From: Burkholderia latens | Lineage (GTDB): Bacteria > Pseudomonadota > Gammaproteobacteria > Burkholderiales > Burkholderiaceae | Reading direction: 5' to 3' | NCBI RefSeq assembly: GCF_001718795.1 | Contig: NZ_CP013438.1 | Span: 682,001-746,000, forward strand | DNA length: 64,000 nucleotides | Shown here: positions 1-64,000 of the stretch, piece by piece | Layout: each line of letters opens with the position of its first letter | How positions within the stretch are numbered: the stretch's first letter is position 1 | Notes under the pieces: model-generated | Seen by the model: the letters and a program-made list of their open reading frames with translations, nothing else | Told to the model about the DNA's origin: nothing | Database searches by the model: none | Position numbers and translations under genes: made by a program

Positions 1-1
1 G

Positions 2-493
2 CGGCCGGTGCTGCCGGTGTCCGCGCAGGACATCCGGCTCGGGCTCGCGAACGTCGAGCTGCCGGGGCGCTTCCAGGTGCTGCCCGGCAAGCCCGCGATC
101 GTGCTCGACGTCGCGCACAATCCGCATGCGGCGGCCGTGCTCGAGCAGAATCTCGGCAACATGGGCTTCTTTCCGTACACGTACGCGGTGTTCGGCGCGA
201 TGCACGACAAGGACATCGACGGCGTGCTGCGGCACCTGAAAGGCGAGATCGACCACTGGTGCGTGACCGACCTGCCGTTGCCGCGGGCGGCCAGCGCGGA
301 GCAGCTCGAAGCCGCGCTGCGCAAGGCCGGCGTGGAAGACGGCGCCGATTCGAGCGTGACCCGCTTCGCGTCGCCGTCCGACGCGTTTCGCGATGCACTA
401 AAAAGAGCATCCGAGAATGATAGAATCGTGGTTTTCGGCAGTTTCCATACGGTGGCAGGTGTGATGGCCTACCGGAAATCGCAGCAACACTGA
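2..493 (+). CDS. folC: FolC, bifunctional folylpolyglutamate/dihydrofolate synthase (C-terminal part)
   Basis: The gene enters from the left edge, so only about the last 163 residues are present. FolC joins dihydropteroate to glutamate and then extends the gamma-linked polyglutamate tail of folates in the cytoplasm. The visible part is the C-terminal Mur-ligase-like domain, with the typical LDVAHNPHAA motif near its start and the VFGSFHTVAGVMA ending. The order folC-dedD-cvpA-purF matches the well-known enterobacterial order, which supports the call. The stop is TGA at 491-493, 29 bp before the next start. The N-terminal ATP-binding half lies outside the window. Confidence 0.93.
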   Translation, partial: RPVLPVSAQDIRLGLANVELPGRFQVLPGKPAIVLDVAHNPHAAAVLEQNLGNMGFFPYTYAVFGAMHDKDIDGVLRHLKGEIDHWCVTDLPLPRAASAEQLEAALRKAGVEDGADSSVTRFASPSDAFRDALKRASENDRIVVFGSFHTVAGVMAYRKSQQH

Positions 494-522
494 CTGACGG
501 GCAGTTTCGGACTCAGCCATTC

Positions 523-1368
523 ATGGGAATTTTCTCGTTCGGCAAGAAAGACGACGACGCGCCCCCGCGGCGCGGCGGTCGTACCGGGGCCTCCCGGAAC
601 GTGCGCACGGAGCGCACGGAACGTGTCGAGCGCCGCACGCGCCGCACCGAGCGTCCGGAATCGGACGCACTGCTCCTCGATCCGACCCTTCCTGAAAAGC
701 AACGCGCCCGCCGGCGTCTCGTCGGCGCGATCGCGCTCGTCGTCGCCGCGGTGATCGTGCTGCCGATGGTGCTCGATTCGCATCCGAAGCCGGTGACGGA
801 CGACATCGCGATCGACATCCCGAACCGGCCCGCGCATCAGGCTGTCGCGCCGCGCGACGACGATGCGGCCGACGTGCAGGCGGGCGTCGCGCACGACGAA
901 CCACCGGCGTCCGACGTCGCGGTGGCCGCCGTTCCGGCGCCCGCGAAAGATGCGGCCAAGCCGGCCGCGAAACCGGATACCACGACCTCGACCACCACAG
1001 CTGGCGTAGCGCCGGCGAAGCCCGCTGCAAAGCCGGCCGCGCCCGCGCCGGCAGTGAAGCCGGCCGCGCCGAAGCCGGCGCCCGCGGCCGTCGCGAATGC
1101 CGACGCCGCGGCCGACAGCGGCGATGCATCGTCGCCGGCGTCGCCTGCAGGTGCGCGCTTCGCGGTGCAGCTCGGATCGTTCAAGGACGACACGACGGCC
1201 CGTTCGTGGGCCACCAAGTTGAAATCCGCGGGCGTGCCCGCATATGTCGAGCATCGCAAGCAGGCGGACGGCAGCACGGCTACACTGCTGCGTGCCGGCC
1301 CGTTTGCGGATCGCGCGGCGGCATCCGCCGCGATCGCGAAGGTGCGCGAAGCCGGGCTCACGCAGTAA
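523..1368 (+). CDS. dedD: DedD-like SPOR-domain cell-division protein
   Basis: 281 aa. A short basic cytoplasmic head (about residues 1-63) is followed by one membrane segment (about 65-82, GAIALVVAAVIVLPMVL). A long Ala/Pro/Lys-rich linker (about 100-200) leads to a C-terminal SPOR domain (about 207-281) beginning RFAVQLGSFKD. SPOR domains bind denuded glycan strands of septal peptidoglycan, so the protein probably sits at the division site with its SPOR domain in the periplasm. Its place between folC and cvpA is that of dedD in E. coli. The start ATG at 523 lies 29 bp after folC and only 6 bp separate it from cvpA, so it is probably part of the folC-purF operon. Confidence 0.88.
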   Translation: MGIFSFGKKDDDAPPRRGGRTGASRNVRTERTERVERRTRRTERPESDALLLDPTLPEKQRARRRLVGAIALVVAAVIVLPMVLDSHPKPVTDDIAIDIPNRPAHQAVAPRDDDAADVQAGVAHDEPPASDVAVAAVPAPAKDAAKPAAKPDTTTSTTTAGVAPAKPAAKPAAPAPAVKPAAPKPAPAAVANADAAADSGDASSPASPAGARFAVQLGSFKDDTTARSWATKLKSAGVPAYVEHRKQADGSTATLLRAGPFADRAAASAAIAKVREAGLTQ

Positions 1369-1374
1369 CGTGCG

Positions 1375-1869
1375 ATGCTGACGGCTTTCGACTACGCTGT
1401 ATTGGCGGTAATCGCGTTGTCTGCGCTGCGTGGCGCATGGCGCGGTTTCGTCTCGGAGATTTTCGGGCTGATCGGCTGGATCGCGGCGGTCGTGATCGCG
1501 GGCCGCTATGTCGGACTGGTGGTGCCGTACATCCCGGCGAACTGGCCGGGCGGCGCGCTGACACAGTGGGTGCTCGCGTTCGCGCTGATCGTAATCGGCG
1601 TCGTGTTCGTCGCGGGCGTCGCGAACGCGCTGTTGTCGCGGATCGCGCAGGCGACGGGCCTCGGCGGAGTCGATCGCTCGCTGGGCATGATGTTCGGGCT
1701 GGTCCGCGGCTGCGTGCTGGTGGTGCTGCTGGTCGCGGCGGCCGGGCTGACCGAGTTGCCCAAACAGGATTTCTGGCGCAATGCGCTATTGCGTCCTATC
1801 GCCGAACAGGGCGTGCACGAGCTGAAGCAGCTCCTGCCCGACGGCATGGCCCAGTACGTACGCGTGTGA
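1375..1869 (+). CDS. cvpA: CvpA family inner-membrane protein
   Basis: 164 aa with about four hydrophobic segments (roughly residues 4-22, 28-50, 62-85 and 104-124) and the family opening FDYAVLAVIALSALRGAWRG. CvpA was first known as needed for colicin V production. Its molecular role is still unclear, with links to envelope homeostasis. It lies 6 bp after dedD and 51 bp before purF, the conserved cvpA-purF pair, and is presumably cotranscribed with purF. Confidence 0.92.
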   Translation: MLTAFDYAVLAVIALSALRGAWRGFVSEIFGLIGWIAAVVIAGRYVGLVVPYIPANWPGGALTQWVLAFALIVIGVVFVAGVANALLSRIAQATGLGGVDRSLGMMFGLVRGCVLVVLLVAAAGLTELPKQDFWRNALLRPIAEQGVHELKQLLPDGMAQYVRV

Positions 1870-1920
1870 CGACGCGGCCGGGCAGGACCGAACCGATTTT
1901 GTCATCTTGAAGGACATGCC

Positions 1921-3453
1921 ATGTGCGGCATCGTAGGCGTTATCTCCCAATCCCCGGTCAATCAGCTGATCTATGACAGCCTGCTGCTGCTGCAGCATCG
2001 CGGTCAGGACGCAGCGGGCATCGCGACGGCGGACGGCAGCAATTTCCACATGTACAAGGCGAACGGCATGGTGCGCGACGTGTTCCGCACGCGCAACATG
2101 CGCAGCCTGCCCGGTACCTTCGGCATCGGCCAGGTCCGCTATCCGACGGCCGGCTCGGCGTCGAGCGAAGCCGAAGCGCAGCCGTTCTACGTGAACGCGC
2201 CGTTCGGGATCATCCTCGCGCACAACGGCAACCTGACGAACTGGGAACAGCTGAAAGACGAGATGTTCCGGATCGACCGCCGGCACATCAACACCAATTC
2301 CGACAGCGAAGTGCTGCTCAACGTGTTCGCGCACGAGCTGCAGCTGTCGACCACCGGCCTCGAACTCGACCCGGCCGCCGTGTTCAAGGCGGTGGCGGGC
2401 GTGCATCGCCGCCTCCAGGGCTCGTACGCGATCGTGTCGCTGATTGCCGGCTACGGCCTGCTCGCGTTCCGCGATCCGTTCGGCATTCGCCCCCTTTGCA
2501 TCGGCAAGCTCGAAACCGAACACGGCACCGAGTGGATGGTCGCGTCGGAGTCGGTGGCCGTCGAAGGCATCGGCTTCGAATTCGTGCGCGACGTGCAGCC
2601 GGGCGAAGCGATCTTCATCGACAAGGCCGGCAATTTCCACAGCCAGCAGTGCGCGGAAAACCCGACGCTGAATCCGTGCATGTTCGAATACGTGTATCTC
2701 GCGCGTCCGGACTCGTGCCTCGACGGCGTGCCGGTCTACAACGTGCGCCTGCGCATGGGCGACTACCTCGCCGAGAAGATCAAGCGCGAGCTGCCGAACG
2801 TGCCGATCGACGTCGTGATGCCGATCCCCGATTCGTCGCGTCCGGCTGCGATGCAGGTGGCCGCGAAGCTCGGCGTCGAGTATCGCGAAGGCTTCTTCAA
2901 GAACCGCTACGTCGGCCGCACGTTCATCATGCCGGGCCAGGCGGTGCGCAAGAAATCGGTGCGCCAGAAGCTCAATGCGATGAGCATCGAATTCAAGGAC
3001 AAGCACGTGCTGATCGTCGACGACTCGATCGTGCGCGGCACGACCTCGCACGAGATCGTGCAGATGGCGCGCGATGCAGGCGCGAAGTCGGTGATCTTCG
3101 CGTCGGCGGCGCCGCCCGTGAAATTCCCGAACGTGTACGGCATCGACATGCCGACGCGTGGAGAACTGGTCGCGCACGGCCGCACGGACGAGGAAGTCGC
3201 GAAGATCATCGGCGCCGATCACCTGATCTATCAGGACGTCGACGATCTGCGCCGCGCGGTGCGCGACATCAATCCGAAGCTCGAACGCTTCGAGGCGTCG
3301 TGCTTCGACGGCGACTACATCACCGGCGCGGTGACGCCCGAATACCTCGATTCGATCGAGCGCGCGCGCCTCGCGCCGGCATCGCAGGCCGATCGCGATA
3401 CGGCGAGCGACACTGCGCGTTCGCAGATGAACCTGCAACTGTCGGTTGAATGA
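1921..3453 (+). CDS. purF: Amidophosphoribosyltransferase, first step of purine synthesis
   Basis: 510 aa. It transfers the glutamine amide nitrogen to PRPP to give 5-phosphoribosylamine, the committed step of de novo purine synthesis. The N-terminal Ntn glutaminase domain (about 1-240) starts MCGIVGV, so Cys2 is the nucleophile and there is no propeptide. The C-terminal phosphoribosyltransferase domain carries the PRPP loop VLIVDDSIVRGTT at about residues 362-375. Length and the absent propeptide match the E. coli type. The start ATG follows an AAGGA-type ribosome site. It is the last gene of the folC-dedD-cvpA-purF run. Confidence 0.97.
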   Translation: MCGIVGVISQSPVNQLIYDSLLLLQHRGQDAAGIATADGSNFHMYKANGMVRDVFRTRNMRSLPGTFGIGQVRYPTAGSASSEAEAQPFYVNAPFGIILAHNGNLTNWEQLKDEMFRIDRRHINTNSDSEVLLNVFAHELQLSTTGLELDPAAVFKAVAGVHRRLQGSYAIVSLIAGYGLLAFRDPFGIRPLCIGKLETEHGTEWMVASESVAVEGIGFEFVRDVQPGEAIFIDKAGNFHSQQCAENPTLNPCMFEYVYLARPDSCLDGVPVYNVRLRMGDYLAEKIKRELPNVPIDVVMPIPDSSRPAAMQVAAKLGVEYREGFFKNRYVGRTFIMPGQAVRKKSVRQKLNAMSIEFKDKHVLIVDDSIVRGTTSHEIVQMARDAGAKSVIFASAAPPVKFPNVYGIDMPTRGELVAHGRTDEEVAKIIGADHLIYQDVDDLRRAVRDINPKLERFEASCFDGDYITGAVTPEYLDSIERARLAPASQADRDTASDTARSQMNLQLSVE

Positions 3454-3494
3454 TGCCGGCGCACGCTTCCGACGAAGCGTGATAGGATGTCGCC

Positions 3495-3556
3495 TTGCGT
3501 CGATTTGATTCAGCTTGCGGACGCGGGGCGACTTCCCAAAACAGCTAAAGCGAAGG
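3495..3556 (+). promoter_or_regulatory. SAM-II-like riboswitch aptamer upstream of metZ
   Basis: The leader of the methionine gene metZ contains the layout of a SAM-II pseudoknot. A P1 helix GCGTC (3497-3501) pairs with GACGC (3520-3524) and encloses GATTTGATT and CTTGCG, like the UGAUUU and UUGCA of the class. After a small GGG/CCC insert hairpin (3525-3537) comes the A-rich strand AAAACA and the hallmark GCTAAAG (3544-3550). A strong GGCCGGC/GCCGGCC hairpin (3555-3572) and a terminator (3600-3637) follow before metZ. I compared it with the class from memory and did not run a covariance model. The loop-tail pairing is not base-perfect by eye. Confidence 0.72.
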
Positions 3557-3599
3557 CCGGCGGCAGCCGGCCCGAGTCGATCGCTGTCGTACCGCACCG

Positions 3600-3637
3600 A
3601 AGCCCGCTGATGCCGACGCATAGCGGGCTTTTTGTTT
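3600..3637 (+). terminator. Intrinsic terminator between the SAM-II-like element and metZ
   Basis: AAGCCCGCT (3600-3608) pairs perfectly with AGCGGGCTT (3622-3630), followed by the T-rich run TTTTTGTTTT. It lies after the aptamer and 75 bp before the metZ start, so it can serve as the riboswitch expression platform. It may also end transcripts reading through from purF. Confidence 0.8.
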
Positions 3638-3711
3638 TGGCCTGACTTTGTGGCTGGGTGCGCGCCCGTTGGATGATCGCCGGCGCGGCCCTCGAATACG
3701 GAAAACGGAAC

Positions 3712-4902
3712 ATGGACGACTCCCTCAACTTCGACACGCTCGCCGTGCGCGCGGGCACGCAGCGCAGCGACTACAACGAGCACTCGGAAGCGCTGTTCCT
3801 CACGTCGAGCTTTTGCTTCACGAGCGCGGCGGAGGCGGCTGAACGCTTCGCGAATTCGGAAGACTATTTCACCTATTCGCGCTTCACGAACCCGACCGTC
3901 ACCATGTTCCAGGATCGTCTCGCCGCGCTCGAAGGCGGCGAGGCCTGCATCGCGACGGCGTCGGGCATGGCCGCGATCATGTCGGTCGTGATGTCCGCGC
4001 TGCAGGCGGGAGATCATCTCGTCAGCTCGCGCAGCCTGTTCGGGTCGACGCTCGGAATGTTCTCGCAGATCTTCAGCAAGTTCGGGATCACGACGACGTT
4101 CGTCGATCCGACCGACCTGAACGCATGGCAGGAAGCGGTGCGGCCCGAGACGAAGATGTTCTTTCTCGAAACGCCGTCGAACCCGCTCACCGAACTCGCC
4201 GACATCGAAGCGATCGGCAAGATCGCGAAGGCCGCGAACGCGCTGTTCGTCGTCGACAACTGTTTTTGCAGCCCGGTGCTGCAGCAGCCGTTGAAGCTCG
4301 GTGCGGACGTCGTCATGCATTCGGCGACGAAGTTCCTCGACGGGCAGGGCCGCGTGCTCGGCGGCGCACTGGTCGGCTCGAAGGAGTTCATCATGGGCAA
4401 GGTTTTCCCGTTCGTGCGCAGCGCGGGCCCGACGCTGTCGGCGTTCAATGCATGGGTGCTGCTGAAGGGGATGGAGACGCTGTCGCTGCGTGTCGAGAAG
4501 CAGTCGGCGAACGCACTCGAAATCGCGCGCTGGCTCGATGCGCATCCGGCGGTTGCGCGCGTGTTCTATCCGGGGCTCGAATCGCACCCGCAGCACGCGC
4601 TCGCGAAGCGTCAGCAGAAGGCGGGCGGCGCAATCGTGTCGTTCGAGCTGAAGGGCGATACGCCGGAACAGCAGCGCGCGAACGCATGGCGCGTGATCGA
4701 CAGCACGAAGCTGATTTCCATCACCGGCAACCTCGGCGACACGCGCACGACGATCACGCATCCGGCGACGACCACGCATGGTCGGATCACGCCCGAAGCG
4801 CGCGCGGCCGCGGGTATCACCGAAGGGCTGATTCGCCTCGCGGTCGGCCTTGAAGACGCGGGCGACCTGCGCAACGATCTCGCGCGCGGCCTGGCCGGCT
4901 GA
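3712..4902 (+). CDS. metZ: O-succinylhomoserine sulfhydrylase
   Basis: 396 aa from the ATG at 3712. An in-frame start 54 bp upstream exists but lacks the family N-terminus, and the chosen start gives the typical opening DDSLNFDTLAVRAGTQ. This PLP enzyme of the Cys/Met metabolism family makes homocysteine from O-succinylhomoserine and sulfide. The PLP lysine lies in HSATKFLDGQGR (about residues 202-213), and the cofactor Asp in VVDNCFCSPVLQQP. The SAM-II-like element upstream fits feedback control of methionine synthesis. O-acetylhomoserine use cannot be excluded from sequence alone. Confidence 0.92.
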   Translation: MDDSLNFDTLAVRAGTQRSDYNEHSEALFLTSSFCFTSAAEAAERFANSEDYFTYSRFTNPTVTMFQDRLAALEGGEACIATASGMAAIMSVVMSALQAGDHLVSSRSLFGSTLGMFSQIFSKFGITTTFVDPTDLNAWQEAVRPETKMFFLETPSNPLTELADIEAIGKIAKAANALFVVDNCFCSPVLQQPLKLGADVVMHSATKFLDGQGRVLGGALVGSKEFIMGKVFPFVRSAGPTLSAFNAWVLLKGMETLSLRVEKQSANALEIARWLDAHPAVARVFYPGLESHPQHALAKRQQKAGGAIVSFELKGDTPEQQRANAWRVIDSTKLISITGNLGDTRTTITHPATTTHGRITPEARAAAGITEGLIRLAVGLEDAGDLRNDLARGLAG

Positions 4903-4936
4903 GCGCGCTGCACCTTTTTCGGCGCCGACATGACAA

Positions 4937-4970
4937 CGGGCCGCTCGACATCGAGCGGCCCGTTTCTTTT
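4937..4970. terminator. Bidirectional terminator between convergent metZ and rmd
   Basis: A perfect 12-bp stem CGGGCCGCTCGA (4937-4948) / TCGAGCGGCCCG (4951-4962) is followed by TTTCTTTTT on the plus strand. It lies 34 bp after metZ and 40 bp before the end of the convergent rmd gene, so it can stop transcripts from both sides. The T-run favours plus-strand use. Confidence 0.8.
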
Positions 4971-5002
4971 TGGCGGGTGCGGAACGTGCCGCGTCGCGGG
5001 AA

Positions 5003-8097
<3,095 letters not shown>

Positions 8098-8567
8098 CGC
8101 GCCGCTCCTTCGCGATGCGCGGCACGTGCCGTCGCGCGCCGCCCATCCGATGCGTGAACGTAATGCATGCGTTTAAAAGAAATATGGAATCGAAATCGAT
8201 TCTAGGGAAAAGAAATCGGCAAAAAAACGCGTGTCATTTATCCGAATGAAAACGTTCGGATGACGACGGTTGCCATCGCCGCGTGAAAGGTTTGCAGGCT
8301 GCGCGGCCCGGCGGGCGGGGTGATGCGGCATTTTCTACGGAGTGGCGTGCGAAAGCCGGTCGATATTGCCGTTTTGCCGCATCCGAATCCGGTGGGTCCG
8401 GCGCAATATTTCAGGCGGAAACATCCCCAAATATTTCCAAATTTCTTGTGATTATTTTTGCTTGTAACCTGCATCGCGACGTTTGAAACCCATTTAGAGC
8501 GACAGGTCATGCGCGGCAACCGGCACGCCGCGTGGCCGTCGCTTTTGCATCGAATCTGGAGAGCGCA
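8098..8567. other. Divergent intergenic region with two palindromes
   Basis: About 470 bp between the acyltransferase and the beta-propeller gene, clearly richer in A/T than its flanks. I see no gene. It contains a 7-2-7 palindrome GAATCGA-AA-TCGATTC at 8187-8202 and a second inverted repeat ATCCGAA-N8-TTCGGAT at 8240-8261. Both could be regulator sites for the divergent pair. Promoters for both flanking genes must lie here, but I cannot place a convincing -35/-10 pair. Confidence 0.5.
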
Positions 8568-10781
8568 TTGCGACGTCTGATTCTGGTTGGGATGACGGTA
8601 TGCGCGGTGCTGTCTGCGAGCGCCGCCGCTGAAACCGTGTTGCCCGCGACCACGTCGTGGATCGGCAACACGTTCGGCTATGGCGACGGCAGCTGGACGC
8701 AGATCGACATTCGCGCGATCGCGGTCACGCCGGACGGCAAGGTGTATACGAATGCGCCGTGGGACGAGAGCGGCGCCGAGGCGAGCGTCTACCACGACGG
8801 GAAAATGCTCGGCTTCGCCGGCGGCACGCACGGCTGGGGCAACCTCGGCGGCAACGCGGTCGCGGTGAACAGCAAATATGCGTACGTCGCGATCGGCGTC
8901 GGCAACGAGCGCGGCCATCTGCAGGCGCCCGGCATTTGGCCGGACAAGGGCAAGCAGTGGTTCGGCATCTCGCGCCGCACGATCGCGGACATGAAGCAGC
9001 CGGCGCCGTTTCGCGCGGCGCCGCAGGTCGCGCCGGGCGGGCGCGCCGATGCCGGCCGAGCGCGAATGGCCGCGAGTTTCATGATGGTCAACGAAGTGCC
9101 GGCGCCGGCGCGCTCTGAAGTGGGCGAAGCCAAGGCCGAAGTGGGCGGTCTCGCGGCCGACGACAAGACGCTGTTCGCGACGAACCCGTCGCATGATGCG
9201 GTCGACGTATTCGACGCCGAGACGATGCAGAAGAAGGGCACGTGGAGTGCGCACGAGCCGGGCCGCATTGCGCTCGCCGCCGACGGCACGCTGTGGCTGC
9301 TGACCGATACGCTCGGCGGGCCCGCGCATCTCGTGCACGTGCGCGCGGACGGCCGCAAGCTCGACGACGCGCCCGCGCTGCCCGAAGGCACCGACGCGGT
9401 GGACGTGGCAGTCGATGCGAAAGGGCGCGTGCTGGTCGCCGACAACGGCCCGCGCCAGCAGATCCTGATCTTCTCGAAGGGTGCCAACGGCTATGCGCCG
9501 TCCGGCACGCTCGGCGAGCGCGGCGGCATCTTCGCGGGCCCGGTGCCGGGCCGCCCGGGGCCGCAGCGCTTCAATGGACTGACGGGCGTGGGCGTCGATC
9601 GCGCGGGCAACGTCTATGTATCGATGAACGGCATCGGCCCCCGTCACGACACGATCGGCGCGGGGCTCGGCGCGGTGCTCGAAAGCTACACGCCGGACGG
9701 CAAGCTCCGCTGGCAGGTGCAGGGGCTGTTGTTCGTCGACGGCGCGTGGCTCGATCCCGCGCGGCCGAACAGCGTGTACACGGGCAACAAGCGCTTCGAG
9801 CTCGACCTGTCGAAGCCGCCCGGCCGGGACTGGAAATACGCAGGGTTCCTGTCGAACCGCTTCAAGTATCCGGACGATCCCGTGTTCCATACGGACCAGT
9901 ATCCGGGCATGCCGTTCGCGCGGCGCGTCGACGGCCGCACGTTCCTGTATCTGACCGACATGTACGCCGATCACCTGAAGATTTATCGCTTCGACGCGAA
10001 GCGCGACGGCGAGATCGCGATTCCGTCGGGCCTGATCGCGGGGCGCGCGCGGCCGGTCGACAAGGTGCCGAACAAACCGCCGGGCGGCGACTGGATCTGG
10101 CGCGACACGAACGGCAACGGCCGGCTCGATGCCGACGAGTTCACGACCAATACGACGGGCAAGGCGAAAGCGGGTGGCTGGGGCTGGTGGGTCGACACGA
10201 AGGGCGACATCTGGCGCACGAGCGACGTGCGCGGCATTCACCGCTTCGCCTACGGCGGGCTCGACAAGGCCGGCAATCCGATCTACTCGTACGACAAGGT
10301 CACGACCTATCCGATGCCGCAGCCGTTCACGCAGCTGCGCCGCGCGATCTACGAGCCGCAGACGGACACCCTGTACGTGACCGGCTATACGGCCGATGCG
10401 CCGCCGCAGCCGGGCATCAACAAGGAAGTCGGCCGCGTGCTGGTGCGTTTCGACAAGTGGTCGAGCGGCTCGCCGGTGGTGCGCTACCAGATCGCGCTGC
10501 CGTGGCAGCTCGACGCGAAGCCGATTCTCGACCTGATCGGAATCACGGTCGAGGGGCGCTACATCTTTACCGTCGAGCCGGTCGGCAAGATTCATGTGTA
10601 CGACAAGGAAACCGGCAAGGAAGTCGGCGTGATGAGTCCCGGTGCGGAAGTCGGCAAGGCGTCGGGCTGGGTCGACGTACCGTTCGGCATCAGCGCGTTC
10701 CGGCGCGAGAACGGCGAATACCTGGTGTTCGTCGAGGAAGACGCGCGCGGCAAGGTACTGATGTATCGCTGGAAGCCGTGA
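8568..10781 (+). CDS. Secreted NHL/SMP-30-like beta-propeller protein
   Basis: About 737 aa from a TTG start at 8568, chosen because it has a GGAG six bases upstream and gives a clean signal peptide (MRRLILVGMTVCAVLSASAAA) with cleavage near AAA-E. A GTG at 8532 is the alternative. The mature protein has repeated units such as VAVTPDGKVYT, VDVAVDAKGRVLVAD and VGVDRAGNVYVSMNG. These are typical of NHL or SMP-30 propeller blades. An acidic DTNGNGRLDADEF segment (about residue 516) looks like an EF-hand/dockerin-type calcium loop. Function is unknown. The position before a flippase and glycosyltransferase suggests a periplasmic or surface role linked to the glycan. Confidence 0.72.
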   Translation: MRRLILVGMTVCAVLSASAAAETVLPATTSWIGNTFGYGDGSWTQIDIRAIAVTPDGKVYTNAPWDESGAEASVYHDGKMLGFAGGTHGWGNLGGNAVAVNSKYAYVAIGVGNERGHLQAPGIWPDKGKQWFGISRRTIADMKQPAPFRAAPQVAPGGRADAGRARMAASFMMVNEVPAPARSEVGEAKAEVGGLAADDKTLFATNPSHDAVDVFDAETMQKKGTWSAHEPGRIALAADGTLWLLTDTLGGPAHLVHVRADGRKLDDAPALPEGTDAVDVAVDAKGRVLVADNGPRQQILIFSKGANGYAPSGTLGERGGIFAGPVPGRPGPQRFNGLTGVGVDRAGNVYVSMNGIGPRHDTIGAGLGAVLESYTPDGKLRWQVQGLLFVDGAWLDPARPNSVYTGNKRFELDLSKPPGRDWKYAGFLSNRFKYPDDPVFHTDQYPGMPFARRVDGRTFLYLTDMYADHLKIYRFDAKRDGEIAIPSGLIAGRARPVDKVPNKPPGGDWIWRDTNGNGRLDADEFTTNTTGKAKAGGWGWWVDTKGDIWRTSDVRGIHRFAYGGLDKAGNPIYSYDKVTTYPMPQPFTQLRRAIYEPQTDTLYVTGYTADAPPQPGINKEVGRVLVRFDKWSSGSPVVRYQIALPWQLDAKPILDLIGITVEGRYIFTVEPVGKIHVYDKETGKEVGVMSPGAEVGKASGWVDVPFGISAFRRENGEYLVFVEEDARGKVLMYRWKP

Positions 10782-10901
10782 CGGACGGCGCACCGTCGTC
10801 GCCGTCATCGGCCCGTTCCGGTTAATGGCAGCCGGCCTCACGAAGTGTTTTTAATGGCGCGAACGTGCGTTATCGGCGCGAACAGGCCCATGGGCTCAAG
10901 C

Positions 10902-12368
10902 ATGGACAAAGGCATACTCAAGAACGTTTCGATCAACTTCATCGGGCTGATCCTGCCGACCTTCGTGTCGCTGGTGACGGTGCCCGCGTATATCCATGCG
11001 CTCGGTGTCGAACGCTACGGCGTCGTCAGCCTCGTATGGACGCTGATCGGCTATTTCGGGATCCTCGATCTCGGGATGAGCATGGCCGCGCAGAACCACA
11101 TCTCGAAAGCGCTGGCCAGCGGCGACGCGGACGAAAGCGCGCGCGTGTTCTGGAGCGCGTTCTGGCTGAACCTCGGCACCGGCGTCGCCGGCGGCCTGCT
11201 GATCTATTTCGGCGCGTTCGTCTACACCGCGTATTTCACGAAGGTGTCGGCGGCGATGCAGCACGAGGTGTATCTCGCGCTGCCGTGGCTCGCGCTCGCG
11301 ATTCCGCTCGCGAACGTGTCGTGGGTGTTCGCCGGCGCCATCAACGGCGCCGAGCGGTTCGGCGTGTTCAACACGAACCAGACGATCGGCACGTTCCTGT
11401 TCCAGTTGCTGCCGCTCGGCGCCGCGTGGTGGATCGCGCCGAACCTGCAGACGGTGTTGGCCGCCGCGGTCGTCGCGAGGCTGATCGCGGCGGTGATGCT
11501 CGGTCACGCGAGCATCAAGGTGCTCGGGATCCGGCGCATCGACCCGCCGCAGTGGGGCACCGCAAAGGGGCTGTTCAATTTCGGCGGCTGGATGCTGATC
11601 GCGAGCACGACCAGCATGATCGCGGACACGCTCGACCGCGTGATGCTCGGCGCCGGCATGGGCGCGAAATTCGTCACGTACTACACGGTGCCGCAGAACC
11701 TCGTTACGCGCCTGAACATGTTGCCGAACGCGCTGGTGCGCACGCTGTTCCCGCGGCTGTCGGCGGTCGGCCGCGACCACGCCGATACGCTCGCGCGCCA
11801 GTCGCTCGAATTCCTGAACGGCGTGTTCACACCGGTCGGCATCGTCGCGATCTTCGCGCTCGCGCCGTTCCTCACGCTGTGGGTCGGCGCCGATCTCGCC
11901 GCGCATTCGGCGCCGGTCGGCCGCGTGCTGGTGATCAGCGTGTGGCTCGTCGGTCAGGCGAGCGTCACGCGGATCCTGATCCAGTCGCAGGTCAACCCGG
12001 CACGCGCCGCATTCGCCGGCCTCGTCGAGATGCCGTTTTTCGTCGGCGGCCTGTGGCTCGGCATTCATCACTTCGGCCTGATCGGCGCGGCGGTGGTCGT
12101 CGCGGCGCGCGCGCTCGTCGACTACGGCGTGCTGCTGTACCTGTCGGCGATCCGGATGCGCGCGATCGTGCTCGACATGCTCGCGCATCTCGCCTTCCTG
12201 CTCGCGAGCCTGTTGCTCGCGCAAGCGTGGCCGGGGCTCGGCGAGTCGATCGGGCTCTGCGCGATCGTGCTGGTGCTGAACCTTGCGTGGTCGTTCACGA
12301 TGACGCCGGCACTGCGCGCGCTCGTGCGCGACCTGTTCGTCCGTCTCAATGCGAGGAAAACCATATGA
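10902..12368 (+). CDS. Wzx-type polysaccharide flippase (MOP superfamily)
   Basis: About 488 aa with 12-14 hydrophobic segments. The N-terminus MDKGILKNVSINFIGLILPT is typical of oligosaccharide flippases. Starts further upstream (GTG 10845, ATG 10854, ATG 10890) are possible, but 10902 gives the family start. It would flip undecaprenyl-linked oligosaccharides to the periplasmic face. The stop overlaps the start of the tandem glycosyltransferase (ATGA), so the two are translationally coupled. No Wzy polymerase or initiating transferase is in the window, so the rest of the pathway must lie elsewhere. Confidence 0.83.
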   Translation: MDKGILKNVSINFIGLILPTFVSLVTVPAYIHALGVERYGVVSLVWTLIGYFGILDLGMSMAAQNHISKALASGDADESARVFWSAFWLNLGTGVAGGLLIYFGAFVYTAYFTKVSAAMQHEVYLALPWLALAIPLANVSWVFAGAINGAERFGVFNTNQTIGTFLFQLLPLGAAWWIAPNLQTVLAAAVVARLIAAVMLGHASIKVLGIRRIDPPQWGTAKGLFNFGGWMLIASTTSMIADTLDRVMLGAGMGAKFVTYYTVPQNLVTRLNMLPNALVRTLFPRLSAVGRDHADTLARQSLEFLNGVFTPVGIVAIFALAPFLTLWVGADLAAHSAPVGRVLVISVWLVGQASVTRILIQSQVNPARAAFAGLVEMPFFVGGLWLGIHHFGLIGAAVVVAARALVDYGVLLYLSAIRMRAIVLDMLAHLAFLLASLLLAQAWPGLGESIGLCAIVLVLNLAWSFTMTPALRALVRDLFVRLNARKTI

Positions 12369-14830
12369 ATCGCGATCTGGCGGAACACGCCATCCTGAAC
12401 GTCGCCACGGCCGATGCCGCCGCGGCCGACGCCGGCGGCGCCACCGCGCTGCGCCGTGCCGAACCGGCCGGGCACGCGGGCGTGCGCGGTGCGTCGCGCC
12501 CGGTGCGCGTGGCGATCGTCCACGACTGGCTCGTTACCTATGCCGGCGCCGAGCGCGTGCTCGAACAGATCGTCGCGTGCTTTCCCGACGCGGACCTGTT
12601 CAGCCTCGTCGATTTTCTCGACGACCGCGCGTTCGTGCGCGGCAAGCCGGTGACGACGTCGTTCATCCAGAAGCTGCCGTTCGCGCGCACCAAGTACCGC
12701 AGCTACCTGCCGCTGATGCCGCTCGCGATCGAGCAGCTGGACGTGTCCGGCTACGACCTCGTGATCTCCAGCAGCCATGCGGTTGCGAAGGGCGTGCTGA
12801 CGGGACCGGACCAGGTGCACATCAGCTACGTGCATTCGCCGATCCGCTATGCGTGGGACCTGCAGCACCAGTATCTGGAACAGTCGAACCTCACGCACGG
12901 GCCGAAGTCGCTGCTCGCGCGGATGATTCTTCACTACATCCGCAACTGGGACACGCGCACCGCGAACGCCGTGGACGGCTTCGTCGCAAACTCGGAGTTC
13001 ATCGCGCGGCGCATCCGCAAGGTGTATCACCGCGATGCGGCGGTGATCTTCCCCCCGGTCGACGTCGACGCGTTCTCGCTGAACGAGGTGAAGGACGACT
13101 TCTACCTCACTGCGTCGCGGATGGTGCCGTACAAGAAGATCGACCTGATCGTCGAAGCGTTCTCGCGCACGCCGGAGCGCAAGCTCGTCGTGATCGGCGA
13201 CGGCCCCGAGATGCAGAAGATCCGCGCAAAGGCCGGCCCGAACGTCGAGATCATGGGTTACCAGCCGTTCGCGGTGCTGCACGACCGGATGCGGCGCGCG
13301 AAGGCGTTCGTGTTCGCTGCCGAAGAAGACTTCGGGATCTCGGTGGTCGAGGCGCAGGCGTGCGGCACGCCGGTGATCGCATACGGAAAGGGCGGTGCGC
13401 TCGAGACCGTGCTGGAACCGCGCGCGCACGCGCATCCGACCGGGCTGTTCTTCGACGAGCAGGCGCCGCACGCGATCGTCGCGGCGCTCGACGAGTTCGA
13501 GCGCGCGCCGCAGCGCTTCACGCCGCACGCGTGCCGTGCGAACGCGGAGCGCTTCTCCGCCGACACGTTCCGGCGACGCTTTCTCGACTACGTGGAAGCC
13601 GCGTTGCCCGGCTCGACCGCGCAGCGCGGCACGGCCGCTGCGCCGCTGCCTGCCCCCCGCGGACCGGCGACGCTCGTGCTCGACCAGAGCGGCGTGCTGG
13701 GCGGCGCGGAGCTGTCGCTGCTGGAAATCATGAAGCACATGCGCGCGAACGCGGACGTGCTGCTGTTCGACGACGGGCCGTTCCGTGCGGCGCTCGACGA
13801 GATCGGCGCGCGCGTCGACGTGCTCGACCAGGGCGCGCTCGCGGGCGTGCGCAAGCAAGGTGGCGTGTCGGCCGGCGCGTTGAAGCAGCTGGTCGCACTG
13901 GTGCGCAACGTCGCACGGCGCGCGCGCCGTGCCGAGGTGATCTACGCGAACACGCAGCGCGCGATGGTGGTCGCGGCGCTGGCCGGACGGCTCGCGCGCA
14001 AGCCGGTGGTCTGGCATCTGCGCGACATCGTCAGCGGCGAGCATTTCGGCCGCAAGCAACTGACCGCGATCAAGTACTGTGCGCGGTTCGGCGTTACGCG
14101 CGTGATCGCCAACTCGGATGCGTCGGCGCAGGCGTTCCGCGCGCTGACGGGGTTCACGCCGCAGCACGTCGACGTCGTGTTCAACGGGATTTCGGCAGAA
14201 CCGTTCGATGCGCTCGACGCGGCCAGCCAGGCCGCGCTGCGTGCGCGCTTCGGGCTGCCTGAGCACGCGTGGCTCGTTGGTTCGTTCAGCCGGCTCGCGC
14301 ACTGGAAGGGGCAGCACCTGCTTCTGGAGGCCGCCGCGCGCGATCCCGACATGCACGTGGTGCTGGTCGGCGCGCCGCTGTTCGGCGAAGACGAATACGC
14401 GGCGCAGCTGCACGAGATCGTTGCACGACACGGGATGGATGCGCGCGTGCATTTCCTCGGATTCCAGCGCGACGTGGCAGCGTGCATGAAGGCGGTCGAC
14501 GTGGTCGCGCATACGTCGATCACGCCGGAGCCGTTCGGGCGCGTGATCGTCGAAGGGATGCTCGCTCGGCGGCCGGTGGTCGCGGCGCGCGCGGGCGGAG
14601 TCGTCGAGATCGTCGAAGACGGCGAGAACGGGCTGCTGTGCGAGCCGGGCAACGCGGCCGCGCTGGCCGATGCGCTCGGCCGGCTGAAACACGGCGGCGC
14701 GCTGCGCGAGCGGCTCGTCGCAAGCGGGCGCGCGACCGCCGTGCGCCGGTTCGGCACCGAAACCTACGTGGAGCGCGTCGAGAAGATCCTTGCGGATACG
14801 GCGAAGGCCGCGAAGGCGAAGAAGCGGTAA
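12365..14830 (+). CDS. Tandem two-domain GT4 glycosyltransferase
   Basis: 821 aa, about twice the usual GT4 length. Domain 1 (about 48-410) starts RVAIVHDWLVTYAGAERVLE and has the donor-site E-x7-E region EEDFGISVVEAQACGTPVIA near residue 320. An Ala/Pro-rich linker (about 418-434) joins domain 2 (about 435-815), starting LVLDQSGVLGGAELSLLEI, with EPFGRVIVEGMLARRPVVAA near residue 721. Both domains keep their active-site motifs, so it probably adds two sugars in succession. It starts inside the stop of the flippase gene. An N-terminal extension of about 45 residues is Ala-rich and non-conserved in look. A basic KAAKAKKR tail ends the protein. Confidence 0.85.
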   Translation: MNRDLAEHAILNVATADAAAADAGGATALRRAEPAGHAGVRGASRPVRVAIVHDWLVTYAGAERVLEQIVACFPDADLFSLVDFLDDRAFVRGKPVTTSFIQKLPFARTKYRSYLPLMPLAIEQLDVSGYDLVISSSHAVAKGVLTGPDQVHISYVHSPIRYAWDLQHQYLEQSNLTHGPKSLLARMILHYIRNWDTRTANAVDGFVANSEFIARRIRKVYHRDAAVIFPPVDVDAFSLNEVKDDFYLTASRMVPYKKIDLIVEAFSRTPERKLVVIGDGPEMQKIRAKAGPNVEIMGYQPFAVLHDRMRRAKAFVFAAEEDFGISVVEAQACGTPVIAYGKGGALETVLEPRAHAHPTGLFFDEQAPHAIVAALDEFERAPQRFTPHACRANAERFSADTFRRRFLDYVEAALPGSTAQRGTAAAPLPAPRGPATLVLDQSGVLGGAELSLLEIMKHMRANADVLLFDDGPFRAALDEIGARVDVLDQGALAGVRKQGGVSAGALKQLVALVRNVARRARRAEVIYANTQRAMVVAALAGRLARKPVVWHLRDIVSGEHFGRKQLTAIKYCARFGVTRVIANSDASAQAFRALTGFTPQHVDVVFNGISAEPFDALDAASQAALRARFGLPEHAWLVGSFSRLAHWKGQHLLLEAAARDPDMHVVLVGAPLFGEDEYAAQLHEIVARHGMDARVHFLGFQRDVAACMKAVDVVAHTSITPEPFGRVIVEGMLARRPVVAARAGGVVEIVEDGENGLLCEPGNAAALADALGRLKHGGALRERLVASGRATAVRRFGTETYVERVEKILADTAKAAKAKKR

Positions 14831-14882
14831 GCGGCGGGCTGGGGCGGCGCGCGTCGCGTGTCGCCCGGATCCGCGGAAAACG

Positions 14883-14916
14883 GGCCCTCATGCGGCGTTG
14901 CGCTGCATGAGGGCCT
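14883..14916 (+). terminator. Hairpin after the tandem glycosyltransferase
   Basis: GGCCCTCATGC pairs with GCATGAGGGCC around an 11-nt GC-rich loop, starting about 50 bp after the stop codon. It has no clean T-run (TTCGCGTT follows). It could be a weak or Rho-assisted terminator or an mRNA 3' stabiliser. Confidence 0.5.
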
Positions 14917-14926
14917 TCGCGTTCGA

Positions 14927-15064
14927 ATCGCGCTACGGGAGTCGCACTCCGGGAGTCGCGCTACGGGAGTCGCACTACGGGAGTCGCACTACGGGAGTCG
15001 CACTACGGGAGTCGCACTACGGGAGTCGCACTACGGGAGTCGCGCTACGGGAGTCGCGCTACGG
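14927..15064. repeat. 14-bp tandem repeat array (about 10 units)
   Basis: About ten head-to-tail copies of a 14-bp unit, consensus GTCGCACTACGGGA. Units 4-8 (14969-15038) are identical. The outer units carry C or G changes (CTCCGGGA, GCGCTACGG), the usual pattern of slippage expansion from the centre. It lies between the glycosyltransferase and the acyltransferase genes and outside any convincing gene. The unit length is not a multiple of three, so a reading frame across it changes with copy number. It is not a CRISPR, because there are no spacers. Confidence 0.95.
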
Positions 15065-15148
15065 ACGGCAGGCGCCCGTCGGCGCGCTGCACGGGCTGCG
15101 GTTGCGACGCTGATGCGCGTTCGTCTGCTCACGCAGGTTCCGCACATG

Positions 15149-15180
15149 AAAAACCCCGAGCAACGTGACACTGCTCGGGG
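15149..15180 (-). terminator. Terminator of the second acyltransferase gene
   Basis: On the minus strand CCCCGAGCA (15180-15172) pairs with TGCTCGGGG (15162-15154), followed by TTTTT. It lies 25 bp beyond the stop of the minus-strand acyltransferase. Confidence 0.85.
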
Positions 15181-15204
15181 CGCGTCAGAGTCGAAACGGC
15201 GTGG

Positions 15205-16380
15205 TCACGCCGCCTGTTCGGGCGCGGGCGCGACAACGCGCGCGGGCCGCGCCGGCTTGAGGCTGGCCGACCACATCATCGCCGGGCGTTCGAACAGCCG
15301 GTAGAACACGTACGCGACCGGAATTGCGACGGCCATGAACGCGAGCGACGGCCAGATCGACAGCTGGAGCTCCGAATGGAACAGCACCGAGCCGAGGCAG
15401 ACGAACAGCGGCAGATGGACGAGGTACAGCGAGTAGCTGAAGTCGCCGAACCAGCCGAGCACGCGCAACAGCGGCGTCGGCCGGGGCGGGCACGCAAGCG
15501 CGCGGTACAGGAAGCACGCGAAGCCGGCCGCCCATAGCTGGAACGCGCCGTATTGACCGAAGTGGAATGCACCGCAACCCGCGGCGAGCAGCACGGCGGC
15601 CGCGCCGTACCACGCGCGCGACGGCACGTCGGCCGTGCCGCGCGCGGGCTGCGCGCGCACGTCGGCAATCCACGCGCCGACCGTCCACGACAACCAGTAC
15701 GACGTGAAGAACTGCAGGTCGTGCCGCTCGAGCAGCCATGCCGACGCGACGTTGACGAGCGCGACGGCCGCGACGATGGCCGGCATGCCGATGCGCCGGC
15801 GCAGCGCGAACAACAGCGGATAGATCGCGTAGAACTGCACTTCGAGCGACAACGTCCACAGCGCGCCGTTCGACCCGTACGTGTAACCGGCAACGCCTTG
15901 CAGCGAGAACAGGTTCACGAGGAATGCGCTGAGGCCGACGTCGCGGATCTTGTGGCTGACAGGCGCGATCTGCAGGCTGACCGCATCCATCGCGAGCGTG
16001 AACAGCAGCGCGGCGAGCAATACCGGATAGATGCGCGCGAAGCGGCGCGCCCAGAAGTTGGGCGCATCGAGCCGGTACGCGGGGTCGGCTGCCAGCTTGA
16101 GCGCCGCGTTACGGTGGATGCAGTAGCCGCTGATCACGAAGAAAATCGGCACGCCGGCCGAGCCCCACGCGAACGGAAATGTCAGATAGCCGACGATCAC
16201 GCTCGGGTCGAGTGCGTGGCCGTAGGCCCGATGAAAGCTCTGCATGCCGACCCACACGACCTGGCGGCAATGAAAATAGGCGACGAGCAGCGCCGCGAAC
16301 CCGCGCATCGCGTCGATCACGTGTTCCTTGTGGTCGGCGACGGGCGGCGCAGCCGATGACGATCCGCTGAAAGCTTGCAT
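15205..16380 (-). CDS. Acyltransferase-3 family membrane O-acyltransferase (copy 2)
   Basis: 391 aa from the ATG at 16380, chosen because AAGGA sits six bases upstream. A start 48 bp further up lacks a ribosome site. It has about ten membrane segments with the family motifs HVIDAMRGFAALLVAYFH, VPIFFVISGYCIHRNAAL and FWARRFARIYPVLLAALLF. It resembles OafA/ExoZ-type sugar O-acetyltransferases. It stands alone on the minus strand between the tandem repeat and a small plus-strand gene. The substrate is unknown, and proximity to the flippase and glycosyltransferase suggests the same glycan. Confidence 0.85.
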   Translation of the reverse strand: MQAFSGSSSAAPPVADHKEHVIDAMRGFAALLVAYFHCRQVVWVGMQSFHRAYGHALDPSVIVGYLTFPFAWGSAGVPIFFVISGYCIHRNAALKLAADPAYRLDAPNFWARRFARIYPVLLAALLFTLAMDAVSLQIAPVSHKIRDVGLSAFLVNLFSLQGVAGYTYGSNGALWTLSLEVQFYAIYPLLFALRRRIGMPAIVAAVALVNVASAWLLERHDLQFFTSYWLSWTVGAWIADVRAQPARGTADVPSRAWYGAAAVLLAAGCGAFHFGQYGAFQLWAAGFACFLYRALACPPRPTPLLRVLGWFGDFSYSLYLVHLPLFVCLGSVLFHSELQLSIWPSLAFMAVAIPVAYVFYRLFERPAMMWSASLKPARPARVVAPAPEQAA

Positions 16381-16588
16381 GCGATTCCTTGCGACGGATG
16401 AAGGGGATGGTCCAATCGTAATGCGCAAGAATTCGAGCGAATCAATAAAAAAATCGCACGCGGGAATAATGATATTTCAGATGGTGGTTTTATCCGGACG
16501 TGAAAGCGGTTTCGCGGGCGCTACAATTATTTGCCGATTTTTTTCTGATAGTTTGAAGCTCCGGTTGATTGATGCAAGGAGCGGCAAG

Positions 16589-16732
16589 ATGGACATGCAT
16601 TGGATCGCGAGCGCGGCAGTACTGCTGGTCATGGCCGTGCTGTCGGCGTACCGCGAGGCGCTGAAGAACGAGCCGATTCGCCCCGGCGTCGAGCGGGGCG
16701 GCGTCCCGTATATCGAGGAATTCGATTCGTAA
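16589..16732 (+). CDS. Small single-span membrane protein, 47 aa
   Basis: A short gene with AGGAG eight bases before its ATG. The protein has one hydrophobic segment (about residues 5-21, WIASAAVLLVMAVLSAY) and a charged, Pro/Gly-containing tail ending PYIEEFDS. I do not recognise the family. The upstream 200 bp are AT-rich and may hold promoters for this gene and the divergent acyltransferase. galU follows 229 bp downstream on the same strand. The good ribosome site and membrane pattern make it likely real, but no homology is claimed. Confidence 0.55.
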   Translation: MDMHWIASAAVLLVMAVLSAYREALKNEPIRPGVERGGVPYIEEFDS

Positions 16733-16961
16733 GCAATTGTATCCGGAGAATCGGTAATTTGTTTCTGCTTCGGCAATGGGTTCGGCAATATCGACCGAAT
16801 CGGCGGATTATCCTTTATCCGGAAAACATGGGCATTCGGTCCATATCGAAAATGAGCGGAGTGGAATTGGCCGTGCCGCCGATTCTCGATATGCCGTTCG
16901 GAAAACAATCGTGCCGCGTCGCTGTGCGACGCGGCGCAGTCAACGCAATCAGGATGCGAAC

Positions 16962-17849
16962 ATGTTGAAAGTCACCAAGGCCGTGTTCCCCGTTGCCGGT
17001 CTCGGCACGCGGTTCCTCCCGGCAACGAAGGCGAGCCCGAAGGAAATGCTGCCCGTCGTCGACAAGCCACTGATCCAGTACGCGGTCGAGGAAGCGATCA
17101 ACGCCGGTATCACCGAGATGATCTTCGTGACGGGGCGCAGCAAGCGTGCGATCGAGGATCACTTCGACAAGTCGTACGAGATCGAGGCCGAACTCGAGGC
17201 GCGCGGCAAGGAAAAGCTGCTGGAGCTCGTGCGCGGCATCAAGCCGAGCCACGTGAACTGCTTCTACGTGCGCCAGCCGGAAGCGCTCGGTCTCGGTCAT
17301 GCGGTGCTGTGCGCGGAAAAGCTCGTGCATGGCGAGCCGTTCGCGGTGATTCTCGCCGACGACCTGCTGCACGGCGAGCAGCCGGTGCTCAAGCAGCTCG
17401 TCGACGTGTTCGACCACTATCACAGCTCGGTGATCGGGGTCGAGACGATCGCGCGTGAGGACAGCCGTTCGTACGGCGTCGTCGAAGGCCGCGAATGGGA
17501 AGAGGACATCATCAAGCTGTCGGGCATCATCGAGAAGCCGGCGCCGGAAGATGCGCCGTCGAATCTTGGCGTGGTCGGCCGCTACGTGTTCATGCCGACG
17601 ATCTTCGATCATTTGCGTCGGCTCAAGCCGGGCGCGGGCGGCGAGTTGCAGCTGACGGACGCCGTCCAGTCGCTGCTCGCGAACGAACAGGTGCTCGCCT
17701 ACCGCTATTACGGCACGCGTTTCGATTGCGGCAGCAAGATCGGTTATCTGAAGGCGACCGTCGAGCTCGCGCTCCAGCATCCGGAAGTGAGCCGCGAATT
17801 CGAGGCGTACCTGCGTACCTGTCTGCCCGCGCTGGCTGCTGTCGCATAA
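16962..17849 (+). CDS. galU: UTP-glucose-1-phosphate uridylyltransferase
   Basis: 295 aa from the ATG at 16962, with AGGA upstream. An upstream in-frame start adds non-family sequence. It makes UDP-glucose from UTP and glucose-1-phosphate. The nucleotide-binding signature is [20 protein letters not shown] near the N-terminus, followed by [21 protein letters not shown]-glucose feeds lipopolysaccharide core, exopolysaccharide and UDP-sugar synthesis, which fits the glycan surroundings. A strong terminator follows. Confidence 0.96.
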
Positions 17850-17893
17850 GCAGCTGCGCTGCTTCGCCGTTTCAGGTGGTGGTTGTTCCGTTG

Positions 17894-17925
17894 GCCCCGG
17901 CCGCTTCGTGCGCCGGGGCTTTTTT
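17894..17925 (+). terminator. galU terminator
   Basis: GCCCCGGC (17894-17901) pairs with GCCGGGGC (17912-17919), followed by TTTTTT. It starts 45 bp after the galU stop. Confidence 0.9.
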
Positions 17926-18374
17926 GCGTGTGGGCGCAGCCGCTGGCGACGGCTGAAACGTGTCAGCGGGTCTGTCGCGTCGATGCGCGACGGCGGCGGT
18001 GGCGGGTCGGATCGAGCCGAACGACGGCGTTCGTGTCGCTTCGTGTGAATCGAGACTGGCTCGCGATCTGGATCGCGATGCGCGACGAGTCGTATCGGGA
18101 AGGCCGTGACGATGAAACCGGCGCCGACGTGCAGGTTGCGTGCGACGGGATCGATCGAACGGCGGCGCGATGGCGTCGGTTTTGGCTCGCGGGTCGTCGA
18201 ATCGCAACGTGCCTCGCCGCCGCCCCGGCGTGTGGCTCGGATGGGAGCGTCGTCTGCCGATACGACGCCCGGTTCGGCACGACGAAATCGCGCGCGCTGC
18301 ACCGGTCCGGCAAGCGGCGTCGCGTGCGGGGCGCCCGTATTGCGCCCGCGTCGTACGCTTGCCATTGCCGGCGT
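17926..18374. other. 450-bp gap with no recognisable gene
   Basis: This GC-rich stretch between the galU terminator and the 3' end of the third acyltransferase holds several overlapping open frames on both strands. None has a ribosome site, family motif or plausible protein composition. I see nothing functional here. Confidence 0.5.
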
Positions 18375-19493
18375 TCAGTGCGGCGACGTGCTCGGACGAG
18401 CGACGAAGTAGCGCGCGAGCATCGCGGCGATCGGCTTCTTGAAGTCGAGGAGACGCTTTTCCAGAAAGCGCCATGACAGGTGGGCCAACCACACGGCGAG
18501 CGCGAACTGCAGCAGTTCGGGCAGCGCCGCGCGCACGATCTCCGGCATCGGCACGTGCGCGAACAGCGCGGGCATCTCGCCGAATCGTGCGGGAATCAGG
18601 TTGTGGAACAGGTAGAAGCCGTAGCTGATCGTGCCGAGATAGACGAGCGGCCCCCAGTCGAGCAGCGTCACCGCAGGATGGTCCGGCTCGGTGACGATCC
18701 ACAACATCAGTGCGCCGAGCGATGCGGAGAGCCCGAGGTCGACGAACCCGGTGACCAGATCCGGCAGCGTCTTGAACGCCGGCAGCGCGAGGAAGAACAC
18801 GACGCCCGCGGCGCCGAGCCACCCTGGCGGAATGCGGCGAACGGCGCCAGGGCCGAGATCGGCGAGCCCCATCGCGCCGATGCCGCCGAGTGCGATCAGT
18901 GCGAAATTCCACGGCGAAAACGCGTAGATCAGCACCGGCGACGCGTCGATCGCATAGAGCGCGAGATGCGCGAGCGCGCACAGCAGGACGGCCGCGACGC
19001 CGAGCGCGACGTGACGCGCGGCGGGCACCGCGAGCAGCGTGAGCGGCGCAATCAGATAGAACTGCTGCTCAACTGCGAGGCTCCAGAAGTGCGACGTGGA
19101 GCCGGGCCAGCCGTCCTTGACGACGCCGATCCAGTAGTTCGACAGGAACGCGGCGTGCCACGCGAGCCCGAGATTGACGCCGCGCTGATAGAACAGCGCG
19201 TGCGCGATCGCGAGGGCGGCGAGCAGCAGGTAGTAGACGGGAAAGATGCGCAGCGCACGCTTCGCGAGGAACAGCGCGAGCGCATGGCGGCGCGTCATCG
19301 TGCCGCTCTCGATTGCCTGACGGTTACGATGCAGTTCGCCGACGATCAGGAATCCGCTGATGAAGAAAAACGTCCACACGCCGAGCTTGCCCACGTCGAC
19401 AGCGAGGACGTGGCCCTTGTGGGACAGGAAAACGAGGATGACGGCGATGGCTCGCAGGCCGTCGAGTCCTTTGACGTATCTGACTTCGCGCAT
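18375..19493 (-). CDS. Acyltransferase-3 family membrane O-acyltransferase (copy 3)
   Basis: 372 aa from the ATG at 19493 (MREVRYVKGLDGLRAIAVI). The open frame extends further upstream but runs antisense to the HU gene and lacks family sequence there. Hallmarks are the KGLDGLRAIAVILVFLSHKG start, WTFFFISGFLIVGELHRN and LFLAKRALRIFPVYYLLLAA, with about ten membrane spans. It is the third such gene within 12.5 kb, so the locus may encode alternative decorations of one surface glycan. Acceptor and acyl donor cannot be inferred. Confidence 0.85.
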   Translation of the reverse strand: MREVRYVKGLDGLRAIAVILVFLSHKGHVLAVDVGKLGVWTFFFISGFLIVGELHRNRQAIESGTMTRRHALALFLAKRALRIFPVYYLLLAALAIAHALFYQRGVNLGLAWHAAFLSNYWIGVVKDGWPGSTSHFWSLAVEQQFYLIAPLTLLAVPAARHVALGVAAVLLCALAHLALYAIDASPVLIYAFSPWNFALIALGGIGAMGLADLGPGAVRRIPPGWLGAAGVVFFLALPAFKTLPDLVTGFVDLGLSASLGALMLWIVTEPDHPAVTLLDWGPLVYLGTISYGFYLFHNLIPARFGEMPALFAHVPMPEIVRAALPELLQFALAVWLAHLSWRFLEKRLLDFKKPIAAMLARYFVARPSTSPH

Positions 19494-19761
19494 GAAGGCA
19501 TCCGGGGCACTGAGCGAGGTCAGTATAGGTGCGCAAATATCGAACGTAATTCGCGTTCGGGCGCGTTTCGACGTATACGTGAAGGCGTTTTTCGATGCTC
19601 GAGCGTCTTCGGAGTCGGTCGCGCGCAACAAAACCTGCGGGAAACCCCGCGAAAACGCATAAAAGTACTCCACGAAGCGCCAAGGCGCTTGTAGAATCCG
19701 GCGTTGAAGCGCGCGCGTTGCACGCTTCGTGTATCCAACGACCACACCTGGTAGGAGAAAC

Positions 19762-20211
19762 ATGGCGACTTCCGCAAAAAAGGTGGCCAAGAAGGCTGCC
19801 GCACCGGCCACCAAGAAAGTGGCTGCCAAAAAGGCTGCGCCCGCGAAGAAAGTAGTGGCCAAGAAGGCTGTCGCGAAGGCAGCACCGGCCGCTCCGACTC
19901 CGCTGAAGGACAAGTTCACGAAGGCATCGCTCGCAACGCACATCGCTGAGCGCGCAGCTGTCGAAGTGAAGGCGGTCAAGGCAGTGCTCGCCGCACTCGA
20001 GAACGTCGTGCTGGGCTCGGTTCACAAGAAGGGCGCAGGCGAGTTCACGCTGCCGGGTCTGCTGAAGATCACGGCGCAAGTCGTGCCGGCGAAGAAGAAG
20101 CGCTTCGGCAAGGATCCGTTCACGGGCGAAGAGCGCTGGTTCCCGGCAAAGCCGGCCAGCGTGCGCGTGAAGGCACGTGCGCTGAAGAAGCTGAAGGACG
20201 CAGCGGCGTAA
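19762..20211 (+). CDS. HU-family DNA-binding protein with histone H1-like Lys/Ala tail
   Basis: 149 aa. The first about 48 residues are a low-complexity Lys/Ala/Pro tail (KKVAKKAAAPATKKVAAKK type) like histone H1 C-termini. The rest is an HU/IHF fold: KDKFTKASLATHIAERAAV, KAVLAALENVVLGSVHKKG and the DNA-arm region LLKITAQVVPAKKKRFGKDP. HU with an N-terminal H1-like tail is known in Burkholderia and related betaproteobacteria. It probably compacts the nucleoid. The ribosome site is GGAG, six bases before the ATG at 19762. A strong terminator follows. Confidence 0.9.
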   Translation: MATSAKKVAKKAAAPATKKVAAKKAAPAKKVVAKKAVAKAAPAAPTPLKDKFTKASLATHIAERAAVEVKAVKAVLAALENVVLGSVHKKGAGEFTLPGLLKITAQVVPAKKKRFGKDPFTGEERWFPAKPASVRVKARALKKLKDAAA

Positions 20212-20263
20212 TGCCGCGCGTTGGCCGCCGCATGCATGCCGGCGGCCAGCGCGATGTCCGACG

Positions 20264-20296
20264 ATCCCCGTACGCGAACGCGTGCGGGGATTTTTA
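20264..20296 (+). terminator. Terminator of the HU-like gene
   Basis: ATCCCCG-T-ACGCG pairs with CGCGT-G-CGGGGAT (20264-20291) around a two-base loop, ending in TTTTT. It lies 52 bp after the stop codon. Confidence 0.88.
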
Positions 20297-20506
20297 CATG
20301 GCAGCGCAACGCGCGAGCTCACGCGGCGCGGTGGCGGCGCGAGGCGCCCCGCATCCGGTGGCGTCAGGTCGTGCCGACAGGTGAGAGGATCGTCGTGTTC
20401 ATGTTCATGCCGATGCTCGACTCGACAGCGTCGCGTATTGCGCGCATCTCGCGTGGACCTCAGGCGATGTGATGAACGTCGACGCGCAGAGCGCCGACAG
20501 CGGACA

Positions 20507-20559
20507 CGCCGAAACGCCGAAACGCCGAAACGCCGACTCGCCGACTCGCCGACTCGCCG
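20507..20559. repeat. 8-bp tandem repeat upstream of the aadA-like pseudogene
   Basis: Three copies of CGCCGAAA (20507-20530) run directly into three copies of CGCCGACT (20531-20554) and a partial CGCCG. The pattern suggests two rounds of slippage in one array. It ends a few bases before the first recognisable remnant of the nucleotidyltransferase pseudogene. Confidence 0.9.
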
Positions 20560-20564
20560 TTCGT

Positions 20565-21075
20565 TGCCGGCGAGGTCTGCGAACAGACGACGGGCTGATG
20601 CATGGCGATCAAGCGGCATCTCGGTGCGACGTTTCGAGATTGACCTGCCCGGTTCGCGCTCGTCGGCGGACTGAAACCGCGCGGCGACATCGATCTGCTA
20701 GTGACGATGTCTGTACCCCCGCGATGCGGTGCGGCGTGCCCGGATATTCGACGCGTTCGACGTGTCGGCGCCGCCGGCGGTGCGACGCGAACGCGCGCGC
20801 TGGAAGTGACCGTCGTCGTGCGTCGCGACGAATGCAACGTAGTGCGCGCGCTCGCACGCATCCGGTACAGCGCCGCGACCGGCAAGATCGCACCGAACCA
20901 CGTCGTCGCGGCACGGGCGCTCGAGCGCGAGCGCATGCGCGATTCCGCACCGCGCGTCGCATCGGCTGCGCGCTGCGCAGCGACGGCGACGTGCGATCCT
21001 GTCCGGCTAACCGGTTGCCGCCTTCGTTCGCGACGCGCGGCAGATCGTCGAAGCGTTCCGGTGGCCGTAGCGGCA
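20565..21075 (+). pseudogene. Degraded ANT(3'')/AadA-type aminoglycoside nucleotidyltransferase
   Basis: Pieces of an AadA-like enzyme lie in order but in different frames. AIKRHLGATFRD is in one frame near 20605. LVGGLKPRGDIDLLVTM, the nucleotidyltransferase Asp-x-Asp region, is at 20659-20709. DAVRRARIFDAFDVSAPP is in a shifted frame at about 20722-20775. LEVTVV (about 20800) joins directly to DECNVVRALARIRYSAATGKIAP, which in AadA lies about 90 residues further on. An ARQIVEAF tail lies near 21045. So there are at least two frameshifts, an early stop and an internal deletion. The intact family adenylylates streptomycin/spectinomycin. It is not a resistance gene in this form. Confidence 0.8.
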
Positions 21076-21220
21076 AGCCGATGGTTGCTGCGCGCGATTG
21101 CGTAACGCGCGATGCAACCCGGCCGATGGCGCTTGCAAACCCGATGCCTGCGTTCGTGCCGCACGCACCTGTTCAGCGGCATGGCGGCCCGTGGAAGGGC
21201 AACCTGATACCGCGGCGTCG

Positions 21221-21694
21221 TCAGCCGCCTGTACCTGCGTATGCTGCCTTCAGCGCGGCGACGTCGAACTTCGTCATCTGCATCATCGCAGCGGCAACGC
21301 GCGCCGCCTTGACCTCATCGCGATCGGCCATCATCGGAATGAGCGCTTCCGGAACGATCTGCCATGACACGCCGTAGCGGTCCCGGAGCCAGCCGCAGCC
21401 GTCGGCCGTGCCGCCGTTGTCGAGCAGCGCACTCCAGTAGCGGTCCAGTTCCGCCTGGTCGGCGCAACTGACCATCAACGAGATCGCATGGTTGAACGTC
21501 TCGGTGCGCGGATGGCTCATCGCGATGAACGGCTGCCCGAACAGCTCGAATTCGACCATCCGCGTGCCGCTGGTGCCGGACACCGCGGTGAGGCGCACGA
21601 CGCGCGAGTTCGGAAAAATGCCCGCGTAGAACGCCGCGGCTTCTTCGGCTTCCGTGGAGTACCAGAGGAACGGCGTGATCTTCTGAATCGTCAT
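21221..21694 (-). CDS. PhnB-like VOC family protein
   Basis: 157 aa from the ATG at 21694, with AGGAG upstream. The opening QKITPFLWYSTEAEEAAAFY and the GWLRDRYGVSWQIVPEAL segment are typical of PhnB/3-demethylubiquinone-methyltransferase-like proteins of the vicinal oxygen chelate fold. Despite that family name they are not proven methyltransferases. Role unknown. The longer open frame upstream on this strand lacks family sequence and is ignored. It is monocistronic by context. Confidence 0.85.
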   Translation of the reverse strand: MTIQKITPFLWYSTEAEEAAAFYAGIFPNSRVVRLTAVSGTSGTRMVEFELFGQPFIAMSHPRTETFNHAISLMVSCADQAELDRYWSALLDNGGTADGCGWLRDRYGVSWQIVPEALIPMMADRDEVKAARVAAAMMQMTKFDVAALKAAYAGTGG

Positions 21695-22119
21695 GGAGCG
21701 TCTCCTGTCAGGTGTCGGTGATGCGGCACGCTGCGTGCCGCCATCCATACGACGGACGACGGCCGTCGAAATCGACACATCGAAGCATACGCTGTGCGTG
21801 TCGGTGCATCGGCGGATCCGTTGACGGCACGCGGGTGTCAGTATGGTGCCGGGCGTGCGCTTTGCTTCCGTGGCCGGGCGGCGCACTGTCGGGCGTGGAT
21901 GGTTTGAGCCGGAACGTCGCGTCCGGGCGGTAGCGGACCAGGCTTCGCGCGCCGATGCGGTCGTGCTCGGATAAGCGCCTGCGTCGCCACGCACTGGAAC
22001 GGTTTCGCGGCGTGTCGAACGGCGCGAGCCACCAGCGGCTCGCGCGCCGTTCGCGATCGAGGCGCGCTGCTGCTGCGGGCAGGCGACGTTCGTCGCCCGC
22101 ACCGCCGCCGGCGACGGAC
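21695..22119. other. Non-coding gap with hairpins
   Basis: About 425 bp between the VOC gene and the porin terminator with no credible gene. It holds a short palindrome GCGGCACG-CTG-CGTGCCGC (21724-21742). A larger hairpin has CGAACGGCGCG (22016-22026) pairing with CGCGCCGTTCG (22043-22053), extended by AGCC/GGCT. The large hairpin has no T-run. It may be a palindromic repeat element or a structured RNA end. Confidence 0.45.
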
Positions 22120-22120
22120 G

Positions 22121-22160
22121 AAAAAAAAACCAGCCACGGCCGAAACCGGTGACTGGTTTT
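22121..22160 (-). terminator. Terminator of the first porin gene
   Basis: On the minus strand AAACCAGTCACCGG pairs with CCGTGGCTGG(TTT) around TTTCGG, followed by a run of eight or nine T. It starts about 50 bp after the porin stop codon. Confidence 0.9.
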
Positions 22161-22212
22161 GCAGTTCGGCGGCATGGCGTCGGAGACGCCATGCATGCCG
22201 GAAACGTACTTC

Positions 22213-23370
22213 TTAGAACTTGTGGCGCAGGCCGAGTGCGACCATTTCCTGGGACTTCGTGCCGGCGTAGCCGTACGAGCCGATCGACGCTTGTGCGGCT
22301 TGCGTCGTATTCGCGTCGACGCGTTGCGTGCCGCTTGCGTGCTGGTATGCACCGACCAGGTAGACGTCCGTGCGCTTCGACAGCGAGTAATCCGCGCCCA
22401 GCGAAACCTGATGGTACTTCGCGTCCGTGTCGCCGCTCGCCTTCGTGTACGAGTAGCCCAGACCCAGCAGCAGCGGCGGCGTGATCTGGTACGTTGCGAA
22501 CGCGCGGCCCGTATTGTACTTCTCGGTTGAACCGAAGCCCGACGATGCGTCCGGCTTGTACTGTGCGTTGCTGTACCCGAGGCCGAGGGTGACCGGGCCG
22601 ATTGCGTACTGGCCTGCGACTTGTGCGATGCCGATGGACTTCGCCGTCACGTAACCCGAGTTGATCGGGCCGTCGACGATGTTGTCGGCCGTCGTGGACG
22701 TCCAGGTGGTGCGCACACCTGCTGCCGGCGTCGGGTTGTTTGCGTAGAAGTAGCCAGCTGCAACGCCGATCGGGCCGTTGTTGTAAGCGGCTGCGACCGA
22801 CCAAGTCTGACCCGAACCCGGCTTGCCGGCGACGCCGCTCAGACCGTACATGCCTTCGAACTGGAAGCCGCCCCAAACCGGCGAAGCGTACTTGATCGCG
22901 TTGCTGACGCGCAGGCTGTTGTCGTTATTGTCGACGTCACCCGGCGTTGCGAAGAAGCTGCCGAAGTAGTTGTCAGCCGTGACTGCTTGGACCAGGTCAA
23001 CTACCGGGTCGTACTGGCGGCCCAGCGTCAGCGTGCCGAACTGGTTGCTTTCCAGGCCGACGTATGCCTGGCGGTTGAAAATCGTGTTCGATGCGCTCAG
23101 CCTGCCCGTGCCGGGGTTGAAGCCGTTTTCAATTTGGAAGATCGCCTTCAGGCCACCGCCCAGATCTTCCGCACCTTTCAGGCCCCAACGGCTGCCTTGC
23201 AAATTGCCCGACAGCATTTGCCACATGTTATTGGCCTGGCCGTCGTTGCCGTGAACGTAGGCAATCGACGTATCGATCACACCGTACAGCGTCACGCTCG
23301 ACTGAGCGTGAGCAGCGCCGGCGGCGCCCAGCAGGGCGAGCGAGAGGGTCGAGAGAGCGAGTTTCTTCAT
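22213..23370 (-). CDS. OmpC-like trimeric outer-membrane porin (Gram-negative porin_4 family)
   Basis: 385 aa from the ATG at 23370. The signal peptide is MKKLALSTLSLALLGAAGAAHA, with cleavage before QSSVTLYGVIDTSIAY, the classic Burkholderia porin start. Alternating beta strands run to a terminal aromatic residue (GLRHKF), as expected for a 16-strand barrel. It admits small hydrophilic solutes. The longer upstream frame is not part of the protein. It has its own terminator and an AT-rich upstream region. Solute preference cannot be deduced. Confidence 0.93.
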   Translation of the reverse strand: MKKLALSTLSLALLGAAGAAHAQSSVTLYGVIDTSIAYVHGNDGQANNMWQMLSGNLQGSRWGLKGAEDLGGGLKAIFQIENGFNPGTGRLSASNTIFNRQAYVGLESNQFGTLTLGRQYDPVVDLVQAVTADNYFGSFFATPGDVDNNDNSLRVSNAIKYASPVWGGFQFEGMYGLSGVAGKPGSGQTWSVAAAYNNGPIGVAAGYFYANNPTPAAGVRTTWTSTTADNIVDGPINSGYVTAKSIGIAQVAGQYAIGPVTLGLGYSNAQYKPDASSGFGSTEKYNTGRAFATYQITPPLLLGLGYSYTKASGDTDAKYHQVSLGADYSLSKRTDVYLVGAYQHASGTQRVDANTTQAAQASIGSYGYAGTKSQEMVALGLRHKF

Positions 23371-23791
23371 CGTTGAGTATCTCCACGCAAATGATTCGTG
23401 ATTCATTATTTGTTGCGGATTGGAGAATAGCGCAGTGCCATCCATGCAAGAAAGCTTAAAAAATAAAGTGTCTCGAAAAGGTAACAGCGGGAAAAAATCC
23501 ATATATATCAAGCACATCAACAACTGTTCCTCTTTTTGAAACAGTTGACAGTTGCTGCGTTGCGATTGTTGCGATGGGCGGCACGCCTGGCGACGGAAGC
23601 GTGGATTTCGCGGTTCTGCGTGCGGAAATTCGGGCGTGCAAACGTTTGCCGTTGCAGCACGCCGCGCACGTCGATGCAATGAACGCGTCAACGGGCGGGC
23701 ATGCGAGGTCCGGGAACGTGGTTGCGAAACGCAGAGCGATCGCGTAGCGCGGCGCGCGCATCGCGCGGCCGGCAGCGAAGGAGGGCGGCGG
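23371..23791. promoter_or_regulatory. Upstream region of the first porin, with an 8-bp palindrome
   Basis: About 420 bp with no gene. The 150 bp next to the porin are unusually AT-rich. A perfect inverted repeat CAACTGTT-N11-AACAGTTG lies at 23521-23547, about 150 bp upstream of the porin start. It could bind a regulator or form a hairpin. A candidate porin promoter on the minus strand is TTCTTG, 17 bp, TATTCT near 23450-23425, but both boxes are imperfect. Confidence 0.45.
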
Positions 23792-24724
23792 TTAGTCGTC
23801 GCGCGCGGAACCGGTGGCGCGCGCGGCCGGCCCGGATGGGGGCGGCAGCTGGCCGGTGCGGCCATGCGCGTCGCCGCGCGCGGCCGCGAATTCAGCGCCG
23901 AGCAACAGCACGACCGCCGAGAAGTACAGCCACATCAGCAGCACCGCGAACGACCCGGCCGCGCCGAACGCGCTCGCCGTGCCCGCGCGCGCCAGATACA
24001 GCGCGAACAGTTTCTTGCCGCCGGAGAACAGGATCGCGGAAACGACGCCGCCGATCATCGCATCGCGCCACGCGACGCGCGCGTCGGGCAGGAACTTCAT
24101 CAGCGCGGCGAATGCGCCCGCGAGCACCGCGATGCCGACGAAGAACTGCAGCACATTCGTGATCGCGACGTACGGAGAATTGCCGAGCAGCCAGGTGCCG
24201 ATGAACGTGATCGCGGTATCGAGCACGAGCGACACGATCAGCAGGAACGCGACGCCGAGCACGAGCCCGAACGAAATCAGCCGCACGCGCACGAGGCCGA
24301 GCATGCTCGACCAGCGGTTTTCCGTGCTCGGCCAAATCACGCTCAGCGCCGTGTTCAGCGACGCGAACGTTGCCGAAGCGCCGATCGCGAGCGCGGCGAA
24401 CGAGATCAGTGTCGCGATGCCGCCGCTTGCGCCCGCGCGGTGCGCATTCTGCACGATGGTCTGGATGCTGGCGGCCGCGTCGTCGCCGATCAGCTGATGC
24501 GCCTGCTCGAACACCTGGCCGCGCGCGGCGTCGTCGCCGTAGAACCAGCCGGCTACGGCAATGACCATCACGAGCGTCGGCGCGAGCGAGAACGCCGAGA
24601 AGAACGCGATGCTCGCGGCCATCGCCGAGCAACGGTCGGACGAAAAGCGCTTGAACGCGTTGAGTGCCCAGTTCGCCTGCTGCCGGGCGAGACGGGTGGC
24701 TTCGGAAGTGATCTGTCGTTTCAT
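23792..24724 (-). CDS. YihY/BrkB family inner-membrane protein
   Basis: 310 aa from the ATG at 24724. A TTG 18 bp upstream is the alternative, and neither has a strong ribosome site. About six membrane segments and the family motifs MAASIAFFSAFSLAPTLVMV, WRDAMIGGVVSAILF and GAAGSFAVLLMWLYFSAVVLL are present. The family was once wrongly described as RNase BN. BrkB of Bordetella is linked to serum resistance, but the molecular role is unknown. The C-terminal 35 residues are Pro/Gly-rich. It is transcribed away from fdnG. Confidence 0.88.
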   Translation of the reverse strand: MKRQITSEATRLARQQANWALNAFKRFSSDRCSAMAASIAFFSAFSLAPTLVMVIAVAGWFYGDDAARGQVFEQAHQLIGDDAAASIQTIVQNAHRAGASGGIATLISFAALAIGASATFASLNTALSVIWPSTENRWSSMLGLVRVRLISFGLVLGVAFLLIVSLVLDTAITFIGTWLLGNSPYVAITNVLQFFVGIAVLAGAFAALMKFLPDARVAWRDAMIGGVVSAILFSGGKKLFALYLARAGTASAFGAAGSFAVLLMWLYFSAVVLLLGAEFAAARGDAHGRTGQLPPPSGPAARATGSARDD

Positions 24725-24818
24725 GACGGTTCGGTTGCGCAAGGAACGCGGATCATCGCAGGTTAATCGGACAAATCGGTATTGATCCGAGGATTCGATC
24801 GAAGTTGCGTGAACTGTC

Positions 24819-24824
24819 TATAAT
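24819..24824 (+). promoter_or_regulatory. Candidate -10 box of the formate dehydrogenase operon
   Basis: A perfect TATAAT lies 44 bp before the fdnG start in the divergent fdnG/brkB intergenic region. No good -35 is seen at 17 bp upstream (TTCGAT at 19 bp is poor), so an activator may be needed. Confidence 0.4.
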
Positions 24825-24867
24825 TCCTTTCAGTTGTACCCCACCCCACAAGAACGCCGAGACCATC

Positions 24868-27800
24868 ATGCTACAAATGTCCCGGCGCCAGTTCCTGAAG
24901 GTGACGGCCACGTCGCTTGCCGGATCGAGTCTTGCCCTGATGGGCTTTTCTCCGACCGAAGCGCTTGCCGAAGTCCGACAGTACAAACTGGCGCGCACAG
25001 TCGAAACGCGCAACACCTGCCCATATTGTTCGGTCGGTTGCGGCATCCTGATGTACAGCCTCGGTGACGGCGCGAAGAACGCGCAGCCGAGCATCATCCA
25101 TATCGAAGGCGATCCCGACCACCCGGTCAATCGCGGCACGCTGTGCCCGAAGGGCGCGAGCCTGATCGACTTCATCCACAGCCCGAATCGTCTGACGCAT
25201 CCCGAGTATCGCGCGCCGGGTTCGGACAAGTGGCAGAGCATTTCCTGGGCCGACGCGCTCGACCGGATCGCGAAGCTGATGAAAGCAGACCGCGACGCGA
25301 ACTTCGTCGAGACGGCGGAAGACGGCGCGAAGGTCAACCGCTGGCTGACCACCGGCATGCTGGCCGCGTCGGCGGGCAGCAACGAAGTCGGGTACTTGAC
25401 GCACAAGGCTGTCCGCAGCCTCGGGATGCTCGCATTCGACAATCAGGCGCGTGTCTGACATGGCCCGACGGTGGCAGGTCTTGCCCCGACGTTTGGCCGT
25501 GGAGCGATGACGAACCATTGGGTCGACATCAAGAACGCGGACGTGATTCTCGTGATGGGCGGCAATGCAGCCGAGGCCCATCCGTGCGGTTTCAAGTGGG
25601 TGACGGAGGCGAAGGCGCACCGTAAGGCGCGGCTGATCGTCGTCGACCCGCGCTTCACGCGTACGGCCTCGGTGGCCGACTACTACGCGCCGATCCGCAC
25701 CGGCACCGACATCGTCTTCCTGGGCGGCGTCATCAACTATCTGCTGACGAACGACAAGATCCAGCACGAGTACGTGAAGAACTACACGGATTTCACGTTC
25801 ATCGTCCGCGAGGATTTCGCGTTCAACGACGGCATCTATTCCGGCTATGACGCGCAGAAGCACGCGTACCCGGACAAATCGAGCTGGGACTATGAGCGCG
25901 GCGACGACGGTTTCGTCAAGGTCGATCCGACGCTGCAGCATCCGCGCTGCGTGTACAACCTGCTGAAGCAGCACTACGCGCGCTATACGCCGGACATGGT
26001 CCAGCAGGCGTGCGGCACGCCGAAGGAGAAATTCCTGAAGGTGTGCGAGATGCTCGCGAGCACGGCCGTGCCCGGCCGCGCCGGCACGGTGCTGTACGCG
26101 CTCGGCTGGACCCACCATTCGATCGGCGCGCAGATCATCCGCACCGGCGCGATGGTGCAGCTGCTGCTCGGCAATATCGGCATCGCCGGCGGCGGGATGA
26201 ATGCGCTGCGCGGCCACTCGAACATCCAGGGCTTGACCGATCTCGGGCTGATGTCGAACCTGCTGCCGGGTTACATGACGCTGCCGATGCAGGCCGAGCA
26301 GGATTTCGACGGCTACATCAAGAAGCGCACACAGCTGCCGTTGCGCCCGAACCAGCTGAGCTACTGGAAAAACTACAAAGCGTTCCACGTCAGTTTCATG
26401 AAGTCGTGGTGGGGCGATGCGGCGACCGCCGAGAACAACTGGGCGTACGACTACCTGCCGAAGCTCGACAAGCAGTACGACCTGATGCAGGCGATCGAGC
26501 TGATGAATGCCGGCAAGATGAACGGCTATATCTGCCAGGGCTTCAACCCGCTCGCGGCGGCGCCGTCGAAGGTCAAGACGGCCGCCGGCCTCGCGAAGCT
26601 GAAGTGGCTCGTGATCATGGATCCGCTCGCGACCGAGACGTCCGAGTTCTGGAAGCCGCACGGCGACTTCAACGACGTCGATCCGTCGAAGATCCAGACC
26701 GAGGTGTTCCGTCTGCCGACCACGTGCTTCGCGGAGGAAAACGGCTCGCTCGTCAGCTCGAGCCGCGTGTTGCAATGGCACTGGAAGGGCGCGGAGCCGC
26801 CCGGCGAAGCCAAGAGCGATCTGGAGATCATGGCGGGGCTGTTCCTGCGCATGCGCAAGATGTACCAGACGGAAGGCGGCAAGTATCCGGATCCGATCGT
26901 GAACCTGACCTGGCCGTACGCGAACCCGGAAAGCCCGACGCCCGAAGAGCTTGCCATGGAGTTCAACGGGCGCGCGCTCGCCGATCTGCCCGACCCGAAG
27001 GATCCGACCAAGACGCTCGTGAAGAAGGGCGAGCAGCTCGCCGCGTTCGCGCAGCTCAAGGACGACGGCACGACCGCGAGCGGCTGCTGGATCTTCTGCG
27101 GCGCATGGACGCAAGCCGGCAACCAGATGGGCCGGCGCGACAACTCCGACCCGACCGGCATCGGCCAGACGCTGAACTGGGCGTGGGCATGGCCGGCGAA
27201 CCGGCGGATCCTGTACAACCGCGCGTCGTGCGACGTGAGCGGCAAGCCGTTCGATCCGACCCGCAAGCTGATCGGCTGGAACGGCAGCGCGTGGAAGGGC
27301 GCCGACGTCCCCGACTTCAAGGCGGACGAACCGCCGGAGAACGGGATGGGGCCGTTCATCATGAACCCGGAAGGCGTCGCGCGCTTCTTCGCCCGTGCGG
27401 GGATGAACGAAGGCCCGTTCCCCGAGCACTACGAGCCGTTCGAGACGCCGCTCGCGGCGAACCCGCTTCACCCGGACAACCCGCAGGCGCTGAACAACCC
27501 GGCCGCCCGCGTGTTCCCGGACGACCGCGCGTCGTTCGGCAAGGTGACGGAGTTCCCGCACGTCGCGACGACGTACCGGCTGACCGAGCATTTCCACTAC
27601 TGGACCAAGCATGCGCGGCTGAACTCGATTATCCAGCCCGAGCAATTCGTCGAGATCGGCGAAGACCTCGCCAAGGAAGTCGGTGTCGCACATGGCGATC
27701 GCGTGAAGGTGTCGTCCAAGCGCGGCTACATCGTCGCGGTCGCGCTTGTCACGAAGCGGATCAAGCCGCTGACGATCGAGGGCAAGAAGGTCCAGACGGT

Positions 27801-27939
27801 CGGTGTCCCGTTGCACTGGGGCTTCAAGGGTCTGACGAAGCCCGGCTATCTCGCCAACACCCTGACTCCGTCCGTCGGCGACGGCAACTCGTACACACCG
27901 GAATTCAAGTCGTTCCTGGTGAAGGTCGAAAAGGCGTAA
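24868..27939 (+). CDS. fdnG: Formate dehydrogenase-N alpha subunit, a selenocysteine protein
   Basis: 1023 aa when the UGA at 25456-25458 is read as selenocysteine. E. coli FdnG is of similar size. The N-terminus has the twin-arginine motif SRRQFLK and a hydrophobic segment, so it is exported folded. CPYCSVGCG (about 52-60) begins the 4Fe-4S site. Sec is residue 197 in [16 protein letters not shown], the conserved Mo/W ligand context. The molybdopterin domains end with ...[13 protein letters not shown]. It oxidises formate in the periplasm and passes electrons to FdnH and FdnI. A SECIS hairpin directly follows the UGA, and selA, selB and selC lie downstream. Gene callers that stop at UGA will split it at 25458. 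Confidence 0.95.
25456..25498 (+). promoter_or_regulatory. Bacterial SECIS element with the Sec UGA
   Basis: Starting at the UGA, an extended hairpin forms within the coding sequence. GGCC (25462-25465) pairs with GGCC (25495-25498). The apical stem GGCA (25473-25476)/TGCC (25482-25485) closes the loop GGTCT. The loop and spacing closely match the E. coli fdhF SECIS, whose apex is also GGUCU. SelB, encoded downstream, would bind this loop. Confidence 0.9.
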
Positions 27940-27949
27940 GGGGGAAGAG

Positions 27950-28864
27950 ATGGCATTGCAATCGCTGGATATCAAGCGCGTCTCCGCCACCACGACGCCG
28001 CCGCCCACGGCGCGCGAACCGGTGACCGGAAGCGTCGCGAAGCTGATCGACGTATCGAAGTGCATCGGCTGCAAGGCATGCCAGACGGCATGCATGGAGT
28101 GGAACGACCTGCGCGACGAAGTCGGCACCAACGTCGGCGTGTACGACAACCCGGCCGACCTCTCCGAACACTCGTGGACCGTCATGCGGTTCTCCGAATA
28201 CGAGAACCCGGCCGGCGACCTCGAATGGCTGATCCGCAAGGACGGCTGCATGCACTGCGAGGATCCGGGCTGCCTGAAGGCCTGCCCGTCGCCGGGCGCG
28301 ATCGTGCAGTACAACAACGGGATCGTCGACTTCCACGAGGAGAACTGCATCGGTTGCGGCTACTGCGTGACCGGCTGCCCGTTCAACGTGCCGCGGATCT
28401 CGAAGAAGGACCATCGCGCGTACAAGTGCACGCTCTGTTCCGATCGCGTCGCGGTCGGGCAGGAACCGGCCTGCGTGAAGACCTGCCCGACGGGCGCGAT
28501 CGTGTTCGGCACCAAGGAGGACATGAAGCAGCACGCGGCCGAGCGGATCGAGGACCTGAAAGAGCGCGGCTTCGAGCATGCGGGGCTGTACGACCCGCAG
28601 GGCGTCGGCGGCACGCACGTGATGTACGTGCTGCACCACGCGGACAAGCCATCGCTGTATCACGGGTTGCCCGACAATCCGTCGATCAGCCCGATGGTGA
28701 GGCTGTGGAAGGGCATCGCGAAGCCGCTCGCGGTGGCCGGCCTCGCGCTGACCGCGCTGGCCGGGTTCTTCCACTACACGCGGGTCGGTCCCAACGAAGT
28801 CACCGACGAAGAGGAAGCCGCTGCCCGCGACGAGGCACGACGCATCAAGGAGGACGCGAAATGA
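27950..28864 (+). CDS. fdnH: Formate dehydrogenase-N beta subunit (4Fe-4S)
   Basis: 304 aa with four ferredoxin-type cysteine clusters: [11 protein letters not shown] (about 39-49), [13 protein letters not shown] (about 100-112), [16 protein letters not shown] (about 133-148) and CTLCSDR...CVKTCP. One C-terminal membrane anchor lies near residues 258-278 ([19 protein letters not shown]). It wires electrons from FdnG to the FdnI cytochrome. It starts 10 bp after fdnG with a GGGAAGAG ribosome site and overlaps fdnI by 4 bp. Confidence 0.95.
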
Positions 28865-29487
28865 ACCACGACGACCCCAACCTGATCGTCCGCTACACGC
28901 CGAACGAGCGCACGAATCACTGGATCACCGCGATCACGTTCGTGCTGCTCGCGCTGTCCGGGCTCGCGCTGTTCCACCCGTCGATGTTCTGGCTCACCGC
29001 GCTGTTCGGCGGCGGCCAGTGGACGCGGATCCTGCATCCGTTCGTCGGCCTCGTGATGTTCGTGTCGTTCGCGATACTCGTGGTGCGCTTCTGGCATCAC
29101 AACGTGCTCGATGCGGACGACCGTCAATGGCTGAAGCAGATCGGCGACGTGGTCACCAACCGGGAAGACAGGCTGCCGCCGGTCGGGCGCTATAACGCCG
29201 GACAGAAGCTGCTATTCTTCACGCTGGTGGCGTGCCTGTTGCTGCTTCTGCTGTCGGGAATCGTGATCTGGCGCCGCTACTTCTCGTTCTACTTCCCGAT
29301 CGGGGTGATCCGCGCGGCAGCTGTCGTGCACGCCGTGGCGGCCTTCGTGCTGATCGCGAGCATCATCGTGCATATTTACGCGGCGTTGTGGGTGAAGGGG
29401 TCGATCGGAGCGATGGTGCGCGGCACCGTCACGCTGGGCTGGGCCCGCAAGCATCACCCGAAGTGGTTCCGTGAGAGCGTGAAGTAA
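28861..29487 (+). CDS. fdnI: Formate dehydrogenase-N gamma subunit, cytochrome b556
   Basis: 208 aa with four membrane helices (about 18-38, 55-75, 113-135 and 150-172). Conserved His residues such as TNHWITA, LHPFVG and [14 protein letters not shown] fit two b-type hemes. It passes electrons to quinone at the cytoplasmic side. The start ATG overlaps the fdnH stop (ATGA). The last helix precedes a basic tail. Confidence 0.94.
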
Positions 29488-29496
29488 CGCAGCGGC

Positions 29497-29532
29497 GCGG
29501 AACGATACGCCGCGTGCGGCGCATCGTTCCGC
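29497..29532 (+). terminator. Strong hairpin between fdnI and fdhE
   Basis: GCGGAACGAT-A-CGCCGC and GCGGCG-C-ATCGTTCCGC form a 16-bp stem with one internal mismatch and a two-base loop, 10 bp after fdnI. There is no T-run. It is more likely an mRNA processing or stabilising element that separates fdnGHI expression from fdhE-selAB than a full terminator. Confidence 0.6.
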
Positions 29533-29595
29533 CAACCGCCGGAATCGCCTGAAAGCGCCGATCCGTCGGCGCTTAGTTTTTTGGAAGACATTGTC

Positions 29596-30537
29596 GTGAC
29601 ACAACGCATTCTGGAGCCGACCGAGATCTCGGCACTCGATCATTCGGCCATCCCGCGCTTTCGCCTGCCCGAGCGCGGCACCGCATTCGCCGCGCGTGCC
29701 GAGCGACTGCGCAAGCTCGCCGATCTGAACCCGATCAGCGGTTACCTGCGGCTGATGGCCACTGTTGCGGACGCACAGCACGCGACGCTGCAAACGCTCG
29801 AGTTGCCGCTGCCGTCGAAGGAGGCGATTGCACGCGCGCAGCAACATTCGATGCTGCTCGTGCCGGCGCTCGGCGGCGAGCGCGACGCGCGCTGGCGCGC
29901 CGTGCTGTACGAACTGCTCGATCGCGTCGAAGGCGCAGGGCTCGTCAACCCGCAACTCGCGAAACTGCTCGACCGGCTGCGGCTGATGGCGCCGGCCGAA
30001 CTCGACGCGCAGGCCGACGCGGTCCTCGCACTGCGCTTCGCCGAGGTCGACCCGGCCACCGCTCCGTTCGTGATGGCCGCGCTGCAGGTCGCGTGGACGG
30101 ACCTCGCGAGCCGCGTGACGCCGGCTGACGTCCCGTATCTCGATCAGCCGGGCGTATGCCCGGTGTGCGGCACGCATCCGGTCGCGAGCATCGTGCGGGT
30201 CGGCGGCCAGTATCAGGGCTATCGATTCCTGCAGTGCGGGCTCTGTACGACCGAGTGGCACATGGTGCGTACGAAGTGTTCGCACTGCGACTCGACCAAG
30301 GGCATCGCTTACCACGGGATCGAGGGCGGCAGCGAAGCCGTCAAGGCCGAGTCGTGCGACGAATGCAAGACCTATCGCAAGATCGGCTACCAGGAGAAGG
30401 ACTACGAGTTCGAACCGCTCGCGGACGACCTCGCGAGCCTCACGCTGGACCTGCTGATGAACGAAGCCGGCTACCAGCGGAGTTCGCCGAACCCGCTGCT
30501 GTGGCCCGACATGTCGCGCGAAGCGGAAACGGACTGA
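29596..30537 (+). CDS. fdhE: FdhE, formate dehydrogenase accessory protein
   Basis: 313 aa from the GTG at 29596, which has GGAAG eight bases upstream. A TTG at 29581 is also open. It is a cytoplasmic factor needed for active respiratory formate dehydrogenase. The C-terminal half holds rubredoxin-like Cys pairs: CPVCGTHPV (about 187), CGLCTTEWH (about 214), CSHCDSTKG and CDECKTYR. They bind iron. It sits between the structural genes and selA. Confidence 0.93.
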
Positions 30538-30604
30538 CGGCACGGCGCCGGCGCGCGCGCCGGCGCAGGTCGCCTGTCATGCATCGAAAGGGAGCCACGA
30601 TTAC

Positions 30605-32044
30605 GTGACCGAACCGGGTTTGAACGAACTGAATGCCGTCCTCGCGCGTGTGCCGTCTGTCGAGCGCGTGCTGTCGTCGGCGCCGCTGCAGCCGCTGCTC
30701 GCGGACTATGGCCGCACGCGGGTGCTGAACGCGGTGCGCGCCGAACTCGAACGCTGGCGCGCCGCCGCGCAGCAGGATCCGACGGCGGCTGAACCGCTCG
30801 ACGAGCCGCGAATCGCCGCCGCCGTCGCCCATATGCTGGCCGCGCAAAGCGCGGGTGCCGTGCGCCCGGTGTTCAATCTGACGGGCACCGTGCTGCACAC
30901 CAATCTCGGGCGCGCGCTGTTGCCCGACGACGCGGTGCGCGCGGTTGTGGCGGCGCTCACGCAGCCGCTCAACCTCGAATTCGACCTCGCGACCGGCCGC
31001 CGCGGCGACCGTGACGATCTGATCGACGATCTGCTGTGCGAACTGACCGGTGCGGAAGCAGCGACCGTCGTCAACAACAACGCTGCAGCCGTGTTTCTGG
31101 CCCTGTCCGCGCTCGCGCCGCGGTGTGAAGTGATCGTGTCGCGCGGCGAGCTCGTCGAGATCGGCGGCGCATTTCGCATTCCCGACATCATGAGCCGCGC
31201 CGGCGCGAAGCTGCGTGAAGTCGGCACGACCAACCGCACGCATCTGCACGACTATGCGAACGCGATCGGCCCGCGCACGGCACTGCTGATGAAGGTCCAT
31301 TGCAGCAACTACGCGATCAGCGGCTTCACGAAGGAAGTGACGCTGGCCGAACTCGCGCCGCTCGCGCGCGAGCGCGGGCTGCCGGTGGCGGTGGATCTCG
31401 GCAGCGGCACGCTCGCCGACCTGTCGCAATGGGGCTTGCCCCACGAGACGACCGTGCAGGAAACCGTCGCGGCCGGCGCGAACGTCGTCACGTTCAGCGG
31501 CGACAAGCTGCTCGGCGGCCCGCAGGCCGGCCTGATCGTCGGCGATCGCGCGCTGATCGCGAAGATCAAGAAGCATCCGCTCAAGCGTGCGCTGCGTGTC
31601 GGCAAGCTGACGCTGGCTGCGCTCGAACCCGTGCTGCGCCTCTACCAGGCGCCGGAATTCCTGCGCGAGCGGCTCACGACGCTGCGTCTGCTCACGCGGC
31701 CGCAGCACGACATCGCCGAGGCCGCCGAGCGCGTGCGGCCGGCGTTGCAGGCCGCGCTCGGCAGCGGCTTCGACGTGCGCGTCGAGCCGATGTTCAGCCA
31801 GATCGGCAGCGGCGCGCTGCCGGTCGACCAGTTGCCGAGCGCCGGGCTCGTCGTACGCACGCCGGACGGCAAGCGCGGCGGCCGCGCGCTTGCGCAGCTC
31901 GAGAAGCGGTTGCGCGAATGGCCGCGCCCGGTGATCGGCCGCGTCGCGGACAATGCGCTGAGGCTCGACCTGCGCTGCGTCGAAGCGGCCGACGAAGCGG
32001 CATTCGTCGCGCAATGCATGCAGCGCGTGGAGCCGCGTGCATGA
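30605..32044 (+). CDS. selA: L-seryl-tRNA(Sec) selenium transferase
   Basis: 479 aa with a GTG start and AAGGGAG about ten bases upstream. A PLP enzyme that converts seryl-tRNA(Sec) to selenocysteyl-tRNA(Sec) using selenophosphate. The PLP lysine lies in [16 protein letters not shown] (about residues 295-310). The N-terminal region [17 protein letters not shown] is typical. The end overlaps selB by 4 bp. Confidence 0.96.
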
Positions 32045-33966
32045 TCGTCGGCACCGCGGGACACATCGACCACGGCAAGACGACGCTCGTGCGGGCGCTG
32101 ACGGGCGTCGACACCGACCGGTTGAAGGAGGAGAAGGCGCGCGGCATCTCGATCGAACTCGGCTACGCGTACACGCCGCTCGAAAACGGCGACGTGCTCG
32201 GCCTGATCGACGTGCCGGGTCACGAGAAGCTGATTCATACGATGGCGGCCGGTGCGTGCGGGATCGATTTCGCGCTGCTCGTGATCGCCGCCGACGATGG
32301 CGTGATGCCGCAGACGCGCGAGCATCTCGCGATTCTGCAATTGCTCGGCGTCGCACACGGCGCCGTCGCGTTGACGAAGTGCGATCGCGTCGATGCGGCG
32401 AGGATTGCCGACGTGCGCGACGAGATCGCCGCGTGGCTGCACGATTCGACGCTAGCCGGTGTGCCGATCTTCGAAACGCGGGCGACCGTTGCCGACGATC
32501 CAGGCGTCGCCGCGCTGAAGCAATATCTGGCCGACGCGGCACTTGGATGGCGTGCGCGTCGCGACGACGGGTTGTTCCGGCTCGCCGTCGATCGCGTGTT
32601 TACGCTGGCCGGGCAGGGCACCGTCGTCACGGGCACCGCGTTCGCGGGCCGCGTGGCGACCGGCGACACGCTCGCGATCGCACGCACCGGCGATGCCGCG
32701 CGCGTGCGCAGCGTCCATGCGCAAAACCGGCCGGTGGACGCGGGCCGCGCGGGTGAGCGCTGCGCGCTGAATCTGGCCGGCGTCGACAAGGCTGACGTCG
32801 AACGCGGCGATACCATTGCCGATGCGCGGCTCGTCGCGACGTCGCCGCGTGTGGACGTCGAACTGACGCTGCTGGCCGATGCGGGACTTACGCTGACGCA
32901 CTGGGCGCCGCTGCACGTGCACCTGGGCACGCTGCATCGCGTCGCGCACGTTGCGCTGCTCGACGGCGAAACGCTCGCGGCCGGACAGAAGATGCGCGTG
33001 CAGCTCGTGTTCGACGAGCCGGTGTTCGCGCTACCGGGCGACCGTTTCATCGTCCGCAATCCGCAAGCGACGCGCACCGTCGGCGGCGGCCGTGTGCTCG
33101 ATCCGTTCGGGCCGGCGCGCAAGCGTCGCACGCCGGCGCGGCGCGCGTGGCTCGACGCGCTGGCTGCGTGGCTCGACGAACGGCGGCTCGATGCACTGCT
33201 CGAGCAGGCGCCGCTCGGTATTGCGCGCACGATGCTCACGCACTTGACCGGGTTCGCGCCTGACGTGCTTGCGCTGCGGGAGGACGCGCTGTCGATCGGT
33301 CAACGCGAGCGCACGTCGAACGACGGCACGGTGATCGCGCGCGCACACTGGGTAGCGCTGCAGGCGCGCGCGCTGGACGCGCTGCGTGCATACCACGAGC
33401 GCATGCCGGACGAGCAGGGCCTCGATGCGGCACGTCTGCGACGAATGGCGGCGCCGCTCGTCGGCGATGCGTTGTGGCGCGCGGTGGTCGATGCGCTGGT
33501 GGGCGACGGGGCGCTTGCGCGCAGCGGGCCGTGGCTGCACCTGCCATCGCATGCGGTGAGTGTCGATGCGCGCGAAGAGGCGTTGGCGCAGCAGTTGCTG
33601 CCGCTGATTCATGCGGGGCGATTCGATCCGCCGTGGGTGCGTGACCTCGCGCGCGACACGGGCGCGGCAGAGGATGCCGTGCGCGCGCTGCTGCGCAAGC
33701 TCGCGCGGCGCGGCGACGTGCATCAGATCGTGCGCGATCTGTTCTATCACGCGGATGTCGTGCGCGAACTCGCCGGCCTCGTCGCGCAACTCGCGCCGAC
33801 GCGCGGCGGCGGCCTCGACGCTGCAACATTTCGCGATGCGACCGGGCTCGGCCGCAAGCGTGCGATCCAGATTCTCGAGTTCTTCGACCGGGTTGGGTAT
33901 ACTCGCTTCCACCGCGATCTTCACTTCCTGCGGCCTGACAGCGGTTGGGCGGGTATTCAGGCGTAG
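32041..33966 (+). CDS. selB: Selenocysteine-specific elongation factor
   Basis: 641 aa. An EF-Tu-like GTPase occupies the N-terminus ([34 protein letters not shown]). Four winged-helix domains follow, the last (about 560-641) binding the SECIS loop. E. coli SelB has 614 residues. It delivers Sec-tRNA to the ribosome at UGA codons followed by a SECIS. The ATG overlaps the selA stop. The stop is 31 bp before selC. Confidence 0.96.
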
Positions 33967-33997
33967 GCGCTCGTCGTTCTTTTCGGTTTTTCCCCAC

Positions 33998-34093
33998 GGA
34001 AGGCATTCGTATCCGGTGGTACGGCCGGGCTTCAAACCCGGTTGGGGGTGTCAGACACTCCCGGGTCGGTTCGACTCCGGCTGCCTTCCGCCA
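33998..34093 (+). tRNA. selC: tRNA-Sec (anticodon TCA)
   Basis: 96 nt including a genomic CCA. The acceptor stem GGAAGGCA pairs with TGCCTTCC over 8 bp. The anticodon arm CCGGGCTTCAAACCCGG holds TCA. There is a long variable arm (TGGGGGTGTCAGACACTCCCG) and a GGTTCGACTCC T-arm. The 8-bp acceptor and long extra arm are specific to tRNA-Sec. It ends where the decayed accessory DNA begins, as selC is a known integration site for genomic islands in enterobacteria. Confidence 0.96.
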
Positions 34094-34181
34094 CATTGGT
34101 CTTTCCGGCTATTCCGAACTCATCCGTCAACGTCGACTGGCACGTGCACCGTGAAATTGCATAGGTCGGCAGCGGCGTCTG

Positions 34182-34376
34182 CGGATCGATGACACCTGGT
34201 TTCGCGTCGATCTCGTGTTTTTTCACCGGCGCTTGCGATGCCTGCTCATTATCGATTTGAAGGTCGGACGCTTCAGCTATGCGGACGCGGGCAGATGAAT
34301 CTCTACCTCGACTACACGCGTGAACATTGGACGAAGCTCGGCGAAAACTCCCCGGTTGGCTTGACGCTAACGCGTG
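34182..34376 (+). pseudogene. Frameshifted fragment of a DUF1016/YhcG-type PDDEXK nuclease
   Basis: About 65 codons survive. IDDTWFRVDLVFFHRRLRCL and LIIDLKVGRFSYADAG lie in one frame. After a missing base near 34290, GQMNLYLDYTREHWTKLGE and NSPVGL follow in the next frame. The D...D-x-K pattern (VDLV, IDLKVG) is that of the YhcG nuclease-like domain. The N-terminal two thirds and the extreme C-terminus are absent. It starts about 90 bp after selC and is the first relic of the accessory zone. Confidence 0.75.
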
Positions 34377-34400
34377 CCCGACGATTCGGCGCGGGTTGCG

Positions 34401-35340
34401 TCAGTCATAGGTCATCACAAAGGTCACCGAGGTATTCGCCGTGCCCGGCACCAAGGTAGCAGCGGTCTGTCGATACGCCGCCTTCAGCGGAATGTTGAAG
34501 TTGCCGCCGAGCTTGTCGTAATCGCCGTACTGCAGCTTGGTCTTCAGCGCGATTGGGTTACCCGAGCTATCGAGCAGCTGCAAGCCCACGCCCTTGGCGG
34601 TCGAGTCAGCATCGAGCGCCACGACCGACCGCGTTGCATCAACAATGGTCGTGTTGGGATTCAGCTGATACGACACCTTGCTGATGCCCTCGGGGCATTC
34701 CTTCAGGGCAATTGAAAAGCTGACGGGCGCCAGCGAAGAACCGATGCCCTTGAACTGCCCCACATAGTTCTGATCCCCCATCGATACATTGACGACCGGC
34801 GTCTTGCAGGAAAGTGTCGCGACGGAGGATTGATTGCGTGTTTTTACCGTAATTGGCTTGATCTGATTTTCAACGGTAATGTAACCGAGGATTCCGGAAG
34901 GAACACTCGCACCCGGTTCAACCGGGCCAATTTTCTTGATGCGCAGAGTCATTGGCTTCGATAGCCAACCCCAGGTGGTCTGCGAACTCGGATTCGAGAT
35001 GGCGGACGCAAAAGCGATATCGGGCAACCCGGGTTGGTCCGACTCATCGAAACTCCAAGCCAAGCCCGTCTTGCCGATCGGAAGGTCGGCGCTCGTTGCA
35101 GCGCTAGCGGCCGCACCTACCGAATTGACCATCCCGTGCTTGAAGTCACCGCGGCAGTTGAACCGGTTTTGGTTGGGCGCGGGAATACCTTCCGACACCC
35201 ACACCACCGCGCCCACCGGCGCATCGCGAGGCACCACGAGATCGGTGGGTACCGTAAATTCCATGCTCTGCGGGCCTTCGTTCTGTACGTAGCCGCACAA
35301 CGCGGCATAGGCTGCCCCGGGTTTGGCACAACCTATTGCC
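34401..35340 (-). pseudogene. Fimbrial adhesin-like gene, 5' truncated
   Basis: About 310 recognisable residues, from CAKPGAAYAALCGYVQNEGP to the C-terminal FVMTYD. The last part (about 140 aa, KITVKTRN-like strand region to the end) has the Cys pair and terminal aromatic strand of type 1 pilus subunits. The first part resembles a lectin-like adhesin domain. No signal peptide exists: upstream of about 35340 the frame runs antisense to the thioesterase fragment. The gene has lost its start and leader. Base composition is visibly less GC-rich than its surroundings, suggesting transfer. No usher or chaperone gene is nearby. Confidence 0.65.
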
Positions 35341-35686
35341 AAACAAGGCGTCCGCCTTCGGCAACGATACGGACGAAAAATACCCGGACGTGATGTCGAC
35401 GCCCGCGATGCTCGGCCTGATGGAGCGGGCATGTGCGGAAATCATGCGCGCCGAGCTGGAGGACGGGCAGTTGTCGGTGGGCGTCACGACTCAGCTGACG
35501 CACTCGGCACCAACACCGGTCGATGCGCAAGTAAGCGCCACCGCTAGCTTCCGCCGGCGGGAAGGCAACCTGTTCGTCTTCGACGTCGTCGTGCACGATC
35601 CGAAAGGCCAGGTTGGCAGCGGAACGCATGCACGCGCGATCGTCGATCGCACGGTCATAGAGAAAAGAGCCGCGTCGCGTCGTTAA
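35336..35686 (+). pseudogene. Thioesterase (FlK-like hot-dog) gene, 5' truncated
   Basis: The visible 116 codons begin NKASAFGNDTDEKYPDVMST and continue PAMLGLMERACAEIM, HSAPTPVDAQVSATASF and GTHARAIVDR. This is the pattern of the fluoroacetyl-CoA-thioesterase-like hot-dog family (STPAMLGLMERACAE and GTHxRxVI). About 20-25 N-terminal residues and the start codon are gone. Only a TTG at 35336 is available, without a ribosome site. Its 5' break coincides with that of the adhesin on the other strand, so one deletion could have removed both starts. Confidence 0.65.
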
Positions 35687-35755
35687 TCGCGCCTATGGTC
35701 GGCATGGCACGACAGTGCTGCTGACGGTCGTCGCACCGGCGGCACCGGGTTCAAC

Positions 35756-36874
35756 ATGAATGGTTTTTGCGCTGGTAAGCTGGGCGGATCTGCCACCGTG
35801 CTGCGAACGACTATGGACGAGCGAAGTCTGAGCGCTGTCGATCGATTCGCCGATCTCCGATCTGCGATCGATACGGATTGCTGGCGCAATGCGAGGGATG
35901 TTGCGGCGCAACGATTCGGCGCGTACGTGCTGACGTTGAGCGACGACGCAGTTCCGCTCGAAGCAGCGGACGACGATGCACGCGCGTTGGCAGCGCAATG
36001 CGGCATCGACCTCGGCGCGCTGGACCTCGACCAGCTGCTGCGTGATTGCCGCGATTCGCTGCGCGAACGAGGCAACGTAACGGTCGACCTGCCACTCGAT
36101 GTCGGAAGCAACCTGCGCTGCGCCACCACTCGCGTGTCGGTCGGATCGGCCAATGTCTATCTGCTCGCATTGCGGCGAGCGGAGCCCGACGCGCGATCGC
36201 TACACGACCTGCTCGCACTGCTCGACATCACACTAGGCGTGTCGCTGAAAAGTCATTTTGATCTCGTCGCGCACCAGACCCTCGTGGAGGAACAGAAGGC
36301 GATCATCGACCACATCGGCGACGGTCTGATGGTGCTCGGCCGAGGCGGCATCGTTCGTCACGCGAGTACCGTCGCCGGGCGGATTCTCGGAATCGATCCG
36401 GTGGCCAGCATCGGCCAGCCGCTCGAGGCGCTGATCGACTTCGAGCCGATCATTGCACCGATTTTCACGACGGGCGTGGGTTACGTCGATCGCGAACTCA
36501 TAATCGATTCGCCCGCGCGTCACCTGCACCTGATCGACACCGCGATTCCCGTGAAGAACAGCTGCGGGCAGGTGGTGTCCGTCGTCAACACGTTTCGCGA
36601 GATCAAGCGCGTGCGCAGCATTGCCGGCAAGTATGCGGGCAACTACGCGCGCTATACGTTCGAGAACATCGTCGGGAAGAGCGATAGTCTGCTCGACGCG
36701 ATCGGCGCTGCGCGCAAGGCGGCTCACGGTTCGGCGAATCTGTTGCTCAGCGGCGAAAGCGGCGTCGGCAAGGAGATTTTCGCGCAGTCGATCCACAACG
36801 CGAGCGCTCGCCACGCGCAACCGTTCATTGCGATCAACTGCGCCGCATTGCCGCACGACCTGATCGAAGAGCAC
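35756..36874 (+). pseudogene. PAS/sigma-54 activator, truncated inside the AAA+ domain and fused to sctK
   Basis: 373 codons. The N-terminal region has a PAS-like sensor (about 180-295, DHIGDGLMVLGRGGIVRHAS). The start of an AAA+ domain follows: YTFENIVGKSDSLLDAI, Walker A GESGVGKEIFAQSIHN and FIAINCAALPHDLIE. Family members continue with the ELFGYExGAFTGA loop, which contacts sigma-54. Here the sequence switches without a stop into the SctK-like reading frame. The GAFTGA loop, Walker B and DNA-binding helix-turn-helix are missing, so it cannot work as an activator. ATG 35813 is an alternative start. The reading frame stays open through the junction (628 codons in all). Confidence 0.8.
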
Positions 36875-37642
36875 ATGACGAACGCATACGACTCATATGA
36901 CGCAGCCGATGCGTACGACGCATCCGCCGACCCCGTTGCCGCCCCGAACGGCGCGACGCCGGCGGCCGTGGCCGCGAGACTGGCCGCGTACCATCGGCGC
37001 CGGCGTACGCTGTTCGACTGGATGCATCCGGCGTGCCGTGTGCGCGTGCCCTGTGCGGACCGACTCGACGCATGCAGCCCCGCGCAGGCCGAGGCGCTTG
37101 CCGATGCGCTGCTTGACGAATGGGGCATGCCGGCGCCGCCGCTTGCCGCGTTCGACGCGCCGGAAACGGCGCTTGCGTTGCTGCCGGCGCACGATTGTCT
37201 AGCCGTGTTCCGCTTGCGCGCGCTCGTGGAGCAGGCGGATGCATTGCGCGCCTGGATCGACCGGCCGCGTCGCGAGAAGTTGACCGGCTGGATCGGGGCG
37301 CGCGGCGTCAATCTGCTCTTCGCGCGCGGGCGTGAGCTTGCGGGCAATGCGCGCTCGCTTGCCGTGTGCGCACACCACGCGGCATCGGTCATGCAACTGC
37401 CGCTCGACGCGGCCGATGGCGATGCGCTCGCCTGGCTCGGCTTCCGGCTTTTCGCGCGCGACTGCCGATGGGCGCATGGCGGCCCGCTCGCGATCATGCG
37501 GTTGGCCATGCCGGCGCGCGACGATGAGGAGGCGTTGCCATCCCCTTCGATGCCGCTGTCGCTGCCGTCTTCGGCAGGCTCGAACCCGAGCCTTTCGATC
37601 GTCTCGCAGCTGCCCGACTTGTTTCCGGAGTGGTCATGGTGA
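36875..37642 (+). CDS. sctK: Type III secretion sorting-platform protein, SctK/HrpB4 family
   Basis: 255 aa from an internal ATG at 36875. RRRRTLFDWMHPACRVRVP and LFARGRELAGNARSLAVCAH resemble the HrpB4/SctK group of cytoplasmic sorting-platform proteins. The first about 20 residues are Asp/Tyr/Ala-rich (YDSYDAADAYD). The call leans on the fixed order K-L-N-O-T of hrpB-type operons. The open frame is continuous with the truncated sigma-54 activator upstream, so a chimeric product is also possible. Its original promoter and upstream genes (hrpB1, hrpB2 and sctJ in related loci) are gone. It overlaps sctL by 7 bp. Confidence 0.65.
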   Translation: MTNAYDSYDAADAYDASADPVAAPNGATPAAVAARLAAYHRRRRTLFDWMHPACRVRVPCADRLDACSPAQAEALADALLDEWGMPAPPLAAFDAPETALALLPAHDCLAVFRLRALVEQADALRAWIDRPRREKLTGWIGARGVNLLFARGRELAGNARSLAVCAHHAASVMQLPLDAADGDALAWLGFRLFARDCRWAHGGPLAIMRLAMPARDDEEALPSPSMPLSLPSSAGSNPSLSIVSQLPDLFPEWSW

Positions 37643-38640
37643 TCTGGTTACGCAATCCTCAGGCCGAAGGCAAGGACCTCGGCGTGGGCGTCGAAGGCGA
37701 CGTCCTGCGTCATGAACGCCTCGCGGCGATCGTCGAGATCGATGCGGCGTACGCCGAGATGCGCCGGCAATGCGACGAGGCGCTGGACGCGGCGCGCGCC
37801 CAGGCCCGCATGCTTCTGGACGAGGCCCGCGCGCGCGCGGACGAGCTCGTCGAGCGTGCCATGCGCGAGTTCGCGCAAGCGGCCGAGCGCGGCTACGACG
37901 ACGGCTTGCGGCGGGGGCTGACCGATTGGCACGAACGCGCGGCGGCCGCGCACGCCGAAGCCTGCCGGCTCGCGCCCGGACAGCACGACCGGCTCGCGGA
38001 GCTGGTGACGCTGGCGGTCGAGCAGATCGTTGCGTCGGTGGATCCCAAAGCGCTGTTCGCGCGCGCGGCCGCGACGGTGGAGCGCATCGTCGCCGACGGC
38101 AGCCCCGTTCATCTGCGTGTGCATCCGTCGGACCTGGCCGCGGCGAGCGCGGCCTTCGACGAAGCGGCCGCGGCGTGGCGCGAAGCCGGGCGCTCCGTGC
38201 GACTGTGCGTGGCGGCCGATGCGACGCTTGCGCCCGGCGCCTGCGTCGCCGAAACCGACCTGGGCGCGATCGACGCGAGCTTGTCGTTGCACTTGGCGGC
38301 GATGCGTGCCGCCCTGGCGCGCGCGGTGCGAAGCGTGGCGAAGGACCCATGGCGCGAGGCGCCGAATGCGCCGCCCGGGGAGGACGCAAGTGCCTTCGGT
38401 GCGCAGGCCGGTTCCACGGGCGATGCCGAGGTGCCGATAGACGAGTACGTCGTCGGAGCCGGCGATGACCAGGCGGACCCGGATCAGCGCGCGAACGACC
38501 GCGGCGACGGCGGCGGCGGCAACATGGGCGACGAAGAAGGTGGGCAAGGCGATGCCGCGGCCCTGCACATGGCGGGCGATCTGCGCGACGAGGGTTGGGC
38601 CGGTGCAGCGTATGCCGACGCCGACGCGATGTCCATCTGA
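37636..38640 (+). CDS. sctL: Type III secretion ATPase stator, SctL/HrpB5 family
   Basis: 334 aa from the ATG at 37636, with CGGAG upstream. The central part (about 30-240) is helical and rich in Ala/Arg/Glu (LDEARARADELVERAMREFA, LAELVTLAVEQIVASVDPKA), as in FliH/HrpE/YscL proteins that hold the SctN ATPase. From about residue 245 an acidic, Gly/Asp-rich tail of some 90 residues (DRGDGGGGNMGDEEGG) is not typical of the family. It may be a lineage-specific extension or reflect a lost stop. It overlaps the sctK stop. Confidence 0.75.
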   Translation: MVIWLRNPQAEGKDLGVGVEGDVLRHERLAAIVEIDAAYAEMRRQCDEALDAARAQARMLLDEARARADELVERAMREFAQAAERGYDDGLRRGLTDWHERAAAAHAEACRLAPGQHDRLAELVTLAVEQIVASVDPKALFARAAATVERIVADGSPVHLRVHPSDLAAASAAFDEAAAAWREAGRSVRLCVAADATLAPGACVAETDLGAIDASLSLHLAAMRAALARAVRSVAKDPWREAPNAPPGEDASAFGAQAGSTGDAEVPIDEYVVGAGDDQADPDQRANDRGDGGGGNMGDEEGGQGDAAALHMAGDLRDEGWAGAAYADADAMSI

Positions 38641-38691
38641 ACCGGTTCGTGCGCGGCACGAGGAACAAGACATGACAGGGAACGGAGCGCC

Positions 38692-40082
38692 ATGATCGAC
38701 ATCGCGGACGGTTTCGGAACCGATGAAGCGAGCGGGGTGCGCATCGCGCAGCCACGGGCCGTACGCGACTTCTCGGCGCTGATGGATGCGATGGAGCGCG
38801 AACTGCGCGCTCGCGCACAACCCGCGGCATGCGGCAAGGTGCAGGAAGTGATCGGCACGCTCGTACGCGTGTCGGGGCTCGACGCGACACTCGGCGAACT
38901 GTGCGAGCTGCGCTCGCCCGACGGCGCCTTGCTGCAGCGTGCCGAGGTAGTCGGCTTCTCGCGCGACGTCGCGCTGCTCTCGCCGTTCGGCCGGCTCGGC
39001 AGCGTGTCGCGCGCGACACGCGTGGTGGGACTGCGGCGTCCGCTTTCGCTGCGCATCGGCCCGCGCCTGCTCGGCCGCGTGATCGACAGCCTGGGCGAGC
39101 CGATCGACGGCAAGGGGCCGCTCGAATGCGACGAGTGGCAGCCCGTCATCGCCGATCCGCCCGATCCGATGTCACGGCCCGTCGTCGATACCCGATGCCG
39201 ACGGGCGTGCGCGTCGTCGACGGCATGATGACGCTGGCCGAGGGCCAGCGCATGGGCATCTTTGCGCCGGCAGGCGTCGGCAAGAGTACGTTGATGGGCA
39301 TGTTCGCGCGCGGCGCGCGCTGCGACGTCAACGTGATCGCGTTGATCGGCGAGCGCGGTCGCGAAGTGCGCGAATTCTGCGAGCACATTCTCGGGCCCGA
39401 GGGAATGGCCCGCTCGGTCGTCGTCTGCGCGACATCGGACCGCTCGTCGATCGAGCGTGCGAAGGCCGCTTATGCGGCAACGGCGGTGGCCGAATACTTC
39501 CGCGACCGCGGCCAGCGTGTGCTGCTGATGATGGATTCGCTGACGCGCTTTGCGCGCGCGCAGCGCGAAATCGGCCTGGCGATGGGCGAGCCGCCGACGC
39601 GGCGCGGTTTTCCACCGTCGATTTTCGCGGAGCTGCCGCGGCTGCTGGAGCGCGCGGGCCGCTCGGAGCTCGGCTCGATCACCGCTCTTTATACCGTGCT
39701 GGCCGAGGATGAATCGGGCGGCGACCCGATTGCCGAGGAAGTACGGGGCATTCTCGACGGGCACATGATTCTGTCGCGCGAGATCGCGGCACAGAACCGC
39801 TATCCGGCGATCGACGTGCTCGGCAGTCTTTCGCGCGTGATGACGCAGGTGGTGCCGCGCGAGCACGTGGCGGCGGCGGGACACATACGGCGGCTGATGG
39901 CCAAGCACAAGGAGGTCGAACTGCTGCTGCAGGTGGGCGAGTATCAGAGCGGCACCGATGCGCTCGCCGACGAAGCCATTGCGAAGATCGACGCGATTCG
40001 GGCTTTCCTCGGCCAGCCGACCGATCTGCTCGTCGACCCGAACGACACGCTCGCGGCTCTCGGCGAGATCGTGCAGTCGTGA
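38692..40082 (+). pseudogene. sctN: Type III secretion ATPase SctN with a single frameshift
   Basis: Frame 1 (38692-39228) encodes the N-terminal beta barrel up to PMSRPVVDT. The remainder, from [20 protein letters not shown] through Walker [20 protein letters not shown] and the C-terminal domain, lies in another frame and ends at 40082. One base is missing near 39190-39192 (GAT-AC-CCG-ATG). Restoring it gives a normal ATPase of about 463 aa. As given, translation ends after 178 aa without the nucleotide site. Reinitiation at ATG 39195 could make an ATPase lacking the N-terminal domain. A sequencing error cannot be excluded. Confidence 0.88.
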
Positions 40083-40097
40083 TGCCGGAGGCGAGCG

Positions 40098-40583
40098 ATG
40101 AAAGACCGCCGTGTCGCCGCATTCGAGCGCGTCCTCTCGCGTCGCCGCCAGCTCGATCGCAAGCTCAATGCGACGCTCGGCGGTTTGCGCGGCGAGCTGC
40201 AGGCGCTGATCGACGCGTTGGAGGAAAGCCGCGCGGCGGTGCGCGCGCATGCGGCCGGGCTCGCCGCGCACGACGGCAAGATCGACGCGCTGCTGGGCGG
40301 CGTTTCCTTCCGTGCGGACGAGTATCTGAAACTGCGCGAATTCCGCTCGCATGCGGCCGAGCAGCACGCGATGCTGGAGGCTCGCGCGGCGCAGGCGGGG
40401 CAGGCGTTGGCGGCGAAGGAGGCGCAGATCGGTGCGCTGCGCACGGAGATCGTGCGCAACCGTGCCCGCATCGACATCTACGGCAAGCGGCGCGACACGC
40501 TGGTCAAGGCGATCGAGCTCGCGATCGAGGACGCGCAGGACGAGGAAACATCGGAGAGCCGCCGGCCAGGCCCGGCGTTTTGA
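40098..40583 (+). CDS. sctO: Type III secretion stalk protein, SctO/HrpB7 family
   Basis: 161 aa, almost entirely predicted coiled coil: heptad-like runs such as LQALIDALEESRAAVRAHAA and QAGQALAAKEAQIGALRTEI. SctO proteins (FliJ-like) form the central stalk that couples the ATPase to the export gate. The ATG at 40098 follows GGAGG at good spacing, 16 bp after sctN. Assignment rests on size, coiled coil and position between sctN and sctT. Confidence 0.75.
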   Translation: MKDRRVAAFERVLSRRRQLDRKLNATLGGLRGELQALIDALEESRAAVRAHAAGLAAHDGKIDALLGGVSFRADEYLKLREFRSHAAEQHAMLEARAAQAGQALAAKEAQIGALRTEIVRNRARIDIYGKRRDTLVKAIELAIEDAQDEETSESRRPGPAF

Positions 40584-40634
40584 AGCGGCGGGCGCGCTCG
40601 CAAGCCGGCATCCATTTAACGACAGGCGACTGAA

Positions 40635-41441
40635 ATGAGCGAGATTACATTCGCATCGATCGAATCGAGCCATCAACTGGTCAGGTTTCTGATCGTGCTT
40701 GGCCTTTGCAGCGAGCGATTGATGGTCCTGATGATGATTTTTCCGCCGACGTCCGACAACGTCGTGCAAGGCCGCGTGCGCACCGCGCTCGCGCTTCTGT
40801 GGGGCAGCTTCATCGCCTACGGGCAGCGCGGCCTGCTCGAGCAGGGGGATGCGACGATGCTCGTGGGCATCGGGTTGAAGGAGGCGCTGATCGGCGTCGG
40901 CCTTGGCTTCGCTGCATCGACGGTGTTCTGGGCCGCCGAAAGCGTCGGCACGTACGTCGACGATCTGACCGGTTTCAACCAACTGCAGATGCAGAACCCG
41001 AGCCAGGGGCAGCAGACGTCGCTGACGTCCACGCTCCTGAGCCAGTTCGCGATCGCGGCGTTCTGGTGTCTCGGCGGCATGACGTTTCTGCTCGGCGCGA
41101 TCTACGAGTCGTATACCTGGTGGCCGCTCGCGAACCTCATGCCGGCCGGCGGATCGGTGCTCGAATCGTTCGTGCTGTCGAAGACCGACTCGCTGATGGA
41201 AACGGTGGCGAAGCTGGCCACGCCGATGATGCTGCTGCTGTTGCTGGTCGATATCGGCTTCGGCTTTACCGGGAAGGTGTCGCAAAAGCTCGATCTGCCG
41301 TCGTTGGCGCAACCGGTGAAAGGCGCGCTCACGATTCTGATGCTCGCCCTGATGGCGGCGATTTTCATCGATCAGGTCCGCGATCAGCTGTCGCTCGTGG
41401 GCATTGCGGCCGAGGCGAGGGCGCTCGCGGGCGGCAAGTGA
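40635..41441 (+). CDS. sctT: Type III secretion export gate protein SctT (HrcT)
   Basis: 268 aa with six to eight membrane segments. The region FAASTVFWAAESVGTYVDDL followed by TGFNQLQMQNPSQGQQTSLT is the conserved FliR/HrcT core. AKLATPMMLLLLLVDIGFGF is also typical. SctT is part of the inner-membrane export gate with SctR, SctS, SctU and SctV, none of which is in the window. The gene looks intact, though it can have no function unless a second cluster supplies the other parts. Confidence 0.85.
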   Translation: MSEITFASIESSHQLVRFLIVLGLCSERLMVLMMIFPPTSDNVVQGRVRTALALLWGSFIAYGQRGLLEQGDATMLVGIGLKEALIGVGLGFAASTVFWAAESVGTYVDDLTGFNQLQMQNPSQGQQTSLTSTLLSQFAIAAFWCLGGMTFLLGAIYESYTWWPLANLMPAGGSVLESFVLSKTDSLMETVAKLATPMMLLLLLVDIGFGFTGKVSQKLDLPSLAQPVKGALTILMLALMAAIFIDQVRDQLSLVGIAAEARALAGGK

Positions 41442-41516
41442 AACGCGCGGCATGCGCGAGCGAGCGCAAGTACGCGTTCGCCGTTGGCGATTGGCTGAAA
41501 CAGCCTGGAGAAGAAC

Positions 41517-41906
41517 ATGATCGAGACGTTGACCGACAACGCGATCGTTACGGGGATGATGGACGTGCTGTGGGCCGGTGCGGCGCTGGATACGTTTTCG
41601 GACGTTCAGGACCTGCTCGATGCAATGGCGGTGCTGCGTCCCGGGAACGGCGAAATGCGCGAGGTGCTGGCGTGGTGGCATGTGCGTGCACGCGCCTGGG
41701 GCGAGGCGCTGAGCGATCTGCGCCGGGTGGAACGCGATGGCATGCTGTCGTCGCGCGGCATGGCGCTCGCGGCTGTATGTCTGTACGCGTTGGGCGATGC
41801 ATCGTGGCGCACCTATGCGTACGCGGCGGCGTATCAATCCGACGACCCGATGGCGACGCGCACAGCACAGGCGCTGCTCGCAGCGCCCGCGATCGGGCGC
41901 GGATAG
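41517..41906 (+). CDS. HrpB1/HrpK family type III secretion protein
   Basis: 129 aa. The form IETLTDNAIVTGMMDVLWAG, with ADVQDLLDAMAVLRPGNGE-like helix pairs, matches the HrpB1/HrpK family found in Ralstonia, Xanthomonas and Burkholderia type III loci. It is TPR-like in composition. The ATG at 41517 has GGAGAAG upstream. In the hrpB operon as I know it, hrpB1 is the first gene. Here it comes last, after sctT, so it may be a paralogue or a rearranged copy. Confidence 0.7.
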   Translation: MIETLTDNAIVTGMMDVLWAGAALDTFSDVQDLLDAMAVLRPGNGEMREVLAWWHVRARAWGEALSDLRRVERDGMLSSRGMALAAVCLYALGDASWRTYAYAAAYQSDDPMATRTAQALLAAPAIGRG

Positions 41907-41979
41907 CGGCCGGCGGCTGCGCCAAGCGGAGCCCGCCGCCCCGTTTCTGTCGTCGGTACGGCCAGTGCCGCGAGCTGCG

Positions 41980-42014
41980 GCCGATATTGGATTGTCATCG
42001 CGTCCAATATCGGC
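41980..42014. repeat. 12-bp inverted repeat after the type III remnant
   Basis: GCCGATATTGGA (41980-41991) and TCCAATATCGGC (42003-42014) are perfect inverted copies separated by 11 bp. No T-run follows, so a regulator site or an end-marking palindrome is more likely than a simple terminator. It lies about 75 bp after the last type III gene, near the apparent end of the accessory zone. Confidence 0.7.
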
Positions 42015-42614
42015 GGGATGGTGGGCAGGAGGCTTTCTGCGATTGCGGCAGGCTTGCGTGGCGGATTCGTGCGAGCGATGAGCAGCGTCTGCTGACTTCC
42101 GCCAACGCATAATCTCCTCCCCATGACGCACGAGTGTCGGCGGCGGCGCACCTGCGCAGTTGGCGCGTGATGCGACGGTGAGAATCCCGCAGGTCGAACG
42201 CCCGCCGACGCGTGTCCCGCACGCAGATGGCGCGACCTCGCGAACAAATCGAGTGGGCGAAAGCGATCCGGGTGAGTCGCCGAGCGTGCCGATGTCTATC
42301 AGGGATTCCCCGGCCAGCTGGCAATTTGCGCTGTTTCGTCTCCCCGCGCGCCCGCACCGCGCTTCTGCGCCTATCTTCCGGCACGCCGCCCCGATTATTT
42401 GCATTTCGCGAATGGCGCGTTCGCCGGTTGTTCCATACCCGATCCGCGTCGGCGCACCTATCGTTCGGGCGTCGGCTGATTGAATTCGACGCCTGCAACC
42501 GCAAGGCGGCCGCCGATTCCTCGCGACTCGCGTCGCATTCGCACACCAAAGACAACGGATCCGGTTCATGCACGGGCGCTGCGGCACGCGCCGGCCGGCT
42601 CCACGGAGACAGAC
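42015..42614. other. 600-bp gap upstream of the MFS gene
   Basis: No gene with a ribosome site or family motif is visible. The long open frames here are high-GC antisense shadows. The promoter of the following transporter should be in the last 150 bp, but I cannot point to boxes. Confidence 0.45.
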
Positions 42615-43865
42615 ATGAAAGCAAACGAGTGGGATACCGCGTACGAGTGGAAGGCGGTCACGCTTCTGGCGCTCGGTTTCGGGCTGGTCGGCCTCGACCG
42701 CTGGCTGATCGCGCCGCTGTTCCCGTCGATCATGAAGGACCTCAACCTGACTGCGCAGGACGTCGGAAACTGCATCGGCGTGCTCGGCCTGTCGTGGGGC
42801 GTCTTCGCCGCGCTGATGGGCGGCATCTCCGACAAGTTCGGCCGCCGCAAGGTGCTGATTCCCGCGATCGTCGCGTTCTCGCTGCTGTCGGGCTTTTCGG
42901 GGCTCGCGGGCGGGCTGCTCGGCCTGATCGCGATTCGCGGCCTGATGGGCGTCGCCGAAGGCTCGTTCTGCCCGACCAGCTTCGCGGCGACCGCAGACGC
43001 GTCGCATCCGAGGCGACGCGGCCTCAACCTCGGGTTGCAGCAAAGCGGCTTCGCGCTGTTCGGGCTCGCGCTGTCGCCGATCATCGCAACGCAACTGCTC
43101 GCGTTCGTGTCGTGGCGCTGGGTGTTCGCGCTGGTCGCGGTGCCCGGCCTGATCCTCGGCGCAATCATGTTTTTCGTGATCCGCGAGCCGAAACGCGCGC
43201 AGGACGCCGTGTCGGAACATGCGCCGGCTTCGCTCGGCCATGTGCTCAAGAGCCGCAACATTCTCGTCGCGATGGCCGCATTGTGTTGCGCGATGACGGG
43301 CGTGTTCGTGCTCGGCGCGCTGCTGCCGCTGTACCTGACGGACTACCTGGCGCTCGGCACGCAGAAGATGGGGCTCGTCGTGTCGGCAATCGGCTTCGGC
43401 GGCTTTCTGGGGCAGTTCGGGCTGCCTGGACTGTCGGACCTGGTCGGCCGCCGCGTCGCGAGCATCGTCGGCTTTGCGGGCACGGCCGTGATGCTGTACA
43501 TCTTCCGTGGCCTCGGCCCGCAACCCGTCGAGCTGTTCATGGTGCTGTTCGTCGCGTCGTTCTTCACGCTCGGGCTCGTGTCGTTGCTGTCGGGGCCGGT
43601 CGCAACCGAGGCCGCGCCCGTTGGCCTCGTGTCGACGTCGATCGGCGTCGTGGTCGGCTGCGGCGAGATTTTCGGCGGCGGCATCGCGCCGGCGATGGGC
43701 GGCTATGTGGCGGCGCACTTCGGGATCCAGAACATCCTGTGGCTGCCGATGTGCGCGGTGCTGCTCGGCATCGTGGTCAGCATGCTGCTGCGCGAGACGG
43801 CGCCGGCCGTGTTGCAGCGCCGCGTGCGCGTTCGGGCGGAACTGACGGCCGGCAAGCAGCCGTAA
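42615..43865 (+). CDS. MFS transporter, probable organic/aromatic acid permease
   Basis: 416 aa with 12 membrane segments. The start ATG at 42615 has GGAGACAGAC upstream. Motif A is GGISDKFGRRKVLIPA in the loop between helices 2 and 3. A second partial copy, LSDLVGRRVAS, lies in the middle of the C-terminal half, and DRWLIAPLFPSIMKDL is in helix 1. It is a proton-coupled secondary carrier of the inner membrane. It lies on the same strand before the LysR gene and the hydroquinone operon, so import of an aromatic precursor is plausible but unproven. Confidence 0.85.
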   Translation: MKANEWDTAYEWKAVTLLALGFGLVGLDRWLIAPLFPSIMKDLNLTAQDVGNCIGVLGLSWGVFAALMGGISDKFGRRKVLIPAIVAFSLLSGFSGLAGGLLGLIAIRGLMGVAEGSFCPTSFAATADASHPRRRGLNLGLQQSGFALFGLALSPIIATQLLAFVSWRWVFALVAVPGLILGAIMFFVIREPKRAQDAVSEHAPASLGHVLKSRNILVAMAALCCAMTGVFVLGALLPLYLTDYLALGTQKMGLVVSAIGFGGFLGQFGLPGLSDLVGRRVASIVGFAGTAVMLYIFRGLGPQPVELFMVLFVASFFTLGLVSLLSGPVATEAAPVGLVSTSIGVVVGCGEIFGGGIAPAMGGYVAAHFGIQNILWLPMCAVLLGIVVSMLLRETAPAVLQRRVRVRAELTAGKQP

Positions 43866-43986
43866 CGCGGCGCAAGCGCGTCGCGCGATTGACACCCTTG
43901 CGGTGACAGAGTGACGCCTTTCGCATGACCCAACCGGCCGGCGGCTGCGGTTAGACTGCGGGTTTCGCTTCCAGCAAGGGCGCGGT

Positions 43987-44916
43987 ATGGACCGGTTTCT
44001 GAGCATCGAGGCATTCGTCAGGGTCGCCGAGGCCAGCAGTTTCGCGGAAGCGGCCCGACAGCTCGGGGTCACGAGTTCGGTCGTGACGAACCGCATCCAG
44101 CAGCTGGAGAAATTCGTCAACGCGCCGCTATTCCATCGCAGCACGCGCCACGTCCGGTTGTCCGAGGTTGGCGAGACCTTTTACCGGGAATGCGCGGAGG
44201 TGGTCGGGCGGGTGAACGAGCTCACCGACCAGATGCGCGAGCTACGCGCGACACCGACCGGGCGATTGCGCATCCAGATGCTGCCCGGCTTCGCGCTCGA
44301 TCATTTCGGTGTGCCGCTCGCCGAATTCAATCGCCGCTACCCGGGCATCCAGCTAGACATCATCGTCAATGACCGTGTCGTGGACCCTGTCGAAGAAGGG
44401 TTCGACATCGCGTTCCAGATCTTCCCGCCGATTTCCGAGTCGCTGATCGAGCGGCGCCTGTTCGTCGTGCGGCGCCTGTTCTGCGCGTCGCCCGCGTACG
44501 TCGCGGCGCATGGTGCGCCACAACATCCGCGCGAATTGCTGCAGCACACCACGGCGCTTTATTCAGGTTATCCGTCACGCAATCGCTGGACGCTGACGCG
44601 CGGCGACGAAGTCGTCGAAATGGAGTTGCCCGGCATGATCCGCTCGAACTCCGTGCATTTGCTGCGCGAGTATGCGCTGACGGGCGGCGGCGTTGTATGT
44701 CTGCCGACGCTGGTCGCGAGCGACGCGCTCGTCGCGGGCCGCCTGGTGCCGATTCTCACCGACTTCAAGATCGCGCCGCTGAGCTTCGCGGCCGTTTATC
44801 CCGCAACGCAGCGACAGGCGTTGAAGGTCAAGGCGCTGGTCGAGTTCCTTGCCGAATACATCGGCGACGAATCGCCGTGGGACCGGCCGCTTCTGGAGCG
44901 CGGCTGGGTCCGCTGA
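43987..44916 (+). CDS. LysR-type transcriptional regulator of the hydroquinone operon
   Basis: 309 aa. The N-terminal winged helix-turn-helix (about 1-60) contains SFAEAARQLGVTSSVVTNRI. The ligand-binding domain (about 90-300) carries the LDIIVNDRVVDPVEEGFDIA segment. It lies 114 bp before hapC in the same direction, unlike the usual divergent layout, though that gap holds a promoter-like element and a 6-bp inverted repeat. Inference: it controls hapCDEFGHI in response to hydroquinone or a pathway intermediate. Confidence 0.85.
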   Translation: MDRFLSIEAFVRVAEASSFAEAARQLGVTSSVVTNRIQQLEKFVNAPLFHRSTRHVRLSEVGETFYRECAEVVGRVNELTDQMRELRATPTGRLRIQMLPGFALDHFGVPLAEFNRRYPGIQLDIIVNDRVVDPVEEGFDIAFQIFPPISESLIERRLFVVRRLFCASPAYVAAHGAPQHPRELLQHTTALYSGYPSRNRWTLTRGDEVVEMELPGMIRSNSVHLLREYALTGGGVVCLPTLVASDALVAGRLVPILTDFKIAPLSFAAVYPATQRQALKVKALVEFLAEYIGDESPWDRPLLERGWVR

Positions 44917-44966
44917 GGGCGGCGATTATTCGCGAAACGCAAATGCCGTAGTCGCGGTCCGTTGCC

Positions 44967-45017
44967 TTGTTGACCGGCGCGGTCGCCCCTAAAGTTGAAT
45001 CCGACAAGCGGTTCAAC
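44967..45017 (+). promoter_or_regulatory. Candidate hapC promoter and operator
   Basis: TTGTTG (44967-44972), a 17-bp gap and TAAAGT (44990-44995) form a candidate promoter. TAAAGT is inside CGCCCCTAAAGTT (44984-44996), which recurs exactly upstream of the IclR-controlled operon at 52989-53001. Overlapping its end, GTTGAA-N12-TTCAAC (44994-45017) is a perfect inverted repeat. GGAG follows just before the hapC start at 45031. Confidence 0.5.
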
Positions 45018-45030
45018 TCAGGAGACAGCA

Positions 45031-45525
45031 ATGACCGACACGGCCTTTCATACCGTCTTCGGTTCGCTCGACTGCTACACGCGGGGCGACATCGAAATCA
45101 CCAGCGGCAGCGCGAAGCACTACGCGTTCTCGAACGTCTTCGACATCGCATCGAAGTCGGCCCCCTACGAGAAAGTCGTCGCCGGCAAAAACCTCGAATA
45201 CGTGATCGAAGTGCTGCGCACCGACGGCGAGTCGCCGTGGTTCGCGTGCGCGCACGACGAGTTCGCGATCCAGATGGACGGCGAAGTCCGCATCGAATTC
45301 ATCAAGCTCGACAACCCGCCGGCCGCCGGCCGCGGCACCGTGAGCGCTGGCTCCCACCCGGCGGGCCGCGAGATGGGTTACGTCGTGCTGCGCACCGGGC
45401 ATCAGGCACTGCTGCCGGCCGGCTGCGCGTATCGCTTCATCGCGAGCAGGCCTGGCGTCGTGCTGGTGCAGACCGTCCTTAGCGAACTGTCGGTGGAGAA
45501 GTGGGCCGACATCTGCGTGCACTGA
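45031..45525 (+). CDS. hapC: Hydroquinone 1,2-dioxygenase small subunit (HapC/PnpC1-like)
   Basis: 164 aa from ATG 45031, with GGAGACAGCA upstream. The protein looks cupin-like: FACAHDEFAIQMDGEVRIEF and LLPAGCAYRF flank the middle. Size and gene order match the small subunit of the two-component hydroquinone dioxygenase (about 18 kDa with a 38-kDa partner), an Fe(II) enzyme that opens hydroquinone to 4-hydroxymuconic semialdehyde. The call relies on the following six genes, which match the rest of the pathway. I could not run a homology search. Confidence 0.72.
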   Translation: MTDTAFHTVFGSLDCYTRGDIEITSGSAKHYAFSNVFDIASKSAPYEKVVAGKNLEYVIEVLRTDGESPWFACAHDEFAIQMDGEVRIEFIKLDNPPAAGRGTVSAGSHPAGREMGYVVLRTGHQALLPAGCAYRFIASRPGVVLVQTVLSELSVEKWADICVH

Positions 45526-45567
45526 TCCGTTCGATCGAAACCATTCAAATATTTCCGGAGACACGTT

Positions 45568-46587
45568 ATGGCCACCCTCGAGACCGTCGATCTTTCTGCA
45601 GGCTTCGCTGCCGATCTGGTGCAGGCTACGGAAGCCGATGCCGTCACCGGTTACCGCCGCTTCCAGCTCGGCGAATTCGCGTTCCAGCGCGACGAGTACT
45701 TCGTGACGATCAGCTGGCCCGCGAAAGGCCGGACCCGCACGCACGCGATACCTGCGGATGCGTTCCTGCGCGCAATGATGCGTGACGTCGCATGGGGCTT
45801 CTTCTACGGCTGGGTGAATTTCGATCACGTGTTCGGCACGCGCAATCACTACGGCAAGGTCGACGTCTATGCGGGAACGTTCAACGGCATCCTGAAGGAG
45901 GCTGGCGTCGACTACACCGAGACGTTCGACACGCCGACGATCATGGCGACCTTCAAGGCGATGCTGCACGACTGGACGAACGAAGGCTTCGATCCGTTCG
46001 CGGCGCCGGAAGAGACGGGCACCGCATTCGGCCGCAAGCATGGCGAAAACGGTTCTGCGATCGAACGCACGCGCATCGCGACGCGCCGCATGCCGGGCCT
46101 CGAAGGCGATTCGCCGCTGCGCGACGCGCTGCCGGTCAATCGCGCGTTTCTCGACGTCGATCAGGAAGAGCCTGAAGTGCACGTGAACCCCGGCTTCGAA
46201 GGCGAACTGCACGCGTTCAACCTGTTCAAGTACCTGTCCCGCTCCGACGTAACGTGGAATCCGTCCGTTACGTCGGTTTGCGGGCGCAGCCTGTTCTGCC
46301 CGACGACCGAGGAATTCATTCTGCCGGTGTTCCATGGCAATGACCGCGTTGAGTGGTTCCTGCAACTGTCCGACGAAATCGTGTGGGACATCGGCGACAA
46401 GAACACCGGCGCACCGCGCGCGCGGATCACGATGCGCGCGGGCGACATCTGCGCGATGCCCGCCGACATCCGGCATCAAGGCTACTCGACGAAACGCTCG
46501 ATGCTGCTGGTATGGGAAAACGCGACGCCGGACCTGCCGCAGCGATACGAGAGCGGCGAGCTTGCGCCGTATCCGATCGAGTTCTAA
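45568..46587 (+). CDS. hapD: Hydroquinone 1,2-dioxygenase large subunit (HapD/PnpC2-like)
   Basis: 339 aa, the length I recall for HapD. The C-terminal third is cupin-like, with DRVEWFLQLSDEIVWDIGDK, MRAGDICAMPADIRHQGYST and WENATPDLPQRYESGELAPY, resembling 3-hydroxyanthranilate-dioxygenase-type cupins. His and Glu residues here are candidate Fe(II) ligands. It starts 42 bp after hapC with GGAGA upstream and would form the heterotetramer with it. Confidence 0.75.
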   Translation: MATLETVDLSAGFAADLVQATEADAVTGYRRFQLGEFAFQRDEYFVTISWPAKGRTRTHAIPADAFLRAMMRDVAWGFFYGWVNFDHVFGTRNHYGKVDVYAGTFNGILKEAGVDYTETFDTPTIMATFKAMLHDWTNEGFDPFAAPEETGTAFGRKHGENGSAIERTRIATRRMPGLEGDSPLRDALPVNRAFLDVDQEEPEVHVNPGFEGELHAFNLFKYLSRSDVTWNPSVTSVCGRSLFCPTTEEFILPVFHGNDRVEWFLQLSDEIVWDIGDKNTGAPRARITMRAGDICAMPADIRHQGYSTKRSMLLVWENATPDLPQRYESGELAPYPIEF

Positions 46588-46619
46588 GCCACGCTCGCGC
46601 GAAAAATCGAGGACGATTC

Positions 46620-48086
46620 ATGCAAACCCAACTCTTCATCGACGGGCGCTTTGTCGACGCCGTCGACCGCGGCACGATCGACGTGCTCAACCCGCACGAC
46701 GGCTCGCTGATCGCGCAGATCGCCGCCGCCACCGCCGCCGACGTGGACCTCGCTGTCGATGCGGCGACCCGCGCGTTTTCGAAATGGTCGGCGCTGCCGG
46801 CGGCCGATCGCGGCCGGCTGCTGTTGCGTCTCGCCGATGCGATCGAAGCCAATGCCGAGGAACTCGCACAACTCGAATCGCTGGACACCGGCCATCCGAT
46901 CCGCGATTCGCGCGCGCTCGACGTGCCGCGCACGGCCGGCTGCTTCCGCTACTTCGGCGGGATGGCCGACAAGCTGCAAGGCTCGGTGATACCGGTCGAA
47001 ACCGGCTTCCTCAACTATGTGCAGCGTGCGCCGATCGGCGTCGTCGGCCAGATCGTGCCGTGGAATTTTCCGCTGATGTTTACCAGCTGGAAGATGGGCC
47101 CGGCCCTCGCCGCCGGCAACACGGTCGTGCTGAAACCGTCGGAGATCACGCCGCTGTCGACGCTGCGGATCGTCGAGCTGATGGCCGAGGTCGGATTCCC
47201 TGAGGGCGTCGTCAATATCGTTCCCGGCTATGGACACACCGCCGGCCAGCGGCTTGCCGAACACCCGGGTGTGGGCAAGATCGCGTTTACCGGTTCGACC
47301 GCGACGGGCCGCCGGATCGTCGATGCGTCGCAAGGCAATCTGAAGCGCGTGCAGCTGGAACTCGGCGGCAAGGGCGCGAACATCGTGTTCGACGATGCGA
47401 ATCTCGATGCGGCCATCAACGGCGCCGCATGGGCGATCTTCCACAACCAGGGGCAGGCCTGCATCGCGGGTTCGCGTCTCGTATTGCACGAACGTATCGC
47501 GGATGAATTCCTCGAGCGCTTCGTGTCGCTCGCTGCGTCGATCCGCGTCGGCAATCCGCTGGACCCGGACACCGAGATGGGGCCGCTCACGTCGAAACAG
47601 CATCTCGAGCGCGTGCTGTCGTTCGTCGACGTCGCGCGCGAGCAGGGCGGCCGCGTGCTCGCCGGCGGCAGCGCACCGCAGGATTCCGCGCTCGCGAACG
47701 GCTACTACGTGCGCCCGACCGTCATCGAAGCGAAGAGCGCGGCCGACCGCATCGCACAGGAGGAAGTGTTCGGGCCGTTCGTCACCGTGCTGCGCTTCGG
47801 CAGCGACGACGAGGCGCTGTCCATCGCCAACGCGACCGAATACGGGCTCGGCAGCGGCTTGTGGACCAGGGATCTGTCCCGCGCGCACCGGATGGCGTCG
47901 CAAATCGACGCGGGCATGTGCTGGATCAACTGCTACAAGCGCGTGAACCCGGGCAGCCCGTTCGGCGGCATTGGCAAGTCGGGCTACGGCCGCGAGATGG
48001 GGTTCGAGGCGATGCACGACTATACGGAAGCGCGCTCGGTGTGGGTCAATGTCGACGGCAACGTGCCGCCGCACTTCAAGCGCTGA
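46620..48086 (+). CDS. hapE: 4-Hydroxymuconic semialdehyde dehydrogenase (HapE-like)
   Basis: 488 aa of the NAD(P)-dependent aldehyde dehydrogenase family. PWNFPLMFTSWKMGPALAAG and ELGGKGANIVF (general base Glu) are present, the catalytic Cys is in FHNQGQACIAGSR (about residue 285), and EEVFGPFVTVL is conserved. In this operon it would oxidise 4-hydroxymuconic semialdehyde to 4-hydroxymuconate, which tautomerises to maleylacetate. Substrate identity is inferred from neighbours. It starts 33 bp after hapD. Confidence 0.83.
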   Translation: MQTQLFIDGRFVDAVDRGTIDVLNPHDGSLIAQIAAATAADVDLAVDAATRAFSKWSALPAADRGRLLLRLADAIEANAEELAQLESLDTGHPIRDSRALDVPRTAGCFRYFGGMADKLQGSVIPVETGFLNYVQRAPIGVVGQIVPWNFPLMFTSWKMGPALAAGNTVVLKPSEITPLSTLRIVELMAEVGFPEGVVNIVPGYGHTAGQRLAEHPGVGKIAFTGSTATGRRIVDASQGNLKRVQLELGGKGANIVFDDANLDAAINGAAWAIFHNQGQACIAGSRLVLHERIADEFLERFVSLAASIRVGNPLDPDTEMGPLTSKQHLERVLSFVDVAREQGGRVLAGGSAPQDSALANGYYVRPTVIEAKSAADRIAQEEVFGPFVTVLRFGSDDEALSIANATEYGLGSGLWTRDLSRAHRMASQIDAGMCWINCYKRVNPGSPFGGIGKSGYGREMGFEAMHDYTEARSVWVNVDGNVPPHFKR

Positions 48087-48093
48087 GGCCGCA

Positions 48094-49161
48094 ATGGAGC
48101 GCTTCGTCTACCAGGGAACGCCTTCGCGCGTCGTGTTCGAATGGGGTGCGCTCGAACGGCTGCCCGACGAACTGAGCGCGCTCGGTGCGCAGCGTGCGTT
48201 GATCCTGTCGACGCCGGAGCAGCAACCGCTCGCGGCGCGCCTCAGCGACGTGCTCGGCGAACGTGCGGCCGGCGTGTGTGCGCAGGCCGTGATGCACGTG
48301 CCGGTCGAAGTCGCACGTGCGGCGCGCGAGATGGCGGCCGACCTGGATGCGGACTGCTGCATCGCGATCGGCGGCGGCTCGACGATCGGGCTTGGCAAGG
48401 CGATCGCGCTCGAATCGTCGCTGCCGATCGTCGCCGTGCCGACCACGTACGCGGGCTCGGAGATGACGCCGATCTATGGGCTCACGGAAGGCCGGCTTAA
48501 GCGCACCGGGCGCGACGCCCGCGTGCTGCCGCGCACGGTGCTGTACGACCCCTCGCTGACGCTGTCGCTGCCGCCGGCCATCTCGGCCGCGTCCGGCGTC
48601 AATGCGATCGCGCACGCGGTCGAGGCGCTCTATGCGCAAGATGCGAACCCGGTGATCAGCCTGATGGCGGAGGAATCGATCCGGGCCCTCGGCGAAGCAT
48701 TGCCTGCGATCGTGCGCACGCCCGACGATCGCGAGATGCGCAGCCGCGCGCTTTATGGCGCATGGCTTGCCGGCACGTGCCTCGGCGCCGTCGGCATGGC
48801 GTTGCATCACAAGCTGTGCCATACGCTCGGCGGCACGTTCAACTTGCCGCATGCGCAGACGCACGCCGCGATGTTGCCGCATACCGCGCACTACAACCAT
48901 GCGGCGGCGCCCGATGCGCTGCAACGTGTTGCGCGGGCGCTGGGCGGTAGCGACGCGGCAGAAGCCGGCCGACTGTTGTTCGCGCTGAACCGGCAGCTTG
49001 GCTTGCAGGCGGCGCTTGCCGACCTCGGGATGCCGGAAGCGGGCCTCGACGAAGCCGCCGACCTCGCATGCCGGAATCCGTATGCGAACCCGCGGCCGAT
49101 CGAACGCGCGCCGATTCGCGCATTGCTTCAGCGCGCGTGGGAAGGGCGCGAGCCGCAGTGA
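48094..49161 (+). CDS. hapF: Maleylacetate reductase (HapF-like)
   Basis: 355 aa of the iron-containing alcohol dehydrogenase family, short form. CIAIGGGSTIGLGKAIALES and VPTTYAGSEMTPIYGLTEGR are the nucleotide-binding hallmarks of maleylacetate reductases, and GMALHHKLCHTLGGTFNLPH is the metal-site-like histidine region. It reduces maleylacetate to 3-oxoadipate with NAD(P)H, which then enters the beta-ketoadipate pathway. It starts 8 bp after hapE. Confidence 0.92.
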   Translation: MERFVYQGTPSRVVFEWGALERLPDELSALGAQRALILSTPEQQPLAARLSDVLGERAAGVCAQAVMHVPVEVARAAREMAADLDADCCIAIGGGSTIGLGKAIALESSLPIVAVPTTYAGSEMTPIYGLTEGRLKRTGRDARVLPRTVLYDPSLTLSLPPAISAASGVNAIAHAVEALYAQDANPVISLMAEESIRALGEALPAIVRTPDDREMRSRALYGAWLAGTCLGAVGMALHHKLCHTLGGTFNLPHAQTHAAMLPHTAHYNHAAAPDALQRVARALGGSDAAEAGRLLFALNRQLGLQAALADLGMPEAGLDEAADLACRNPYANPRPIERAPIRALLQRAWEGREPQ

Positions 49162-49186
49162 GCGGCCTGCATTGAAGGAGACGAAC

Positions 49187-50059
49187 GTGACGAATGATCA
49201 GGATGACGGCGATACGCGGCTGACCGAGCAGGTCGTCGCGAGCTTCGACGGTACGCCGAACCCGCGCTTGCGCGTGCTGATGCAAAGCCTCGTGCGGCAC
49301 CTGCATGCGTTCGTTCGCGAGACGGAGCTGACCGAAGCCGAATGGATGGCCGCGATTCGCTTCCTGACCGAAACCGGGCAGATGTGCGACGACGTCGTGC
49401 GCCAGGAGTTCATTCTGCTGTCGGACACGCTCGGCGTGTCGATGCTGGTCGATGCGATCAACCATCGATTTGCGACCGGCGCGACGGAAACGACGGTGTT
49501 CGGCCCGTTCTACATCGAAGGGATGCCCGACCGCGCGTATGGCGAGAACATGGCGTTCACGCCAGGCACGCCGGCGCTCGTGCATGGCCGCGTGCTGACG
49601 ACCGACGGTGCGCCGGTGCCGGGCGCCGTGCTCGACGTCTGGCAGACCGCCGACAACGGCATGTATTCCGGACAGGACAGCGCGCAACCGCACGGCAACC
49701 TGCGCGGCCGTTACCGGACGGATGCCGACGGACGTTACGCGATCACGACGATTCTGCCGGTCAGCTATCCGATCCCGAGCGACGGCCCCGTCGGGAAGAT
49801 GCTCGACGCGACCGGACGGCACCCGTGGCGGCCCGCGCATCTGCATTTCATGATCGACGCGCCGGGCCATCGGACGCTCGTCACGCATCTGTTTGACGAG
49901 GCGGACGAATACCTGGAATCGGATGCGGTGTTCGGCGTGAAGCCGTCGCTGATGGTTGCATACCGTCCGCGCGAGGCCGGCGATGAGCTGGCGCGCCGGT
50001 TCGGACTCAGCGGCGCGTACCGCGAAGCGACGTACGACTTCGTGCTCGACCGGAGTTGA
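49187..50059 (+). CDS. hapG: Intradiol ring-cleavage dioxygenase, probable hydroxyquinol 1,2-dioxygenase (HapG-like)
   Basis: 290 aa from the GTG at 49187, with GGAG nearby. The N-terminal helical dimer domain is followed by the beta-sandwich catalytic domain: TVFGPFYIEGMPDRAYGENM, DVWQTADNGMYSGQD and HLHFMIDAPGHRTLVTHLFD. Tyr (PFY; Y-R-T) and His (HLHF) residues are the Fe(III) ligands of the family. It would turn hydroxyquinol into maleylacetate, giving the operon a second entry to the same intermediate. Confidence 0.88.
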   Translation: MTNDQDDGDTRLTEQVVASFDGTPNPRLRVLMQSLVRHLHAFVRETELTEAEWMAAIRFLTETGQMCDDVVRQEFILLSDTLGVSMLVDAINHRFATGATETTVFGPFYIEGMPDRAYGENMAFTPGTPALVHGRVLTTDGAPVPGAVLDVWQTADNGMYSGQDSAQPHGNLRGRYRTDADGRYAITTILPVSYPIPSDGPVGKMLDATGRHPWRPAHLHFMIDAPGHRTLVTHLFDEADEYLESDAVFGVKPSLMVAYRPREAGDELARRFGLSGAYREATYDFVLDRS

Positions 50060-50064
50060 CCGAC

Positions 50065-50376
50065 ATGGCCCGATTCTTTGCGGTGCTCGCGACGGACCAG
50101 CCGGGGATGCACGACGTGCGCGACCGCGTGCGTTCCACCCATCGCAGCTATCTGCGCTCGGCGGCTCAGCATGGCGTGTATGTACGGCTCGGCGGCCCGA
50201 CGCTCGATCCGCACGGCGATGCGATGAACGGCACGCTGCTCGTGATCGAGGCGGACGACATCGATGCGGTGATGCGGTTCGTTGGCAACGATCCCTATGT
50301 GAAGGAAGGGCTGTTCTCGCGGGTCGAGGTGCGTCCGTGGGACTGGAGCCTCGGTAATCCCGAGCGGAGAGCGTGA
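50065..50376 (+). CDS. hapH: YciI-like protein (HapH position)
   Basis: 103 aa with the YCII fold pattern: ARFFAVLATDQPGMHDVRDR, VYVRLGGPTLDPHGDAMNG and FSRVEVRPWDW. YciI-like proteins in catabolic operons often dehalogenate or isomerise small acids, for example muconolactone-type or chlorohydroquinone relatives. The exact role here is unknown. ATG 50065 begins 6 bp after hapG and the gene overlaps the next start. Confidence 0.75.
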   Translation: MARFFAVLATDQPGMHDVRDRVRSTHRSYLRSAAQHGVYVRLGGPTLDPHGDAMNGTLLVIEADDIDAVMRFVGNDPYVKEGLFSRVEVRPWDWSLGNPERRA

Positions 50377-50714
50377 GCATGGGCGCGGCGCGACTCTGCC
50401 GCTTCTCCGATGTGCCCGACGGTGGGGCGCGGGTCGTCGACGAAGCGTGCATCGGCCGGCCGGTGATCGTCGTGCGGCGCGGGGAGCAGGTGTGGGCGTA
50501 TGTGAACCGCTGCCCGCACTTTTCCGTACCGCTCGATTTCGAGCCGGGCAACGTTTCGTGCTATCGGTCGCAGGTGCTGATGTGCGCGCATCACAGCGCA
50601 CTGTTCCGGTTCGACGATGGCGTGTGTATCGACGGGCCCTGTTCGGATGCAGGGCTTGAAGCTGTGGCGGTCGAAGTCGATTCGGCCGCGTGGGTGATTT
50701 GCCGACGCGCCTGA
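50373..50714 (+). CDS. hapI: Rieske [2Fe-2S] ferredoxin (HapI position)
   Basis: 113 aa. The Rieske motifs are CPHFSVPLDFEPG (about 48-60, C-x-H) and LMCAHHSALF (about 70-79, C-x-x-H), spaced as in small Rieske ferredoxins. The GTG at 50373 overlaps the previous stop; ATG 50379 is an alternative. Such ferredoxins in catabolic operons donate electrons to oxygenases or keep dioxygenase iron reduced. In this operon reactivation of HapCD or HapG is a reasonable guess. Confidence 0.82.
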   Translation: MSMGAARLCRFSDVPDGGARVVDEACIGRPVIVVRRGEQVWAYVNRCPHFSVPLDFEPGNVSCYRSQVLMCAHHSALFRFDDGVCIDGPCSDAGLEAVAVEVDSAAWVICRRA

Positions 50715-50928
50715 ATCGGTCGCCCGGGTAGCGCGGCGAGCTGGGTGAAACGGGAAATCGGCGTGATCTTCTCGGCTTCCATGAATCAGTATTGCGAAAT
50801 AAATTTTGATGTTCCGCGCTGAATCGGACCTGATCGGGGCTGGAGAGCGTGTTGTTTCAACGAGTATCGGGCGATTCCCCTTTAAGCAGCGGACGCTCGC
50901 TCAAATTTCCAAAAAAGACGGAGACACA

Positions 50929-52017
50929 ATGAAACTCGGGTTTGGCGTATTCGCGATGCTCGCCATCGCGCCGGGCGCGTATGCGCAAAGCAGCGTGACC
51001 CTGTTCGGTCTGATCGACAGCGGTGTTTCGTATGTCAGCAACGAGGGTGGCGGGAAGAACGTCAAGTTCGACGACGGCATCTTTACGCCAAACCTGTTCG
51101 GTCTTCGCGGCACCGAAGATCTCGGCGGCGGATATCGCGCGACGTTCGCGCTCGTGAACCAGTTCTCGATGGCGAACGGCAGCATCGTCGGCGCAGGCAT
51201 CTTCGCGCGTAACGCGTACGTGGGCATCGAGAGCGACCGGTTCGGCAGCGTCCGGCTCGGGAATCAGTACGACTTCATGGTCGATTCGCTGTTCGCGAAG
51301 GGCAACGCGATTTCGATGGACATCACGGGGCTGTACGGGTTCAGGAACGGGCCGTTTCAGCGGCTTGCGCTGCCGAACAATCCGACCGGCGCGTTCGACT
51401 GGGATCGCACGGCGGGCAGCAAGCCGGTGGCCAATTCCGTCAAATACAGTTCGCCGACGATTGGCGGGTTTTCCGGCGGCGTCATGTATGCGTTCGGCGG
51501 CGTGGCCGGATCGGTCGGTGCGAACAATGCCGTCAGTGCCGGATTGAACTACGAAGTCGGCGCACTCGGCATCGGCGCGGCCTATACGAACGAGAAGTAC
51601 GGCACGGCGCCCGGGACGCCGGCGACCAGCGTGCGCAACTGGGGCGTCGGGATGCACTACGACTTTGGCGCGGTGACCGCGAAGGCGTTGCTGACCACCG
51701 TCCACAACTCATTCAACGATGCCGGCGTGTGGATGGCCGAAGCGGGCGGGGTCTGGCGCATTCGCCCGGACGTGTTTCTGGGCGCCAAGTATATGTACAT
51801 GAAGGGCAATGAAGCCGTAAACGACAATCACGCGCATCAGGTCAGCGTCGCGCTGCAGTACCTGTTGTCGAAGCGGACGATGGTGTATGTGTCCGCCGAC
51901 TATCAACGCGCGAACAGCGGCGCGAATGCGCAGATCAACGGCGTGCTCGATCCGAACGGCGCGTCCAGTTCGGCAAGCCAGGCCGTTGCACGAATCGGTG
52001 TGCATACGATGTTCTGA
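50929..52017 (+). CDS. OmpC-like outer-membrane porin (second copy)
   Basis: 362 aa from ATG 50929, with GGAG nine bases upstream. The signal peptide is MKLGFGVFAMLAIAPGAYA with cleavage before QSSVTLFGLIDSGVSYV. Beta-strand alternation runs to a terminal phenylalanine (VARIGVHTMF). It differs clearly from the porin at 22-23 kb. It follows the hydroquinone operon after a 214-bp gap and may be its dedicated uptake channel, by position only. Confidence 0.9.
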   Translation: MKLGFGVFAMLAIAPGAYAQSSVTLFGLIDSGVSYVSNEGGGKNVKFDDGIFTPNLFGLRGTEDLGGGYRATFALVNQFSMANGSIVGAGIFARNAYVGIESDRFGSVRLGNQYDFMVDSLFAKGNAISMDITGLYGFRNGPFQRLALPNNPTGAFDWDRTAGSKPVANSVKYSSPTIGGFSGGVMYAFGGVAGSVGANNAVSAGLNYEVGALGIGAAYTNEKYGTAPGTPATSVRNWGVGMHYDFGAVTAKALLTTVHNSFNDAGVWMAEAGGVWRIRPDVFLGAKYMYMKGNEAVNDNHAHQVSVALQYLLSKRTMVYVSADYQRANSGANAQINGVLDPNGASSSASQAVARIGVHTMF

Positions 52018-52053
52018 TGCGGCGGCAACGGGCATGCCGCCCCGCGCGCACGA

Positions 52054-52875
52054 CTATGCGGCGTCGTCCGCCGCCGAAGCGAATCGCGCGAGACTGTCGC
52101 GCACGGCCGGCGCGTCGTAGCGGGCGCCTGCGCCGCCGAGCGCGACGGTCGCCTTCTGCGCGAGCGGCAACAACAGCGCAAGCGCCGCGGCCATCGCCGG
52201 CACCGCGGCAAGCCGCGATTTCGGACCGGATACCGTCAGCGCGCCGACGCAATCGCCTGCCGCGCCGAACACCGGCACCGACGCCGATGCGGTTTCCGGG
52301 TCGCGTTCACCGTACGACGCGGCCCACAACCGTTCGCGCACGTCGTCCCACCGCGCATCGTGCGGGTCGGTGAATGCGAGCAGCACTTTCCCGGACGCGC
52401 CCTGGTGAACCGGAAATTCCTCGCCGACCCGGATCGACACCCGCACCGTGCGCGTCGGTTCGACGCGATACAGCACCGAGCGCATATCGCCGTGGCGCAC
52501 ATAGAACGATGCCGTCTCGCCGAGTTCGCGGCTCAGCGTCTCGAGCAACGGTTCGACGACCGGGCCGACGCGAAACGAGCGCTGGTACAGCGCGGCGAGC
52601 CGCAACGGCTCATGCCCGACCGCGTACTGGCCGTCGTCGAGTTTGCGCATGAACCCGCCGTGCTCCAGCGCGGCGAGCAGCCGCAGGATCGTGCTCTTGT
52701 AGAGCCCGGTGCGGCGCGACAGCTCCGCGAGCGACAGCCGGTCGTCGGTTTGCCCGAATGCACGCAGGATCGCGAACGCGCGATCGAGGACGGCGACGCC
52801 GCTCGAGGCTTCGGTCGACGAATCGGCCACTTCGTCGGTGTGATCGGCGGGAGTCGAGGGCGAAGGCGAAGGCAC
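52054..52875 (-). CDS. IclR-family transcriptional regulator
   Basis: 273 aa. The N-terminal helix-turn-helix (about 27-90) has VLDRAFAILRAFGQTDDRLS and LAELSRRTGLYKSTILRLLA. The C-terminal effector domain (about 100-260) contains GEEFPVHQGASGKVLLAF, typical of the family. It is divergent from the HMG-CoA-lyase-like gene. The shared 173-bp region has three related 17-bp palindromes. Inference: it controls itself and the four genes 53.0-57.9 kb. Confidence 0.9.
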   Translation of the reverse strand: MPSPSPSTPADHTDEVADSSTEASSGVAVLDRAFAILRAFGQTDDRLSLAELSRRTGLYKSTILRLLAALEHGGFMRKLDDGQYAVGHEPLRLAALYQRSFRVGPVVEPLLETLSRELGETASFYVRHGDMRSVLYRVEPTRTVRVSIRVGEEFPVHQGASGKVLLAFTDPHDARWDDVRERLWAASYGERDPETASASVPVFGAAGDCVGALTVSGPKSRLAAVPAMAAALALLLPLAQKATVALGGAGARYDAPAVRDSLARFASAADDAA

Positions 52876-52915
52876 GGCAGGCAGTTCCTTGGGTTGACGA
52901 TCGCCTGACTATATC

Positions 52916-53035
52916 GTTCTGCCTGACAGAACACAAGTTCCAAAAATTGCGATTTCACGGGTATACCCCGCTTCCGAGTGCCCTTCTGCGCCCCTAAAGT
53001 TCTATCAAACAGAATGACGTTCTTTCAGATGGAAC
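52916..53035. promoter_or_regulatory. Three 17-bp palindromes in the IclR/lyase divergent promoter
   Basis: Site 1 at 52916-52932 is GTTCTG-N5-CAGAAC (perfect). Site 2 at 52999-53015 is GTTCTA-N5-CAGAAT. Site 3 at 53019-53035 is GTTCTT-N5-TGGAAC. Sites 2 and 3 are 20 bp apart, two helical turns. Site 2 overlaps the CGCCCCTAAAGTT element (52989-53001), whose TAAAGT may be a -10. Site 3 ends 13 bp before the lyase ATG. The layout fits repression of the catabolic operon and autoregulation from site 1. Confidence 0.75.
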
Positions 53036-53048
53036 AGTGAGGCGCCCA

Positions 53049-54035
53049 ATGCGTATTTCCGAAAGTCCGAAGGTGCTGGTCAGCGAAGTCGGGCCGCGCG
53101 ACGGCCTGCAGAGCATCAAGGCCGTCATGCCGACGGCCGACAAACTGCAATGGATCTCGGCGCTTGCCGCGGCCGGGCTGCGCGAGATCGAGGTCGGGTC
53201 GTTCGTGCCCGCGCGACTGCTGCCGCAGATGGCGGACGTGCGGGAAGTCGTCGCTCATGCGCTGGGGATTCCCGGGTTGCACGTCGCCGCACTCGCGCCG
53301 AACCTGCGGGGCGCCGAAAGTGCGTTCGACGCAGGCGTGCACAAGCTGACGTTGCCCGTATCGGTGACCGACGCGCACTCGCTCGCGAATATCCGCAAGA
53401 CCCCCGCGCAGATGATCGACGAGGTGCGCGCGATCGTCGCGCTGCGCGATGCGAGGTTTCCGTCGGTGCAGATCGAGGCGGGCGTGTCGGTGGCGTTCGG
53501 CTGCACGCTCGCCGGCGCGGTGTCGGACGACGAGACGATCGCGATGGCCGTCGCGATGGCCGAATGCGGCGTCGACGAGATCGGCCTGTCCGATACCAGC
53601 GGCTACGCGAACCCGGTGCAGGTGCGCCGGCTGTTCACGCGGCTGCGGCGCGAGGTGGGCGACAAGGCCGGCGGCGCGCACTTCCACAACACGCGCGGGC
53701 AGGGGCTCGCCAACGTGGTCGCCGCACTCGACGCCGGCGTGACGACGATCGACGCGAGCCAGGCCGGCCTGGGCGGCTGCCCGTATGCGCCTGGCGCGAC
53801 CGGCAACATCGTGACCGAGGATCTCGTGTTCCTGCTGGAGGCGATGGGATACGACACGGGCATCGACGTCGACGCGTTGCTCGCCGCGCGCGCGATCCTG
53901 CATGCGGCGTTGCCGGCCGAGGCGCTGTACGGCCACGTGGCGGACGCCGGGTTGCCGAAGGGTTTCCGTTATGCGGACGGCCGCGCGCCGGCCGCGGTCC
54001 AGCCGGAAGGCTGCGTAGCAGGAGTCGTGCAATGA
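53049..54035 (+). CDS. HMG-CoA-lyase-like aldol lyase
   Basis: 328 aa from ATG 53049, with AGG six bases upstream; GTG 53037 is an alternative. A DRE-TIM metallolyase fold is visible: VSEVGPRDGLQSIKAVMPTA at the N-terminus, IGLSDTSGYANP in the middle, and the active-site loop GLGGCPYAPGATGNIVTED with the catalytic Cys. The family splits 3-hydroxy-3-methylglutaryl-CoA into acetoacetate and acetyl-CoA. Paired with a CoA-transferase, an organic-acid catabolic role is likely. The true substrate is not shown. It overlaps the next gene by 4 bp. Confidence 0.85.
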   Translation: MRISESPKVLVSEVGPRDGLQSIKAVMPTADKLQWISALAAAGLREIEVGSFVPARLLPQMADVREVVAHALGIPGLHVAALAPNLRGAESAFDAGVHKLTLPVSVTDAHSLANIRKTPAQMIDEVRAIVALRDARFPSVQIEAGVSVAFGCTLAGAVSDDETIAMAVAMAECGVDEIGLSDTSGYANPVQVRRLFTRLRREVGDKAGGAHFHNTRGQGLANVVAALDAGVTTIDASQAGLGGCPYAPGATGNIVTEDLVFLLEAMGYDTGIDVDALLAARAILHAALPAEALYGHVADAGLPKGFRYADGRAPAAVQPEGCVAGVVQ

Positions 54036-55345
54036 ACGATCGTCAACCGGCTTCGCCGCTGCCATACGAAGGCGTGCGTGTAATCGAGATGACCCACATG
54101 GTGATGGGCCCAACCTGCGGGATGCTGCTCGCGGATCTGGGCGCCGAAGTCATCAAGATCGAACCGATCGCTGGCGACAGCACGCGCGCGCTGCGCGGGT
54201 CCGGCGCGGGCTTCTTCGGGATGTTCAACCGCAACAAGAAGAGCGTGGCGGTCGACGTGAAGGATCCGCGCGGGCTCCAGATCGTGCGGCGGCTCGTTGC
54301 GACGGCCGACGTGTTCAGCGAGAACTTCAAGAGCGGCACGATGGAGCGGCTCGGCCTCGGTTATCCGGCGCTGTCGTCGATGAATCCGCGTCTGGTGTAC
54401 GTATCGCACAAGGGCTTTCTGCCGGGACCGTACGAACATCGCACCGCACTCGACGAAGTCGTGCAGATGATGGGCGGCCTCGCGTATATGACCGGCCCGG
54501 AAGGCCGGCCGCTGCGGGCTGGGGCGAGCGTCAACGACATCATGGGCGGAATGTTCGGCGCGATCGGCGCGATGGCCGCGCTCGCGCAGCGCGAACGCAC
54601 CGGCCAGGGTCAGCAGGTGCAGAGTGCGCTGTTCGAGAACAACGTGTTCCTCGTCGCGCAGCACATGATGCAGTTCGCGGTGACGGGGCAGGCCGCGTCG
54701 CCGATGCCGAGCCGGATCTCCGCATGGGCCGTGTACGACGTGTTTTCGGTGAAGGACGGCGAACAGATCTTCGTCGCAGTCGTGTCGGACACGCAGTGGG
54801 CGCTGTTCTGCGATGCATTCGGCTTCACCGCGTTGAAGGACGATGCACGTCTTGCCACCAACAACCTGCGCGTGCAGGCGCGCGAGTGGCTGCTGCCCGA
54901 GTTGCGCGCACGGCTCGCCGCGCATTCGGCCGACGAGATCGGCGCGATCTTCGAATCGATCGGGCTGCCGTATGCGCCGATCACGAAGCCGCAGGACTTG
55001 TTCGACGATCCGCATCTGCTCGCAACGGGCGGCCTCGAAGCCGTGACGCTGCCGGCCGACGCGAGCAGCGCCGGCCGGCCCGTCGACACGCGCACCGCGC
55101 TGCTGCCGCTCACGCTCGCCGGCGAGCGCCTGCGGCTGCGCTCGGCGCCGCCCGCGCTCGGTCAGGACACCTGCGCGCTGTTGGGCGAACTCGGCTATAC
55201 GCGGGACGACGCATGGGCGCTGATCGAAGCCGGCGTCGTCGCGGGGCCGTGCGAGCGCGGTGCGGACGGCCGGCCGCCGGAGCGGCCGGGCGTGCGAGGC
55301 GAGCCGGTTGACCGGCCGTCGCCGAACGAAGTGGCGAGCGCATAG
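54032..55345 (+). CDS. Class III (CaiB/BaiF) CoA-transferase
   Basis: 437 aa. The start YEGVRVIEMTHMVMGPTCGM and GMLLADLGAEVIKIEP is the family signature. NRNKKSVAVDVKDPRG, the GQGQQVQSALFENNVF region and the VPYAPITKPQDLFDDPH-like segment (here LPYAPITKPQ) also match. It probably transfers CoA from a donor such as succinyl-CoA to a hydroxy-dicarboxylate that the adjacent lyase then cleaves. The 30-residue C-terminus (about 405-437) is Pro/Arg/Glu-rich and looks disordered. Translation is coupled to the lyase by an ATGA overlap. Confidence 0.88.
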   Translation: MNDRQPASPLPYEGVRVIEMTHMVMGPTCGMLLADLGAEVIKIEPIAGDSTRALRGSGAGFFGMFNRNKKSVAVDVKDPRGLQIVRRLVATADVFSENFKSGTMERLGLGYPALSSMNPRLVYVSHKGFLPGPYEHRTALDEVVQMMGGLAYMTGPEGRPLRAGASVNDIMGGMFGAIGAMAALAQRERTGQGQQVQSALFENNVFLVAQHMMQFAVTGQAASPMPSRISAWAVYDVFSVKDGEQIFVAVVSDTQWALFCDAFGFTALKDDARLATNNLRVQAREWLLPELRARLAAHSADEIGAIFESIGLPYAPITKPQDLFDDPHLLATGGLEAVTLPADASSAGRPVDTRTALLPLTLAGERLRLRSAPPALGQDTCALLGELGYTRDDAWALIEAGVVAGPCERGADGRPPERPGVRGEPVDRPSPNEVASA

Positions 55346-55427
55346 CGCCGCTGCGATCCACCGAACGAACAACGCATCCCGGCCGCGCGTCCGCGCGGGC
55401 GCGGAATGCGCATCCACGGAGACAACC

Positions 55428-56735
55428 ATGACATCCGCTTCCCCGGCGCTTGCCGCCGATCGCGAGACCGACGCGTCGATCGAGCAACGGGCCGTGCGCA
55501 AGGCCGCATGGCGCTTCATTCCACTGCTCGCGCTCGCGTATTTCTTCAACTATCTCGACCGCACGAGCGTCGGATTCGCGGCGCTGACGATGAATCGCGA
55601 TCTCGGCTTGACCGCCACGCAGTTCGGCTGGGGCGCGGGGATCATGTTCGCCGGCTATTGCGTGTTCGAAGTGCCGAGCAATCTCGCGTTGTACCGCTTC
55701 GGCGCGCGGCGCTGGCTCGCGCGGATCATGATCACATGGGGCTTGATGGCGGCGGCGACCGCGCTCGCGACGGGACCGACCAGTTTCTACGCGATCCGGA
55801 TGCTGCTCGGCATCGGCGAGGCAGGGTTTTTTCCGGGCGTGATCTTTTTCCTCGCGGTGTGGTTTCCGGCCAGTTACCGCACGCGCGTGCTCGCGTGGTT
55901 CACCGTGTCGACGCCGCTGTCGTCGCTGATCGGCGGGCCGCTGTCGACGTGGCTGCTGCAGCTCGACGGCGTGCTCGGGCTCGCGGGATGGAAGTGGATG
56001 TTCATCGTCGAAGGGTTGCCCGCATGCGCGCTCGGCTTTCTCGTACTGAAGCTGCTGTCCGATTCGCCGGCAACGGCTGCGTGGCTGTCGGGTGACGAGC
56101 GCGCCGCGCTGCAGCGCGCGTTCGAGCGCGAAGGTGCCGCGGCCGGCCGCAAGAAGCGCTTCGGCGTCGCCCTGCGCGACGTGCGCGTGTACGTGCTCGC
56201 GCTGATCTCGTTCGGCTTCACGATGGGGTCGTACGGCATCGGCATCTGGCTGCCGCAGATGCTGAAGGCGCACGGGATGTCGACGATGCAGACCGGCTGG
56301 CTGTCGGCGGTGCCGTACTTCTTCGCCACTGTCGCGCTGCTGTGGTGGGCGAAGCGGGTGGATCGGCGCGGCGGCCCGATTGCGAACCTCGCGATCGGCC
56401 TGGCCATCGGCGCGGTGGCGCTCGGCGTGTCGACGCATTTCCTGACGCTCGGCCCTGCGCTCGCCGGCATCACGCTCGCGCTGATCGGCACGATTGCCGG
56501 ACGCACGATCTTCTATACGCTGCCGTCGCGTTTCCTGTCCGGCCAGGCGGCGGCCGGGGGGCTCGCACTGATCAATTCGATCGGCGCGCTCGGCGGATTC
56601 GCGGGACCGTATCTGGTCGGTTACCTGAAGGACAGCTTCGGCACCTTCACGGCCGGGATGCTCGGCCTCGCGATCGTGCTGGCGCTCACGACGCTGCTGA
56701 CGCTGTCGCTGTACGCATTCGACCGGAGTGAATGA
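55428..56735 (+). CDS. MFS transporter, anion:cation symporter (ACS) type
   Basis: 435 aa with 12 membrane segments. RFIPLLALAYFFNYLDRTSV and the GWGAGIMFAGYCVFEVPSNL motif are typical of the ACS/phthalate-tartrate permease group, with IRMLLGIGEAGFFPGVIFFL in helix 4-5. It would import the organic acid processed by the lyase and transferase. ATG 55428 has GGAGACAACC upstream. It overlaps the possible GTG of the next gene. Confidence 0.88.
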   Translation: MTSASPALAADRETDASIEQRAVRKAAWRFIPLLALAYFFNYLDRTSVGFAALTMNRDLGLTATQFGWGAGIMFAGYCVFEVPSNLALYRFGARRWLARIMITWGLMAAATALATGPTSFYAIRMLLGIGEAGFFPGVIFFLAVWFPASYRTRVLAWFTVSTPLSSLIGGPLSTWLLQLDGVLGLAGWKWMFIVEGLPACALGFLVLKLLSDSPATAAWLSGDERAALQRAFEREGAAAGRKKRFGVALRDVRVYVLALISFGFTMGSYGIGIWLPQMLKAHGMSTMQTGWLSAVPYFFATVALLWWAKRVDRRGGPIANLAIGLAIGAVALGVSTHFLTLGPALAGITLALIGTIAGRTIFYTLPSRFLSGQAAAGGLALINSIGALGGFAGPYLVGYLKDSFGTFTAGMLGLAIVLALTTLLTLSLYAFDRSE

Positions 56736-56736
56736 C

Positions 56737-57861
56737 ATGACGCTTTCGCTCAAACGGCGCCGCCTGCTCGGCGCGGCCGCCGCATCGCTCGCGCTGCCTG
56801 CATGGGCCGACACGCGCACACCGGCTGAAAACGGAGCTTCCCGCATGACGACGCAAAGCAACTATCTCGCGGTGCGCAACGACTGGCTGGCCTCGGCGCT
56901 CGAACCTGCGCTCGAACCTACGCTGCCGATCGTCGACGCGCATCACCACTTCTACGAGCGGCCGGGATGGATCTACATGCTCGACGACTATCTGCAGGAT
57001 GCGCGGTCCGGCCACAACATCCAGGCATCCGTGTACATGCAGGCGTTGACGCGCTATCGGGAGGCGGGGCCGGTCGAACTGAAACCGGTCGGTGAGACGG
57101 CTTACGTCGCCGGCGTAACCGAGCCGCTGCAGCGCAGCAGTCCGGCCGTCGCGAAAGGCATCGTCGGGCATGCGGACCTGCGGCTCGGACAGCGCGTGCG
57201 CGATGTGCTCGAAGCGCATATCGACGCCGGTCGTGGCCGCTTCCGCGGCGTTCGACACCTGACGACGTGGGACGCCGATCCATCGCTCGCCAACCCGTTG
57301 TCGGCGGTGCCGCGCGGGTTGTTGCTCGATCCCGCGTACCGGGCCGGCGTTGCCCAGCTCGCGCCGCTCGGGTTGTCGTACGATGCGTGGCTGTTCTTTC
57401 CGCAATTGCCCGAGCTGTTCGATCTGGCGAAGGCGAATCCCGATACGCGGATCGTCGTCAATCACTGCGGCGGCGTGGTTCGGATCGCGAGCTATGCGGA
57501 CAAGCGCCCGGAAGTCTTCGAACAATGGTCGACGTCGATGCGCGAACTGGCGCGGCTGCCGAACGTATTCGTGAAGGTCGGCGGTCTCGGCATGCGGATC
57601 AACGGCTTCGATTTCGAGAAGGGCGCGCGCCCGCCGTCGTCAGAAGAGCTCGCTGCAGCGTGGAAGCCGTGGATGCTCACGTGCATCGAGGCGTTCGGTC
57701 CCGAGCGCTGCATGTTCGAGAGCAATTTCCCGGTCGACAAGGGCTCGTATTCGTTCGTGAACGGCTGGAATGCGTTCAAGCGGCTGACGGCGCACGCCAG
57801 CCCGGACGAGCGCGACGCGTTGTTCCGCAGGACCGTCACGCACGTTTATCGGCTCGGTTGA
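56737..57861 (+). CDS. Exported amidohydrolase-2 family protein
   Basis: 374 aa from ATG 56737; a GTG at 56728 overlaps the previous stop. The N-terminus KRRRLLGAAAASLALPAWA looks like a twin-arginine or ordinary signal peptide with cleavage near AWA-D. The metal motif is PIVDAHHHFYERPGW (HxH at about 72), then VVNHCGG and the ESNFPVDKGSYSF aspartate. Relatives include lactonases such as 2-pyrone-4,6-dicarboxylate hydrolase. It may hydrolyse a lactone or ester form of the substrate before or after uptake. The signal-like N-terminus is unusual for a cytosolic enzyme family. Confidence 0.78.
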   Translation: MTLSLKRRRLLGAAAASLALPAWADTRTPAENGASRMTTQSNYLAVRNDWLASALEPALEPTLPIVDAHHHFYERPGWIYMLDDYLQDARSGHNIQASVYMQALTRYREAGPVELKPVGETAYVAGVTEPLQRSSPAVAKGIVGHADLRLGQRVRDVLEAHIDAGRGRFRGVRHLTTWDADPSLANPLSAVPRGLLLDPAYRAGVAQLAPLGLSYDAWLFFPQLPELFDLAKANPDTRIVVNHCGGVVRIASYADKRPEVFEQWSTSMRELARLPNVFVKVGGLGMRINGFDFEKGARPPSSEELAAAWKPWMLTCIEAFGPERCMFESNFPVDKGSYSFVNGWNAFKRLTAHASPDERDALFRRTVTHVYRLG

Positions 57862-57882
57862 ACGCGTATCGCGGCGGGGCGC

Positions 57883-57914
57883 GACGCGGGCGCGGGCGGG
57901 CGCTCGCGTCTTTT
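57883..57914 (+). terminator. Possible terminator after the amidohydrolase
   Basis: GACGCG-G-GCGC pairs with GCGC-T-CGCGTC around a GC loop, followed by TTTT. It sits about 20 bp after the stop. Mismatches weaken it. Confidence 0.6.
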
Positions 57915-57985
57915 GCCGTCGCTAAGTCGTCGGGCCGGTTCAACCATCGTCGTCCGGATTGACGTTGCGGCGATCGCAACGTGCA

Positions 57986-59788
57986 CTATGCATCGCGATT
58001 TCGCGGCTCGCCATCGCGCACGTGTCGCACGCGATCCGCGATGAAGGTGCGCACGTTTCCGTCGGGAAACAGGATCGCGACCTGCTCGTCGGTCGACATG
58101 ACGACTTCGCCCACACCGAAACGCGCGACACGCGCCTTTTCTCCACGGATCCATCCGCGCTTTCGCTCGGCAAGCTGTCCGGTACGGCGGCGCGCGATCG
58201 CCGCGGGCGAATGCACGTCGGGCAGCGGCTCGACATGCGGCGGATGGAGGCAGTTGTCGCACGTGCCGCAGCGCTCCATCTTCGTGTCTTCTTCGTAGTA
58301 CTCGAGCATCAGCCGCCAGCGGCAGCGCGCGCTTTGCGCGTAATCGATCATCTGCTGCAATGCGTCGCGGTCCCGCTCGCGCATCCGCACGAACTGCTGA
58401 GCGGCAGCCGGAACCGCTGCGCGCAATGGCGCGTGCGCCGCGCCCTTGCGCAACCGGTAGCAATGCCGACGATCGCGCTGAACGATACGTGCGTCGATCA
58501 ACATCGCGAGCGCCACATCGAGCTTGCCGGACGGAACATCCGTCAGCCGTTCCGCCAGCGCTTTCGCGGGCACGGCAGTGCCGCCGGGTACAGCGGACGG
58601 CGGTGCGGGTTCGCACTGCGCGTCGCCGCCTGACGCTGCCGCAATGGCGTCGAACACCTGCAACGCCAGTTCGGCGTCGGGATACTTTCCTGCAAGGAAG
58701 AACTGCTGAATGCGGCGATCGTTGAGATCGAACAGCAGCACGCAATCGGCATTTTCTCCATCGCGCCCCGCGCGCCCCGTTTCCTGGTAATACGCGTCCA
58801 GATTGCCGGGGATCTGGTAGTGAATGACGAAGCGCACGTCCGGCTTGTCGATGCCCATGCCGAACGCGTTCGTGGCGACGATCAGGCGCGCGTCGCCGTT
58901 CATGAAGCGGTCCTGCTCGTCGCGGCGTTCCCGGGCCGCCAGCCGTCCGTGGTAGCGGGCGACGCTTTCTCCGCTCGCCGCCAGCCACGCCCATACGCGT
59001 TGAACCTCGCGCACGGTCGCGACATAGACGATGCCCGGGCCTTGCAGTTCGCTGGTCAGATCGAGCAGCCGCCGTTGCTTGAGTTCGAGCGCGCGTGCGG
59101 CTTCGCGGCGTCCGTGTCCGGCGCCCGTATGAATCACGCGGTAGCGCAAGTTGGGCCGGTACGTACCCGTGCGCACGATCGCGGGGTCGCGCAGCCGCAA
59201 TGCGTGCACGATGTCTTCGACGACTTCCGGCGTCGCGGTGGCGGTGAGCGCAAGGACCGGCGGGCCGCCCATCGTCTCTACCGCGTGCGCGATATCGAGA
59301 AATGCCGGCCGGAAATCGTGCCCCCACTTCGACACGCAGTGCGCTTCGTCCACGACGACGAGTTCCACGCGCGGCTGCGTGCGACCGGCGAGGACGTCGA
59401 CGAACGCGGGCTGCGCGAGGCGTTCCGGCGTCACGAACACGATGCGCGGGCGGCCGTCGCGCAACGCTTGCAATGCCGATCGCTCGTCCTGACGCCCGAG
59501 CGTGCTATTCAGCAACACGCAGTCGATGCCGAGCGCCTGCAGCTTGTCGGCTTGATCCTTCATCAAAGAAATCAGCGGCGACACGACGAGCGTCATGCCG
59601 TTCAGATGCAGGGCCGGCAACTGGTAGCACAGCGACTTGCCCGCCCCGGAAGGCATCGTCGCAAGCGTGTCGCGCCGTGCCAATACGCTGCGGATGATGT
59701 CCTCTTGTCCGTCGCGCAGGCGCGCGATCCCGAAGCGCTCGCGCATCGTCCGGCGCAGATCGCGCAGTCGCTGGTCCACCGTCGCCAT
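57986..59788 (-). CDS. RecQ-family ATP-dependent DNA helicase
   Basis: 600 aa from the ATG at 59788, which has GGGGGA upstream. A frame extension of 33 codons further up lacks conservation. Motifs in order: I MPSGAGKSLCYQLPAL, II VVDEAHCVSKWGHDFRP, III LALTATATPEVVEDI, and VI YYQETGRAGRDGENAD. A RecQ-type zinc region follows: CRWRLMLEYYEED...CGTCDNC (about 520-547). The HRDC domain of classic RecQ is absent, so it may be a second RecQ-like helicase. It unwinds DNA 3' to 5' in repair. It is alone on its strand. Confidence 0.9.
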   Translation of the reverse strand: MATVDQRLRDLRRTMRERFGIARLRDGQEDIIRSVLARRDTLATMPSGAGKSLCYQLPALHLNGMTLVVSPLISLMKDQADKLQALGIDCVLLNSTLGRQDERSALQALRDGRPRIVFVTPERLAQPAFVDVLAGRTQPRVELVVVDEAHCVSKWGHDFRPAFLDIAHAVETMGGPPVLALTATATPEVVEDIVHALRLRDPAIVRTGTYRPNLRYRVIHTGAGHGRREAARALELKQRRLLDLTSELQGPGIVYVATVREVQRVWAWLAASGESVARYHGRLAARERRDEQDRFMNGDARLIVATNAFGMGIDKPDVRFVIHYQIPGNLDAYYQETGRAGRDGENADCVLLFDLNDRRIQQFFLAGKYPDAELALQVFDAIAAASGGDAQCEPAPPSAVPGGTAVPAKALAERLTDVPSGKLDVALAMLIDARIVQRDRRHCYRLRKGAAHAPLRAAVPAAAQQFVRMRERDRDALQQMIDYAQSARCRWRLMLEYYEEDTKMERCGTCDNCLHPPHVEPLPDVHSPAAIARRRTGQLAERKRGWIRGEKARVARFGVGEVVMSTDEQVAILFPDGNVRTFIADRVRHVRDGEPRNRDA

Positions 59789-59991
59789 CCGAATCCCCCG
59801 GTCGTGATATCGGGGAGCGACGAGCAATGCGTGTGCCGGGCGGCCAAGGTGTCGCCGTCGGCAACCGGTTGCGACGTTGCGGCTCAACCTGGAAGCTGCA
59901 TCACCGTCGGCCGGTAGCGAATCGGGTCCGTCATGCGTCGTGGCCGGATGGCCGACGATGGAAGGCCCGCATCACGCGGGCCCTCGGTCAA

Positions 59992-60171
59992 TCAGCAATT
60001 GCCTTTCTTTGCCTGCCCGGGCGGGCAGAACCCGTTCCCCGGCCCGCCTTGCGGTGCGACGACGACCGGCGGGCCCGCAACATAGGCGACGCACCCGCCG
60101 AGCGCGCCGACCACGCTCGCCGCGGCGAGCAATGCGATAACCCCTTTCTTGCCGCCTTGTTCGGCGTACAC
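59992..60171 (-). CDS. Small lipoprotein, 59 aa
   Basis: A short frame from a GTG at 60171 to TGA at 59994-59992. KKGVIALLAAASVVGALGGC is a lipoprotein signal with lipobox LGGC (Cys at about 27). The mature part is Pro/Gly-rich and ends FCPPGQAKKGNC, with two further Cys that could pair. It is likely anchored to the outer membrane with a short periplasmic tail. Function unknown. A GGCCCGC/GCGGGCC hairpin follows the stop on the minus strand near 59964-59981. Confidence 0.68.
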   Translation of the reverse strand: MYAEQGGKKGVIALLAAASVVGALGGCVAYVAGPPVVVAPQGGPGNGFCPPGQAKKGNC

Positions 60172-60374
60172 AGTCCCGCCGGCTTCGATCGGCGCGACTT
60201 AGCCGGAGATCGCGCCGCTCACGACGGCCGCGCCGCGGCGGCGCCGCTCGATTGCGGCGCGCGGCGATCGAATCTGCGCGATGACCGTGCCGCTTTTATG
60301 ACGCGGCCGAGTACGCCCGATCACGACCTGCAAAAACTTGATCGGTAAAAGCACCAAATTCGCGCGAATTGTTT

Positions 60375-60408
60375 CGTCGCTATAGTCCAAACGTGAACGA
60401 TAGCGACG
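60375..60408. promoter_or_regulatory. 9-bp inverted repeat upstream of a small membrane protein gene
   Basis: CGTCGCTAT (60375-60383) and ATAGCGACG (60400-60408) are perfect inverted copies with a 16-bp spacer, 49 bp before the ATG at 60457. It overlaps TATAGT (60381-60386), which could be a -10. A dimeric regulator site is plausible. Confidence 0.55.
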
Positions 60409-60456
60409 GCGTAATGCGCCGCCACCGTTCAGGCAATGACTGTAGACGGATGCTGT

Positions 60457-60669
60457 ATGAAAAACACAATCGAAAAGACCACCGTACCGGTATGGGGTGT
60501 GGCGGCCGGCGTACTGCTGGCTGCCGCTGGACTGAGTCTCGGCATGTTCCCGAAGGCGCTGCACAGTGCGGGAACCGCAAACGAATTCATGGCATCCGGC
60601 ATCGCGATGCTGGGCATCTTCCTCGCCGTCTATTCGGCGCACGAACTGCGACGCAAACGCGTGTACTGA
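60457..60669 (+). CDS. Small two-span membrane protein, 70 aa
   Basis: From ATG 60457 the protein has two hydrophobic segments (about 12-30, VWGVAAGVLLAAAGLSLGM, and 45-61, MASGIAMLGIFLAVYSA) and a basic end LRRKRVY. An upstream ATG at 60436 adds MTVDGCC. I do not recognise a family. The upstream region carries a 9-bp inverted repeat. Confidence 0.62.
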   Translation: MKNTIEKTTVPVWGVAAGVLLAAAGLSLGMFPKALHSAGTANEFMASGIAMLGIFLAVYSAHELRRKRVY

Positions 60670-60715
60670 GCGCGCGCACCGCCGATCCGCAGCCCGCCGC
60701 AGTCCGGCCGGCGCG

Positions 60716-61018
60716 TCATGAATGCGTTCGCCCGTCCGGCGGCCCCGCATCGATCAACAGATCGTCGACGATGATTTCGCCAGCCGCGCGGCCGGCGCGC
60801 AACGCGTGGAGCGTGTCGTCGAACAGGCGGCCGCCGTCGTCCGCGAGGCGGACTGGCGTGAGCAGGCGCGGCGCGCTGCCGGCCGTGCGTACCTGCACGA
60901 CCGCGACGAACCCGAAGCGCAGCGCGTCGGGTGGCGGCGCGTGGTCGCGCGGCGGGGCGAGCCGGAATTCGCAGCGGACATCGATCGTGTATCCGCGGTA
61001 GGTGTACGCACTGTTCAT
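60716..61018 (-). CDS. Hypothetical protein, 100 aa
   Basis: The ORF starts NSAYTYRGYTIDVRCEFRLA and ends IIVDDLLIDAGPPDGRTHS. It is a small soluble protein with strand-like alternation and no signal or membrane segment. Codon use fits the host, and no better frame overlaps it. I do not recognise the family. It converges on the small membrane protein gene. Confidence 0.55.
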   Translation of the reverse strand: MNSAYTYRGYTIDVRCEFRLAPPRDHAPPPDALRFGFVAVVQVRTAGSAPRLLTPVRLADDGGRLFDDTLHALRAGRAAGEIIVDDLLIDAGPPDGRTHS

Positions 61019-61104
61019 CTGCAGCTCGCTCGAAAGGGAACGCGACGACGGACCGTGGGCGCATGATATCGGCTCATGCGGGCCGTTGGGGGTGGGGCGT
61101 CTAC

Positions 61105-61524
61105 CTACTTGAGGACTTCATGCTCGTACACGAGCTCGACGATGCGTTTCGTCGGGATGCTCGCGCGCAGTTTCTCGACGCTGTCGATGCGAAACCACTT
61201 GCACTTGTCGATCTCGTTGCTTGCCTGCGGCGTGTGATCGGGGCCGACTTCGGCGAAGAACACGTGATGAACTTTCGCAAGCCCGGTGAAATGCATCGAG
61301 TAGACGAGGGCCTGGCCGGTGATGCCGGTTTCCTCTTCCAGTTCGCGGTGTGCGGCGTCGAGCGGCGTTTCGCTGCGCTTGATCGTGCCGCCCGGCAGCG
61401 CCCAGCGCGACGATGCGCGCGCGACCAGCAGCACCTGTTCGTCGCGAAAGCAGACGACGGTCGCCCGTTCCTTGATCGAAACGGTGCCGGTTTCCAGCGT
61501 CTTGGGCGAAAGGATTTGAGGCAT
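61105..61524 (-). CDS. Nudix hydrolase
   Basis: 139 aa with a full Nudix box: G-G-T-I-K-R-S-E-T at about residues 45-53, then RELEEETGITG (about 60-70). This fits Gx5Ex7REUxEExGU. The box binds Mg and cleaves nucleoside diphosphate linkages. Substrate is unknown; small housekeeping Nudix enzymes of this size clean up nucleotides or dinucleotides. It lies 107 bp before the purine permease on the same strand. Confidence 0.92.
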   Translation of the reverse strand: MPQILSPKTLETGTVSIKERATVVCFRDEQVLLVARASSRWALPGGTIKRSETPLDAAHRELEEETGITGQALVYSMHFTGLAKVHHVFFAEVGPDHTPQASNEIDKCKWFRIDSVEKLRASIPTKRIVELVYEHEVLK

Positions 61525-61631
61525 GAACCGATTCTAGCGAGTGTCGGGCGCCCGGCCAAGCCGATCTGTCGGGGCCAGAGCCGGGCATCGCGGTGCGTCG
61601 ATCGCGCGACGTCGTCGCGCAACGCCCGCGA

Positions 61632-63014
61632 TTAATTCTGTTCCGGCAGGAACCAGTTCATCACCAGCGCGCAGATGCCGCCCGTTGCGACGCCCGATTC
61701 CAGCACGTTCTTCAGCGCATGCGGCAGGCTGTTCAGGATGTCCGGCACCTGCGACACGCCGAGACCCAGCGCGAGCGACACCGCAATGATCAGCAGCGCG
61801 CGGCGGTCGAGGTGGATGCCCGACAGGATGTTGATGCCGGATGCGGCCACAGCGCCGAACATCACCATCGCCGCGCCGCCGAGCACCGGCTCCGGCACGG
61901 CCTGCAGCGCGCCCGCGACGACCGGGAACAGCCCGAGCACGACGAGCATGCCGGCGATCCAGATGCCGACGTAGCGGCTCGCGACGCCGGTGATCTGGAT
62001 CACGCCGTTGTTCTGCGCGAACACGGAGCTCGGGAACGTGTTGAACACGCCGGCCAGCAGCGAGTTCGCGCCGTTCACGAGCACGCCGCCCTTGATCCGC
62101 CGCATCCACACCGGCCCTTCGACCGGCTCCTTCGAGATCTTGCTGGTGGCGGTGACGTCGCCGATCGCTTCGAGCGACGTGACGAGGTAGATGATCAGCA
62201 TCGGCACGAACAGCGACCACGAGAAGCCGATCCCGAAGTGCAGCGGCGTCGGAATCTGGAACAGCGCGGCCTGATGCATGCCGGTAAAGTCGAGGCGGCC
62301 GAGCATCGCGGCCGCCGCATACCCGATCGCCAGCGCGATCACGAGCGCCGTGCTGCGCACCCACACGATCGGCACGCGATTCAGCAGGATGATGGTGCCG
62401 AGCACGAGGCAAGACAGCGTCAGGTTCTGCGCGCTCGCGAACGTGCCGTTCGCCATCGCGCCGAAGCCGCCGCCCATGCTGACGAGGCCGACCTTGATCA
62501 GCGTGAGGCCGATCAGCAGCACCACGATCCCGGTGACGAGCGGCGTGATCAGGCGCTTCACGAACGGCAGGATGCGCGACACGCCCATCTCGACGAACGA
62601 ACCGGCGATCACGACGCCGAAGATCGCCGCCATCACCGTTTCGACCGGCGTGCCTTGCTTGACCATCAGGCTGCCGCCGGCGATCAGCGGGCCGACGAAG
62701 TTGAAGCTCGTGCCCTGGACGATCAGCAGGCCGGCGCCGAGCGGGCCGAAGCGCTTGCATTGCACGAAGGTCGCGATGCCGGAAATCACCAGCGACATCG
62801 ACACGATCAGGGTCGTATCGCGGCTCGACACGCCGAGCGCCTGGCAGATCAGCAGACCCGGCGTGACGATCGGCACGATGATCGCCAGCAGGTGCTGGAG
62901 CGCGGCGACGAAGGCCACCATCGGCGCGGGCCGGTCGTTCGGGCCGTAGACGAGGTCGTGCGACGGATCGGTGTCGGCGTGGGACACGGATCGGGCAGGG
63001 GAAGCGGGTTGCAT
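61632..63014 (-). CDS. NCS2-family nucleobase permease (xanthine/uric acid/uracil type)
   Basis: 460 aa from ATG 63014; a TTG 18 bp upstream is the alternative. There are about 14 membrane segments. ALQHLLAIIVPIVTPGLLIC near the start, the family motif QNNGVIQITGVASRYVGIW and the helix FVPMLIIYLVTSLEAIGDVT are characteristic of xanthine/uric acid permeases. It imports a purine base with a cation. The Nudix gene downstream is probably unrelated in function. Confidence 0.9.
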   Translation of the reverse strand: MQPASPARSVSHADTDPSHDLVYGPNDRPAPMVAFVAALQHLLAIIVPIVTPGLLICQALGVSSRDTTLIVSMSLVISGIATFVQCKRFGPLGAGLLIVQGTSFNFVGPLIAGGSLMVKQGTPVETVMAAIFGVVIAGSFVEMGVSRILPFVKRLITPLVTGIVVLLIGLTLIKVGLVSMGGGFGAMANGTFASAQNLTLSCLVLGTIILLNRVPIVWVRSTALVIALAIGYAAAAMLGRLDFTGMHQAALFQIPTPLHFGIGFSWSLFVPMLIIYLVTSLEAIGDVTATSKISKEPVEGPVWMRRIKGGVLVNGANSLLAGVFNTFPSSVFAQNNGVIQITGVASRYVGIWIAGMLVVLGLFPVVAGALQAVPEPVLGGAAMVMFGAVAASGINILSGIHLDRRALLIIAVSLALGLGVSQVPDILNSLPHALKNVLESGVATGGICALVMNWFLPEQN

Positions 63015-63152
63015 GGCGAGCGGGCCGGACAAGGTGGAAAGTGCGGCATTTTAGCCGAAGGGCCCGCCGGCGCCCGCGCCGGCTGCAAACGCCGGGATTC
63101 GGGATAACGGTGCCCGATCAGGATGGCCGGGCGTGCGCGCCGTGCCCGCTCG

Positions 63153-64000
63153 TCAGCGCGGGCGGGCCTCCGGATATGCGCGCTTGCACACGTCGATCAC
63201 GGCATCGCGCAGCCGGCGATGCGCCGCGTCGCCGTGCATGCGCGGATGCCATAGCGCGGACACGAGGATCTCCGGCAACGGGATGGGTATCTCGAAGCTG
63301 CGCAGGCCCAGCGCGTCCGCGACGCCGGGCGTGAACGCGTTGCCGAGGCTCGAGCGCGGCACGAGCGCAATGAGGTCCGTGCCCGCTGCGACGCGCATCG
63401 CATCGGGATAGCCCGGCACGACGACGTGCACCGCGTGCGATGGCGCGAGCGGGCCAGCCGGATCGTCCGCCGGCCCGCCGAAATCGCCGAGCTGTGCCGC
63501 GATCACGTGGCGGCAGCCCGCATAGCGGGCGCGCGTGACCTTGCCCGTGCCGCTGCCCGACGAGAACAGCGGATGCCCGGCGCGCGCCACCGCGACGTGC
63601 CGGTCGTGAAACAGCTCGCGCGTGTGCAGCTCCGGCGCGTCGTCGCCGCGCTTGCCGATTTCCAGGTCGACCGTGCCGTCGCGCAGCGGCGCGGGGTCGC
63701 GGTCGGGCTTGGCGACGAAACGCACGCGCACGCCGGGGGCGATGTCGCCGATTGCGGCGACCACCGGAGCGGCGAGCATGTCCATGAACGACGCCCCGGC
63801 GCGGATCGTGAACGTCGACGACAGCGTCGCCATGTCGATGCCGGCGGTTGCGGGTCGCAGCACCGCGCGTGCATCGGCTGCGACCGCATGCACGCGATCG
63901 CGCAAGGCCGCCGCATGCGGCGTCGGGACGAGCCGGCGTCCCGCCCGCACGAGCAGTTGATCGCCGGTGGCGGCGCGCAGCCGGGCGAGCGTGCGGCTCA
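63153..64000 (-). CDS. LysR-type transcriptional regulator (partial at the right edge)
   Basis: The gene runs off the right edge, so only about 282 C-terminal residues are seen. The frame enters with TLARLRAATGDQLLVRAGRR, the end of a LysR helix-turn-helix domain. The effector-binding domain follows (FTIRAGASFMDMLAAPVVAA, ...DLIALVPRSSLGNAF). It lies 138 bp beyond the start of the NCS2 permease on the same strand. Its target is unknown. Confidence 0.85.
   Translation of the reverse strand, partial: SRTLARLRAATGDQLLVRAGRRLVPTPHAAALRDRVHAVAADARAVLRPATAGIDMATLSSTFTIRAGASFMDMLAAPVVAAIGDIAPGVRVRFVAKPDRDPAPLRDGTVDLEIGKRGDDAPELHTRELFHDRHVAVARAGHPLFSSGSGTGKVTRARYAGCRHVIAAQLGDFGGPADDPAGPLAPSHAVHVVVPGYPDAMRVAAGTDLIALVPRSSLGNAFTPGVADALGLRSFEIPIPLPEILVSALWHPRMHGDAAHRRLRDAVIDVCKRAYPEARPR

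What the first reader, a model, noticed from the sequence alone, without database searches (positions are those of the whole stretch)
34094..41906. A decay zone of accessory genes abutting the tRNA-Sec gene
Directly after selC there are at least five damaged loci in a row: a frameshifted DUF1016 fragment, a headless adhesin, a headless thioesterase, a sigma-54 activator cut in its AAA+ domain, and a frameshifted type III ATPase. Intact-looking type III genes are mixed in. This is the pattern of an integrated island being eroded by deletions. selC is known as an island integration site in E. coli, where LEE also carries a type III system, but no kinship with LEE is implied here. I saw no integrase and no second copy of the tRNA 3' end.
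Basis: partly seen in the sequence, partly recalled or inferred. Interest (0 to 1): 0.75.

Follow-up and report, generated by a model that had tools for sequence, protein, structure and literature searches.

The report
Collapsing secretion-gene island at selC

Summary
The window is collinear with other Burkholderia up to selC (33998-34093). All five damaged loci are real, but the headless adhesin and headless thioesterase are two sides of one joint (about 35346). Unrelated pieces meet: a nuclease (DUF1016) scrap, an adhesin, a thioesterase/sigma-54 activator piece that relatives hold in a conserved context elsewhere, and the last 5 kb of an Hrp-type secretion cluster. Five of 65 congeneric genomes hold that cluster with its full core set; in four it lies downstream of selC. 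There is a degenerate one: 41976-42104 copies a conserved end element, found in 21 of 65 genomes, which in 19 of 25 copies examined ends in 14-15 of the last 15 selC bases, and in 13 of 15 placeable cases lies in the selC region in the same direction. So the remnant is about 34094-42104. Its secretion genes still show ordinary constraint (17 replacement, 51 silent private changes), so the collapse is recent. Against a simple story: in two relatives the cluster lies beyond such an end. selC as an insertion site is known; this secretion island and end element I did not find in print.

The parts
33998..34093 (+). selC (tRNA-Sec); its 3' end is the insertion site and left border
   Evidence: ARAGORN and Rfam RF01852, 78.4 bits; collinearity with relatives ends here or within about 40 bases
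34094..34137 (+). leftover of a left-end sequence of the kind that follows selC in several relatives
   Evidence: printed side by side; closest is L004, whose blast match runs to 34134
34160..34364 (+). scrap of a DUF1016/PDDEXK nuclease gene, frame broken
   Evidence: 93% DNA to G001, whose 352-aa gene matches PF17761 and PF06250; 92.7-94.7% to PDDEXK nuclease genes on 7 Burkholderia plasmid records
34401..35345 (-). fimbrial adhesin without its first 23 residues (start codon and most of the likely signal peptide)
   Evidence: PF00419; P0121, named Burkholderia latens: 312 of 314 residues identical
35336..35686 (+). FlK-like thioesterase ORF; homology to relatives starts at about 35347, about 19 codons lost
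   Evidence: PF22636; alignment to G053, G012, G009, G032
35756..36871 (+). PAS/sigma-54 activator, N-terminal part only, cut in the AAA+ domain; the open frame runs on into HrpB4
   Evidence: PF00158 model positions 1-70 of 168; relatives run on
36872..37642 (+). HrpB4, whole, start codon directly at the joint
   Evidence: PF09502 above its gathering score
37636..38640 (+). SctL (HrpE/YscL), whole
   Evidence: TIGR02499 above its cut-off; same C-terminus as in G043, G023, G016
38692..40082 (+). SctN ATPase, broken into two overlapping frames near codon 167
   Evidence: intact 463-aa copies exist (P0164: 130 member sequences)
40098..40583 (+). HrpB7, whole
   Evidence: PF09486 above its gathering score
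40635..41441 (+). SctT, whole
   Evidence: TIGR01401 above its cut-off
41517..41906 (+). HrpB1-like protein, whole
   Evidence: PF09613 above its gathering score
41976..42104 (+). degenerate island right end; 42090-42104 is the imperfect copy of the selC 3' end
   Evidence: homologous to elements in 21 of 65 genomes
42279..57873 (+). outside the remnant: two displaced catabolic gene clusters (42279-52026, 52050-57873)
60324..64000 (.). conserved right flank that follows the selC region in relatives

Best explanation
The interval 34094-42104 is what is left of one or more genomic islands inserted by site-specific recombination at the 3' end of selC on chromosome 2 of a Burkholderia cepacia complex strain (probably B. 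latens or a close sister). Shown: sister genomes carry a full core set of an Hrp-type type III secretion cluster downstream of selC, in three of them between selC and the same right flank on one contig; the window keeps only the last 5 kb of it; a degenerate copy of a conserved end element with an imperfect selC 3' end closes the interval; four joints cut four genes (nuclease, adhesin, thioesterase, activator). Inferred: an integrase, now lost, recombined selC with a matching site; later joints not guided by that site removed the rest of the cluster and brought in or trimmed pieces of other loci; the SctN frame break followed or accompanied this. Without an integrase gene and with an imperfect right end the remnant should no longer be able to excise, and it cannot build a secretion apparatus from this locus alone.
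For: Collinearity stops at selC. SctU, HpaP, Q, R, S, HrpD5, HrpB1, SctJ (families named for the G040 genes), SctV and SctC are in all 5 genomes with the 5-kb match; tblastn of all of these but SctC finds none in the window. In 4 of those 5 the cluster is downstream of selC on the same contig (G040, G043, G023, G016), in G040, G043 and G023 with the flank behind it. End element: 27 matches in 21 of 65 genomes; of 15 on a contig with selC and/or the flank, 13 are placed and directed as expected, 2 are not; 12 lie on contigs with neither. Of 25 copies examined, 19 match the last 15 bases of selC at 14 or 15 positions. In G055 the flank begins 75 bp after it. A tyrosine recombinase faces selC at about 90 bp in L001, L009, L020 (full length) and L006 (cut). 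Window-private changes: 17 replacement, 51 silent; four intact relatives pooled 41 and 94, Fisher p 0.51; neutral expectation 2.59 to 1, assuming transitions twice as likely.
Against: Order: in G023 and G043 the end element lies between selC and the secretion cluster, and no selC-like 15-mer was found in the fetched stretches around the cluster's end in G040, G043 or G023. So the cluster need not have been cargo of the element's island; the window's remnant may be composite. In G007 the cluster is on another contig than selC. No integrase in the window. The window's selC-like end has 2 mismatches in 15 and by itself is within chance. Pieces come from several loci, more than plain deletion needs. 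No listed protein shares the sigma-54/HrpB4 joint, so an assembly error there is not excluded. The whole genome is not held, so the missing genes could sit elsewhere.
Confidence: 0.75

Rival explanations
1. The secretion cluster was split, not lost: a rearrangement moved the other half elsewhere in the genome, and both halves still work together.
For: The remaining genes show no relaxed constraint; the joint at 36871 spares the HrpB4 start codon; two other gene clusters stand here that relatives hold elsewhere.
Against: SctN is in two frames. The genome could not be searched, so this is not excluded.
Confidence: 0.12
2. Old stable remnant: the truncated genes have stood like this for long, perhaps with new roles.
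For: Nothing positive was found.
Against: The relatives examined do not share the joints; the share of the window's branch spent without constraint is estimated at under about 5% (rough bootstrap); the adhesin is 312 of 314 identical to an intact copy.
Confidence: 0.03
3. Assembly or sequencing artefact: chimeric joints and a false frame break in a draft genome.
For: No listed protein shares the fused frame (best 120 listed of 568, none covering more than 79% of it); pieces come from several loci.
Against: The end element lies where an island should end, and the left flank is collinear with relatives over some 30 kb. Neither tests the joints themselves.
Confidence: 0.1

Closest known systems
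tRNA-site genomic islands of Burkholderia pseudomallei (tRNA-SSR, Tuanyok et al. 2008, PMC2612704; passages read)
   Same: Insertion at the 3' end of a tRNA gene with a short direct repeat of that end downstream; the authors also note islands next to tRNA genes without the repeat.
   Different: Whole-word look-ups of Sec, tRNA-SeC and selenocysteine found nothing in its main text; the present remnant is in a cepacia-complex genome and is broken.
Burkholderia thailandensis phage PhiE067 at selC (PMC7266877; passages read)
   Different: A prophage, not a secretion island; the 129-bp end element (G055 copy) has no match in the phage collection.
LEE of Escherichia coli at selC (recalled; no LEE sequence was compared)
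   Same: A type III secretion gene set in an island at selC.
   Different: The genes here match HrpB1/B4/B7, HpaP and HrpD5 families; the LEE-associated Pfam model PF13327 matches HrpB7 only below its cut-off.
Type III secretion clusters of B. cenocepacia (PMC12580581; abstract and passages read)
   Same: Nine cluster types, some lacking structural genes, thought by the authors to be acquired independently.
   Different: Look-ups of genomic island and selenocysteine found nothing in its main text.

Membership tests
tRNA-site genomic island | insertion exactly at a tRNA 3' end, absent or different in relatives | tested here: met
   selC-to-flank distance 1.1 to 185 kb in the 40 of 65 genomes where it could be taken from one contig
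tRNA-site genomic island | direct repeat of the tRNA 3' end at the far border | tested here: met
   13 of 15 at 42090-42104, backed by homology to 129-bp elements ending there; degenerate
tRNA-site genomic island | integrase gene | tested here: not met
   none in the window; present beside selC in some relatives. Hence called a remnant, not an island
tRNA-site genomic island | able to excise or move | not testable with these tools
   experiment needed; not expected without integrase
Hrp-type (HrpB1/B4/B7) type III secretion cluster | family-specific genes hrpB1, hrpB4, hrpB7 | tested here: met
   PF09613, PF09502, PF09486 above Pfam gathering scores; the matching NCBIfam models TIGR02561, TIGR02560, TIGR02559 are hit but below their curated cut-offs
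Hrp-type (HrpB1/B4/B7) type III secretion cluster | complete core set (SctC, D, J, N, Q, R, S, T, U, V) | tested here: not met
   of the proteins probed only HrpB4, N (broken), HrpB7, T, HrpB1 in the window, plus SctL by family; SctC was not probed in the window. Met in the five relatives
LEE | LEE-type genes at selC | tested here: inconclusive
   best family matches are Hrp or generic Sct models; no LEE sequence was compared

The most novel reading that the evidence does not exclude
selC of the cepacia complex is an array site: islands with one conserved right end stack one behind another, and the array acts as a trap in which pieces of distant chromosomal loci (small scraps and whole catabolic clusters) accumulate by unguided joints while big cargo such as a secretion system is lost in one or a few recent steps.
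Probability: 0.2. Interest if true: 0.62.

Novelty: new member of a known kind. Interest (0 to 1): 0.45.

Why it matters
It gives a worked case of inserted DNA caught soon after collapse, with intact counterparts, both borders and a rough clock. The conserved end element offers a sequence handle to find and delimit selC islands across Burkholderia, where the selC-to-flank distance varies from 1 to 185 kb. Secretion clusters downstream of selC in both Escherichia (recalled) and Burkholderia, apparently from different families, would be parallel use of one insertion site.

Tried and rejected
A 26-kb insertion reaching to 60.3 kb: suggested by the flank; dropped as the border when the end element was found at 42104; 42279-57873 are separately displaced clusters. 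Chance as the whole account of the selC-like 15-mer at 42090: my first reading, given up. A frame break in SctL from its odd C-terminus: rejected, relatives end alike. A KS9-type integrase as owner of the end element: a 451-aa integrase lies upstream of the element in G053 and is 67.6% identical to that of phage KS9, but of the 25 element loci examined only one other (G048) shows a fragment directly upstream, the element has no match in the phage collection and the first 3 kb of KS9 shows no selC-like site; the owning integrase stays unknown. Relaxed constraint in the remnant: not seen. A plasmid copy of the interval: no record covers 80%. In phages only 97 bases at selC were searched; eight weak matches, two of them to a tRNA-Sec in Pseudomonas phage records. 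PMC7320009: its selC hit was the word SELCON.
Full report
What the window is. Its Rfam, SelB and protein matches place it in Burkholderia. No whole genome is held for it. G023 is its nearest relative in the searches made: top hit of 65 genomes for the DNA at selC and at the right flank, and 95% over window 3.0-10.8 and 10.9-14.9 kb, best of the ten genomes searched there. The adhesin matches a protein named Burkholderia latens at 312 of 314 residues, so B. latens or a sister is likely (inference).

The damaged loci. All five are there. The nuclease scrap is about 206 bp, frame broken against its intact 352-aa relative in G001; close annotated relatives lie on Burkholderia plasmids. The adhesin and the thioesterase, head to head, each lost their first codons at one joint near 35346. 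The sigma-54 activator stops at about 36871, where the frame runs straight into HrpB4, whose start codon is kept. SctN is in two frames.

Where the pieces come from. The thioesterase/sigma-54 piece matches a locus that is largely collinear over about 14-18 kb between G053 and each of G012, G009 and G032; in G012 it is 1.2 Mb from selC. All five hold the rest of the cluster: SctU, V, HpaP, Q, R, S, HrpD5, HrpB1, SctJ by tblastn of the G040 proteins (families) and SctC within the same stretch. In G040, G016, G023 and G043 the 5-kb stretch lies about 47, 44, 159 and 142 kb downstream of selC, in G043 across the record's start. In G040, G023 and G043 the right flank follows; in G016 the contig ends just after it; in G007 it is on another contig.

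selC as a site. One search prints the bases after selC for 42 sequences (22 named loci and 20 fetched intervals, some the same genome twice): most part company at the CCA, and a subset shares a left-end family to which the window's first 45 bases belong. By a motif search, L001, L009 and L020 have a full-length tyrosine recombinase facing selC at about 90 bp and L006 a cut one (families). Second copies of the selC end (2 or fewer mismatches in 22) occur in L011, L012, G021, G046 and G011; those in L012 and G046 are followed by the window's right flank. A weak case with 4 mismatches in L005 is not counted; exact second copies of the last 15 bases are also in G062 and G033. From selC to the flank the distance is 1.1 to 185 kb, median 18 kb, in 40 genomes; I left out 25 of 65 whose anchors were missing, on different contigs or more than 300 kb apart.

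The right end. A search with 41900-42300 hit nine of 65 genomes, eight within 41976-42108 and one (G001) at 42183-42253. Six of these copies, aligned, end in the selC 3' end. Searching with the G055 copy gave 27 matches in 21 of 65 genomes. Of the 25 examined (two short matches were not), 19 match selC's last 15 bases at 14-15 positions and 6 at 9-13. Placement: 8 between selC and flank in the same direction, 5 consistent on contigs with one anchor, 2 in the opposite direction, 12 not placeable. A B. multivorans record gives a further, named case: the element at 1036469-1036571(-) with an exact 15-base end, about 41 kb downstream of selC at 1077177(-). The sequence after the element in G023 and G012 resembles the left-end family after selC, as stacked islands would show (inference). 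Against a simple nesting: in G023 (195360) and G043 (2999779) the element lies between selC and the secretion cluster, while in the window it lies after the cluster's remnant.

Clock. dN/dS of the remnant genes against the five relatives is 0.19-0.28, against 0.20-0.30 among the relatives. Private single-base codon changes are 17 replacement and 51 silent in the window and 41 and 94 in four intact relatives pooled (p 0.51). Single relatives range from 0.31 to 0.78 replacement per silent; G023 is the highest (window against G023, p 0.07). Unconstrained change would give about 2.6. Gapped columns, codons with more than one change, stops, the first HrpB4 codons and the codons at the SctN switch were left out. 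A bootstrap puts the unconstrained share of the window's branch under about 5%; this is rough.

Beyond the remnant. 42279-52026 and 52050-57873 are gene clusters for catabolism that relatives hold elsewhere in conserved contexts; in two B. multivorans records the first is on a 550- or 744-kb replicon. Why they stand here is unexplained, and whether they are moved or copied cannot be told without the genome.

Literature. Of the papers opened, only PMC7266877 names selC as a Burkholderia integration site (passages); PMC2612704 describes the tRNA mechanism (passages); PMC12580581 and PMC13391677 treat the secretion systems (passages). The listings of searches showed no title or abstract on this secretion island at selC or on the end element; most listed papers were not opened, and papers outside the library were not seen.

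Noticed in passing
window 42279-52026 and 52050-57873: Two catabolic clusters (hydroquinone-type dioxygenase pathway; HMG-CoA lyase/CoA-transferase/MFS/amidohydrolase) that relatives hold at other, conserved places stand side by side with sharp ends 23-35 bp apart.
   Followed up: partly
L012:12033-13006; L011:12042-13079; G021 and G046 after selC: A cassette of about 0.9-1.0 kb between selC and a second selC 3' end; it carries a Fic-domain gene in L012, and ORFs with a similar N-terminus are seen in G021 and G046. In L011 the whole selC is duplicated at the contig end.
   Followed up: partly
window 35756-37642: A 628-aa open frame that fuses the sigma-54 activator piece to HrpB4; no listed protein covers more than 79% of it.
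   Followed up: yes
window 42183-42253: A 71-bp piece 83% identical to G001:C3:143618-143689, between the end element and the first catabolic cluster, origin unknown.
   Followed up: no
L206 / G009:C5:172864-172991: In G009 the end element stands about 8 kb upstream of the thioesterase/sigma-54 locus, a piece of which is inside the window's remnant; may be coincidence.
   Followed up: no
window 25453-25511 and 3461-3633: A SECIS_3 element upstream of selB/selC, and the Burkholderia sRNA Bp2_287.
   Followed up: no
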